Shown here: positions 1-64,000 of the stretch, piece after piece
Numbering within the stretch: position 1 is the first letter of the stretch
How the letters are laid out: the number at the start of each line of letters is the position of its first letter
Assembly (NCBI GenBank): GCA_950295325.1
Contig: OX485804.1
Coordinates: forward strand, 69,478,033-69,542,032
DNA from: Polytrichum commune
Lineage: Eukaryota > Streptophyta > Polytrichopsida > Polytrichales > Polytrichaceae
Direction: 5' to 3'
DNA: 64,000 bases
Made by a program: the position numbers and the translations under genes
Notes under the pieces: model-generated
What the model saw: only the letters and a program-made list of their open reading frames with translations
Database searches by the model: none
Told to the model about the DNA's origin: nothing

Positions 1-1300
1 AAAAGTTCGGCCTCTCGACGGAAGTTTGGGTTGAGCATTTTGTTATACCCAATCTTTGCTCGAGAGGCCGAACTCTTGGCGCCATAACTTCCTAAAAGTG
101 TTGCCACCTAGGCTCTTTTGGAGGCCATGTCCTTTGGACTTCGGCCTCTAGTGTGAAGGCCGAGAGGACGGACTTTGGGCATTTCAGCATTTTCATTGGT
201 CCAAATGTTGAACCTCTCAAAGTTTGGCCATATTGTGAACCGGCCCTTATATTTGCAATACATGTCTTATTCTTTTTTTGGCACAAATTGAAAATTCAAA
301 TTCAAAATACAACCAACCCAGCCGAAACAGCGCAGCCTAAGTGGAAATCTAGAAATAATGCTCATTTGAGGCCTATCCTTCCAAGTAGGGACTAAGTTGC
401 TACGGGTCACAATAAGACCTTTGACCCCCCAAATCAAATCAAATTTGTTAAGAATGTCATGGTAGGCCACGTCCGGGGTTTTTTCCAAGTCCCTAAGCAT
501 CTGTTTCCATTCAATCCTCCCATACTCTGATTTGTAATACATGTCATAAAAGCTAATGCAATTATTGTTTTGAAGTCTACCATCAAATGATATGTAAGAT
601 CGTATGTTCACTTGTGGTTGGTTCTTCTTATGTACCAGTTTAAGCCAATACTAAAATAAAATAAACCTTATTCTATAAAATCTAGTGACACTACCATACA
701 AGTTAGTAGAGATGTTGTATATTTTTTAAAATTATTCTATATATTTACATAACTACAACTTATAATTTTGTGAAGAATAATACATAATACAACAAAGTTC
801 AAATCAATACCTCTTTTGTGCACTCACATATACTCATACGGATTTAGTATAGTGCACCCCCCCCAAATGATCACTAATGTGGGCCACATTAAATTCAAGC
901 CCACACCAAATCCCTAGTTTAATATCAATGTGGACCATATTAATTTGCTTTTCTAGAATGTTCTAATTTGTGTAAGGTGTTGGTAAGATATCTTTATGAA
1001 GCCTATAGGAACTCGGGGGATGCACTCTACATTATGTTTGAGAATCACGTGCGTTCATGACCCCTTCTAAAAACCCCAATGTATACCATAAGTTATATGT
1101 CTAAGTAGAGATTGTGCCAACTTGAAGTAGTCCTCGCGATTTGCGAACGTTTAACTTTCGTTGTAGGCATCGTAAAAAAAAGCGGGTGGGTTCGTTGGAA
1201 AGCTGGGAACCTAAACCCTCAAACCATGTATGGAAACACTTTTACATGACTGTGAGAACAAAACAACGGCACATATGTGGTAGCAATTTGGAATGACGTA
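1..1300. other. Non-coding stretch with a terminal inverted repeat motif
   Basis: No supported gene. A perfect 15-bp inverted repeat (4-18 and 60-74, AGTTCGGCCTCTCGA) encloses about 40 bases, and further copies of the CGGCCTCT core lie at about 140-165. Between about 815-868 and 1014-1075 there are weak matches to the right and left ends of the 643-bp MITE at 14957-15599 (the GTGCACTC and ATCACGTGCG words), so decayed relatives of that element are likely. The short ORFs here show no recognisable domain. Confidence 0.5.
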
Positions 1301-1324
1301 GGGTTTAGGGTTTAGGGGTTTAGG
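1301..1324 (+). repeat. Interstitial telomere-like repeat
   Basis: About three units of the plant telomere motif TTTAGGG, the last with an extra G. It is too short to be a telomere and sits inside repetitive DNA, so it is an internal telomere-like run or chance simple sequence. Confidence 0.6.
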
Positions 1325-1327
1325 ATT

Positions 1328-1630
1328 TATGAACCACAAAGGTTGAAACACAAATATGTGAATTGTCGAATGAAAGGGCAAGGGGATGCGTGTGGATTGT
1401 GAAACCATACGAACCACTAAGGTTGAAGCTCAAATATGTGAATTGTTGAATGAAGATGGCATTCGGATGCCTAATATGCGTTGTGAAACCATATGGACCA
1501 CAAAGGTTGAAGCACAAATATGTACTTTGTTGAATTAATATGACATTCGAATGCATGTGGGTTGTGAAACCATACGAACCACTAAGGTTGAAGCTCAAAT
1601 ATGTGAATTGTTGAATGAAAGGACAACCCA
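1328..1630. repeat. Four-copy tandem repeat of about 80 bp
   Basis: The words AAGGTTGAA and AAATATGTG recur at about 1339, 1420, 1503 and 1579, a period of roughly 80 bp with moderate divergence. The overlapping minus-strand ORF repeats the same peptide and is explained by this periodicity. Nothing coding is supported. Confidence 0.75.
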
Positions 1631-2189
1631 TCAAATATAGAAGCTTCAAAGAGGTTTCCAATGCGGGTGTCAGGGGACTTTTTCAAAAAGTGCAACTAAC
1701 TTTTTGACTTCACCAACTTTCTTTTTATTCCTATTGTGTTGTCTTTATCCTACCAACGAGAATTGGATCCTCTACATCTTGGATTACATCAAATATTGTA
1801 TATTTCATAAAGTCCTTTGAGCTCAATATATAAGTAGAGCATTTAGACTCATACATATAACGAGGGTAGAGTATCATGGATAGGATGGGAGAGAAGAGAG
1901 ACATGTTTGAGGGTCTAGGATGTGATGAGAAGATAGAAAATTTAGGTGAACCCGATATTCCATTCAATCCATCACCCGAGCGTGAGAGAGATGAGAGAAG
2001 TGCTAGGGATCGCGGGAATGTGCAGTAGAAATATTATTGCATATTCATGTAGAGGACTTCATTACCTATCCATGGATACCAAGAACTCATTTTTTGGACT
2101 TCATATGAATTTTTGAGAGCCAAAAAACCGAGACTATGTCCAAACTTCCAAAAAAAGTTAAAAAGTGCAGATTCAAAGGAACTCGGGAG

Positions 2190-2862
2190 CGGACGCAGGG
2201 GAACTCTAAAGCGGACGTAGGGGAACATGGGGCGGACTTATAGGAACGTTGGAGCGGACGTAAGGGAACATGGAGCAGACAGGGGGGAGCGGAAGGGGGG
2301 GGGGCGGGGGGGAGCGGACGGGGGGAACGCGGGAGCGGACTGAGGGGAGCGGACGTAGGGAACGAGGGGGCGGACGTAGGGAACGAGAGGGCGGAAGGGA
2401 GGGAACGGGTGCGGACTGGGGGGGAACGGGCGCGGAAGGGAGGGAACGGGTGCGGACTGGGGGGAACGCGGGGGGCGGACGTAGGGGAACAGGTGCGGAC
2501 TAGCGGGGAACGGGCGCGGACGGGAGGGAACGGGTGCGGACTGGCGGGGAACGGGCGCGGACGGGAGGGAACAGGTGCGGACTGGGGGGAACGCGGGCGC
2601 GGACGTAGGGGAACGGGTGCGGACTGTCGGGGAACGTGCGCGGACGGGAGGGAACGGGCGCGGACTGGTAGGGAACGGGTGTGGACTGGAGGGGAACGCG
2701 GGGGGCGGACGTAGGGGAACGGGTGCGGACGGGGGCGGGAACGGGTGCGGACTAGGAGGGGAACGGGTGCGGACTAGGAGGGGAACGGGCGCGGACTGGG
2801 AGGGGAACGGGCGCGGACGGGAGGGAACGGATGCGAACAGGGTGGGAACGGGGAGCGGATGG
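2190..2862 (+). repeat. G-rich minisatellite (GCGGACNNRGGGGAACGG family)
   Basis: Dozens of imperfect units of about 15-20 bp built around GGAACGGGTGCGGACTGG, strongly G-biased on the plus strand. It ends a few bases before the TATA box at 2868 and therefore lies in the proximal promoter of the plus-strand gene at 3341. A second array of the same word family (GGAGCGGACGGGG) lies at 9758-10065, upstream of the hAT transposase. The long proline/serine-rich ORFs here are products of the repeat. The runs of four or more G make quadruplex formation plausible. Confidence 0.9.
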
Positions 2863-2867
2863 AGGGG

Positions 2868-2875
2868 TATATAAG
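2868..2875 (+). promoter_or_regulatory. TATA box of the RING-like gene
   Basis: TATATAAG directly follows the G-rich array and lies about 470 bases before the first ATG at 3341. The implied 5' UTR holds a perfect hairpin, AAGGATCCC / T6 / GGGATCCTT, at 2977-3000. Confidence 0.55.
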
Positions 2876-3340
2876 TGGAGGGGACCACTTACATACCCCA
2901 CTCCACTCCTTGTGGGCGCCCGGACGACCCTCCTCTACTACAGAGTGCGGGGTTTAGCGGGGTGCTCGGAGGAGTTAAGGATCCCTTTTTTGGGATCCTT
3001 TTATACTTTTTTTACTGACCTGTTTGTGGGTGATCCACGTGGACCCGTTCCCTTGTGACGTGGCATATTGCCTTTTTGGCATATTCCTTGTGACGCGCCC
3101 AGTCAACTGGCCTCTGCGTGAGCGCTGGTAGCGGGGTGCTCGAAGGGTGTGCTGAATTTTTGTACTTTAATTTTTAACGACATTTTTGAACTAATTCCAC
3201 AGCAACACTATTTTGAAGTGTATGCTTGGATGTTTTGTAGCACTATTATGAAGTGCAATTAGTAATTTAAAAATTAGAGTTCTAGATTAGAATTAGAAAC
3301 TACAATTTGGGTGGATCCGGCAAGTGAAGGATTTCCAGAC

Positions 3341-5614
3341 ATGGCAAGTGGAGGATCTGGAAACATGGCAAGTGGGGGATCAGGTTGTCATAGATCACAT
3401 GTACGCAAGGCCGCTGGATTGGAGTGGGATGTTTATGATGACAACACCCAAAAAGCCAGGGCAGGTTGGGAGAATGTACCACAACCGTGGTCAATGAAGA
3501 CTGCAATGCAGTACGTGGGTTTCCCTCACTTTGATCGGTTGTGGCCAAGACCTTGTCACGAGCGACATTGCAAGGCCATCAGTGCGAGTTATATGCAACT
3601 TGATGACGTGGAGGCAAAATGGAGATTCCTAACGATACTTAGAAGTATCTCCAATTTGGATAGATGGCCCAAGAGTGCAATTCCAAAGTCGGTGGCGTGT
3701 ATGATGTATGCGGAGCACGTGTTGCGAGTTAGGGTGGATTGGTCAAGTTTGGCTACCCTGCATGGTCAAAAATTTGGGGGTATTGGAATTGCATTCACTA
3801 AATGCACAGTTCCAGATATTCCATACACTCCCGTTCCGGAGTGGTTCAGGAGGAATCCTCGACTAGTGGACGAGCCTGGGGCCCCAATTCCAGAGGGTCG
3901 GGAACCAAAAAAGCCACGTAATCGTAAACGACCAGCCAATGACGTGGAGATGGCCATCGAGGAGGCGTTTGAGCATATGGATGAGGGCATGGAGGCAAAT
4001 GTCGAGGTCAACAACCTGATCAACGACGTGGTTAACGAGGTCCTAGACGAGGTAAACCTTGGTGAACATGGAGCGGACCCGACGGAGAGCAGAATGGAGG
4101 AATTGCGTAAGCAACATGCGTTGGAAATTCGTGAATATAAAACGATGATTTTCGAGTTGGAAAATCGAGTTGCAACACTTACGATGGGGGAGGCTAGCAG
4201 TTCAAGTAGTACACCAATTAACCTTCAGTCTTTGGAAGCAGAGAGGGACGCAGCTTTACAGGAGGCCAAGATTGCAAAGTCACAAGCTCTGGAGGTATGT
4301 ATGAGGAATGAAGTAATGCGAGGAAAGATGGAGGCTTTGCAAAAGGAGGTGGTGGACATGCAACAACAACTTCAAGTGGTCAATGAAGTGGTTGTTGATC
4401 ACGAAGCCAAGATTGGCGGACTGGAGGAGCAGAATGCAAGGTTGAAGAAATTTCTGTTGGATGCGATTGTGGAGCGCAAAAATATGAGGACAAGCACATT
4501 GCTTGCTATGGCCAAGGCTCATCAATTTGAAGCTGAGTTTGAGAGCATCCAGAAAGAATGGAACCGCAATCAGAGAATGCGGAACATGATGCTCACGTCA
4601 TGGCCAGAAGATGAGCAGATGTACCCTAGTAGGTGGCATAGGGATAATGAGTGGACAATGCCAAGCGGGAGCATCGATTGGCGTCAAGTGACCGACCCAG
4701 ATCACCATTGGGATGTGACCCAAGTGCATGAATATCCATTCTGCATGAGGGGTGAGTTGTTATGGCCAAATCCACATACAATGGTCTTCGACGGAACCGC
4801 ATGTGCGATTTGCCAATGTCCATTTGGCCCAGAGGGATGCTATCAAGTTGGATCATGTGGGGCCCAATTCCATCCACAATGTCTAATAGGGAATATGATC
4901 AAGAAACGCCAATGTCCTCATTGCAGATCACCCTTCCACCCTCGTTTGTACCTCCAATTTGGCCTTCGGGATTACATGCCTAACGACTGGGTATTAAAGC
5001 CATGGGACTTTCCCTTCGATCTTCAAGAGTTTGATGGGGAGAATGTTGAGTGGAGTTGGTTATACAATTGTGCCAAGGTTGAACTATGGCACGAGAACAG
5101 AGATGGCGACTGGACACGGAATGCACGTCAAATTTTGTATGTTGCAGACGAGTTGTATCCCAACAAGCCCCCCGATCATGGCTTGAAAAGATTTTTGTAC
5201 CAAATTCTTGAATGGCATTGGGATTCAACCAGCAGACAATTAAAGAGAAGCATTCATCCTCCTTGGTACAATGCAGCAGGTCTCGAATCAGTATCGGAGC
5301 ATGATTTGGAAGAAGATGCAGATGAGATGCCCACGGAACGGGATCCGAGATATGAACTGCAGTTAGAGGTGGGGTACCACAAGAACAGGCTGCAGTTGGC
5401 TGCAATTGATGCACTCTTGCATAGAGTTGCGGATGATGCGGTATTGAGATGGCTAAATGGTGGGCCTAGACCACGTAATGCCGTTCCATTGTCTCCTGGT
5501 AGTCGTTCATACCTCACCCGTGGAACAACGCGAAGCATGGAAGCGGGGGAATCATCACGAGCACGACGAGGATCTACTTCAGCTAGAATAGACCTCGATT
5601 CAGATTCGGATTAG
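3341..5614 (+). CDS. RING-like zinc-finger protein with a central coiled coil
   Basis: Open frame of 757 codons from the first ATG; it is open upstream to 3311 but with no earlier ATG. Order: a basic N-terminal region rich in Trp and Pro, an acidic middle, a long coiled coil (about residues 245-415, heptad-rich in Glu, Lys, Leu and Met), a RING-like finger at residues 488-528, then a Trp-rich conserved-looking C-terminal region and a Ser/Arg/Asp tail. The finger has RING-H2 spacing (C488, C491, C506, H511, C514, C525, C528), but the expected fourth ligand after C506 is Ala508. RING proteins are usually E3 ubiquitin ligases; activity here is uncertain. The architecture resembles uncharacterised RING proteins I recall from mosses (memory, not a search). 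It is convergent with the hAT transposase at 6314-9511 and both have G-rich arrays upstream, so it may be an element-associated accessory gene or a host gene beside the element. Confidence 0.75.
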   Translation: MASGGSGNMASGGSGCHRSHVRKAAGLEWDVYDDNTQKARAGWENVPQPWSMKTAMQYVGFPHFDRLWPRPCHERHCKAISASYMQLDDVEAKWRFLTILRSISNLDRWPKSAIPKSVACMMYAEHVLRVRVDWSSLATLHGQKFGGIGIAFTKCTVPDIPYTPVPEWFRRNPRLVDEPGAPIPEGREPKKPRNRKRPANDVEMAIEEAFEHMDEGMEANVEVNNLINDVVNEVLDEVNLGEHGADPTESRMEELRKQHALEIREYKTMIFELENRVATLTMGEASSSSSTPINLQSLEAERDAALQEAKIAKSQALEVCMRNEVMRGKMEALQKEVVDMQQQLQVVNEVVVDHEAKIGGLEEQNARLKKFLLDAIVERKNMRTSTLLAMAKAHQFEAEFESIQKEWNRNQRMRNMMLTSWPEDEQMYPSRWHRDNEWTMPSGSIDWRQVTDPDHHWDVTQVHEYPFCMRGELLWPNPHTMVFDGTACAICQCPFGPEGCYQVGSCGAQFHPQCLIGNMIKKRQCPHCRSPFHPRLYLQFGLRDYMPNDWVLKPWDFPFDLQEFDGENVEWSWLYNCAKVELWHENRDGDWTRNARQILYVADELYPNKPPDHGLKRFLYQILEWHWDSTSRQLKRSIHPPWYNAAGLESVSEHDLEEDADEMPTERDPRYELQLEVGYHKNRLQLAAIDALLHRVADDAVLRWLNGGPRPRNAVPLSPGSRSYLTRGTTRSMEAGESSRARRGSTSARIDLDSDSD

Positions 5615-6313
5615 GCATTTTTGTACCATGTTTAAGAAGTTGTATAGGAACGGATGAAGACTTTGGACACAATGAACATATTTCATGTTCAAAGTATATG
5701 TAATATAAAGAGGATTTACCGACAAGTTGTTATTTCTAAGATCGTGTAAAAGATAGCATATGGATGCCACATGTTTTAATGTTATTCGAAACTTTTAAAA
5801 ACTTACTTGAATATTAGTAATTCATATGATAGTCTAACCAAAAGTACTATTGACTACATAGTCAATATTGAATACCACATAAAGATATAATTATATAAAC
5901 CGGATAGAAAGGTCCTCAAAAAGAGGATGTCACCAACGAAGCATGTACAATCGAGCAATAGGGGATTGCAATATTTATAAAAGCATATTCTTTAAGAAGC
6001 TCAATAAATAAACATAAAACTCCATTCACAGTAAGAATTATACAAAATAGTAATTAATAAAGGCATAATATGTTATTGGAGATTAATTGCAATGCTAAGT
6101 TGACAACCATATTGTATTTTAAAAATTTTAAAAAACATGCAATAAATAATTTTATTACTATAATAAAATGTTACAACTTCGAAGGTAACGTTCGCTTTGT
6201 GGTCTAAATATCTTACCGAAGGCCCTAAGGTTGTAACTTGTATCAATTTTGACGTAAGTAATAAATTATGGGAGTACGTGGGAGCACCAAAATACCACAT
6301 TTGTGCAAAACCA
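5615..6313. other. AT-rich convergent 3' region
   Basis: About 700 bases between two tail-to-tail genes. It is AT-rich with AATAAA-like words on both strands, consistent with shared 3' UTR and polyadenylation territory. No further gene seen. Confidence 0.5.
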
Positions 6314-9300
6314 TTACGTTCGAATCCGTACTGTGGGATCATTTGCTTCGATACATCTTGGGTCCTCTTCAGACTCGTCTGTGCTGCAATCATCATCCGT
6401 TTGGGGAGTCGCGCTCCGAAGATGCAACTCTCGGTCACGTTGTGAGAAAATTATCTTCTTGGTCGGCCGAGAGCCCTCTGCATCCTGTATGCCATTTTCA
6501 TCTAGATGTGGTCTACCCTCATCTTCATTGTAGTCTTCAGCAGTAAACGGAAGCGATCTTCCTTGATACCTCTTCCTAGTACGTTTGACACCTCTCGTAG
6601 TTCTCTGACGCCCTCCACCCGTACCACGACTTGAGTGCACTTCATCTCTACTTCCATCTATAAAAACATCCCCCGTTGTACTTCCGCCTCCAACTCCAAG
6701 GCCACATGTTCCATTGGATTGACTGTGTGGAAGTGAAACTGATGCGGATGGAATTGCAATTGGTATGTTCTCAACAACATGTCGACGAACAGATTGACGA
6801 CGTGGCGCCTCTGTAGTAACATTTCTTGAAACATTGTGTATAGCAACCAAAGTAGCACCCACCGCAGTTGCACGTGAAACACCCAATCTAGAAGTATTGG
6901 CAATACTTCGAGTGAGAGGACGACGTTGACCTTGTGCATGCACTTGCACCGTAGAGGTTGATGCAGTTCTTTGAAGAGCACGGAATCGAGTTGTAGGTAT
7001 TTCAGGAACATTGGGCGTTTGATCTTCTATACGGTGGTTGGATATGAGGGAGGCGTCCATAGATTCAGAATGTACTCGGGCTGGAAGTGGATCCTGTTGA
7101 ACGTGCGTTGGCTCATTTGCGGGTAGTACATTGTCACCTTCACCAAAAGAAAGAGAATCGCTCCGAGGTTGCAAGGAATCTACTTCAATTCCTACATTCT
7201 CACTTGCCCCCATAGCAACATTATGGGCAGGGCGAAATCCTTGTCCAGTGTGGAGAGTTTCAAAAGGCGGTCCTCCAATAGACCCCTCATGATCGTCATG
7301 CATTCCGTCGTTATGTTGGGGGACATCCGGTTCATCAAAATCAAACACCCCAAGGTTTCCATCACTACCATTGCCATCCTCATCTTCTGAATCATGATTC
7401 TCGGAATCGAGGTCATCCAAATCAAAGTCGATGTCATCAACATTGTTGTCATCATCATTTCCGGCCCTATCATTTGGATCCACGTCATCTTCGTTGTCAT
7501 CTTCTTCGTCAAGGTCATCGTCAGAATGGACCTCATTCAATTCGTACCATTGCGCAGGTCTTGGGCCCCTCCGATGTCGAATGAGCCTACTATTGGTATA
7601 TATGTAGACGAGGTCCTCGGCACGACTATGCTTCAAGCGATTGCGACTCTTGTTGTGAACATATGAGTACATGCTCCAATTGCGTTCACATGCGGATGCG
7701 GAACATACTTGTGCAAGGATACGTCTTGCTATTGTTTGGAGGGCTTTAGCTCCACCTCCCATTGCATCCCACCATTCATGGAGAGGTGCGGCATGCACGC
7801 TCGGGTCAGTAGAATCAGCAAAAGGCCCTCGATTTTCAAGGAAATCTTGGTACTGGTGGAGGATTTGGACATAAGTGTCCTCATCTTAAGCAAGCCTGCG
7901 AAGAACTCGATTTAGGATTGTCCTCGAATTCTCATCCTCATGGAGTGGGGCCCAACCACGTAGAAGCGGATTTAACATCGCTCCAGCCCAATGTAGATCA
8001 TTCAACATCAACCTCCATCTATTTTGAAACGTTAGCATAGCATTTGCAGCAAGCTCAGGGCTTAAGCGAAATGAAGGTTTACTGAATCCACGAATATGGG
8101 TTTGTAAATCATGCATAACCCTCCAAGCCATTCCCATTGCAGGCGCCTTGCCATCAAATACACGAAGAGCTTTAACAACCGGGATCACCATATACAAGAA
8201 ATTTTCGCACGTGTTCCAGAATCCATCAGAACGTATAAAGCTTCGCACAGCAGAGCCCTTCATGTAAGAGGTGCGAGATCTCCTCCTCATATCACGCATT
8301 AGAGTAGGCCAATCCTCATCAACCACCATTCTTTCCAAAGCATTGCGTACTTGAAGAAGACGATCTATCATGATGAAGTTCGTTGCAAAACGGGTCTCTA
8401 CAGGTAGGCGGAGTGAGAGATTTGGTGACAACCTCCGGAATATAGCTTGAGAAGCATGATGGTTTTTGATAAAAACACAAATATGGCGCGCCTTTTTTAC
8501 CAACTTTTTCACCCATTCCTCCTTCCCCCAATTTTCTAAGAGGAGATCTAGGCAATGCGCAGCACATCCTTGAAAATATAGATCGGGATTTGCTTGAATC
8601 AAGTCGCGAGCAGCGGAGGCCATAACTGGGGCATTGTCGGTGCAAATCTGGACCACATTATGTCGACCAACCTTTTCCACAAATGGTTGAATTTGAGCAG
8701 CAACGTATACATGATCCTTGTGATTTCCCGTGGTATCAATGGTACCCAAGAAAACGTCTCCCTTTGTGCCGCATTGGAGAACGTTTAGGAGAGGTCGGTT
8801 TTGCACGTTGTCCCATCCATCACAACATATTGTAACACCGTATTTTTCAACGGAATTCCCCATCTTCTCCTTCACTTGCCTATCTAAGTCAACCTTTTTA
8901 TCAGTTAACAACTTCGTACGGATGGCATTGTACGATGGTGGTGTGTAGGCTGGCATTCGATGACGGGCAGTTTCACGCACAGCATGAACAAATGCAGGAT
9001 GTCTCACAATGTTGAAAGGAATGTTAGCTTCATAAAAAGCCGTTGCCCATGCTCTATCAAGGAGTTGTTTTGTTGACACATTGAACCCCTCCGTTATGTT
9101 GAGTTGACGTAGTTCACGAGGAGGTGTGCCATATATCACAACATCAGAATGTTGAGTGGATTGGGACATAAGCAAAGGCTCTGTTTCACTAATTACGGAG
9201 TCCGCTATAATAGGCTCCAGAGGTACAATATCTGGCACCGGAGAGTCCTCATTTACAATGCCTACATGTAAGGGCACAATGCCTCCGCAATGTTCAAACA

Positions 9301-9511
9301 AGACCCTAATATGCGGGGGTACCATCCTACATGTGGAAACATCACAAGCACCCCCTACAGGAGGTCTATAACCAAGGTGGGCCAACATTCTATTTCCTCG
9401 GTAAGATATGACGAACGGGCAAAACCTACATTTAACCTGCCTTTGTGATTTACCGGGAACCATCCCCTTATCCTCGTACCAATGATCCCATGCATCATTT
9501 CGGCGTGGCAT
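6314..9511 (-). pseudogene. Ac-like hAT transposase with one in-frame stop
   Basis: One frame of about 1,066 codons from ATG at 9511, broken only by TAA at 7886-7888. The same frame carries on below it, so this is a nonsense change and not a frameshift. A BED-type zinc finger comes first (Trp-rich start, CRFC, later His and Cys ligands), then a DUF659-like RNase H fold core with CDGW and CTDNAP acidic motifs and the GCAAHCLDL box, then the hAT C-terminal dimerisation region (ARRILAQVCSASACERNWS). A very acidic Asp/Glu stretch and a basic tail follow. A splice acceptor (TTTGTATTTGCAG) ends just upstream of the ATG and a donor-like CTA/GTATGC lies near 9575, so a 5' UTR intron is likely. hAT transposases cut and paste DNA with 8-bp target duplications. 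The stop probably inactivates this copy. Confidence 0.88.
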
Positions 9512-9741
9512 GACTTCAACAAAACCTGCAAATACAAACAAGTTAGAGCAAGTAACTTTGATCGCATACTAGGTCCTGTTCAAGAGTGCCACAAGGGCAA
9601 CCCTAATTCACAGTCACTAGATTGGACAAAGTATCCTCTGCATTCGGGTCTCACGCATTCAATCCTCACTCCTCAAAGGAGAATCAAAAGACTTGAGACA
9701 CACTATGTCAGTGGAGGCAAAAATGGCACCTTGAACCCTCA

Positions 9742-9748
9742 ATTTATA
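9742..9748 (-). promoter_or_regulatory. TATA box of the hAT transposase gene
   Basis: On the minus strand the sequence reads TATAAAT, about 170 bases before the candidate 5' UTR splice donor and just inside the G-rich array. This mirrors the layout on the other side, where array, TATA box and gene follow in the same order. Confidence 0.45.
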
Positions 9749-9757
9749 GTATTCGAA

Positions 9758-10065
9758 TCGGACGGGGGAGCGGACGGAAGGGGGGGGGGAGCGGACGGGG
9801 AGCGGACGGAGGGGGGGGGGGGGACCGGACGGGGGGGCGGACGGAAGGGGGGGAGCGGACGGACGGGGGGGAGCGGACGGGGGGAGCGGACAAGGGAGCG
9901 GACGGGGGAGCGGACGGACGGGGGAGCGGACGGGGGAGCGGACGGACGGGGGGGGGGGGGGGCGGACGGGGTTGGGAACGGGAGCGGACGGGGATTATGA
10001 ACGGGAGCGGACGGGGGCGAACGGGGGTTGGGAACGGAGGCGGACGGGGGGGCGGACGGGCTCTA
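9758..10065 (+). repeat. G-rich minisatellite, second array
   Basis: Imperfect repeats of GGAGCGGACGGGG with long G runs, the same word family as the array at 2190-2862 and in the same plus-strand orientation. It lies upstream of the minus-strand transposase, which therefore has C-rich sequence on its sense side. The two arrays are direct, not inverted, so they are not ordinary terminal inverted repeats. Confidence 0.9.
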
Positions 10066-11379
10066 GTAAATTTTTCCCCACTTTACCTTTACTTTGTTGA
10101 CATGTCATCACACGTGGACATTGTAAATCCTACGTGTCAGAAATGGGTTAATGTAATTACACAAAAAAATCGGTAAAATTCAAGTCCGTCAGGATAAAGA
10201 CAGCATCCGGCATAATGTCGTGACGGATACGTGTCGTGACGGCACGACATTATGTCGGGATTACCCTCCGTCACGACACAATAGACAACCCTGGCGTCTA
10301 CGTGATTATGATGACGTCTTCTAGAGCTACCAATTCGTGACACGGGGATGTATCCCGGATCGACTGTGTGATGATGATTATATTCGTTCCCCGCGTTGGA
10401 CGTGAGGTGTTCATGTTTTCGTCGATGACTCTGTGAACATGAGCATGTCTTCCATAATAATTGCCAAATTACGTTGAAATGTTTTACACAACAACTGCAT
10501 GTCTTTGCAAATGTTTTTATAACATGTAAGACGTGACGTGAACATGTTTTGAGGGACCGATTGTCGAGTAATGGCAGTGTTTTGCATAACATCCCTAAAA
10601 TCCCGCGAGATGTTTTCATGGACGCCCTGCTTAAGTTTAGAACGTCTCCGGCCGGACATCCGCGCGGTGACATTGACGTCCACATAAACATTACTCCTGT
10701 TTCCCAAAGCATGTATCGCATCCGCCAAAACACCATCACATACACATCGTCAGCAATAACATGCACGCTGAGATGTCACTACAGACACGCAAACGTTCTC
10801 TGTGACGTCTGTCATGACACCCACAATGCCCACGACCACGGATGGGCAACGCAATCAAGGACATCCTCATGTCCATCGCCATGTCCTCAGGGACATGGCG
10901 ATGTTCAACGAAATGAGCATCAAAACCAAGGCCGCGTTATCGTAGACATCAAGCGTGACATCTCCACGTCATCTTGGGACGTCTTTGAAAGCACAACGAT
11001 GTTTCTGGTGACGTACTCGCGAACGTCAATGTGGGAAAAAAACCATTCAAATGAATGCTGACGTGGCCTGCCACGCCACTCTTTCCTGGGTCCATGTCAG
11101 ACGCCACGTCATATTCCACGTCACCATTGGATAGGATGACATTGGCGGCCATGTGGCACAGCCCGCCATTCTACTGCTTAGGTGTCCTCGACGTGGCGCC
11201 CAGTGGGCACATTTCTCATCCCCCCAAAATCTCCAAAAATTGTCTGTGTTACACGGATGTCCAAACGTTTTTTGTGATGTCCCCGCGCGTTACAGCGTGT
11301 TACACGCGTTAGTACGTCCGAAGGATGTAAACCCGGATGTCACAATGTCTCCCAGGACATGAGCAGGGACGTAACAAAA
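10066..11379. other. ACGTC-rich repeat region with hairpins, no supported gene
   Basis: Dense in GACGTC, GACATG and ACGTGG words, unlike its AT-rich surroundings. Two strong hairpins are visible: an imperfect palindrome at 10207-10259 (CATAATGTCGTG arms) and a perfect 13-bp-arm hairpin at 10874-10903 (CATCGCCATGTCC, 4-base loop). ORFs on both strands encode no recognisable domain. It is probably a non-autonomous element or the terminal part of one. Confidence 0.45.
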
Positions 11380-11832
11380 AACGCGGGTTTCTTATACTGT
11401 GTAATGGCAGTGAGTATACGATCCTTAGCAAACTATCTTCTAAAGCCTCCATTACAAGGTCAAAGCCATCACCTTCAAGGACCATCATTAGAAGTTGTTA
11501 TGGACATGTTCATTACATTGGCTTGTCACAACTTTGTGTCCAAATCAAAGCATTTTGTGCGAAGTGCAATGAGTATTATGGATTTTATCATGGCGCTCAA
11601 AAAACACTAAGGTTTCAAGTTTGTGCTTGACAATTGTTTTACATGGCAACATAAAGACAAGATATTCATTTTCAAAATGTCGGTCAACCTCGGAGGTAGT
11701 GCAATGGATTTGATGAGGTGTATGCATGTTGAAAGGAACATGGAGGATTTGTGGATAATGACTGACCATGTCAAATAGTTGAAAGACCGGACAACAATGG
11801 CATGTCATGTGTATGGTAGTAAATAATGCAAG

Positions 11833-12195
11833 GTGCTTACAATAGCGTGTTGTGACATGCAATATGAGGATGGAGTGGCACATACATTGCTTTGGGAAAA
11901 CTTGAATGCTACTATTGTAGACAATAGTGTGCCAAGTGTAAACTTCACGAGTTTCACAGCGGACAATGTTAAAGCAAATTGGAATGTTGTGAGAAATATT
12001 TATGGTGATGGTAACCCAAGTCTCCCAATGGTGGATTGTGAGCGCACTTGTTTTTTTCATTGGTCTGCCATTTTGAATAAGGTGAGGCAAAAATATATCA
12101 AATCACCGCTACAATTTTTACACAAGAAAATCTGCAAGGACTACAAGAACACAAAGATATTGGATGATGTTGATATGAAATTTCAAATAATTTGA
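11833..12195 (+). pseudogene. Fragment of a plant transposable-element protein
   Basis: A 121-codon open stretch reads ITIACCDM-like sequence (TIACCDMQ), then a FTADNVKANWNVVR box, then ERTCFFHW, and ends in a Lys/Asp-rich helix. I recall this order (acidic CDMQ box, ADN.QANWN box, ERTC.FHW box) from transposase-like proteins repeated in non-seed plant genomes, possibly MULE-related; that is memory, not a search. Weak related sequence continues upstream to about 11380 with broken frames, so only a decayed remnant is present. Confidence 0.4.
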
Positions 12196-12619
12196 TCACG
12201 GTGGTTGTCATTTGGTGTTGCCACAGAAGAAAAAAAGATTTCCCAGACTGTGTGAGTGGCTAGGGTTTTGGCATTTTCATTATAGATGGAGTGGTCATAT
12301 GTTGTTGGTGAGTATTTGTTACATTTAAAAAAATGAATATATTGCAATCATAATTCATTTTGGTGTTAATTGAACAAAATAATTTTTGTAGTTCATTCAT
12401 ATCTCACATAAATTATTTCATGCAGGACATGAGCATAGAGGAACGTGCAGAAATACCTACATGTAACAATGCGGAGAATGTGCACAACAAATAGCTCCAC
12501 CAATCAAACAACAATATGACTTGCCTATACGAATCCACAGTGGATGATTTAATTAGGGCCTCCTTCCACATAGCAAAGTACCAACCATGATTGGGAGTAC
12601 ATTCTTTTGGGAAAAACCT
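12196..12619. other. Unassigned AT-rich spacer
   Basis: Follows the element fragment and precedes the outermost LRR remnant. Short ORFs only; no RNA gene or clear repeat seen. Confidence 0.4.
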
Positions 12620-12908
12620 TGATTTCAACATCCTTGAAACTCAAGGTTGTTTCCAGGTGCGGAGATCCAAAGCTAATAATTGATGGAAAATCCTCAACAT
12701 TAAAAGAAATTGAGTTCCTTCAAAGTTACGAGCTTGCTCAATCCAAAGCGAAACACTACCAAAACCTCAAACTCCCACATTTTAAGTTTTTGCATACATG
12801 TCAGTCTTCCAAATCCTTTTGGCACGTGTTTCAAAGCTCAACATTTTGAGAATTTGAGTTCCTCCGAGGCTACGAGGTTGCTCAATCATGAGGGAAACAC
12901 TTCCAAAG
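12620..12908 (-). pseudogene. Outermost decayed LRR units of the NLR array
   Basis: On the minus strand the sequence matches the 144-bp LRR pair unit of the array at 16526-21696 (reverse complement of GAGTTCCTCC...GAGGTTGCTCAAT and of TTTCAAAGCTC), but with indels and stops. It ends exactly at the left target duplication of the solo LTR at 12909, and the unit continues after that LTR at 14902. It shows that the LRR array once reached at least this far. Confidence 0.75.
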
Positions 12909-14896
12909 TGATGGACCCCGTGGGTCGTTCCCTTGCAATTTAGCTCAAGAACACTCACGGTGAGACATCACGTAAATTTATATTCGCTCGAGAACTACCG
13001 TGCCTCATTAATATGTTCGGTCCTCAATTTAATAACTCCTCTCTTCTCCTTATGATATGAATATATTATCGGAGTGAAGACAATCTCATTATCTTAGTTC
13101 TTGTTCTCAATGTAAGGCATCATTGACAATAAGAACCTTTAGATTTAAGAAAGCTTCAAGAGGTGTAACAATAACATATAGTTTCAATAAGTTCTATGAC
13201 TCATTAAGTTTCGTAGTTCACAACATCAATCACATAAATGATAGTATCGTATAATGATGAAGAAGATATAATATTCTTGAGTCTTCCTTTTTAAGCTCAA
13301 GTGTTACTACGTATAATATTGTAACTTGACAATTATGCATATAGTAGTTATAAGTTCATGAACACTTCATTAATTGTTTTGCAATGTCACGTTGAACTTC
13401 AAAGTGTTTTAATAACAAGAATAATTATACTCTCTTGAGTTTTACTCAAGAGAGAAGAACTCTTCTCCGATTGTTAATGACATCCAACAACTCACAAAGT
13501 ATTGTGAAAGAAAGAGGTTGAATAACAATTGTAGTAAGTAGATTATCTTATATCAATATTATTCCGTTCATATGTATTCAAACTTTGATATGAATTTATG
13601 TCTTCATCATTCTTGTCAATCATAAGTTCAACAATCAATATGTAGTATAATATGTATAATGCTTATAAGTCGATTATGTAGTTTATAATAATAAGCTCCT
13701 CCTCTTTTGAAGGAATTTGTAATCGTTAAGTAGTTTTGTTCAAATCATAACATGCATATAATTCTTTAATCATTCAATCACATGTATATTTATAATTCCC
13801 TTTTGAGGAGATCAATGATAAGTTCCGCTTTGAGAGATAATCTTGTTTCTTTCACTCAAGTTTGACAATCGCTTTCTTAATTCAATCTCTCTCAAAGTCC
13901 CATTGATTCTCCAATTTGTCTTGAGTGCTTTGTTCTCACCCTCGCACTATCTTTTGAGTTCTCAAAAGAATCTACTCAATCTACTCTACTCTCGGTTGCT
14001 CAATTACTCAAGTTCCAAGTACCGCTTGACAAACTTTGTAAGACAATTTGAGAGAGAGGTAGAAAGGTCACACGCATTTGTAGAAAAGATAAGTGTATTG
14101 CAAAGGTTCCTCGAGAGGAGAGTTACAAAAGCTTCAAGTGATTCTTGGCACTCAAATTTAAGATAACTTCGTTGTGTATAAAATGAGGTGTGATTTCCTA
14201 AAATTACTTCCCTTATATAGTCTTTTCTTTCTATCCTAAATCTACATTACGAGTGGTTGTTATCTCCACTTTCCTAGATAACTATCTATCTTCAATGTAT
14301 GTAGATGCTATCTATCCTAAACGGTTATAACCGTTTTACTACTCTAATGTTCTTAATACCAAGATTTCACTATATCTTTGTTGTTCAATCAATTCTTTGT
14401 GATTGATTGATTTGATTCCGGTAATTGGTATTAGAACATCCTCGTAGAATGTACCCTTCTCCTTAATGTCTCCATAATGTCTTTGTATCTTAATAACCAA
14501 AAAATTCTCATATAATTCATAATCATGCTTCCTCAAAAATTCTTCATTCTATATATTCCATAATCATGTTTCCTTCGGATAGTCTTTCATCCTCAAGATC
14601 CTATATTCTAATATGCCCTTATAACCCCCTAATACACCCCTTGATATATCCTTCTATAATCCTTTACTAAAACACTAGGCAATCCTTGCTAAACCGCCGA
14701 TACCCTACTACCGTGGGTAAGGGGCCCTAAGACCGCGCGTCTTCCTTGCAATTCCGCGGTAAGGGGGCCTAATCCCGTGGCCGAGCTCCATGGCCGAGGT
14801 TGAGAACTCCTCCGAACTCCTCTTCATTTCGGTGCCGCTCCTTGTTTGTCTTGATTGTTAGTACCATTTGCTACTCAAATATGTTGTCACTCAACA
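12909..14896 (+). mobile_element. Solo LTR, 1,988 bp, target duplication CAAAG
   Basis: Begins TGATGGACC, ends CACTCAACA, and is flanked by CAAAG at 12904-12908 and 14897-14901. It interrupts an LRR repeat unit whose sequence resumes directly after the second CAAAG. TG...CA ends with a 5-bp duplication are the hallmark of LTR retrotransposon integration. There is no gag or pol and no internal second LTR, so this is a solo LTR left by LTR-LTR recombination. A TATA box (TATAAAAT, about 14177-14184) suggests plus orientation. The interior is AT-rich with no coding domain. Confidence 0.9.
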
Positions 14897-14956
14897 CAAA
14901 GCCTCACACTCCCGAGCACACTCCGACATCCTAAGTGGTTTCAAACATGTCAACGT

Positions 14957-15599
14957 CTCAGGGAGTGCACTATTCATTTAAACCAAGTATCACGTGCGTG
15001 CATGCCCCTTATTAAAATACCCCTGTATACATTTTATTTTTGCTAAAATCAAGCAATATACTTACAAATCTCATTGCTACAAAATACATTTCCATACGTA
15101 CACAAGGGTCCAAAAACAAATACATAAATTGTATATAATATGTGTACAAATGTTTGGAAATGCAAAAATATGGCCCTATTATATGTATACTATCAAATCA
15201 TGGATTTTAAGTTATAAAGTCGTTAAAGACTTTTTCATCACTTGGATGAAGTTCGTACGTGTCTGTTTCAGCATCATACGTCAAATTGGCCAAAGCAGTA
15301 ACCGTATCCAATTCTACCATAATATGATCTGTGAGATCATAACTCCAAATAAGGTTGTTACTTAGTGGATGAAAAAACACATGATTCTTGGTCTAGGTCT
15401 AACTTGAACGCGTAAACGCGTAAACCCGTACTTTACATATATTTTTCTATAGCCTTATCTCCAACCTCATGTACATCTACTTCCTGCTTAATAGCAATAT
15501 GTCTCTTGTACGTACATTTTGTACATGCTTGTTCTAAATAATACCCTTTTTGTGCACGCACGTGTATATTTACAGTACTTGAACAGTGCACTCCCTGGG
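14957..15599. mobile_element. hAT-type MITE, 643 bp, target duplication GTCAACGT
   Basis: The ends are inverted copies of each other: CTCAGGGAGTGCACTATTCA at the left, and CCCAGGGAGTGCACTGTTCA reading inward from the right (18 of 20 match). The perfect 8-bp duplication GTCAACGT lies at 14949-14956 and 15600-15607, inside the LRR unit word ACATGTCAACGTTCC, which is rejoined when the element is removed. An 8-bp duplication and CAGGG-type ends fit the hAT superfamily. No transposase inside; internal ACGCGTAAACGCGTAAAC repeat near 15410. Confidence 0.88.
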
Positions 15600-15607
15600 G
15601 TCAACGT

Positions 15608-16525
15608 TCCAAATCCTTCCGGGACGTGTTTCCAAGCTCGACATTCTAGGAAATTGAGTATTTCCAACGCTACGAGGTTGCTCCATCATGAGGGAAACAC
15701 TTCCAAAGCCTCACACCCCAACATCCAAAGTTGTTTCAAACATGTCAACGTTCCAAATCCATCTGGCACGTGATTCAAAGCTCGACATCTTGAGAAATTG
15801 AGTTCCTCCAATGCTACGAGGTTGCTCAATCGTGAAGAAAGCACTTCAAAATGCTCATACTCCAACATCCTAAGTTGTCTCAAACATGTCAACGTTCTAA
15901 ATATTTCCAACACATGTTTCAAAGCTCAACATTTTGAAAACATGAGTTCCTCCATACAAAAACACATCAAAATCCTCACACTCCCACATCCTAAGCATTT
16001 TCAAACATGTCAATGTTCCAAATTCTTTTGGAACGTGTTTCAAAGTTCAACATTTTGAGAAATCAAGTTCCTCCAACGCTATGAAGTTGCTCAACCCAGA
16101 AGAAAACACTTCCAAAGCCTCACACTCCGACATCCAAAGTTGCTTCAAACATGTCAACGTTCCGAATCCTTCCAGCACGTGTTTCAAAGCTCGACATTTT
16201 GAGAAATTGAGTTCCTCTAACGCTATAAGGTTGCTCAATCCAGAGGGAAACACTTCCAAAGCCTCACATTCCGACATCCTAAGTTGTTTCAAACATGTTA
16301 ACGTTCCAAATCCTTCCGCCACGTGTTTCAAAGCTCGACATCTTGAGAGATTGAGTTCCTCCAACGCTATGAGGTTGCTCAATCGTGAGGGAAACACTTC
16401 CAAAGCCTCACCTTGATCATCCTAAGTTCTTTCAAACATGTCAACGTTCCAAATCCTTCCGCCACGTGTTTCAAAGCTCGACATCTTGAGAAATCAAGTT
16501 CCTCCAACGCTATGAGGTTGCTCAA
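15608..16525 (-). pseudogene. Decayed LRR units beyond the receptor stop codon
   Basis: About 12-13 LRRs of the same 24-residue type continue past the stop of the receptor gene, with further stops and small frameshifts. Several stops are GGA to TGA changes in the same Phe-Pro-Ser-Gly position (for example near 15690 and 16405). The segment is thus former coding sequence, joined across the MITE (14957-15599) and the solo LTR (12909-14896) to the remnants at 14902-14956 and 12620-12908. Confidence 0.8.
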
Positions 16526-19500
16526 TCATGAGGGAAACACTTCCAAAGCCTCACACTGGATCATCCTAAGTTCTTTCAAACATGTCAAGGTTCCAAATCC
16601 TTCCACCACGTGTTTCAAAGCTCGACATCTTGAGAAATCAAGTTCCTCCAACGCAGTCAGGTTGCTCAATCCTAAGGGAAACACTTCCAAAGCCTCACAC
16701 TCCGACATCCTAAGTTGTTTCAAACATGTCAACGTTCCAAATCCTTCCGGCACTTGTTTCAAAGCTCGACATTTTGAGAAACTGAGTTCCTCCAACGCTA
16801 GGAGGTTGCTCAATCCTGAGGGAAACACTTCCAAAGCCTCACACTCCAACATCCTAAGTTGTTTCAAACATGTCAAAGTTCCAAATCCTTCCGGCACATG
16901 TTTCAAAGCTCGACATCTTGAGAAATTGAGTTCCTCCAACGCTATGAGGTTGCTCAATCCTGAGGGAAACACTTCCAAAGTTTCACACTCGAACATCGTA
17001 AGTTGTTTCAAACATGCCAACGTTCCAAATCCTTCCGGCACATGTTTCAAAGCTCGACATCTTGAGAAATTGAGTTCCTCCAACGCTACGAGGTTGCTCA
17101 ATCCTAAGGGAAATACTTCCAAAGCCTCACACTCCCACATCCAAAGTTGTTTCAAACATGTCAAGGTTCCAAATCCTTCTGGCACATCTTTCAAAGCTCG
17201 ACATTTTGAGAAATTGAGTTCCTCCAACGCTAGGAGGTTGCTCAATCCTGAGGGAAACACTTCCAAAGCCTCACACTCCAACATCCTAAGTTGTTTCAAA
17301 CATGTCAAAGTTCCAAATCCTTCCGGCACATGTTTCAAAGCTCGACATCTTGAGAAATTGAGTTCCTCCAACGCTATGAGGTTGCTCAATCCTGAGGGAA
17401 ACACTTCCAAAGTTTCACACTCGAACATCGTAAGTTGTTTCAAACATGCCAACGTTCCAAATCCTTCCGGCACATGTTTCAAAGCTCGACATCTTGAGAA
17501 ATTGAGTTCCTCCAACGCTACGAGGTTGCTCAATCCTAAGGGAAATACTTCCAAAGCCTCACACTCCCACATCCAAAGTTGTTTCAAACATGTCAACGTT
17601 CCAAATCCTTCTGGCACATCTTTCAAAGCTCGACATTTTGAGAAATTGAGTTCCTCCAACGCTAGGAGGTTGCTCAATCCTGAGGGAAACACTTCCAAAG
17701 CCTCACACTCCAACATCCAAAGTCGTTTCAAACATGTCAACGTTCCAAATCCTTCCGGTACATGTTTCAAAGCTCGACATATTGAAAAATTGAGTTCCTC
17801 CAACGCTACGAGGTTACTCAATCCTGAGGGAAATACTTCCAAAGCCTCACATTCCCACATCCAAAGTTGTTTCAAACATGTCAAAGTTCCAAATCCTTCC
17901 GGCACATGTTTCAATGCTCGACATCCTTGGAAATTGAGTTTCTCCAACGCTACGAGGTTGCTCAATCCTAAAGGAAACACTTCCAAACTCTCACACTCCC
18001 ACATCCAAAGTTGTTTCAAACATCTCAAGGTTCCAAATCCTTCCGGCACATGTTTCAAAGCTCGACATCTTGAGAAATTGAGTTCCTCCAGCGCTACGAG
18101 GTTGCTCAATCCTAAGGGAAATATTTCCAAAGCCTCACATTCCAACATCCAAAGTTGTTTCAAACATGTCAAGGTTCCAAATCCTTCCGGCACATGTTTC
18201 AAAGCTCGACATCTTGAGAAATTGAGTTCCTCCAACGCTACGAGGTTGCTCAATCTTGAGGGAAACACTTCCAAAGCCTCACACTCGAACATCCAAAGTT
18301 GTTTCAAACATGTCAACGTTCCAAATCCTTCCGGCACATGTTTCAAAGCTCGACATCCTTGGAAATTGAGTTTCTCCAACGCTACGAGGTTGCTCAATCT
18401 TGAGGGAAACACTTCCAAAGTCTCACACCCGAACATCCAAAGTTGTTTCAAACATGTCAAGGTTCCAAATCCTTCCGGCACATATTTCAAATCTCGACAT
18501 TTTGAGAAACTGAGTTCCTCCAACGCTAGGAGGTTGCTCAATCCTGAGGGAAACACTTCCAAAGCCTCACACTCGAACATCCAAAGTTGTTTCAAACATG
18601 TCAAGGTTCCAAATCCTTCCGGCACATGTTTCAAAGATCGACATCTTGAGAAATTGAGTTCCTCCAACGCTATGAGGTTGCTCAATCCTGAGGGAAACAC
18701 TTCCAAAGTCTCACACTCGAACATCGTAAGTTGTTTCAAACATGTCAACGTTCCAAATCCTTCCGGCACATGTTTCAAAGCTCGACATCTTGAGAAATTG
18801 AGTTCCTCCAACGCTACGAGGTTGCTCAATCCTGAGGGAAACACTTCCAAAGCCTCACACTCCCACATCCAAAGTTGTTTCAAACATGTCAAGGTTCCAA
18901 ATCCTTCCGGCACATGTTTCAAAGCTCGACATCTTTGGAAATTGAGTTTCTCCAACGCTACGAGGTTGCTCAATCCGGAGGGAAACACTTCCAAAGCCTC
19001 ACACTCCCACATCCTAAGTTGTTTCAAACATTTCAAGGTTCCAAATCCTTCGGGCACATATTTCAAACCTCGACATTTTGAGAAACTGAGTTCCTCCAAC
19101 GCTAGGAGGTTGCTCAATCCTGAGGGAAACACTTCCAAAGCCTCACACTCCGACATCCTAAGTTGTTTCAAACATGTCAAAGTTCCGAATCCTTCCGGCA
19201 CATGTTTCAAAGCTCGACATCTTGACAAATAGAGTTTTTCCAACGCTATGAGGTTGCTCAATCCTAGGGGAAACATTTCCAAAGCCTCACACTCGAACAT
19301 CCAAAGTTGTTTCAAACATGTCAAAGTTCCAAATCCTTCCGGCACATGTTTCAAAGCTCGACATTTTGAGAAACAGAGTTCCTCCAACGCTACGAGGTTG
19401 CTCAATCCTGAGGGAAACACTTCCAAAGCCTCACACTCCCACATCCTAAGTTGTTTCAAATATGTCAACGTTCCAAATCCTTCCGGCACATGTTTCAAAG

Positions 19501-21696
19501 CTCGACATTCTGAGAAATTGAGTTCCTCCAACACTATGAGGTTGCTCAATCCTGAGGGAAACACTTCCAAAGCCTCACATTCGAACATCCTAAGTTGTTT
19601 CAAGCATGTCAAGGTTCCAAATCCTTCGGGCACATCTTTCAAAGCTCGACATCTTGAGAAATTAAGTTCCTCCAACGCTACGAGGTTGCTCAATCCTGAG
19701 GGAAACACTTCCAAAGCCTCACACTCCCACATCCATAGTTGTCGCAACCCTTGCTAGCCCCCCCTTGACCATCTTGCCAATTTTCAATTCTAGCAAAGGT
19801 TACGAGTCGCTAACCCTTCGCATACCGCCATGCTAATGGTTAGCTCCTCTAACCCCGGACCATTAGTTCATAGGAGGGGAACCAACCCTCCTACTTTGAT
19901 TTCGGGACTCACCCCTTTAATCGGTAACCAACCCCTTTTATGGGTAACCAATCCTAAGATGTGGACTTCCATCCATGGAAGTCCAATCTTATGTTGATCA
20001 TCGCGTTGCCGGAGCAATACTACAACAACCCGAACCATACTAGGCAACTATGGCCTCACAATGGGCCAAAGCCCATGGAGGCCGTGCCGTTCGGCCTCGG
20101 GTGGGTGAGGCCACACCACCTCACCCATATAAGCCTCTAGGACTCTACGCGGGGCCCCTACCCCACCGTCAACCAACCTCTTGTCTCTCCACCAAGAGTT
20201 GGGGCCAAGTGGACACTTTCCCTTAGCCGCTGGGCCTAGAAGCCCCCATCAGCTTCAGACCATCATAACTTCCTTGTATGATGTCTGATTCCAACAACCA
20301 ACCACTCCATCCTCATCTACGCTTCACGTAGATGCCGATGGACTCCTCACTTGCCCCATTCGGGCAAGTATTGAGGAAGTTATGCCTGTTTGAACCTTGG
20401 CAGTCCCGGGAATCACTCCCAGGCACTGCTGTACCAGGGCGCTGTCCCGGGACAGCGCCCCACTCAAATGGCCATAACTCCTAGCTCACACCTCCGATCG
20501 AGGTGATCTTGAGCATTCTAGAATCATCACGCCATGAGCTACGCATAGCTCATGGCCTTACCCTTGTGCCTCCTAGTCTCTGTGGGTGGGAGGCGTTCCC
20601 CACGCCCGGGGCCCTCACCCACACTAGGATCACTTGGGCCCTCTCACCAACAGCGCCACAAGTCCCGGGTGTCACTCCGGGGTCCCCCTTGTGCCCATGG
20701 TGCTTCGGGCACTCCTCATGGAGAGGTGCGCGACAATAGTTGTTTCAAACATGTCAAGGTTCCAAATCCTTCCCGCACATGTTTCAAAGCTCGACATCTT
20801 TGAAAATTGAGTTTCTCCAACGCTACGAGGTTGCTCAATCCTGAGGGAAACACTTCCAAAGCCTCACACTCCCACATCCTAAGTTGTTTCAAACATGTCA
20901 ACGTTCCAAATCCTTCCGGCACATATTTCAAAGCTCGACATTTTGAGAAAGTGAGTTCCTCCAATGCTAGGAGGTTGCTCAATCCTGAGGGAAACACTTC
21001 CAAAGCCTCACACTCCGACATCCTAAGTTGTTTCAAACATGTCAACGTTCCGAATCCTTCCGGCACATGTTTCAAAGCTCGACATCTTGACAAATAGAGT
21101 TTTTCCAACGCTATGAGGTTGCTCAATCCTAGGGGAAACATTTCCAAAGTCTCACACTCGAACATCCAAAGTTGTTTCAAACATGTCAAGTTTCCAAATC
21201 CTTCCGGCACATCTTTCAAAGCTCGACATTTTGAGAAACTGAGTTCCTCCAATGCTAGGAGGTTGCTCAATCCTGAGGGAAACACTTCCAAAGCCTCACA
21301 CTCCAACATCCTAAGTTGTTTCAAACATGTCAAAGTTCCAAATCCTTCCGGCACATGTTTCAAAGCTCGACATATTGAGAAATTGAGTTCCTCCAACGCT
21401 ACAAGGTTGCTCAATCCTGAGGGAAATACTTCCAAAGCCTCACATTCCCACATCCAAAGTTGTTTCAAACATGTCAAGGTTCCAAATCCTTCCGGCACAT
21501 GTTTCAAAGCTCGACATCTTGAGAAATTGAGTTTTTCCAACGCTATGAGGTTGCTCAATCCCGAGGGAAACACTTCTAAGGCTTCACACTCCGACATCCT
21601 AAGTTGTTTTAAACATGTCAATGTTCCAAATCCTTCGGGCAAGTGTTTCAAAGCTCGACATCTTGAGAGATCAAGTTCCTCCAACACAATGAGGTC
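16526..21696. repeat. 144-bp LRR-coding tandem array with block duplications
   Basis: About 29 units of 144 bp, each encoding two LRRs. Two higher levels are visible. The 432-bp blocks 16801-17232 and 17233-17664 appear to differ at a single base (near 17163 versus 17595). A larger block recurs 1,865 bases apart (the GACAAATAGAG word at 19224 and 21089); less the 1,001 bases of LTR plus duplication this is 864 bp, exactly six units. The plus strand is also open through much of the array because of the codon periodicity. Confidence 0.88.
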
Positions 21697-22098
21697 GCTC
21701 AATTTTTTGATAAAATCTTCAAAGTTGGAACAATTTATTAAAGATATGCCTTTGAGACAAGGAAAAGTGAATGATCTTGATGGACGAAAATCAAGAAAAT
21801 CACAATTATAGAATTTTAAAATACATATTTGATGTAGAAAGGTTTGAGCATTAATCCAAAGGTTGTTGATGAAAGACTTTTGGTGTTTAATAGACTTGTC
21901 ATTTTCAAGTGAAAAGTGGATCTTCAACCAGCGAAGTTGGACGGAATGCTTTAGAATATCAAAAAGAATGTCCACATCATCACAATTTTGAACGCTCAAT
22001 AATCGAAGGTTTGGCATGTCTTTCATCTTAAAACTCCCCTCATATGTGGACTTATGTTCAAGCCTTTCAAATGTCATGCCTTGTACCCGTTCTATACA
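16526..22098 (-). CDS. Exon 3: about 58 leucine-rich repeats, interrupted
   Basis: After the acceptor TGCATGCAG the exon starts CIERVQG in phase with exon 2. A linker of about 135 residues leads into the array. Units of 24 residues alternate between two types, one with ALEELNFSRCRALKHVPEGF and one with TCLKQLWMWECEALEVFP, giving a 144-bp pair unit. About 4,170 bp of array excluding the LTR corresponds to about 58 LRRs, far more than the 10-30 common in NLRs. The stop at 16526 is a GGA to TGA change inside a unit, and decayed units follow, so it is probably a secondary C-terminus. LRRs usually sense effectors or guard partners. Confidence 0.85.
19740..20735. mobile_element. Solo LTR, 996 bp, target duplication ATAGT
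   Basis: Begins TGTCGCAACC and ends GTGCGCGACA (6-bp inverted ends TGTCGC/GCGACA). ATAGT flanks it at 19735-19739 and 20736-20740, within the LRR word CATCCATAGTTGTTTC. No internal coding or second LTR. A CATATAAGCC word near 20126 could be its TATA box. It is much more GC-rich than its surroundings. It introduces the stop at 20716 in the receptor frame. Confidence 0.9.
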
Positions 22099-22649
22099 CT
22101 GCATGCACAAACAAATAACATGTTATAAATAAACATTTAAAACAATTCATGCAAGTTTGTTTCAATTTTCTTCTTATGGGATTTAAGCATGATAACATTG
22201 ACAAAACAACTAGTTACACATTCAATCGACACATTCAATTGGACAAAAATTCCAAATATGTTCAAATACCTTAAACTTCTTGTGATATATCATCAAACTT
22301 TATTTGCACAGTTGGGGGGGGGGGGTTGCTGACCTAAATCTACTTGCAAAATTGAAACCTCCTTCCACACTCGAGTTCTTTTGTTACAAAATTTGCAAGG
22401 TTTATGTACATTTTTTCAAAGGTTTTTAAATTTGATACTACAACGATTATATTGAAAAACTATTATATTAATCAATATGCTGGATAATAATTTGTAATGG
22501 ACCATGGAGAACTTTGGTCATAGATAATTTCCAATTTTCTCTAGAATGATCAATGGTGGTATTTTTTTACAATGTTTGCACCCTCACTTGTGGCATGATT
22601 CGATTCTTCCGTATTGGAAAATAAAGGGTTTTGTTTGGATGATGCTTAC

Positions 22650-23708
22650 CTTTTGCTTACAATGGTCGGTGAATGTTCCCAAACAAAAATTCATAAGTCG
22701 AGTTTCTTTGAATTCTCCCAAGTTTGCAAGCATACGACCCATGGCACACAATTGATCATGAATTTTAAGCAATCCATCACCATCCACTGTCACGAGGGAC
22801 TTGCTGATCAAATTTTCCAAGGTTTTTTGGGCAATGTTGGCATCAAGGTCGGACATTCTAATTATGTCGTCCCCCGGAAAATAAAAACTTGGAAGGTATG
22901 GATCTAGTTGGTTGGAAAAACAAGAGATGTCAATAAACATGTTTTTTTCTCTATCGCCTAGCTCATCAAAGCTTATCCTCAATGTCTTCCATATTTGTTC
23001 ATCCGGACTTCCATCATGTCTAGCCTTCAACAATCTATGCAACGTTCTCTCCCATATTCGTAGTCGCCTCTCCCCATGTAAGCATTTGCCCATTACCTCC
23101 AAACTCAATGGAAGCCCACCACAAGCATTCACAATCTTCTCCGCTACATGTTTCAAATAAGGCTCACATGATTGGTCGGTCCCAAAGGCATGCATGGCAA
23201 ATAGTTCCATAGGTTGATCACCCTCAAGAGTCTTCATGTTTACGATGCCGTCCTTGTGTATGTATTGTGCAAAAGATTGCCGACTACGAGAGCTTGCAAT
23301 CAACTTACTGCCACTAACATCTTTGAATATTTGATCACCTAATAGTTCATGTAAGTCAATTTGTTCGCTCACGTTGTCTACTACAATAAGTATGTTCTTT
23401 GTTTTGCAAATATGTTCGATTGTTATTCTTGCTTCTCTCAATGTTTTTACTTGAGGTGCCTCTTGCATATCCTCCAACTTATGCTTGAATATAAAAGTAC
23501 ATGTGCCACCCTTGAAGTCACCTACAAAGCATGTCCCTTCAAATTGGTGGGAGATATGTACACTTAGAGCATTGGCCAATGTTGACTTGCCGATTCCTCC
23601 CATGCCAACAATCCCCAAACTACCAGTTTTTTGCAGTTGCCTTTCGAATTGAAGTATTTGGTCTTTGATACCAATCAAACTCTTAGATCCGGTCGTGGTG
23701 TTATTGAC
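22650..23708 (-). CDS. Exon 2: NB-ARC nucleotide-binding switch
   Basis: Begins after the acceptor TTTTGTAG and continues exon 1 without a frame change. P-loop GMGGIGKST at protein residues 646-654, kinase-2 ILIVVDNV, RNBS-B GSKLIASSRS, GLPL motif CGGLPLSLEVMG, a FIDISCF box typical of TIR-type-like ARC domains, and an MHD-like IHDQLCAMGR. This is a complete NB-ARC of normal size (about 330 residues). NB-ARC acts as an ADP/ATP switch in plant immune receptors. Donor AAAAG/GTAAGC ends the exon; the following 551-bp intron includes a run of about 14 G near 22316. Confidence 0.92.
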
Positions 23709-23876
23709 CTACAAAATCCCCAACATCCAATCTTAGCTTTATAGCAAATTACATGACAGATCATAGCATTTTCCAAACTATATAAAAAATTCAATATCAT
23801 TGATCTCATTTACATTGAAATATGATTTTCAAACTATATTTGACAACAAGCAAAATAATATCAACAACATAATTAC

Positions 23877-25709
23877 CTTATCAAGAGTTTGATGTAATGC
23901 TAGTCTGTTGCGTGTATCTTGAGGTAAATTATCGTATTCTCCAATTTTGGGCATAAATCGTAACCATGAGCTAAGGGTCACAAAAACTTGCCACAATAAG
24001 ACTGTTTGACAAAAGACACGGTAAATTATTCCCATGAGGTCTGTCCACCATTGCTTGGGATTCAACAACAAATCGTAGCTCCATAATGGTTCTTTTCGCT
24101 GAAGTATTTCATCCATAGAGATGACATTCTTGAACTTTGCGCTCTTTAACAACCTTAATGTATTGCAAATTTCAAAGAATGTGGGCCTCTCTGATGGATC
24201 CGAAGACCAACAATTCTGTATTAATGACTTCAATTCCTTTGAGCAATTTTTTGGTAGCTTTGGTCTTTTGCCCTCATGTATTAACTTCAAATATTCATCA
24301 TTGCGTGAAATCGCACCAAAAGGTTTTTCCCCTGTAAGAATTTCAAAACTCGTCATGGCAAAACTAAACACATCAGTTTTGAATGCATTTACTTCTGATT
24401 TTCGATTCTCAAATGCCTCGGGTGCCATATAATGAAAGGTGCCAAAAGGAAATTGACATGTGGGCACTTCTGGTGATTCTTTTACTTCAATTGTTGATAT
24501 TCCAAAATCAACCAACTTCACATGCACATATTCAAGGCAACCATCCGATTTTGAGACATCCATGGAAGTCACAACAACATTATTGGGCTTCAAATCACGA
24601 TGTGCTACCTTCATATCATGAAGGTAGCACATACCGCTTGCAATTTGTAACATAATATCCATTCGAATGGCTTCTGTGATTGAAGCTTTCTTTTCGACCA
24701 ATAATTTGCACAAGTCGGACTCTCCGCGTTCCATGACTAATTCAAATTTCTCAATCTCTTCATAAAAATACCCACAACAAAAGAACTTGATAATGTTTGG
24801 ATGATTTAATCCCCCCAATATACTTGCTTCTTTCCATAAAACTCTCTTGTGTTCAGGGCCTGCAACTTCCATCACTTTTGTCGCACTTTCAATGCCTACC
24901 CATTTAGTAGGTAGTACAACACATCGTTCTGAGCTTGTTTTACCCAAAGGAATACCCAACCTTCCTGAAGTCTTAGATTGTGGATAATCATGAGGGAAAA
25001 CAATTTTATCCAATTCTTCACCTCGAGCCAATTGTAGGCATGTCACTCGTCCCAATAGGTATTGTGCAAGTGCACGGTCCTCAATTGTGTCAATTGTCAA
25101 ATGCTCTGAGAGTCTTCTGTGTAAAGAATTCTCGTCCTCTTCAACTTCATCAATAGATGCTGGATAGAATGTAAGACAACTTTGAGTCTGAAGAATATTT
25201 TGGCTTTGACCTCGATAACACATTTGAGATATGTCACACATTATATGGAAACAACATTCCAAGTCCAAGAGAAGCTCTCTAAAAGTCTCTTTGTTGTTTA
25301 TTTGCAACACTGCACTGTGGCACCAATCTTCCTTGCAACATTCATGAACCACATTTTTTGCTTCGATCACAATCCGAACTAAATTTTGTTCAATTTCATT
25401 GAAGACATTCCTCCGGGACCCTTTGTTGATCTTTCGAATTGCTTCCACACCCTTTCGAAAGTTTGCCACCAAATTGTTGCATTGGTTTTTATTCAACAAA
25501 ATCGAACTTGACAATCTCATCATATCTTCAACGGTCTCCAAAGATTTCTTTATGTTGTCTGACATTTTGGAAGTGTTACAACAAAGAAAATCGTTGTTTT
25601 GGTATTTGGCTTTCCGTGTGAAGATTTGTGATGATAAAGTCAAGGTTTGCAACACAATACCTATGAATCCACACACTTGTGTGTTAATGCAATATAAGAA
25701 GAAACCCAT
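23877..25709 (-). CDS. Exon 1: helical N-terminal domain plus protein kinase
   Basis: Starts at ATG 25709, followed by a hydrophobic stretch (residues 1-25), which could be a signal anchor or simply a buried helix. Residues 50-230 are helix-rich with many Cys and could form a helical bundle. The kinase spans about 250-525: ATP-anchoring K278 in ATKV, helix-C E294, catalytic HRDLKPNN at 370-377, DFG at 401-403, APE at 429-431. The glycine-rich loop is weak (GRLGIPLG). Catalytic residues are all present, so activity is plausible. It ends in DK followed by the donor GTAATT, in phase with exon 2. A downstream ATG at residue 49 (MSDNIKK) is an alternative start without the hydrophobic segment. Confidence 0.88.
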
Positions 25710-26545
25710 ATTTTAAGAATGAGGTGCACAATACTATTCTGTGGAGACAATGGTATAAAAATATACACGGTTCAAAATTGTATTGGAATTTTTATTACTC
25801 ATATTTTTAAATCAATTGATTAAAATACAAAAATATAAGTACATTAAATAGGTTGGGTCATAATGTCCTCAACTCAATCTCTACTATAATATATCTTCAT
25901 TATGAACATTTGTCATCCATTGTGAATACATTCTTCAAACTCTTCAAACTCTATGGACATCTATCAAGACTTACCAAATTTAAGCAAAACACTTCAATAA
26001 AGGTCTCAAATTTATAAATTTTCAGTACAATGTCATAAGTAACAACCTTTGCTTTGAGAAAATTATGGAACTCTTGGAATAAATCGTCCATACCTATGAA
26101 GATGGTGATTTTGTGTCAATATCGCCCTTCAAATTCATCTCCAACCTCTCATGACCTGCCATCATTCTTCACAAAGTCCGTGTAATTTCTACAACAAATG
26201 TTCTCATTTGCTCCAGCAAAAGCTTCCTAGGAACAACCACTACCAAACTCAAAACAACAGCCAAGTTCCTACACTCACAAAAACCACCACTGACAAAATT
26301 GTGAATTCATAGTCTGATGGGTGCTTCCTCAAAGCTCTTTCAACTTCAACTTCATATACCAAATCTTGGACCAACAAATCGAAGCAACTTTTGAAACATG
26401 CAAAAAAAATGATTTTCTTTCCTTCTACCCTATGTTCACCGATCCGGAATGGAATAATAGCTCCTCCAATAGACAAAGAGCCCAAAGAAATCCACAACAC
26501 CGTTCATGACTCCATGTACCGGAACATTGAACCCCTACCTCTCAC
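25710..26545. other. Upstream region of the receptor, no gene seen
   Basis: AT-rich DNA just 5' of the receptor start. I see no strong TATA box that I would assign. A minus-strand ORF at 26249-26500 has hydrophobic ends but no recognisable domain. Confidence 0.4.
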
Positions 26546-26935
26546 TAAGGTATGTGGGTGGTATTCGATTACTTTTCTTGATCATATCCCTTAATTTCAT
26601 TGGTGTGTAGTTGGGAGAGATCAAAGAACAACTACCATAAAACAAGCACATGCTTAAAAGAGATTGAACTAGTATGGTTTCGGAATTCGTTAACTACAAC
26701 ACACTCAATAGTGGACACAATTGGGAGGACCTAATATTTCACTCATGAAATCAAGAAACATGCACTTCCAATAACCATAACAAAATCAGGGCGAGGTCTG
26801 ATTTTCGTTCTGAGTTTTGCTGATGCTCCGTCGTAGCTCTGCTCATGCAACACAAGTTTCGTTGTGCAAATCTGAACGGCAGAAGCTGGAGAACACGAAA
26901 ACAGGGAACCCACAGAATAGCACCCACATACCTTA
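26546..26935. mobile_element. Candidate 390-bp inverted-repeat element
   Basis: TAAGGTATGTGGGTGGTATTC at the left end is matched by its inverted copy at 26915-26935 with 20 of 21 bases the same. No coding capacity. The flanks give TAA and TTA rather than a clear direct duplication, so the superfamily is open (PIF/Harbinger-like is one option). Confidence 0.45.
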
Positions 26936-29437
26936 ATAGGAGGCCTTAAGAGGCAGCAGCAGCAGGAACAGATCCTCCACCACACTTGGAAGTTATGGTG
27001 GACAACGAGAGGCAGCAGCAGTAGCAGCACTCAAGCGAGCCATGGCTATGGCAGCAAGAAGAAGAAGAAGAAGAAGAAGAAGGCAGGGGAAGAAAGGTGG
27101 GTTTCCTCTGCACCATCGTGGCTCGCCAAGTCCCCGTCCTCAGCGCCCAAAACGTGGAGTGTTGCGTCACCGAATATTTGGGTTGCTTTTCCCCGATGGT
27201 AGCGTAGTTCTGATGTCTCGTGTTATGACTAGAAATTCTCCTCCCTAGAAATACAGACACTTTCTAAGGACACGTGACCCCAAGTCACTTGAGGACAATC
27301 CGTGTAATCTCAACTGTTGATAGCATGGAATTTGTGACTTACCACTTCGCACGGTGTTCCAAGTCCCAAGTCCCGAGTATGACATGGATGCCTACATGGC
27401 ATCACTTCTTGGAGGTGAGGCTTGGGAGATGTGTTGAGTGTTAGGTCGACCAAAAAGCTAGACCCAACTCTGGCAAATATTTTTGCTTAAAATAATCAAG
27501 ATCCAACTCTAATGATAATTAACCATACTTCAATGGTTTCTTGAAGCTCAAAAGTTGGGACTTGGTCCCCATGTGGGGACTTTCTAACATGAGTGGGACT
27601 TGGGACTTGGGACCCCAAGTGAACCGGCTCTTAATGTAATGAGGGAGGGGAGGTTTTGTAGCTAGGTGGAGCCCATCTCCCTGAAGGACATCTAGAAGCA
27701 CTTACATTGGAGAGGCAAGTACCAAAAATAAGGACACAATATCTCTACTTTTGACACGCAAACTTTAAAGGACAAAATTATTCTTTCTTATTCCTTCGTT
27801 GTGATTGATTGCTAGGGTGTCGGATTCGAGACACGCGGTTCATAAAGCCGGACGCTAAAGAACCCCTATCGAGCTCTGTGCGCCTAAGAATGCGCGTCCC
27901 CTGGCCCACGTGTCAATGCCCAAACCATAACTTTCTGGACATGCCCACGTTGTTGCCCGCACCTTGCCAGACCGGATGGAACCTTGGACAGAGTTAGCTC
28001 CAACGATGTTAGTCATCCTTCGAGCCATGGACCCTCTTCCGAGCATTGGGAACGTTCCCTATCTTCTTCCCATCGGTTTTCAACCACATTTGCTAATGTG
28101 TTATGCAAACGAGATGCAAACAATATATGCGGATGTGTTATGCATCAAAATCGCTGGAATGTGTTATATGCCGGTCCCAAATCTACAAATGTGTTATGCA
28201 CTAAATCCAAATTTACAAATGTGTCATCCGTCATATTCATATTTACGAATGTGTCATGCACTAGATCCAAATTTACAAACAATGCAACTAAATCCCCCCC
28301 CCCCCTCCCCACACACACACACAATATTCACGGTGGCATTTTCAATCAATGCTCGCCTCAACACACTACTTATTTAGAATTGAACAATTCTAAATCTCCT
28401 TTCTTGACGTATTCAATGTGGGGTTGTGGAGTACATAGAAATACACACGATAGCAAGGAATCCATTGATTTGAATGGAGCAAAATCAATCTCTTGAAATC
28501 AGCCCAAACCTATTTTGCCAAACCCCCTTCCTTTGCCGACAAACAACGTGTAGCACTTGCGTTATATATGGTGATTTGAAAAATGAAAATGGGAATTCAT
28601 GTGTGCACTCAAAACTAGATCGATTTCAATAGCATCAAATTTGTCATATACAAAGTTGATAGATGGCCCTTATTTAAACTTCCTAAACAATCTCAACCTT
28701 TTAGCATATATGGGGGTTTGCATAATCGTGTGAACCACAATAAGAAATGCACGCACCCATCAACAAATCCAAATGTAGTACTATCCAAACCCTATTTTCA
28801 AATGTATTCCTAACCAATCTCAAGCCGTTTGTTATATTGGACCACCAAGTCAATATTAGGGCTGATTCACACACGAGACTGAGAGCCCGTGAGCTTTGTA
28901 TTTCAGGCACTCTCATTGGTGGGAAAGGTAGAGCCAGCCCAAGTTCGCTGCACACTATGCTTGAGGGACCAACAGAGTGTGTGAATGCATGATGGATGTA
29001 AAGTCTACATGGATTCCTACATGGCATCAAATGGGTCATGTTTCATGGTCACTTGGACTATTTTCAAAAACCACCTCTTGGAGGTAGGTCTAACACGAAA
29101 CCGGGAGACCATGGCACTCCGAATGCTCACAACCGTTGATTTATTCTATTTTATCATGTGTGAGGACTTGCGTTAATAGACATTCATTGAAATAGTATTT
29201 AATTGAGGGTCCGGTCACATATGACTTCAAATTACACTTGAAGGTCCGTGACCACACTACATGATTTTGGAGGTGTCTTGGGACGGTCTTTGGACACTTT
29301 CTTTTGGGCTCTCACTATTAATGGTCATAACTCTTGGCTCGTGTGTGAAGTGGCCCTTAGTCTCTATTTCACAAAGGTCATTACACTTTTTTACTCTATG
29401 GAATCAACCTTTTTCTCACTAGCTTGATGTATCACTC
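26936..29437. other. Non-coding region with microsatellites
   Basis: No supported gene. It holds a GAA/GAAG run at 27055-27085, a diverged minisatellite of about 35-40 bp units around AATGTGTTATGC at 28090-28280, and a C-run next to a CA-run at 28295-28322. Phrases such as CCTACATGGCATCA occur twice (about 27390 and 29010), suggesting old dispersed repeats. Confidence 0.45.
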
Positions 29438-31137
29438 TGTGAGGCCAAACCCACCACCCTTAAGCGTCCTAGTCCGGGTGATGGTTTTGAGAATCACATG
29501 TGTGATATTGGAACTCGTAGCAACATGGAATGTGGGTTTCATATCAACAAGCTCACGGCTCACTTCAAGTCATGATGTTTTATTAATGTTACCCTTTTGA
29601 ACCGGTGGAGCATTGGCTTTCTCAAGTGTCCAACCCGCGGCCTTGGCCACACATGCCCATAAGGATATTCCTCTTACTCTTTTAACCTTGCTCTCCCTCA
29701 TCTCAACATAACTAGAATCCTTCACACCTTCCATTAGCTCTTGCACTCACTTTACTTCCTCAATAGGATACAAGCGTTAAGAAACGCTATTTTATATCAT
29801 TACCCAATAGTGCAATCAATTGTGGAACACACACATTCCACCAACCAACCTAATGTAGTCTACTACTTATCTATAAGCTTAATTACTTGGCCTAACCTCT
29901 AGATGTCCTTAACCCCAACTAACTCACATCCCCGAGTAAGTAAACATCATCACCATATTCTGGCTGCCTCAGCCCAGCAGCCGTAAAATCACAGTCCCGG
30001 CCTTCTACTGCCCCAAACCAGCAGCTACAAAATTACAGTCCCGGCCTTCTGGCTGCCTAGACCAGCAGCCACAAAATCACAGTCCCGGCCTTCTGCTGCC
30101 CCAAACCAGCAGCTACAAAATTACAGTCCCGGCCTTCTGGCTGCCTAGACCAGCAGCCACAAAATCACAGTCCCGGCCTTCTGCTGCCCCAAACCAGCAG
30201 CTACAAAATTACAGTCCCGGCCTTCTGGCTGCCTAGACCAGCAGCCACAAAATCACAGTCCCGGCCTTCTGCTGCCCCAAACCAGTAGCTACAAAATTAT
30301 AGTCCCGGCCTTCTGGCTGCCTAGACCAGCAGCCACAAAATCACAGTCCCGGCCTTCTGCTGCCCCAAACTAGCAGCTACAAAATTACAGTCCCGACCTT
30401 GTGGCTGCCTAGACCAGCAGCCACAAAATCACAGTCCCGGCCTTCTGCTGCCCCAAACCAGCAGCTACAAAATTACTTTCACTCAGTCCTATTCTAACCC
30501 CCTAACTAATTATCCTCACAAGCCCACTCATTCTACTAAACTACTACATAGTTCCTACCTTAATCAACTATCTTATTAACTAATCCTACTAAACTACTAA
30601 CTAGTTCCTACCTTAATCAACTATCTTTCTAAGTTCCTCCCTAATCAAAAGTATTTCTATTACAACACACACTCACACACCCACACATTTCTCACACACT
30701 CCCACTTATAACACATGGGGTGCCAAGGAGCACGAAGGAAAGAGAGAGGGGAGAGTGAAGGTTATATAGGGAGGTGAAAGGGAGGAGGTGAGCACCCCCA
30801 AGGCTCGAGATAAGCCTTTTGATCCTTTCCTACTTTGTAGGCTCTCATCCTATCCTCTAAGCCTTCAACTCTTAAACCAACAACATAGATCCTAATTCAA
30901 CCATTTAACTCAAGGAGCTACCCTTGGTTCACCACACACTACGCTCACCTAACTAAGGAACTTCTTCATGCCGCTAAACTTCTAATCAACCACTCCACAC
31001 AAGCCTAAGGCCTAAACATAACTTCACTCAAGCCTCACTCTTTTTATATTTTTGTGAATAATCATAAAACATCAAAATATAACTTCTAATGGTTTCCAAG
31101 GGTTAAGAACACATGTGGGCACCATTTTGGGCTCACA
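29438..31137 (+). mobile_element. Solo LTR, 1,700 bp, target duplication CACTC
   Basis: Begins TGTGAGGCCAAACCC, ends GGGCTCACA, and is flanked by CACTC at 29433-29437 and 31138-31142. It belongs to the same family as the element at 50156-52314 (minus orientation): both ends, the TATATAG box (30763-30769 here) and the GCACCCCCAAGGCTC-type region downstream of it match. No gag, pol or internal second LTR. The middle carries an 88-bp satellite not present in the other copy. Confidence 0.9.
29957..30475. repeat. 88-bp satellite inside the solo LTR
   Basis: About six units of 88 bp, each made of two related halves of 44 bp (one with CTGGCTGCCTAGACCAGCAG, one with CTGCTGCCCCAAACCAGCAG). The phase word GGCCTTCTGG falls at 30043, 30131 and 30219, an exact 88-bp step. 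Units are nearly identical, so the expansion is recent. Confidence 0.9.
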
Positions 31138-31198
31138 CACTCCTTGTCAGATGAGCCTTTTGGCTTTCCAAAGTTTAGAACACACGTCCTTTCTTTTT

Positions 31199-32969
31199 CA
31201 CTACAAGGAGCACGGGTCGTTGCCACCACACTGAATGTTGTATTTAGTGTCAAATGTTATGTTATGTCATTATGACAACTTTACCAATGACACTTGTCAA
31301 GAATAAATTTACGAGTATTATCATCCCAACTCACTTTTAGTTCATCCAAATGCCAGTTACTGGAACAATGTTTGGTATATTCTACATCCTAACATTTATG
31401 CAATGAAATATTGTCATGAGTGATTGAAATTTTGATGAAAAATCACTTATTAGTGAGTGACAATAATTGGAACATCGTAGATTTGTAATGCCCAATTTCT
31501 TTTAAAACAATTAATGACAATTAATGGAAGGTATACATTTAGTGTTGTTGACATCACACAGGCAGTTTTACAATCAGTGTTGACCAGCTATTCATTGATA
31601 CTCCTTGGTTGTGTTTTGAGGGATGTGATGATGGCATTTTATGATATCATACTCCACATCACTTTACGCATGCTTCAAAGAAAACCGAATCAATGAAATA
31701 TAGACTTCAATAAAATAAAAATTAACTCTATAAATAACACATGTCACATTCCACGTCCAAATTTTCCTATGCTTCGATGCGGCGCATGCAGCGGGCCAAG
31801 GCAAGATACCCACTTCTTTGGGTTGGGCCCCCACCAACATTACCAAAGTAAAGAAGGTTAAGTAAACCTTTGATCTCTGTAGATTTGTGGTCAATTCATC
31901 TTAAGTAGATCTTTGTAGAGTAATATTGGGGCTTCTATGCTACACTAAATATTCCTATTACTCTGGGTTACATCAGTTTGTCTAGAGCCCATGCTAATTC
32001 TCATAATGAGAATCAATATGGGTCACATTGCCTTTATAGTAGAAATTTTCTTATGTCAGTAAAAAATGTATTGTAATTTTCTATGTTTCTAGTGAATTAA
32101 TGTGGGTGATTGTTTGTGTTTGTGTTACTTTTGATGTACAACGACTGTTTTATTTAATGTAGGGAGTTGGTTGAAAGTCTTCATAAAGACTCATGGCAAG
32201 ATTTGTGGTCTTGGACCCACGGTAATTCCATCTTGAGTAGGAAACTACATTAAATAAGATATTTAGTGTTTGATTATATTTAGTGTTGTTACCACCTTAC
32301 TCTGCTCAACACTAATTTTTGATTCCTTCATAATCAATGTTAGTCATAAATGTGCCGCTACCTTCCCTACTGCCACCTCCCTTTATATATATATATATAT
32401 ATAATTTTTTCATATCCTTACTAACACTAAATTCAAACATATAACTTCCACAAATTACCATAGTTGATATTTAGTGTTTGAGTTTACATATAATGTTACT
32501 TACTTTCTTAGGGTTATTGATATTTAGTGTATGTGTACGTATTTAGTGTATCAAACACTAAATATCCTATTTAGTCTAGTGTGGCCCACTCTAATTTTCC
32601 ACCCACACTAGTAGGACTATTTAGTGTAAATATGGGCTTAGGTTATCTAAAGACTGAAACCTACATGATGTACTATAATCGATTGGTTTTTCGTGTTGGA
32701 TGAGCTAATGTTGGTGGGGGGGCCAACTCAAAATGGGCCGATGGATGGGGAGACCCGACTATTAGTTACAAATGAACCAATCGAGTTTGAGAAATACACC
32801 CTAACTTCCATAATGTCACCCTTCTCTTATACCCCGAAACCCAAGCAACAGATGTGCTCAGTTTATGTCTCCCTCCTTGTTGTCACATTTCCCTCCCATG
32901 TATCACACGTCTTGACATCAAAACAATTCACCAAACAATTCAAACCACACACTCGCACACATCATTGTC
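31199..32969. repeat. Region rich in TTTAGTGT words, CACTA-like ends
   Basis: Starts with CACTACAAGG and contains many TTTAGTGTT words in both orientations. A stretch of about 85 bases at 32243-32330 is present in inverted form at 33590-33668, which ends TGTAGTG. Subterminal repeats of this kind are typical of CACTA elements, but no 3-bp duplication fits (TTT versus ACA) and the inverted copy lies inside the next element. A (TA)n run lies near 32385-32402. Short ORFs only. Confidence 0.35.
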
Positions 32970-34061
32970 AGGGCCGGTTTACACTATGGACCATGAAGTT
33001 GGACCATGCTCTGCAAGGCAGCTGATTGGCTGCTGAAGTTGTCCCGGTTCAACTTCGGTTTACACTAAGAAAAAAATGTCAGAGGGACCATGAAGGTCGA
33101 GGTCCCCAAAATATAATTTTTAAGGCCTAATAAATGCACTGACATAATCCAACGGATTTTGCGGTGAGAGAGGCAAGAGAGGTGGTCCATGGCAAAGAAA
33201 TGCCATTTTAGTAATTTTTAATGAATCTACCCTCTATGTGCCTTAGTCACATCAAAGCCCATGAGACATACCAACACTACCTTGCCCTACCCCTTAAACC
33301 GGCTCCCACGTGTTTCTCCAAACAACGTGGGACATCTAAAACTCAAGAATTTGAGTGCAGATTTGTTTTTTGGCTCTACAAACTGAAATGTTTGGAATTT
33401 GTGGGCTTGTAATATACTGCTGGAAAGGTCTTGAAAATACCTTTCCAACGGTATATTACACGCCCCAAGAAAATGTAAAATTATAGTTGAAAAACGAAAA
33501 AGAAACATCTGTACTCGTTTAGTGATTGTAGATCAGGGTGGTCAAAAGAACTGCAATGGGAAATCTTCTAACACAAATCATCAAAGAATTGAACTTTAGT
33601 GTTGAGCAAGCTATGGTGGTAACAACATTAAATATAATCAAACACTAAATATTTGATTTAGTGTAGTGACAACACAAGGTACATGTCACATGTAAATTAC
33701 AATGAACATGTACAAATTAAATCGCTCATTTTTTGGTAAAAAATGTTGTGAGAAGATTTGCAAGCCACATCTTCGACATATTTAACAAGAAGTGAAGACA
33801 AGTGAAGCCTAAGAAAAGACAAGAGAATGGTCAAACTGAATTTTTTTCAAAATTGCCCTTTTTGGGCATGTATTAAAAAAATCAGCACCTTTACATTTTG
33901 GTGTATGGTCATTCTTCTTGGTCCACATTCGGTTTACACCTAGTGAGGGGCCCAAGTCTCTTACAACTAATTTTTTATGAAGTCGGACCATGAAAGTTGG
34001 ACCATTGACAAAGGCCATCTTCCATGGTCTGACTTCACAGTCCATAGTGTAAACCGGCCCT
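32970..34061. mobile_element. Non-autonomous hAT-like element, 1.09 kb
   Basis: The left end AGGGCCGGTTTACACTATGG has an exact inverted copy at the right end, and similarity continues to about 40 bases. Inside, the words CGGTTTACAC and GGACCATGAAG recur near both ends. No coding capacity. The flanks (TCATTGTC and CATTATTG) are only loosely alike, so the target duplication is decayed. The AGGGC-type end and length fit hAT. Confidence 0.65.
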
Positions 34062-36033
34062 CATTATTGTAATGTGAACTTTGTGTTATTGCATAACATC
34101 GCGCCCTACACTAATTCTCTATTATCACGCATTCATGCTTAACACTACAAACCTCTTGAACATCACGTGCACTTTGGTTTCCACAACAAGTGAAATTAGA
34201 AATCCCGCTATAACCGATGGAGATTTACCCGGTATTTAAGAAATACTTTGGTTATTAGCTAAAGTCAGGTGGGAAGGGGGCATTAGAGTGTAACTTAGAG
34301 GTCGAAGCTCCAAACCTCGGGAGCTTTACCGACCGTTTTAGAGGAACTTATAGAATATAGTTGAAGGAACACGAAAGATGCCAACATGCCACTTGGTTGG
34401 GCTTGGAAACACTAGGGTTTTGACCGACTATTCCCCCAAAGTTTCCTTGGTGACATTGAAATGGGCTTCAAGTGTCCTAACTTAATTTAGCCGAGATTTG
34501 GCCACACTAAGTCTCCACCAAGGAGGCTCGCCACTTGTCAACACGAGGTGTGTCCCATTATTGCTAATGGGTCCACCCCTGACGGGTTTCTCGTAAAGTA
34601 GATGCCAGCCTCCTGAAAGCCCAAAAAGCTGCATACAAAACAATGGACGCGGAAAATCGAACCCCCCCCCCCTCCCCCCTACAGCAATTATCCCAATTAG
34701 TGCATGCTCTTTACTATGCGGAGTCACTCATTGCTTCACTATTTGCGGTAGAGGCACCCATAACCGATCACATAGTCCGAGGTTGTGTGCCACATCTGGA
34801 GAAGTATAAGGCGATGCAATTTGATCTCATGTGTATGAAGATAGCAATCAAGAGGACTGCAATTTTTTTTGGGTAATTTCATTCTTTACGTTGAAATTTT
34901 TGTGAATTTTTGAAGCCAAGTGTTGACTTGGACATATTACCAACGGCTGGATTCTGCTCATTTTAACCGCTCATTCCTCCTCACTCTAGCACTCGAAATC
35001 AAGACGTGTGATCAATTTCAACTTGATCGAAATCCAGTCCCAACTTGATTGAAATTCCGGCACCCTATAGATTGTTGATGAGTTCTTGATCGGAAATAGG
35101 CGCCTCTACTATAACGAGAATGTGACATTTTACCAAGAACAATCATTCATGTTTTATTATGTCCAAACGACCTATTCAACTTTTGTTAGTAAAAGCATAA
35201 ACTTATGAGTACGATGCTATTGCATTGTGTGACTCCGAACAGTAACACACACTAATTTGGATAATCAATGTTATTACAAATGAACTGGTGGAGTTTGAGA
35301 AACAATCGTTGAACTTCAAGACTTCAGGATTATTGCCCCATCATTCTAGAAGAATCTATGAATATACCTTGATTTTAATAAAGAAAAACCGAAAAATCGC
35401 AACATTTAACCAACCGGTTGGACTTGGCAACACTAGGATCTCGACAGATTATAGCTGGAAATCTTCCCGGACACTATTCTAAAAACGTCTCTTCCAAATT
35501 TGAAAGGGGGAATTGTCGAATACAAACATGCCTCTCATCATCCAACATGAAAGCCTTCAAATAATATTCTAGAGGGCTCTCTATTCTGACACAAAATGAA
35601 AAAATTCAGCTCAAAATTTGCTACATGTCATGCTCACACTCCATAAGATCATCTTGTATTTCATGTGGAAACTACAATCCAACACGTGTAAGGATGGAAT
35701 AGAGAGTCCTCTACGGTATGCAGAATGGAGGTGACTTTGTTTAGTTGATTTGACACTGGAATAAACTTCAAAGACCCTGAAGGAGTCCACTTGAGGTCAT
35801 TTGAGATGAATCAACAAGAACCTTATAGGAAGTCAAGTTTTTCAATGTGTGGATGGATGAGAGGCATGTTCGTATACGATACTCCCCTCTCTTCATCCAT
35901 AAAGAGGATATGTCAATCTTCTACTTATCAACCCACTTCCCTTTGATATTAAACCCCTAACTTCCCAAGCAACCCATTAATTGGTTGAAGGATAATTGTT
36001 TCCATGTGTTAACCCCACCTAGCTCATTCATCA
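34062..36033. other. Non-coding region with a dispersed repeat family
   Basis: No gene seen. Two diverged copies of one sequence lie at 34327-34438 and 35335-35459, and a third at 38110-38226 inside the CACTA element; shared words include TTTTAGAGGAA, CCGGTTGGACTTG and CTAGGATCTC. The repeat may be part of an old LTR or other element. Confidence 0.45.
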
Positions 36034-36523
36034 CACTAGTACAGAACCATGGCTTAATGTCTCGGCACAATTGACTATCCGTGTTTATTTAACTGAGGTA
36101 GCCCGACCTCATAGTCAGGGTGGTTTTTGTGACTGACCATAGTCCCAAACCACCCTTGGTTTTTTTTGACTCAGCAATCCAATCGCACTTATTGACTAAA
36201 CATTGTCCACAAAATCAGAGGAGGCATACATTATTGGGAGCAAGCAAACTATGCATTGAATATGTTTTTTTGACTCAAGACCCAATCACACATTTAGACT
36301 AACTACAGTCTTAAAAACTTGAGGAAACATACATTATTGGTAGCAAGCAACCTATCTATTGCATTTGTTTTTTTTTTACTCAGTAATTTGTATGCATGCA
36401 TGGCACATGATCCTACATAAAGTTTGGGCATATCAAATACAAATTGAATTAGAAGCATGGCTATTTGCACCTTGTAATAACTACTTTGTACGTATGAGAT
36501 ACACAAGCCGGTATGACATTCAT

Positions 36524-36568
36524 TCTTCATCTGAAGATGAAATTGATTGTCATCTTCAGATGAAGAAC
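36524..36568. repeat. Perfect 18-bp-arm hairpin
   Basis: TTCTTCATCTGAAGATGA at 36524-36541 and its exact reverse complement at 36551-36568, separated by 9 bases. Each arm is itself partly palindromic (TTCATCTGAAGATGAA). It lies in the left subterminal part of the CACTA element and could form a cruciform or a small-RNA precursor stem; neither is shown. Confidence 0.85.
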
Positions 36569-38400
36569 CCTAAAGATCTTGACTTAGTTAGATCATAACA
36601 TGAGAATGATATGAATTCACCAACTTCCACATTTTATATCTTTCGCATTGGGATCTCTTATTATCATCCACTTGACAGTGTTCTTATGCTAATTGAAAGG
36701 CCCATCATCATAGTATTGTGTCATATACTCAATTTTAAATATATGATTAATTTTGGAGACCGAAGCTCAACATGCAACACTTTCTTCTTCCTCTAATGTT
36801 GAGCATAAATCAGTTGTGGATGAGATTGAAGGTGCGTAGGGGTTTGAGAGAGTAAATCCAAATAGGGACGGCAAATACCAAGGGTTTGGAAGGCAATAGA
36901 TTTCATTCATCTTCAATTTATCCTACTCAAGGGCCAAGTCAATTAGTTTGTTTTTTATTTGCAATCAAATGTTTTAGACGATGTTTGATGAAAAACAACA
37001 ATGATGTTGGTAGTCCCAATTGTATGGATGTAGTTTTAGAATTCACTTTGTACAACTTTCTTTTGAATGTTCACTCCATAACAAGCATTTTTATGAACTT
37101 ACAATTTATGATACATTTTTTATTTGACTTGGGATTCCAACGCTTTTAAACGATCGTTTTACTCCTAAATTCTTACACTTGAGTTCATATAAGTATTATG
37201 ACAACACATGATATTTACCATTTGCTCCTCGTGATACACGTCAATATTCAAATACAAAACTTAAACAGTTGCAATACCCAAATCTAAATCAATTAAAATT
37301 AAATAATTAAATATACTTAAAATTAAATTAAATTAATATATATATATACACACCAAATCCGTTCTCTTTTTTTCCTTTTCTTTTTGCTACCTAAATCATA
37401 TATCCTTGTCAATGATTGGGTGGAGCATTGTGGAGCCTTTAATTGAACTTTAGTATCCTTTTTAACTAAAAAACCTCCATGAGCTCAATTAGGCCCATGC
37501 TCACTAAAATAGGCTAGCCCATTATTATATATATAAAATAAGATTCAATGCAATGACAATATGTAAAGGCATGGCCTAAGCAAACTAAACCTAAGTCAAG
37601 GGGTTCACTCAACAAACAAAAATAGCCACTTACAACCCACACAAGGCCTTATTCATTGTCGGCCCACAATACTTAACTCCTAACTTCCTAATAAATGTTA
37701 ACCTACGAAATACATCCAATACTTTGTGATGACATCCATTACATTGACTCACAACCTTTCAAAGTGGCAAAAGCCACCAAATTTGACTTTTGTGATCAAA
37801 TTATTCATCTAGACTATATTGATTCTTATTTTGTTTCATAAAAATAAAATATTTATTTGATACACATATTTTATATATGATGATTTTGTAAATCTCTCCC
37901 TCCATAATTGTAATGAATTTATATTTGTTAAACATTCAAAAAGCTCCCTTTATAACTGTTACAATGTTAACTCACTATAAATGTTAGGAAAATTTTACTC
38001 CAGAGCCTAACATTTATAGAGGGTGGACTGTATATGACAAGTCATAAAGACCCGTTTTATTATTTTAGTTTGAGTAATACCCGGTTGAAGTTCAAGACCG
38101 CAGGATAATTACCGACCATTTTAGAGGAATTTATAGGTTATACCCCAATTTCATAAACGAAAACGGAGAGTGTCAACATGTAACCGGTTGGACTTGCAAA
38201 CCCTAGGATCTCAACCGGTTATGACCCTAATTAAATCTCCCCGATCACTGTCCCGCACCCGAAACCCTGCTTTATCTGTAAAGATTTTTTTTTTACTAAT
38301 ACACTTTTTACGTGCTTTCTCAGGGCGCTTTCAGGCTAGGAACTCAAACATGAGTTTATGGGTGGGGCATCGTCCGTTAGTCTAACCCTGAACTTAGATG

Positions 38401-38885
38401 AAGTGGGATTTGCAGGGACGGATTTTGCAGTTCAGCGACACGATGGGTGGTGATGCCCTTAGTGTAGCGTGTCAGTTGTGGACCGATCGGGAAGGATGAA
38501 TGAAGAACACCTGGATGAGCTTAGGATACCTACGTTCATCTATGATCATGAACTTCAAATTCTGGTAGAGTGGAGACGAGAGTTCAGATTCCCGCCAAGG
38601 TCGGCTGTAGCCGCGGTCCCAATGTATTCATAGTTTCTCAACTCCTTACATCAAAATTCAACAGGATCTGTGCTGCTAAACCTTCTTTCTAATCACATCC
38701 ACATTGCTCAACGCTGCGCAGAGATCTTTTGAGCTAATCAGTATGCGGGCGGTTCTTGGTTTTCTCAACGTAGTACCTGGCATTGCGGTGGCACCCTTAA
38801 TGCTGGCAGAAGTTCTTGGACATCCTTGTTGCGGCATTGGGATTCTGGATGCAGCTTGGATCCGATGTGCTATTCCATCTGACTG
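38401..38885 (+). other. Possible further captured exons, unrecognised
   Basis: GC-richer than the rest of the element and with gene-like codon use: one stretch reads ELRIPTFIYDHELQILVEW, another at 38704-38886 encodes about 60 hydrophobic residues. I do not recognise either. Position directly upstream of the phosphoribosyltransferase exons suggests captured host DNA. Confidence 0.3.
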
Positions 38886-38928
38886 ACAATGTTGTAGAGT
38901 CTAAGGGCCATGAAATTGCTGTGTGTAG

Positions 38929-40131
38929 ATAGTGGAACATGGGCTAGGTCATCTGCCGTTCACTGAAAAGCAGGTCGTTACTCCAACATGTATGTTTTGG
39001 AAATTTTCTCAGTTGATCCCTACAGATGTTTGAGTGTACATAGGAGGATTTCTTCATGTTGTGTAAGTAACAGGTGTGTTGTTTGTTTAGTGTATTCACT
39101 TTAACAGCCTGTTGCTTTTATGTGGATTTTTTGCGCGTGCCTTGTCAAGAACAGGGATGGCGTGCCTTAATTTGAGTGCTGGTGCAGGCTCTATCTATGT
39201 TGGAGTAGACTTTTGCAAACAACTTTGTGGAGTTTCCATCATCCGCAGGTACTTTTTGTTTGGGTTCATTCCCGTTTATTCATTCTAAGGCCCTTCATGC
39301 AGATATTGTCTCTGGGGTGGCTTTTGTACCGTCCTAAAGGAGTTGGTATGTTTGGGGCAGTGGTGAGAGTATGGAGAATGCTCTGCGGGCTTGCTGCAAA
39401 GGCATAAAAATTGGGAAGATTTTGATTCATCGGGAAGGAGATAATGGGAAACAGGTATTTTTCTTTTTACTTGTTACAAAGTATTACAGTGTGCATGATG
39501 AGTTTTTGTAGGTGGCACAATCTATCGTTCACAAGAAACTAGGTATTTCAGCTGCATATCATTATGGGTATCCAATGATCATAGTGGTTTAAATGGTATT
39601 AGACTGTTAGATTAAATACTAGACTAAAGTCATGCAAATCCTTCTACGGGGTTGCTGGTGATCACATTCCATGCAATATGGGTACAAAAAAACTGCGGTA
39701 ATTGACACTAAATAAGTTGCAGTATCATTAGATTGCCATTAAAGTGATCTATATGAATGTGCTGAAAATGCAACATGGGCTTTTTGTAATTTATCTAACT
39801 CATGGTTCTGGTGGCACTGTACTCTTATTTTAAATTAGAAGTGCTATTTACGGATTTGAGGCTTACCACAATTCATATCACTATTGCTGCAAATAAACTA
39901 CAGTGATCCACACTAGAAGAATTGCATCGTTGATATAATGGATGAAAGAAATAGCTTGGTCCATATCAATATGGAATGGACGCTTATAATCTCTGGTTAA
40001 TCTCTGCCTTGACCATCATAGAGCTGTGGGATACTGACTTTGGTCATGTGTGATGTAGCTAATTTATGAAAAGCTACCACATGACATTGCTGATCGGCAT
40101 GTCTTGCTGATGGATCCCATCCTTGGCACAG
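38929..40131 (+). pseudogene. Captured uracil phosphoribosyltransferase / uridine kinase-like exons
   Basis: Four exons: 38929-38989 (VEHGLGHLPFTEKQVVTPT), 39188-39248 (VGVDFCKQLCGVSII), 39361-39454 (ENALRACCKGIKIGKILIHR) and 40059-40131 (LIYEKLPHDIADRH, then LLMDPILGTG). All introns (198, 112 and 604 bp) have GT/AG ends and phases that join the conserved protein without a break. The enzyme family salvages uracil to UMP using PRPP; in plants it is fused behind a uridine-kinase-like domain. The PRPP-binding loop begins in the last exon (DPILGTG) and the C-terminal third is missing. The fragment cannot make an active enzyme alone. It lies inside a CACTA element, with retained introns showing DNA-level capture rather than retroposition. 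Confidence 0.85.
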
Positions 40132-40535
40132 GTATTTTCCTCTTTAATATATTCTTTTGATGATACAAGCTTCAATAAGGCTCTCTACATCGGTCCCGTC
40201 TTCTATTCCCTGCACTTATGGTATGGATGGCATTATGGGTTATTCAGGTCAGGAAGCATGGTGGTTAGCATGTGTGTTAATGTTGGAAGTATATCATCAA
40301 CCATCAATTTTTCAGTGCCAGGTTAATGAAGACTTCAAATAAGTGGATAAATGTCTAAGCCTAAACCCAGAGATTCCCTATGAAAAGAGGTGGAATCCCA
40401 TGCAAATATGAATTGACTCTGTTATGTTTATTGCATTGACTATGTGCATGAAGATGATGGAAGGTGTACAGTTGATTGCCATGAGATGATGAATGCAATG
40501 CTAATAATATTATCTTTGTATGTATCATGAAATAG

Positions 40536-41077
40536 GTATATTGATTACTGCTTGCACCGAATAAACCTCTTGCGGCACCATGGTGTGCAACCAGTGCTTG
40601 TGTTTGATGGGGCTTGCCTTCCAATGAAATCTGATGAGGAAATCGAACGTGCCAGGTATGTGAACATAATGTCCTGTCACCAGTTGCAAGTGGGTTGGTT
40701 TCTTATCCCATAATATGGACCGTGATTAATTATGTAATATGGCTTCTCAAGCAGTATATGCAGTAGGGTTCTGAATTTTTGAGTAACAAATGCATCAAGT
40801 TTCTAAGCAGCACTTTGTTGATGATACTGCCATATCTTGTTGCTAAGAATTTGTATGTTGTAGGCAAATATGCAAATGTATTCCAAGTAGTATTCCTCAT
40901 TTCAAGTGACGAATTCATCAGAAAAAACATCTGGTGTTTTGGCATTGCTGCAGATCAAGGAAGGAGAATTTAGAACGTGCACTGGAGCATGAACGAGTTG
41001 GAAATAAGACGGCTGCTTTCGAATGCTATCAAAAGGCTGTTGATATTACCCCTGCTATAGCTTTCCGGCTTATTAAG
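40536..41077 (+). pseudogene. EXO1: Captured exonuclease 1 (EXO1) exons
   Basis: Two exons, 40536-40655 and 40954-41077, with a 298-bp GT/AG intron and an intact phase across the junction (ARA-R/S-RKENL). The first encodes YIDYCLHRINLLRHHGVQPV followed by LVFDGACLPMK; the second RKENLERALEHERVGNKTAA followed by FECYQKAVDITP. These match the N-terminal XPG nuclease domain of EXO1, a 5'-3' exonuclease of mismatch repair and end resection. Only part of the N domain is present; the start, the I domain and the C-terminal tail are absent, so it is inactive on its own. It follows the phosphoribosyltransferase exons in the same orientation, so a chimeric spliced transcript is possible. Confidence 0.85.
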
Positions 41078-42743
41078 GTACTTCGTGCTTTGATGCATCT
41101 CACTGGCCTCTATATGAAGAGGTCAGGGTGCTTTGTAAACTATCCTTTAGCAGCCTAGCAAAGGGGTCTCTTGGACTATTTGTACAGGAGCAAACTTGGG
41201 TCTTGTCATACATTGATGGGTAAATGGTATCTTAATATTGATACTACATTGCTGTAGCTCATAAAGTGCTAGACTATTTGCAGGCCTGGCACTATATCTG
41301 CTTGAGCAAGTGCCAGTTCTGTGAGGCAGGTGTGACAAGCATTTAATTTATGCATGTAAATTACCATATGAGTGAACGAAAGAATGGAAACATAAGGCAT
41401 TGTAGGTTTTGAGTCTGGACTGGGCATCTAACTTCCATGTAGTGACTTTAGGTCTGCAATAATTAGGTTTCTAGATTGTAGGTGAGATTTGCAAGATGGA
41501 TTCTGGGATTCCAACTCCGTTGAAACATCTCGAGCATGTTAAGCAAATTGGTTGAGGAACTTTCATTTCTATTTTAATCTGTTTTGATGTCTCTAGTTGT
41601 ATATTTTGAACAGGTGTTGCGACAGATAGAGATGAAATTCCAAAGGGATGTTTTAGTGTTCTGGTGCACAAAGTGTGGGTACAAGATGTGAAGTTGCAAT
41701 ATCCAAACCTTACGGAAAATCCTCCACAAGTACGCATGAAGGACTCTCAATTTACACCAATTTTGTGGAAAAAAGAGGATCTAGTTCTTGTTGGTGGACT
41801 AACCAATATTTTGTGACTCTAGGAAACTCATTGTAGATTGTCATGACTTCATATCTAGTAAAGGTCCACATACTTTTTTTTTATCTACCTAGCCTCATGT
41901 TGCAAGTTTTATTGACTCTAATGGAGATTAATCATAGTCTCATGAATGTGTTTGATTGGTTTAAAAGACACAACATGCCATCTTTTTCTTAGTTAATTTG
42001 TAAAAGAACCTAGTGCAATATGCTCCTACTTGATTGCAAGATGCTTTGATGTTGATGTTCTTTGCACTCCAAATAGACAAACGACTAGTCAATTATGCCC
42101 AACATCATGTACAATATATTGTGTCATAATACACTACATATTATTTATTTATATGCCCATAACATGTCCATAACATGTAAGATATAATCGACTACAACCA
42201 ATCTATTCGTATATAAACGATAGTTAATTAACCATATAAGTCATGTTTTTTTACTAATAAATTCTACCATAATATAGTCAATTATTATACACCAATTAGT
42301 CAACAACACCATAACAAACTATGTTTTATTGACTAGGAGTAGTCTATTATATCTCAGAATGTTTGTTAAGATGAATCATCACGGTAGTTTATTTGACCAT
42401 CCATAGTCTACTTATGTGTGTTTTATTAACTACCCATAGTATAATGTCTCTATATGTTTTGACTACCCGTAGTCTAATGTGTTTTGATACTTGTAACTAG
42501 ATGTAGTCTAATGTATCAATGTTTTATTGACTGACTATTGTCTAATGTAAAGATCAGAAGCATAGTCTAATGTACACACTCGGCCCATAGTCTAATGTAC
42601 ACCATGTTTTTTAGACTGCGTAACATTTGACTATGCCTTATTAGACTAACCTGAAACGACTAGGAAGTCAAAAAGTATTTGAGTGTTTTATAAACTCAAA
42701 GAAGTCATATGTCCAGTCATATAAACCGTGATCTGTAGTAGTG

Positions 42744-43700
42744 TCAACAACCAAACTAACTATAAACACCAAGCTAGCATAGTTATCTACTCATGGACAC
42801 ATGACATGTGCAATTTGGGGATGATTAGAATGCGTAAATCAAATGTCAAAATGGGAAGTGATCATGTTTTTGTTGTGTTGGGAGCTCATGGGAGGGTGTT
42901 GACTGCAATCAATGGTTGCACTCCAATGCAAAAGTTTGCGTAAAAATCAATGATGTTTATCATGGTGAAAGTTAATTCTTTGTTTATGTAAAAATGGCCT
43001 TTGTGCTCACATCAACCATTCAATTTAACTTTTGGACACTTTTTGATTTTTGAATAATTCTTTGCATATATGTGGTTAGAAATACATGACAATGTACATA
43101 GGGGAATGCTATCATATGAGCGGTGATCAAAACATTCTAACAGTGTTAGGGTCACTTGTTTCCATAACGTGGATTATTTGCCATGAAAAGATGGACCGTG
43201 TAGATGGGGATGGATAATTTACATGGTTATTCTATTCACCAATCAAATTTATATGCACTTTGGATTGTATTGTCGTGATCTATAGATTGTTACAAAATGA
43301 GATTAAATAACAGTTGCCAAGACCTGTAAAGGTAGCAATGAAATCATGTATGGAAATTGTGTAATGGACTTGAGTAATATGGTTTATGAAATGATGCTAG
43401 GGAAGATAAAATTGGCACACAAAACGAAGTCAACTGATTGTTGTTTAGTCAATAAAGGCATAACATGAAAACCAACTCACACAAATCCAAATATAACGTC
43501 TAAGACTAACCACGATGCTCTTCATTGCCCTCTTCTGCCTCATTATCTACAAATGCCAACCAAACCAACCGTCGGGATCTTTGATGAGAGACCACTGTTG
43601 AGGAAGCCGCCATAACATGTGCGGCATTCTCTATATGTGGAGTAAGCAACATCAAGTTGTGGGGTGATTGTAGTTGGCTCAAACTTATGTTCTTATGAAA
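42744..43700. other. Unassigned AT-rich region
   Basis: Between the CACTA element and a weak methyltransferase-like fragment. Short ORFs without recognisable domains; no RNA gene seen. Confidence 0.4.
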
Positions 43701-43763
43701 TAGAAATACAAACTATTTGAAACTGCAGCCATATGCAAAACTAAACAATACATATATCAAATG

Positions 43764-44183
43764 TCAACCAAACTTACTTACTAATGCGATAACGCTATGT
43801 AACCTTCCAAACATGTTTGTCTTCATCCGCGAGGGAGGTAGTGTGAGGTACACTTCCACATGTGAGGAGAGGAGTCTCCTTACACAATGGAGACAAAATG
43901 GACTCAAATATGGCCAAATCACCCTCCAAGGCACCAAGGTGGCAACCACTTTGCTTACATGCATGAATGGAAGACACAACATAGAAATCAAGCATTAAAC
44001 ACACAAAAAAAACATAGACAATGAGCAATCAAATATGATTGATTGGCATTGAGGTCTATAATCACATGCAAGTGTATAGGCATCAAGTAACACATCTTTG
44101 GGTTTAGTTAAAGCCTTGATAAAATCTGGAAGCAAATGTGAGTCTTTCTCTCGACCACTTCTCCGAGGGACCTCGTTGTTCAT
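43764..44183 (-). pseudogene. Possible DNA methyltransferase-like fragment
   Basis: Minus-strand open stretches read SHLLPDFIKALTKPKDVLLD (44183-43995) and then GCHLGALEGDLAIFESIL (44028-43795). The order resembles the C-terminal part of N4/N6-type DNA methyltransferases, where a ...LI..f..pGD.VLDPF.GSGT box is followed by a G...ig.E.d box. The Pro-Phe-Gly of the SAM site is not kept. Similar domains occur in some plant mobile elements. The frame is broken. The link to the family is weak. Confidence 0.25.
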
Positions 44184-45920
44184 GAGCTAAGCCAAAAAAT
44201 TGGTTAAATTACATAATATGTTGGTGACTCCCACATCCACCTCCGGCACACTCTCACACTTTCAAAACACAATACAAGTTGATGATCTTGCATTGCGAAC
44301 AAAAATGAAAATGCAAAATCGTCAAGTCTACAAAAATAGAAACCATGTTAGAATGTATCAACAAAGTCCCAAATTAACACGCAATAATTAAGAATTTTAC
44401 ATTGAACAAATTATCATTTACCCTAGGAATTTTGTCAATTCCCGAACATAAAGGCAACTCATTGGTGCCCCCCCAATCCTTTGCAATTACAATAATCATA
44501 AGTTTCCGCATAAGCCATTACATCCTACTTAGTTTATTTTACTTTAGGCATGAATACATGCATGCAATCATCCTCATGAAGGTAAGCATTAGCGGATTTT
44601 AAAATGGCCTCAATGTTGGAAACAAAGGGTGCATTCCACTTCAAAATGGTGTTGGGTGGTGAGGAGACATTTGGAATGGGTAGCCCTTTTGGCAAGTCTA
44701 CAACTATAAGGTGAAACTATACTTTCAACCACATAAGGACATCTACAATCAAACAACATCCACAATTCATATTACATCATTAAGCAAATTCTATTAAACA
44801 ATGATAATGGACCTCAACGAAGGCATATATACCATTAATTGTTTTTTAAATCCAACATGTTCACCATGATAGGTTGTCGATCAACACCATTATCCAAAAT
44901 CGATGTGATTTGTGTATTCTACCCCATAAAGAAAACATGTTGCAAACCTAATGAAGATGAAGAAATGACCATGATATCTTCATTAAGATGTTGTGGTTCT
45001 TGTTATGAATGTTGTTGAGAGACATGAATAGCATTCGAATTGGAAGCATGCACTCTAGAAGGGCTAGAAGATGGCCTCCCCAAAGGCAACATGGACTCAA
45101 GTTTTGTCTTGTGTGTTGAGTGACAACCAATTTGGAATTGCGTTTGCATTTTCCACCTTTCTCCACTAGCACTGATGGCACCTATGGTAGAACATGGAGA
45201 ACATTGACCATGTCATGATCATCATCCCCACCTATGATAGTTCTAGCTTCTACTCTCTCCTCTTTCTTGTTTGTAGGATGAATTGTTAGTGGACACTCAA
45301 GAAACCAAGGGTAATTTTGTAAAGTGGCATTTTCCCATGTCCTCAACTATACTGTAAAAAAATAAAATGCAAAATTCACTTTTTGTGGTCTAAGCCGGAA
45401 ATTTGTCATTAAAATAAATGATAGCAAAATGATTACAAAGATTAATACATGTATATAACACGCTTGATAACAATCTTTTCACCAACGTACTCCTCAAGTT
45501 TGGACGACTTATTGAATGAGGTTTTACCCCTAAACATGGTATGGAAGCCTTTGGTTTATAGAAGAATTTGCCACTTTTCAATGTAATCCTATGCGGAAAC
45601 GATATTATCTTTTAATGATATTGGACCCATATCACATTCGCCCATGCTCTCATGCTACATGCTCCAAGTGTGAGACCAAGAACTTAAAACTTGCTAAATG
45701 CAACTACCAGATAGATAGAAACTCCGGTCCCTTTTAGGGGCCGGCGTGAATAGAGTGTCCGTTCGTAATGCCAACAACCCGATGCCCACAGGACATGGGG
45801 AAGTTGGGACAAAACTACTCTCCTCTTTCGAGGATGGACACTATAGTAACCGAGAAACAAATAACATGGGCCGATCATGGCCCACGGGGGTGCATGCCTT
45901 TTAAGTATAAAATTTTAGTG
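44184..45920. other. Unassigned region, broken minus-strand ORFs
   Basis: Short minus-strand ORFs (44948-45181 and 45390-45581) have protein-like composition but no domain I recognise. They may be further remnants of the methyltransferase-like gene. No repeat or RNA gene is clear. Confidence 0.35.
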
Positions 45921-45929
45921 TTTGGTAAT

Positions 45930-46085
45930 GAGAGTGAACACCAAGTCATGATTCCTCGGTTGGTTGTGGGAGGATGTTTGAGTTAAGACGTTCCGGGTTC
46001 GATTCCAGTCGAGTCCGTATGATCGTCTAAAATGTAAGACGTGACTTGGTGCTGCAAGTGAGTAAAAGGCAGGAAATTTGTACCA
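45930..46085 (+). repeat. tRNA-related SINE-like sequence
   Basis: An RNA polymerase III B box (GGTTCGATTCC, 45996-46006) is preceded about 35 bases upstream by a loose A-box candidate (TTGGTTGTGGGAGG). No tRNA cloverleaf can be drawn. It abuts the 3' end of the minus-strand LINE. A SINE is the simplest reading. Confidence 0.4.
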
Positions 46086-46160
46086 ACCAACCGGCACCAA
46101 TCCCTCATTCTCAACTGTAAATAGATATTAAAAATTAAAAATTATATAAGTTTTTGGGTT

Positions 46161-48716
46161 TTATGGAGGGTCTAAGTTTTGGGGGAGCGGTTGGTGGTTT
46201 TCAATTCTCCTCTTATGGAGGAGGATGGACATGGCATATTGTATTGCAATGGTATTAATATTTTTAAAGGTATTTTTGATGGTAACCATGGGTATTTTGA
46301 GATTTTCTTCTAGTATTTTCATAGATGGGATGTGGGCCGTAGCTCGGGCCCCAGCTGTGATGACAATAAGTGGTTCGATTTTCCATCCTCTGGAAGCGAT
46401 ACTATCAATCAATGGTTTGTATTTGTTGTTTTTTGCTTCTATTGCTTCTGGGGAGAATCTGCCGTTACAATATGTGAATTCAATAAATTGTATGGTGAGG
46501 TTAGGGTCAATGTCAATGGGAGGGTCATTTTGATATGGTAATCCTTTAACGCAGAGTATATCAGGTCGAAATCTTGCGTTGCAATGACATCTTTGTGTGT
46601 TACATGTGCAGGGGAGTAGCCAATTGGGGACAGTATTTTCTTGGGGATTATTATTGAAGGTACCGGCATTCATGAGAGTAAAACATCGGAATTTTTCGGA
46701 CGAGATTAGGAGCTTCCTAATTTCTCCGATTGCTTTGTTATGTCTTTTAATTCGTAGTGAGTGTATATGTTGTTGGTTACATTTCAGTAGTACATGTAGC
46801 CAAGTGTCTGGATCATTTGAATTGCATATAGGGCACGTGATAGAGGGGTACCTCCGGTGACCGAAGAACATTTGTTTTCTAGCATTACCCATGTATGTTC
46901 CTGTGCGGAATTTAATAAGGCAGGATTTTTGTTTGTCTGTGATTAAGGGATTTGTCCAGAATTCGTTGGACAGTTCTTTGTCTATGTCTATATTTTCTGT
47001 CCATTTACACGTGTTGGGGGTTTGTGTGGCCATGATTGCTATATTGGTTTCCCTATCATATTTTTTAATTTGTTTTTCTAAGAATCTTACTGGGCCTTTG
47101 TCTGGGACGTCTGCCATCGAGGCCCAGACGTCATTTTGATAATAGTACGGGGTGGCGTGGGCATGTTCGTATGGGTGGATGGCAATTCTGTGTTCTAATT
47201 CTAACCCGTCTTTTGCTAGTTTATCCGCTTTTTCATTACCGTCAATGTTGACGTGTGCTCTGACTTTGTATAGTGTGATTGGCTGTGTACGGTCTTGAAG
47301 GATTTTTACCATGGAGTTGAATGTGGTTTGGTCTGGGTGACTATTATGGAGAGTGGGGTGTTTAATTTGTGTGTTGAGTAGGTATAATACGTTTAGACTG
47401 TCTGTGAATATAGATGCGGGTTCATTAGGGAATTGTGTATTGATGATTCTTAGTGTTTTGTGTATAGCCATCATTTCTGCACGTAGTATGTTTTGATGCC
47501 CATGGAGTCTTTTGGCGATATTTAAGCCTTTGGGGCTATAGATACCGTATCCAGCTCTTTCTCTTCTCCATACCCCAGGGGCAATTTCTTTGGGTTTTAT
47601 AAAGGATCTGTCTGTGTAGTAGCTAAATTGGGGGTGGAATTTTAGCGGTAAGTTAGTTTGGTAGTTTGGAAGTTGTGGGGTGGGGATGTTATTGTATAGG
47701 GGTGTGTTTGGGTAGTTTGATTTAGCCCATTTTTTACTAGGGTTAACGGTGATGTTCGGAGGGGTGGGTGGTGCAATTTGAGTGTGGCTTTGTAGTATTT
47801 GGAGGTTATTTGCTGTGTCTTTTATTAACTTCATTTGTTCGTAGGTACCTATGTTATTATTTTGGTGATGGATACAGAATATTTGCATGGTAGATGGTTC
47901 TTTCCTTGTGATATTGAGCTCGGAGGGTATTGTTGGTTCTTCATATGTGATTGTGTCAACGGCAAAATGGGCAATGACATGTGTGTCTGGGAATGAGCCT
48001 GTGTGTGGGTTCGAGTTTTGGTACCAATCAGTGTCTGGGGATATAATTATAGTGATTGTGTAAGGGTCATTTTGGGCCGCCATGCGTGCCCAGTGAATGG
48101 CTTGTTGTAGGTCTGTTGAGTTGTGAGGATGTGCGTATCCGATTCCTTGCCATTTATAGTCAAACATTTTACCTAAGGATCCAAATATTATGTCTCGCGA
48201 GAATGGTGAGTAGAATTGGGTGAATTGTGTAGGACATGTAACTGGGGATGAAAAATATGAGTGGTTAATATTGAATGTTGTAATTAATAGATCCAATATT
48301 TGAGTTGGTATTGTATATTGGGCTCTTTTGAGTGGGTCGTTTTTGGGGATACGGTATTTGTATCTTTGGTATAGCCAAACAATTTCAGTTTCGAATGATT
48401 GGGTAGATGGTTCTAGACCGTGTGTGGTATTTTTTGCCAATTGGTATTGTTTCCATAACCATGTTAGTCTAGCTTTCGGGATGGTGATGAGATGCCTTCC
48501 ATTGTCTTCGTATATGTGAGCGACATCGAATTGTGTTTGGATAGTATCAGAGTTTGTTTCAATGTCGTTTTCTGGGTTGCATTCACTAATAGAGATATGT
48601 GCTAGCGGAATTATTGTGGTCGGTGTGACGTATCTTGTGTCTCGGTGTTGTTCTGTGGTGAAGTAGGCGTTAATGATGTTTGAAAAATGCTTGTGTTGTC
48701 TTTCTGTGTAATATTA
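46161..48716 (-). pseudogene. LINE ORF2 C-terminal part: RNase H, CCHC finger and RLE
   Basis: The frame is open above the TTG at 48440 (residues RLTWLWKQYQLA continue upstream). RNase H: first Asp in YYTDRS, Glu in RAEMMAI, second Asp in FTDSLN, and the HVNIDGNEKADKLA box, so all four acidic residues are kept. A CCHC finger follows (CPIC, then WLHVLLKC) with the IKRHNKAI word seen beside the finger in R2-type elements. The RLE then shows RPDIL (Asp at 46560-46562) and FIEFTYC (Glu at 46479-46481), with KYKPLIDSI and a hydrophobic strand after it. The N-terminal 250 residues (QQAIHWARMAAQ, IIISPDTDW) are not RT; they recall a methyltransferase-like domain in algal elements, a weak inference. 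Confidence 0.82.
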
Positions 48717-49646
48717 GATAAGCAGGTTTGTGTTGTGATTGCATATGTTGGCTTCACAATAGGGGTATAGGTCCCTTTGGGTTCGCCATTTATTATATGT
48801 GTTGTTATTTGTTGTGGTCCATTGACATAGGTATGACGTGACTGTTCTTTTTATTCCATTGTGGTCATTAGATTGTTTCTGTTTGTGATCGAGTATTTTG
48901 TATATGGGGAATTGTTGGGGGTCTTTAAGCATGTTGTTGGGGGGAGGAGGTAGATGGGGGATGGGGAGGTTAGGGGGGTGTACGGGGGTGGGCGGTGTGT
49001 GAGGTAGGATGTTGTGATTTCTTATTATATATTTGTTTTTGAGGGATCTTGTTGGGTGATGTTGTTGGCAAGGTAGGGAGCATTGATTGCAGGGGGGGGG
49101 TGGCAGAATAGTTGATTAGCTATATTAAGTGCGCTTTGGATAAGTTTCGAAGGAGTGGAGTGGTAGATTTTGAATTCGTCCTTGTTCATTAGAGTGGTAC
49201 CATTAGGCATGGTAATTTGGTCTAGTGTGGTTATATTATGTATAAGTAGTTTGTGTAGTAGTTTAAGTGAGGTGTTGGGGTTTAGGCCATGTAGCATTTG
49301 TGCTTCTTGCATCCATGCTTCTTGCATCCATGTAGTTTCAAATGAGGATGGGGTTAGTACAAAGTTATTTATTGTGTTTTTTAGATGGACTCTGGCTTTA
49401 TGTTTGAGCAAGAACAATGTTCTAGTGATGGGTGATCTAACACAGTGGTGGTATTTAATGCGAGTGATTTCTTGAGAGCCCCCATATTTGGCGAGTATGA
49501 ATTGTAATAGACCAGTATATATTTTCCCAATTCTCCCTTTGTCATTGAGGGCATTTTGTAGTTGTTCTCCAATGCATCTTAGATATGCATTTTGTAATGA
49601 GAAAGCTTCGATTCCAAATAGGTTGTGTGGGAGTTGTGTAGCGATG
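48717..49646 (-). pseudogene. LINE ORF2 linker between RT and RNase H, frameshifted
   Basis: Minus-strand coding resumes in changing frames: 49417-49025 (FLLKHKARVHLKNTINNF) and 49572-49381. It lies between the RT thumb and the RNase H part and is probably the post-RT connection region. Several frameshifts and a low-complexity Pro-rich stretch near 48930-49020. No domain is recognised. Confidence 0.5.
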
Positions 49647-50155
49647 TTAGATGTACATTTGGGTATCCCGCAAATTGTTTTGTAAAGTGCTATGATTTTT
49701 TTTATCTAGTTTTTTTATAGCTGGTATGGAGTAAGGTACTGCGTAGAAGCTGTATGCTATTCCAGCGCGTATGAATGTATCTGCCATGTTTATTTTTTGT
49801 TTCATAGTAGCTGGGCATGTTGCAAGGGCTTGACATTGTTTGATGACTTTAGCTGTAGTAGTATTTATTTGTGTTTTCCATTTGAGTGATTGTGCAAGGT
49901 TTATTCCTAGATACGTGTATGGTTCATGTTGATTTAAGACTGGTATAGGTTGATTCATGTAGTTTATATTGGTGGATTGGATCGAGGCTTTAAAGGTTGT
50001 GGGGTGAAGTTTGGATTTGTTTGGGCAGCCAGTTATTGCACACTTGGGTATTCCAAGGTTCATTCCTGCCCATTCGCAGAATTTGTCTAGTTTGTTGAGT
50101 TGTGTTTGCAGTGTCTCTAGTTTATTGGCGATTGCTACAAGATCATCTGCATATG
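49647..50155 (-). pseudogene. LINE reverse transcriptase, C-terminal half (from YADD)
   Basis: The reading starts within the catalytic YADD box at 50155-50140 (ADDLVAIANKLETLQ) and runs through CEWAGMNLGIPKCAI, the YTYLGINL box and the thumb. Stop at 49647. The YADD codons are cut by the solo LTR at 50156, and the first half of the domain continues at 52315. Confidence 0.85.
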
Positions 50156-52314
50156 TGTGAGCCCAAAAGGGTGCCCACATTTAGTCTTAGACCCTTGAAA
50201 CGTTAGTTGATGCACTTTGAAGTAGCATGTTACTTCACAAAAATATAAAAAGAGTGAAATGTTAGTCTTAGAAGTACCATGTTGTAAGAGGCTAGGATGT
50301 GAGTTGTTATTGTGTTTTTACCTTCGGAAGGATTTGAGTGAATGAGGATAGGTAAGGAGAACTTGGATTGAGTAGTTAGTGAGTAGGCTAGTACAAATGG
50401 ATGGAGACAACCAAAGTGACTCAAGAGGCAAGTGCATTCGAATTGGGATGAATGGAGGATCACATGGAGCGCACAAGTGGACCACCTCATCATGGCCACT
50501 TAATGGGGAAGGCCCAAGGAAGAATGCAAGGTGGAGGATAAGCAAATTCTCAAAGCACCAATCAAATCACGAGTTAAGCATCGTGGTTTGAATTAAGTGG
50601 TGAGCGACGATTTGGGAAAGTAAGGGGAGAAAGTTATGGCGGCGGAAAGCGAAGGAGGCTAAGTTTGGGTTGAAGCATCCCAAGTTTGGTAAAGTGTGGT
50701 AGGTAGAAAGCCAAGGCTAGTTAAATGTTCGAATTAGGATCCTTGTTGATCATTTGAGGGAGGAAGGCTTAGAAGATAGGATTGGCGCCTACTAAGTAGG
50801 AGGAAATCTCAAGGGCTTATCGTGAGCCTTGAGGGTGCTCACCCCCTCAAGCTTACTATATAATCCCTCATTCTTCCCTCACTCATCCTCTCTTTCCTTT
50901 GTGCTCCAAGGCACCCCACGAGTTATAAGTGTGGGTGTGGGAAGCCATATTGGAGCACATGTGTGTGCTTAGTTTTTAGTTTGAGAGCCAAGGCTTGTTA
51001 GCCTTGAAGAGGGCTTGACCTCTTGGTAGAATTAGTGTTGACGTGAAGGATTTTAAAGTTAATTCATGATTCCAATTTGTGGTACTTAAAGTTCATGTTT
51101 TGAATACACGTGGTTGCAAGTTCCATGTTTAAGAGTTGAGCACTTGATGTTGTGATGAGTGCAAAAATATACTTGTGTGGATTAGTTAGTCTTAGTGAAG
51201 TTAGGAAATTCTCTCTCTCCCTCTCCTCTCTAGGATTTTAGGATTTTAGGATTAGAGAAGAATTGTGTGATTAGAAAGGGGTTGTTAGTAGAATTAGGGA
51301 AATTAGGTAGGAAGATTAGTTAAGGGCTTGAATAATTAGTGAGGTAGTTGGGGATTACAACTACAAAGTTGTGGGTTCATGAAGGAGCTGGGTTTGTTTA
51401 GTTAGAAAGTAAAGAGCTGGGTTTATGAAGGAGCTGGGTTTGTTTAGTTAGAAAGTAAAGAGCTGGGTTTATGAAGGACCTGAGTTTGTTTAGTTAGAAG
51501 CTAAGGAGCTGGGTTTATGAAGGAGCTGGGTTTGTTTAGTTAGAAGCTAAGAAGCTGGGTTTATGAAGGAGCTAGGTTTATGTAATTAGAAAGTAAAGAG
51601 ATGGGTTCATGAAGGAGCTTAGTAGATAGCCTACCTAATTAGCTCATAGACAAGTAGTTAGTTACATTATGCTAGTTAGTGTTATGGTGGCTTTCACAAG
51701 TAAATGTATTTGAGATTGACTATAGAGAATAGTGTTTTTTTTAACACTTGCATCCTCTCTTTAAAAATAAACCACGTGCACAAATTAATGGAGAATGTGG
51801 AGCACTCTCGCGATGGCAAGACAAAGGAAGCAAAGACCAAAGGTGCGAGGGAGAGATTGACATAAGTCACATAAGTATTTCTTAATACTTAAAGGCTTAT
51901 GTACGGTATGGAGACACCAAGTGAGACCTCTTATAGTAGCGATACGGAATACACAAGTGATAGTTCAAGTGGTAGTATAGAGTCAACGGCACGGACTCCA
52001 TTTAGGAGAGGGATATCCTTAAGGGCTTGTGTAGCTAAAGCGGCCGGATGGACGTTAGAAGCAAACAAAGACAAAATAACACCCGAGCATAAGGAGGTTA
52101 AAATAACATAGTTAACTTGTGCATTCTCCACATACGTATTGAAATTGTACATTGAGTTGTTAAAAGTGAAATTCCAGTTAAATCCAAGACCACTTGAAGG
52201 GTGAACCTTGCACTATGGACTCATCCAAGTCCAAATCCAATACCGCGGAGGAATGTGAGCCCAAACCCACTACTCGGACTACGGACGCTTAAGGGTGGGG
52301 GGTTTGGCCTCACA
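50156..52314 (-). mobile_element. Solo LTR, 2,159 bp, target duplication ATATG
   Basis: On the minus strand it begins TGTGAGGCCAAACC and ends GGGCTCACA; ATATG flanks it at 50151-50155 and 52315-52319. Same family as the copy at 29438-31137: ends and the TATATAG box (50857-50863, minus) agree. It has its own internal satellite at 51365-51620 (units of about 45 bp with AGCTGGGTTTATGAAGGAGC), in place of the 88-bp satellite. It sits inside the YADD codons of the LINE reverse transcriptase. ORFs at 51899-52152 show no domain. Confidence 0.92.
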
Positions 52315-53400
52315 ATATGCTGCTGATGAGATTTTTACTTTAGATGTGCCAAAAGTGTATCCATTATTTCCTTGTTGTAGCCATCTGAGGAGGGGTTCTA
52401 GGAATATGATAAATAAATATGGGCTAAGGGTATCACCTTGTATTGTACCTCTTTGAATAGGAATTGGTGAGATTTTTCCGAAGTGATCGCCAGTGAATAT
52501 TGTTGAGGATTTTGAGTATATGTTTCCTATGAGGTTTATGGAATCAGTGGGATATCCCAGATCTTTCATTATAGCTTAAAGTCTGGTGTGATCAATGGAG
52601 CCAAAGGCGTTTTTGAAGTCAATGTAGAGGATGTATATATCTTGGTTCGTGAGTCTTGCGTCTTCAAGCGCTCCGATGAGTAGTTGGATTTGTCTAGAAG
52701 TGTTTCTCTCTGCTCTGAAGCCTTCTTGATTGTCATGTAGTATTTGGTATTTTTCGCCATATGTTGATAGAATAGAGGTTAGTGTACTCGTGTAGAATTT
52801 ATATATGGTGTTAGCTAGCGCAATAGGTCTGTGGTTTGTTAGTTGTGATGGGTTTTTTTTTGTATAATAATACTGTTAGACTGGTTTTTCATGATGCTGG
52901 AATTTATTTTTGTTTATAACAGTGTTTAAAGAATAGGAAGAGTAATTTGTGGAAGCGTGGAGGCATATTTTTTAGAATTGAATTAGGTATTTTGTCTGGG
53001 CCTGAGGCTTTTACTTAGGTTTTTAAGACAAAAGTCGTATGTTTCTTGGTCAAAATACGTATGTAGAGGGATGTGGGGTTCTCCTCGCTTGTCAATTATG
53101 TATCCGTCTAGGTCATGCCATGGATATTGTCGGACTCCACATGTGCAGTGTAGTGGGTGTGTATTTCGGTATTGGCATGTGGGGACTGTGTGACGGTTAT
53201 TGATGGATTGTTGTATGTAAATTTCTGATGCGATGTCTTCTGGGTTGGTTAGTATATTGTTTTGTCTATCAATGATGGAGTCCAGGGGTGAGGTTTCAGT
53301 GTTCTTGAAGACTTTCCGATTTATTTTTTTGGGGCTTCTTTCGTACATTTGTCTGTATTTTGATACGGCTTTTAGAATGCAGTCTTTGGTGTATTTTGTG
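52315..53400 (-). pseudogene. LINE reverse transcriptase, N-terminal half
   Basis: Reads through an EN-RT linker (NPEDIASEIY at 53348-52983), then in other frames a finger/palm region: RPIALANTIYKFYT, QEGFRAERNTSRQ, then YILYIDFKNAFGSIDH with the first catalytic Asp, the GTIQGDTLSPYLF box (52569-52279) and KISSAA just before the LTR. At least one stop (near 52574) and one or two frameshifts occur. Order and motifs are those of LINE RTs. Confidence 0.82.
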
Positions 53401-53713
53401 GTGATTTTTCTAGCTTCTTTATTTGTTTTTTTTGCTATGGTTGCTATGGTATTAATCCATTCAGTAGGAGGTGCCGTTGTGATAGGTGGGTGTGGGATAT
53501 TTGTGTGTTGGTGGTTTCGTATATCGTTTAGGATGGGGTGTGCTTGCCAGAGTGGATCGTGTTAGGTGGTATGTGTTGAGGTGTCTTTTCCATTCTCTCG
53601 CCAATTTTCGTGGCAGAAAACCACCTTGTTGTGATGTTCTGCTCGTAAGGTTTGGTAACGGGTCTGCTTTACATATTTTTTCAATTGTTTCTGAAATTTT
53701 GTTAACAATATGG

Positions 53714-55125
53714 TCAAATGTTGTACAGGCTTTTACCCATTGATCCGAGCTTAAGTGTTGATGGTTTTCTAGTAATGTGGTAAGGATTTTTATTTGGGCA
53801 GAGTTTTTCTTCGAAGAATGTTATGTTGAATTTTTCGATATTTTCTGGTGGTATTGGGTTTAGTATTCTAGTTGGTGACGTGTTTGTGGGGAGTGGGGAT
53901 CTGGCTATAAGGGTGTTGTGGGGGATATGTAGTACAACTGGATAATGGTCTGACTTTAGATTCATATTTATATTTGTGGTGGAGATGAATTTGCCGTTGT
54001 CTGGTGAATGGATGTAGAATCCATCTATTAGACTTATTGATGTGTAATTATAGCCTCCTTGTCTGGAGATGCGAGTGTTAGTTGGGATATATTCTAGGTT
54101 GAGTGATGTAGTAAAATTTTTCCATGGGTAGTATTCTTCTTGTGGGGGGTGTTAATGTTGTTATTTTGCCTGCCTCTAAGTACAATATCACGGTTAAAGT
54201 CGCCATATAATGTGTATATGTGATTGGGGTTTATAGTGATTTGATTAGTGATTTCGTTCTTAAGGTGTGGGATGAGGTATATGTCTTCTAAGTGTGTAGG
54301 CATATACATATGTATAATTAGCCAGGGTATTAGTGGGTGATTGTTTATTTTAATTATTTGTAGGTATGGGGAGATATTTGTTGGTATGGGAATTTGGGTA
54401 ATATTCCCAATGAATGCATATTTCTTGTGGATAAGTGTTAGTAGGCCTCCTCTTCCGGGTGTATAGGGCATTCTTTGTTGTATGCATCTTGTGAGTGCAT
54501 GTGTGTTGTTAAAAATGACTTTAAAATCCGGAAATAGATTTTGTATATATTTTGTAGATTTGTTTGCAGTTAGTTTGGTTTCTTGGATATGGATTGTTGC
54601 TGTATTGTTTAGCGAATTGTTTATTAGGCTTTGTAGGTTTGGCAGTGAAGTGTTGAGTGATGATGCATTCCATGTTATTATGTTTGTTTTGTGTTCAGTG
54701 TCTGTGTTGATTCTTATGGTTGGTGCGGGAGTAGCTGGGGGTGGGGGTGGGGGTGGGGGTGGGTGTGAGTATTCGTCTATGCTTTCTAGGCATCGAAGTG
54801 CTTCAGTGATTAATTTATTTGGGAGGAAGGGAAATTTGTTTTGAAGGGTGATGGGTGTGGGTGTAGTATCTTGGTTATGGATGAATTCATATATTTCTGT
54901 GTGTATTGAATTTTTTGGGAGTATTATATCTTGATTGTTTCCTACAAATGTTGTGTAGGGGTGAGGTGTCAATATGTGCCTTTCGGGGGGGTTGGTGAGG
55001 TTAGCTAGTCTGATAATTAATGTGTTGGTCCATATGTCGTTAAAGTGGTAATTTTGGGGTTGGACTAGTATGTTATTGCATATGTCTGTTGAGGGGTGGA
55101 TGGTGATGACTATAGCATATAGCAT
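53714..55125 (-). pseudogene. LINE APE-type endonuclease
   Basis: After a Pro-rich stretch (near 54740-54775, nine prolines), the domain begins NIITWNASSL, then IHIQETKL (metal-binding Glu), GRGGLLTLI, HMYMPT and YTLYGDFNRD (54205-54170). The frame then shifts and the final SDHYPVVLHI box is in the ORF at 53965-53714. These are the motifs, in order, of the exonuclease-endonuclease-phosphatase fold used by L1/I-type LINEs. Together with the RLE at the C-terminus this gives two endonucleases in one element. Confidence 0.88.
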
Positions 55126-55513
55126 ATGGGTTAGTGGTGATTGCCTTTGTGTTTGGATGTATTGATGTAGATGTGGGTGGGTATTTATTGCTTGATGGTG
55201 TAGTGGGTGTGTGTTTTTTAGTATGGGAGCAAATGTATTTGCTATGTGTTGGTATTCAGGTTGTAGTTTTATAGTGTTTGGGATGAAGTATATGTTGGCT
55301 TTTTTTTTTTTGTAGCAGGGTGTGTATGTAGGATGTTAGGCATTGGTCCGGGTTTGGATTCTATGTCACCGCATTTTAGTAATTCTAGTTTGTTAATGAA
55401 GTAGTATCCGTGGGAGTGAATTATTTTTGGATTTTTCATGTTTGTTTTTAGATATATTGTGATTGTGAATTTGGTTGTGGTAAAGAGGTTAGGTACAGCG
55501 GGTATGGTATTTT

Positions 55514-57172
55514 CTATTTGTATGGGTGAGAAGTGTGGTTTTGTATTATTGAGTTAGGTTTCCAATTATTTATGAAGTGGTATTTGTTATTATTTGTGTG
55601 GCGAGGCCGGTAGGCCGAGGCCATTGTGTTTTTTGGGCGGGGTTGGTATTTTGTATGAGGGCTTAATAGGTTTTTGATTTTGTGATGGTGTTCGAAGTTA
55701 GGGTAGGGTTTATTTTTGGAGCATTTGTTTTGTAGGTATGCTTTGGTGTTTGTTGAGAGGTGAGGTTGGTAGGTTGAGGTTGCTTTGTTTTTCGGGTTGA
55801 GTTTTTGTTTAGTGTGCAAATTTAGTTTTGAGTAGGGGTGGTTTCTGGGGAATGATTTGTGGTTTTGGTGGGTGTTATATTTGGTTAAGAGGTGTGTATG
55901 GGAGTTGTCTTGGAGTACGTGTTTTGTAGTTGTGCGTGGTTTCCATTTGGTTGTGATAGGGTTTGGCTTGTGGTGGAGATGGTAGGACAAGGTCATTTTG
56001 TAATTGTGATATGATTTGTATTTCAAGTGGAGGTTGGATTTGGAGCTAGGGTATGGTGTGCTTTTTGAGCGTAGGTTGGGATGTTTTTTAGATAGTGGGT
56101 GAGGTTCTAGGTTAGGTTGGGTTTCTTGTTTTGAGTGGGTATTATGCTTTGGACGTTGTTGTGGATGCACTTTGTTTTTAAGGTAAAGTCTAAGTTTTGA
56201 GCGGATTCTATATTTCGGATGAAGTTTATTCTTTGGATGGGAGTTGTGTCTTGGATGGAGTCTATGTTTTGGATGTGATATGTGTTTTGAGTGAGGTTGG
56301 GGGTGTTTGTGGGTTGGATGGGCATTGTAGTGTAGGATGGATGTGATTTCTTCAAGTTGTTTGGGTAAGAGGTGTGTGTTGTAGATTGTTATTACTTTTG
56401 GTTTCTCTTCGTTTGTAGATTGGTATTTATAACTTTTATGGCGTGGCCGGTGGGCTAAAACCTTTTTGTGTTTGGGTGCAATTTTGTGCTTAGTGTGGGG
56501 ATGGAGTTGTTTTTTGAGGTAAAGATTTGGGTTAATGTTTTGGTGTGATTTGAGTGTTTGATCTTTGTTTTTATTGGTTTTTTGGGGTGGAATGAGTATG
56601 GGTCTGGATTTTATGTGTCCTGAGGGTGTGTGTTGTGCGTAAGTGTGATTTTTATTTGTTTTGTTAGGTATCCATTTGCTTGTGGATTGGTGTTGAGTAT
56701 AATTTTTGTTGATTGTTTTTTGTTTTGTTTTGTGTTTTGTTAGGTTTGTTATACGTTTGGTTGTATTTATGATGGTAGGGTGGGGTAGGGATTGTGTTAT
56801 ATTTTTTGGTTGTTTAGATGTAGGTGGAGGGTATGTGTTGGCTATAGGGGTGTACTTTGAGAGAAGTCCATGATGGATATTTGATGTAGTGTTTCTTGGA
56901 TTTCTCTTTCTTAATTTTTGGTGCTTGTTTCGTGTATATTTTATATTCGTTGTACTTGAGGTAACGGGGTGGTATCCATGTAGGTTAGTTGTTTTTGATT
57001 CTTGGTATTTAATGAGTGCGAGTTTTGTTGTAAAGGAGGTGTGTTTTAGGATGGATAGAATAATTTCTTGTCGTATAGGTAAGGGATGTGAGTTCACATA
57101 GTATTTAGGTATTTGCTTTGTTGTGCTTTTGGTTTTAGTTATGTTGGTAGGGTTTGGTAAAGTGTGTGTCAT
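55514..57172 (-). CDS. Low-complexity basic ORF in the LINE leader
   Basis: 552 codons from an ATG, made almost entirely of Thr, Asn, His, Lys, Pro, Ser, Gln and Tyr. A region around 56300-55700 repeats HPKHK/HPKNKLHPK-type words, spaced by about 8 residues. No domain is recognised. It lies between ORF1 and the endonuclease on the same strand and could be the N-terminal extension of ORF2, perhaps nucleic-acid binding given its charge. That so long a frame stays open while neighbouring frames are broken may reflect composition (T/G-rich plus strand has few TTA, CTA or TCA words) rather than selection. Confidence 0.45.
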   Translation of the reverse strand: MTHTLPNPTNITKTKSTTKQIPKYYVNSHPLPIRQEIILSILKHTSFTTKLALIKYQESKTTNLHGYHPVTSSTTNIKYTRNKHQKLRKRNPRNTTSNIHHGLLSKYTPIANTYPPPTSKQPKNITQSLPHPTIINTTKRITNLTKHKTKQKTINKNYTQHQSTSKWIPNKTNKNHTYAQHTPSGHIKSRPILIPPQKTNKNKDQTLKSHQNINPNLYLKKQLHPHTKHKIAPKHKKVLAHRPRHKSYKYQSTNEEKPKVITIYNTHLLPKQLEEITSILHYNAHPTHKHPQPHSKHISHPKHRLHPRHNSHPKNKLHPKYRIRSKLRLYLKNKVHPQQRPKHNTHSKQETQPNLEPHPLSKKHPNLRSKSTPYPSSKSNLHLKYKSYHNYKMTLSYHLHHKPNPITTKWKPRTTTKHVLQDNSHTHLLTKYNTHQNHKSFPRNHPYSKLNLHTKQKLNPKNKATSTYQPHLSTNTKAYLQNKCSKNKPYPNFEHHHKIKNLLSPHTKYQPRPKNTMASAYRPRHTNNNKYHFINNWKPNSIIQNHTSHPYK

Positions 57173-57529
57173 CTTCCTTAATTGTCTAGGTGTATGGGGG
57201 GGGGGTAATGGATTGATTATAGGAGTGTTCGTTGTTATTGTGTGAGGTTTTTGATGTGTGCTTGATGCATTTGATGTGGTGAAATGGTATTTATATGGGT
57301 TAAGTATCTTTGGTTTTTTCTTTTTTGATTTTTGTAATATTTTTAGTGTATGTTTTGTTGTAGGATGGGTGGTCGATGGGGTGGGTATTGTGTTTTTTTA
57401 TTTGTTTAGGTATAAGGTGTGTTACCGGTTGTTTATTTGTTTGTGTGTTGTTTATTGTATATTTAATGGACGTCTTTGTTTTTATTTTAGTTATTTGTAA
57501 TCTTAGTGTGGTATTGGCGAGTACTATGC

Positions 57530-57740
57530 TAGTTTTGTTTGGATTTAGAATGGGTGTTATGTGTATTTTACATATATCATTTGATAGGACTATACAGTAT
57601 TTGTATAGGTGTTTGTTGTATTTTGTATATGAATATACTTTTGTATTATATGTTTTTGGTATTGTGTATGTCCAAACTAGTTTTGTCCATATAGTATTGA
57701 AGAATACTGTATGGGGTTTGTATTGTTTTTTATTGTATTA

Positions 57741-57771
<31 letters not shown>

Positions 57772-58020
57772 CATTTTTACTTGATGTTTTGTATGTCAAG
57801 TTTAGTTTTATACGTATAGTATTTAATAATACTACACAGTATTTGTTTTTGTATTTTGTATATAAATATAAATATATTTTATTTTTTCTTGATGTTACGT
57901 ATGTAGGAACTCGTTTTTTACTTGTAGTATGTATTAATACTGTACGGTATTTGAATTTGTTTTTGGCTAGTTTTGTATAAAATTTTTTTTTTTTTTTTCT
58001 TGGCGCTACGGTTGTCAAAA
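57530..58020. repeat. Diverged tandem repeat of about 120 bp between the LINE ORFs
   Basis: Four diverged units share the order of a GTATGT.AA..TAGTTTT word, an AGTAT.AATAATACTG word and a TATTTG run; there is a (TA)n microsatellite at 57739-57764 and a T-run at 57979-57998. The minus-strand ORF (58018-57677) starts with a Lys-rich stretch that comes from the T-run. Confidence 0.6.
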
Positions 58021-58101
58021 CTAGTTTGACGTGTCCATATTACCTTCAATTTCGGGTGTGTCGGGGTGATCGGCTTGGAGGGTTTCCAAAGTGATGCGCA
58101 T

Positions 58102-59653
58102 TTATTTTTGGAAGAATGTTATTTGAATTCTTGAGTTGCGGTTTGATTCTGCTTGTACTTTGTCGGCATACATTCTTGCTTCTTCTACAATTTCCTCTTT
58201 AAAGAGGCTCGTCTCTTGCCGAATTACTACTGCTCCTTTATTTACCGCCTCTTCCACCATTTTGCTTAAGTCTGCTTTTGTGTATCCTTTCGAGGGTGCA
58301 TTTTCCATTGCTTGAATTGTGTTGGCAAGTGCGGTGTTCACATCGGAAAACCCTAGCCTAGTCAGTTCTATTGGGGAAGGGGCGTCAATTCCATCTAGGC
58401 TTTTGGGGTGGGGTGAAAATTCTACGTATTTACCATTAATTAGGTGATTTTGTTTTACAAATTTCTTGTAGACCACTGCATTTAGACATTGCACATTGCA
58501 TGACCCCACAGGTTTCCCTTTCTCTAATTGGAAGAAAATACCCGCTACATTTTCCTCCCCAAAGAGTTTCTTTATTCCCTCCTCTAAGGCAGCGGTTGTT
58601 TTGGCTTTGTTGAGGTTCTTTGCAATTAAAACTACCGCATTCTTTTTGGCCTTGTCATCCTCGGAAAGTTTCTCTGTACTAGCAAAGTGTACTTCCATAA
58701 TTTCATTAAAAAATGATATTTTGAAGTTTTTAACTTTCTTTGCTTGGTCCGGAGAAGGGGTTTTAATCCATGCAAATTCGGCACTGTCATTTTTTTGCAC
58801 ATTGGTAATTTCAAATTCATACACTCACTTAAAGCTATCTTTGACAATCTCTTCATGCAATTGGAACCATTTTCTATTATTGAGTGTTGGACTAGAGATT
58901 TTGACCGATAGCAAGTTTGCAATGGCTATGGAATCAAATGATTTGAATGTCTTTTCCTCTACAATAGGTTGTTTTATCCAACTTGAAGATAAATGACCTA
59001 TTGCCATGTAGGAGATCATTGGCATCTTTCATTGGGTTCTTGAGGTGGAGTGTGATTGTTCCACTCCACCTTTTAGAAGCATGAAAGCAAATGATGGCTA
59101 TAGGTTCTCCTAGGATCTCTCCTAGTTCGATGTTCATAGCTTTTAACCTTGCTTCCGTTTTTCCATATATTTCATCTCTTGATAAGTTTCGGTCACAAAG
59201 CTCAAAGGTTATAGCCACTTGGTAGTCAAGAGAAAACCCTCCTTCATCTATTTCTACATCGAAGGGTACTTGAGTGAGATTGAAGTGTCCACCTTCTTTA
59301 CCATCCATCCTTTTGGAAGGCCAAGCCTCTTGGGGGATGTAAGGGAAGGAAAGGACCGCTTCTAGATATTCTAATGCCTCATTATGTTCCATTCCGAATT
59401 TAACAAGTTCACTAACCGAGTATGTTGGTTCTAATGCTTCACCATTTTCACATGCAAGTGCATTCATTGTATGATATCCCAACCAAAAGAAAGGGCGTTG
59501 GGGTACAACTCCTTTGCCCTTTGCTTTCTTTTGGCTAGACACAATCATGACACCGACTTGTCTTTTTTGACCGTTTGTTAGTGCATCTATCATATCAACA
59601 CTTTGCTCAAATAATTTCCTAGTGGTGGCGGCAACATTGGTGGATGTAGACAT
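58102..59653 (-). pseudogene. Gag-like ORF1 with one frameshift and one stop
   Basis: ATG at 59653 (MSTSTNVAATTRKLFEQS). About 240 residues run to near 58985, where a frameshift moves coding to the frame 59025-58825; a TGA at 58825 then interrupts, and the same frame goes on to 58102. The middle has the GEPIAIICFHASKRWSGTIT stretch, then HLKNPMKDA, like the RNA-binding ORF1 (gag-like) of plant LINEs and related retroelements. The C-terminal part is helical and acidic/basic mixed. The ATG follows a good splice acceptor (TTTGTTACAG), with a donor CCAG/GTAAGACT at 60248, so a 594-bp 5' UTR intron is likely. If real it suggests a host-type (domesticated) gene or an element transcribed from a host-like promoter. 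Confidence 0.6.
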
Positions 59654-59654
59654 T

Positions 59655-60248
59655 CTGTAACAAATACAATGTTCAAATGAGTGACATGGTTTTTGTATAG
59701 TTTTAACTAAGTCTTTACTTCTTATCATCCCTATGTCAAATCCATTCCACAAATTAAGTTGTGGGCCAAATTGGATATTGGTTTTTGGGAAGAAGTGTTT
59801 TGGTTGTCTTTTGTATAATTTGCTACTATTGGTTTTGTAGCAACAACTATTAGCAATCCAAATATGCAACAATTTTGAGTTTTTACATTCTACATTAGTG
59901 TGTTGTTGTGTTAAGTGTTCAAGGTGTGTGGGTGTTTTGATGAGATACATAAGGTTCCAATATGGAGAGGCATAAAAACATGGTGGTACTACTTTGGATG
60001 TTGATTTATCTTCATGTATGTTTTCATAACAACAACTTGAATACCCTATCCAAATGGTGTGAGAGAGGACACGGTGAGAGGATTTCCAATATGGGGAGGC
60101 TACTATGAGCCATAATACAAAAGCAAACATGTTTGCATATGCAACCTTCATTCTACCTCCTATCTTGAAAGAATGATTACTATGTGACTACTTGTTACTT
60201 AAGTGTGTGCATCTAAATCTATGTGCAATGAATAGTTAGGAGTCTTAC
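59655..60248 (-). other. Candidate 5' UTR intron before ORF1
   Basis: Minus-strand donor CCAG/GTAAGACT at 60248 and acceptor TTTGTTACAG ending at 59655, with the ATG one base inside the next exon. The stretch is AT-rich compared with the upstream exon. It is open in the ORF1 frame, so unspliced translation is not excluded. Confidence 0.5.
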
Positions 60249-61900
60249 CTGGTAGTTCTCTTCGACCTTGGTTGGTGCAAATTCTTCCCAGGATCTCTGG
60301 TTTAGCTGGGAAGGGCCTGTCTTCACCGCTCCGCAGCTCCCGCTTACTTTGCAACTCCGCAGCTTCTCAACACCCTCTTACTGCACAGCTTCTCAGCTCC
60401 AACTTGCTTCTTGGGTAGATTTTTGTCTCTCAATGTCCCTCTAGCAGCTCCTCTTCCGCAGCTCCTCTCGAGTTTCAAGCAGCAGCAGCAGCTCTCCAAC
60501 AAACACTTATTGCTCCGTGCTCCGCAGGGATTCAGCAGCTCGGTTGTGTAGCAGCAGGTTTATTCAGCAGCCTCGGCTTGTTGTAAGCCTCGGATTCTCC
60601 TCACTCCACAGTGTACTATTCACTAAAGTTCTAAGCAAACTTCAGCTCTGCAGATATGGTGAGAGAAGGAGGCAAATTTTTTGAGAATGTATCTCTGGGT
60701 GACAACACCTAGTTTGCAGATCTTTGTTATCAAACTAGAATGGAATTTGAAGGTTGTCTAGCTCTGGTGTGAGTTTCGGAGACTATCTGCCGAGTATTCA
60801 CGGGGTGTTCCTCACATATAAGCAACTCCTCCAAAGTATCACCAAAGTATCACAAAACTTCCTAAAATTTTCTAGACCTGGATCAAAGCATGAGGAAGCA
60901 ACATCGACCACCTTCTCTTCGGCAAGTGTGAGATCAGCGTGCGTGTAGCTCTGATGAGGATCTCTGTAGGATCTCTGTATGCTGGGTGCTGAATGCTATT
61001 TCGAGTGTAGAATTCGTGGTACTGGGTTCGAGGTGGAGATCCCAGTGCTGGAGTGATGTAGGATTTCGGTACCGTTTGAAGATCTCAGTGATGTTTCTAA
61101 GGTAGAGATCGCAGAGGGAGTGGGCTTCGGAGACTTTCCGCTGACCAACTTCGAGGGTGGAAGCTCGGTGTTGGGTCGAGGCTGGGTTTCGGTGTTGGGT
61201 GCTGGGTCAAAGTCAGATTTCGGGTGAGATCTCGGTGTTGAAGCAAGATTTCGGTGTTGGGTTGAAGCAGGTGCAGGTTCGAAGTACTGATTTCGGTGCT
61301 AGTTTGAGATCGAAAGAGGGGGGGACCTTGAAGGAGCTTCGGGCACCAACTGCACCACAATTCTTTGAGGATAGCGGTGTGGATATCAACAGTGACAGGC
61401 CTGCAAAGAAACGGAAACAATCTGGTGGGTTGCAGCAAGTTTCGGTGCTGGTTCGAATACAGATTTCGGTGCTGGTTTCGGAGAGCAGATTCCAGTGCTG
61501 GTTCGGAGTGCAGATTCCGGTGCTGGTTCGGAGTATGGATTTCGGTGCTGGATCGATTTCAGATTTCGGTGAGTGGTGGTTTGAAGATGGGAGACTCGCT
61601 GTTGTGTGACAGTTGGGAGTTTCGGTGTTGTGCGGCAGGTGGGAGTTTCGGTGCTGTGCGGCAGCGACTGTATTCAGCTTCGATGGCAACCTTCGACAAC
61701 AATGGCGGACGACTGCTTCGGAGAATGGAGGCCTTCGGGGATGGCGTTCTTCGGCGGTTTCGGCTGCTTCGACGGCACTACAGGTGACGGCTTCGGCATC
61801 AGCAGATGGGCAGAGAGTGCGACGATGGATGTGGCAGCAGAAAGAATGAGATGGGTGTCGTTGTTGTTGTAGTAGTTATATAGTGTTTTGAGGGGGGAGG
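60249..61900 (-). promoter_or_regulatory. Candidate promoter and long 5' exon of ORF1
   Basis: A minus-strand TATA box (TATATAA, 61876-61882, in CACTATATAACTAC) is followed by about 1.6 kb with GCAGCAGCTC-type and TTCGGTGCTGG-type repeats and many ORFs in all frames, none with a recognised domain. The stretch ends at the donor at 60248. This could be a 5' UTR exon, or the long GC-rich leader of the retroelement. Confidence 0.4.
61170..61600. repeat. TTCGGTGCTGGTTCGGAG minisatellite
   Basis: Imperfect units of about 18-30 bp built on GATTTCGGTGCTGGTTCGGAG, densest at 61430-61570. They lie inside the putative leader exon. Confidence 0.75.
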
Positions 61901-63150
61901 TTTCTTCACAGTTGCCCTTTCGGCATCTGAGCAGGTGGGTGGATGGAGGAGAGGATTCGAGGAGCAACGGCGGCCGCTTCAACTCTAGCCCTCTCTCCTA
62001 CCTCCTTCAGCCTGGCAGGTTACCGGCAGGGCTTCGCCGTGTGTGGCCTCCTCCCCAAACTGTGCATCCAATTGACTGAGACACAAGCCATACCCATAGT
62101 GCGGAGAGGAGAAAAAGCCAATGCAACTACCATAACTAGTTTATGCATATTGAGTAATTATGGAGGACAAGACAATACATGAGCTCAAAAAGAGACTTTC
62201 ACAAGCTAAGTTACTAGCATGGGCTCTTTCAAGTCACCAATAGAAAAACGAAGAGATTTTCGTGACATGCGACTAGAATTCCACAAATGCAACCACCGCA
62301 CTTTGTATTTGTTGCCATCTAGAGTTGTGAGAATCATTTGCAAACTTTCCACCGTCATATGCAACGTTGCACTGAATCCAAAATGTCTATAAATTTGTAT
62401 GACGTACACATGTTAGTATTGCATTCAACATGGCATCTAGTGCATGCACAAATCATAAGAGGATACGGTGAGCATCAACATCTTTGGAAAAAAAAATAAA
62501 AAAAAAAAAAAATCCCATAATGTGAGCGTGATTTCAATATCAAATAGTTTATCAAATTTATCTTTTTGTATATGTTTGATGGCCTACCCTTGCTAATCTT
62601 AAGCCAAAGGAATCTTATAAATGTATTTCATCAATGCCTTTTTGTTGCAACTGATTTTTTCCCTTTGCACCACCATCTTTATTTGTATCATAAATAAAGA
62701 GTGTTGAGTAGAGAGAAGAGAGAGAAGAAACGCTGACCCCTTGTGAGATTAGCACATGTTGAGTACATATAAATACATGGACAAATCTCCAACCATATTA
62801 GAATGACAGTTTATAAGGTACTCACCTTGTACAATAATTGGGTAGACACATTCAAAGTAAAGGGCTACCAAATATTTTTATGTCATCAATAGACACAAGC
62901 ATCAAAAGTGCAACAAATAGAAGCTCCCAAAAATCTTGAAGTTGAAGAGTGCCAAAATGGTTTATCCGGTGAAACTTGTGAACCAAAATTCTCTTCACGT
63001 GGTAACTCTTCGTGGACCTATACAAAGAAGATGTTAATAAATGACATTTGTAAAACTAAGAAGAAAAAATTAGAAAACCAAAACAAATTGTTGTATCAGA
63101 ATATGCACATGTATACACTGTGTATAGCATCAAGCAATACACCGATTGAA
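61901..63150. other. Unassigned region with a short minus-strand ORF
   Basis: A minus-strand ORF at 62409-62206 (IYRHFGFSATLHMTVESLQM) has protein-like composition, but I do not recognise it; it may be one exon of a gene. A poly-A tract at 62488-62512 could be a retroposon tail. No other feature seen. Confidence 0.35.
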
Positions 63151-63159
63151 TCTTGAGGA

Positions 63160-63720
63160 TCCAAGAGAAACCTTGACAAATGCTACAAGAGTCATTTTTG
63201 AAGAAATTTTTTAAATGAAATAAAACCCGTAACCAACTCTCATGTGCCCAATGGTTTCAGAATTTATTGTCTTGGTTCCACGACAACGATGATTTCAATC
63301 TTTTGGGTTTTTTTTTTCCAAAGCTCTAGAAAATCCTAAGTAACATTGCAAGATTAATTTTGAAGAATTCAAGAAAATAAAATGTAACCAATTATCATAT
63401 GCCAATATTTTGAAAATTGTCATCTTGGTTCCAAGACAACAATAATCAAATTTGTGGGCGTTTTTCTAAAATCCTAAGAAACTCTTGGAAGTGTTGGAGA
63501 TTCGTTATTGAGGAATCTAGAAACAATAAAATAAAATTTGGAACCAACCCTCATGTGCTAAATATTTTGAGAATTGATGTCTTTGATGCATTACAACAAC
63601 ATTTCAATTTTTGAAGCATTTTTGAAAAGCCTTGGGAAACCTTGGGAAATGTTTGGAAAGTACATTTTGAAGAATTTAGACTACATGACCAATATTATGA
63701 CTTACAATGAGGGCATTGTT
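63160..63720. repeat. Tandem repeat of about 155 bp
   Basis: The words TTTTGAAGAA, AACCAACTCTCATGTGC and TCTTGGTTCCA.GACAAC recur at about 63195, 63355, 63505 and 63668 with moderate divergence. No coding. Confidence 0.65.
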
Positions 63721-64000
63721 CCAATTGGTGATCATGAATGTATGTGCCTATTCCTTAACCTACCAATTTGGATAGGATCCATATCAAATATGGCCTCCTA
63801 ACATATATCATGACAATACATTGTCATGTTGAGATGCCCTCATGAAACATTATGGAAATGATATAAAAAAACATTGGATAAAACAAGACTCATGGATGGG
63901 TGCTATCTCATTGGTGTTGTAGCCATTCCATACCCATTATAGGAGTCATCATTGATATTGTTTCAATCATCTTTTGATGGTTATGTCATCCTTGTGTTGC
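63721..64000. other. Window end, nothing supported
   Basis: AT-rich DNA without a recognisable gene, repeat or RNA. Confidence 0.4.

Follow-up and report, generated by a model that had tools for sequence, protein, structure and literature searches.

The findings in this study indicated that the window, a 64,000-nt stretch of Polytrichum commune DNA (G000:C2:69478033-69542032), very probably holds a degraded LINE from a plant lineage within the Dualen group, for which a cycle with two endonucleases is proposed. As judged by sequence comparison, a single element encodes an ORF1-like basic segment, one or more 2A-like motifs, an APE, a reverse transcriptase (RT), a PCIF1-like domain, an RNase H and an R2-type restriction-like endonuclease (RLE). 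The 3' UTR of the element is structured and finishes with a pyrimidine tail of the CTTTT type (Table 1).

Table 1. Features of the LINE copy and its insertion, in window positions, listed from the 3' end of the element
Feature	Positions	Strand	Basis
Structured 3' UTR element, probable 3' end of the LINE	45695..45843	-	Covariance model R1, 28 bits, E 0.0003 (rough)
850-aa open frame with PCIF1-like domain, RNase H and RLE	46161..48713	-	Open frame
RLE core: CCHC finger, RHN, PD...E...K	46433..46835	-	Alignment A2; R2 profile/fold
RNase H domain	47202..47564	-	PF00075, 2.6e-12
PCIF1/CAPAM-like methyltransferase-fold domain	47625..48686	-	PF12237, 5.6e-12
RT, broken at YADD by insertion	49895..53011	-	RVT_1 pieces
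TIR DNA transposon within RT, 2,159 bp; TIR TGTGAGSCCAAA; direct repeat CATAT	50156..52314	-	
APE domain, two frames; N/E/DxN/SDH residues present	53918..54687	-	Motif alignment; Pfam in relatives
2A-like motif GDIESKPGP	55344..55370	-	Motif comparison
ORF1-like basic K/H/N/T-rich open frame, 627 aa; AYRPRH module near end	55514..57397	-	Stop-free run; homology

Translation placed the LINE in ten overlapping or adjoining pieces (~55,439 to 46,161), running from the 2A-like motif through the APE words and RT blocks to the C-terminal frame, which also shows the CCHC, RHN, RPDIL and FIEF words. Eight frame changes, four in-frame stops and one TIR insertion were counted, the insertion dividing the RT active site, which in the insertion-free relative P0040 reads SSAAYADD without interruption. 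Because of these lesions, the window copy cannot be active and is a fossil. The transposon itself contains 46-bp tandem repeats (5.4 copies), and its direct repeat is 5 bp long. For comparison, the host assembly (407.8 Mb) was searched, and 13 loci (L numbers) were chosen by hand from 150 scored RT matches for an RT length of ~800 nt. The APE, RT, PCIF1-like and RLE profiles were built partly from sequences later scored (database proteins, given as P numbers, and the window); independent tests of domain assignment were Pfam, PDB and the host loci only. Scans of viral contigs, genome contigs and phage records returned no relatives.

At the 5' end, the upstream frame showed protein-level homology to relatives that run on into the 2A motif and replicase. 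The 2A-like motif of the window is altered, with K for N (the commonest database form is DIEPNPGP), and falls outside the strict core (D/G/C/N)(V/I)ExNPGP. That core was present in 4 of the 13 host loci (L010, L012, L018 and L021), while eight others held only variants with Q or H for E and L020 held none. Two 2A-like motifs were found in seven loci (L009, L010, L011, L012, L017, L018 and L021), and such pairs upstream of APE suggest duplicated 5' modules. The motif and the upstream ORF could be accidents of A/C-rich 5' sequence (46% A, 31% C), with the replicase starting from the methionine that immediately precedes the motif. In favour of this, the window has a stop between the upstream ORF and the 2A frame, and an ATG 23 codons ahead of the motif. 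We consider this unlikely, as the run of 627 stop-free codons was reached in 0 of 1000 order-2 Markov simulations (maximum 282), the strict core lies inside the open frames of eight database relatives (at residues 62-617; the upstream part of P0045 was too short to judge), and both motifs of L011 sit in a frame continuing through APE and RT. A genuine 2A-like module, at which ribosome skipping is predicted, thus remains our preferred reading. The element resembles 2A/StopGo systems in the core shared by the eight database relatives and the four host loci, and differs from others in lying in a Dualen-group plant element, often as two motifs in tandem, with skipping putative. Work by Odon in 2013 reportedly dealt with 2A/StopGo sequences of APE-type LINEs. 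The strict motif also occurred in two other LINE proteins, P0160 and P0172. The 2A core motif is given in sections of PMC12846837, where no use by plant viruses is reported.

The PF12237 match in the window scored 46 bits, above the cut-off of 31.1; among host copies, PCIF1_WW fell below that Pfam cut-off (31.1 bits) in L009 (27.4) and L010 (26.1) and passed in L011. The match covered the methyltransferase half (human residues 416-668) and stopped short of the solved chain's N-terminal region. An active methyltransferase working on the element's own RNA (m6Am-like) or on DNA would fit the fold, which is kept across the sampled relatives, the conserved D and FG ahead of the catalytic site, and the partly kept site itself in P0056 (SPPF), P0081 (VPPF) and P0088 (HPPF). 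However, NPPF was found in none of the 44 aligned sequences; 34 of them have HP or HH followed by one residue and a one-residue gap, the window equivalent is HPH (~48123-48131), and L009 and L010 have FPTD and HPKD. An active enzyme therefore appears improbable, and, given the count of 0/44, the domain was not filed as a cap methyltransferase. The domain is like the cap-specific adenosine methyltransferase PCIF1/CAPAM in the fold of its methyltransferase half, and unlike it in having lost NPPF, in its unmatched N-terminal part and in being fused within a LINE. We tentatively propose, at somewhat short of even odds, that most of the sampled Dualen clade bears a captured, PCIF1-derived cap-recognition domain that has become a pseudo-methyltransferase, that the plant branch added 2A skipping, and that these LINEs may couple recognition of both ends of their own mRNA, the capped 5' end and the structured 3' end, to two-endonuclease insertion. 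A 2019 opinion article (PMC6338049) describes land plants, tracheophytes for instance, as lacking transposon-borne DNA methylases. Ahead of the PCIF1-like domain, a Pfam chromodomain match reached 12-13 bits only, under its cut-off, and alignment A6 of this chromo-like region contained one invariant column. Near it, a PHD-like finger scored 22.6 bits in P0098 (cut-off 24) and was read by eye in P0059 and P0120.

The ten pieces and the 2.1-kb insertion leave room for two separate LINEs, one with APE and one with RLE, nested or side by side, that mimic a single element. This was rejected as very unlikely on the evidence of single-frame relatives, above all L009, the only one of the 13 host loci whose full set of parts lies in a single open frame, 2,372 aa long. 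That frame contains APE (TWNAG, QETK, GDFN, SDHYP), YADD and RNase H with all four residues, and, on its C-terminal side, CCHC, RHN, RPD and FIEFTYC. L009 and the protein of the window copy are 41.6% identical across 2,400 alignment columns, and L009 is therefore assigned, by sequence, to another subfamily. By profile, RT was found in all 13 host loci, and APE, the PCIF1-like domain, RLE and a 2A-like motif in 12 each. All four protein domains occurred in the order APE-RT-PCIF1-RLE in ten loci; the others were each short of one domain, namely L012 (RLE, probably past the end of the fetched sequence), L018 (PCIF1-like) and L020 (APE). In the database, P0083 and P0088 carry APE, RT, the PCIF1-like domain, RNase H and RLE in a single protein. 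The original prediction that both nucleases belong to one element was thereby upheld, and the APE-plus-RLE arrangement of Dualen/RandI was found here within one element.

The catalytic words of the window APE lined up with those found across the wider family, in which APE exceeded a Pfam cut-off in 3 of 6 database relatives and 2 of 3 host copies; the Pfam scan of the window pieces gave no APE match, and comparison of the P0050 APE with the PDB by sequence gave none. For the C-terminal region, alignment A2 showed invariant C, H, C, H, P, D, E and K, with one further C almost invariant, and the CCHC, RHN and PD-(D/E)-K elements were accompanied by a match to the R2 RLE in both profile and fold. 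RNase H was matched by Pfam in the window and found in host copies, as in the Dualen/RandI group. The predicted succession of APE motifs, RT, RNase H and CCHC/RHN/RPDIL...FIEF, with the last as an RLE, was confirmed by the aligned catalytic words and the Pfam and R2 matches.

For the RT tree, 164 sequences with an RT match were reduced to 118 by the coverage limit and to 65 by hand (53 removed); Pleodorina starrii P0116 was admitted at a coverage of 0.713 against the limit of 0.72. UFBoot was restricted to 200 iterations and may be unconverged, and rooting was by midpoint. The window RT and P0116 belonged to one clade (UFBoot 99), with weaker inner nodes (84 and 70), and this clade joined the R2 clade at a support of 100. 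The APE-annotated P0144 and P0161 attached adjoining the R2 and Dualen group (90). With L009-L011 added (FastTree), the window family and host copies formed one clade (1.0) within a wider clade with P0116 (0.985). With P0116 rather than C. reinhardtii Dualen as the reference, the RT thus groups with Dualen; P0116 was taken as Dualen from its architecture (Josephin, APE, RT) and host, and the protein ends in RT. Parts of a 2022 review give land-plant LINEs as L1 and RTE (PMC9033089), but an ordinary APE-only plant L1/RTE LINE with a chance RLE-like C-terminus was rejected as having a negligible probability, because the RLE matches R2 in profile and fold, the P0040 RT was closest to R2 proteins among solved structures (2.2e-30, with L1 next at 2.2e-18), and the window RT lies inside the Dualen clade. 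As predicted, the RT stands outside APE-only clades, grouping with dual-endonuclease relatives that adjoin R2. P0141, P0151 and P0152 were sister-type relatives with RT and RLE in which a PCIF1-like domain was not detected; P0141 and P0152 also have RNase H and a sub-threshold APE.

Sections of PMC4640811 and PMC3636483 define Dualen by APE plus RLE, the former also reporting RNase H in Dualen/RandI, and sections of PMC8226300 record Dualen from volvocine algae, with families in all species of that study. The plant element resembles these algal elements in its two endonucleases, RT clade and RNase H, which supports the predicted Dualen-like lineage. It differs in its host, which kinase, NB-ARC and LRR genes also mark as a land plant, its 2A motifs and the Josephin/OTU cysteine protease, which was not found. 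The comparison with Chlamydomonas Dualen/RandI in the original prediction had included such a protease, and Pfam scans of the window pieces and the L009-L011 frames returned none; Josephin or OTU was matched in P0091, P0093, P0116 and P0083 (P0091 and P0083 under the cut-off). An N-terminal cysteine protease lies outside the APE-plus-RLE definition in the sections of PMC4640811 and PMC3636483. The PCIF1-like domain is a further difference, being unmentioned for Dualen/RandI in the sections of PMC4640811, PMC3636483 and PMC8226300; the comparison with P0116, which ends in RT, reaches neither this domain nor RLE. In comparison with the R2 LINE protein, the plant element shares the CCHC-RHN-PD..E..K RLE and an RT for which R2 is nearest among solved structures, and is unlike it in also carrying APE, RNase H and the PCIF1-like domain. 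To our knowledge, R2 lacks these three domains.

At the 3' end, ~130 nt past the stop codon were common to 12 host copies and ended in a CTTTT-type tail. RNAalifold gave a consensus of 33 pairs, 12 with compensatory changes, and the covariation score exceeded all 500 shuffles and all six slides, although the sequences tested, which are related, were also those from which the structure had been obtained; the count of further pair types was reached by 316 of 500 shuffles and is not exceptional. Model R1, built from the 12 host copies, matched the window weakly (28 bits against 115-150 for the model-building copies), on the same strand and downstream of the ORF, and this match probably sets the 3' end of the window LINE. 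The next matches had E values of 0.008 and up, most of them being hairpins on the opposite strand of the copies used for the model; L001-L008 and L012 gave none. A table in PMC3747384 lists ATT or CTTT tails for green-algal SINEs linked to RandI. Between the ORF end and the 3' UTR structure, positions 45930-46110 resemble a tRNA T-arm on the plus strand, by eye, and are possibly a SINE insertion. A tRNA at the 3' flank was rejected, with ARAGORN finding 0 in the window, and Rfam on 44500-60500 gave two matches, both far under the gathering score.

In the proposed cycle, ribosomes would skip at 2A, so that the ORF1-like part is released separately, and the large replicase would recognize the 3' UTR structure. 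One endonuclease would nick the target for target-primed reverse transcription, the other, most simply, would make the second cut, and RNase H would clear the template RNA. The PCIF1-like domain, having lost NPPF, may serve not as a methyltransferase but as an RNA module, which could hold its own mRNA by the capped 5' end. This division of labour between the nucleases, like the 2A activity and the PCIF1-like role, is proposed by analogy. In sections of PMC4640811, the position of Dualen is used to argue that APE replaced RLE; the predicted bearing of this element on how LINEs switched endonuclease is here a matter of tree topology only. Neither Dualen in land plants nor a PCIF1-like domain in any LINE was met in the literature searched, and the original Dualen paper lay outside its coverage, so absence from print is unproven for both. 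On that literature, the cap-methyltransferase-like domain would be an added domain type for LINEs. With its two nucleases, open-frame genomic copy, covarying 3' UTR and this fused domain, the plant lineage would allow the division of labour between the nucleases to be put to a direct test.

Elsewhere in the window, two frames that lie upstream of the LINE and share its strand (58102-60187) gave no Pfam match over the cut-off, a 778-aa frame at 3278-5614 matched a RING finger weakly (24.7 bits, cut-off 27.3), and a hAT-type transposase (DUF659, Dimer_Tnp_hAT) spanned two frames at 6314-9568. On the minus strand, Pfam placed a protein kinase, NB-ARC (with WHD_ROQ1) and long LRR frames at 16526-25712, resembling a kinase-NB-LRR resistance gene cluster, where the LRR repeats also keep long antisense frames open.
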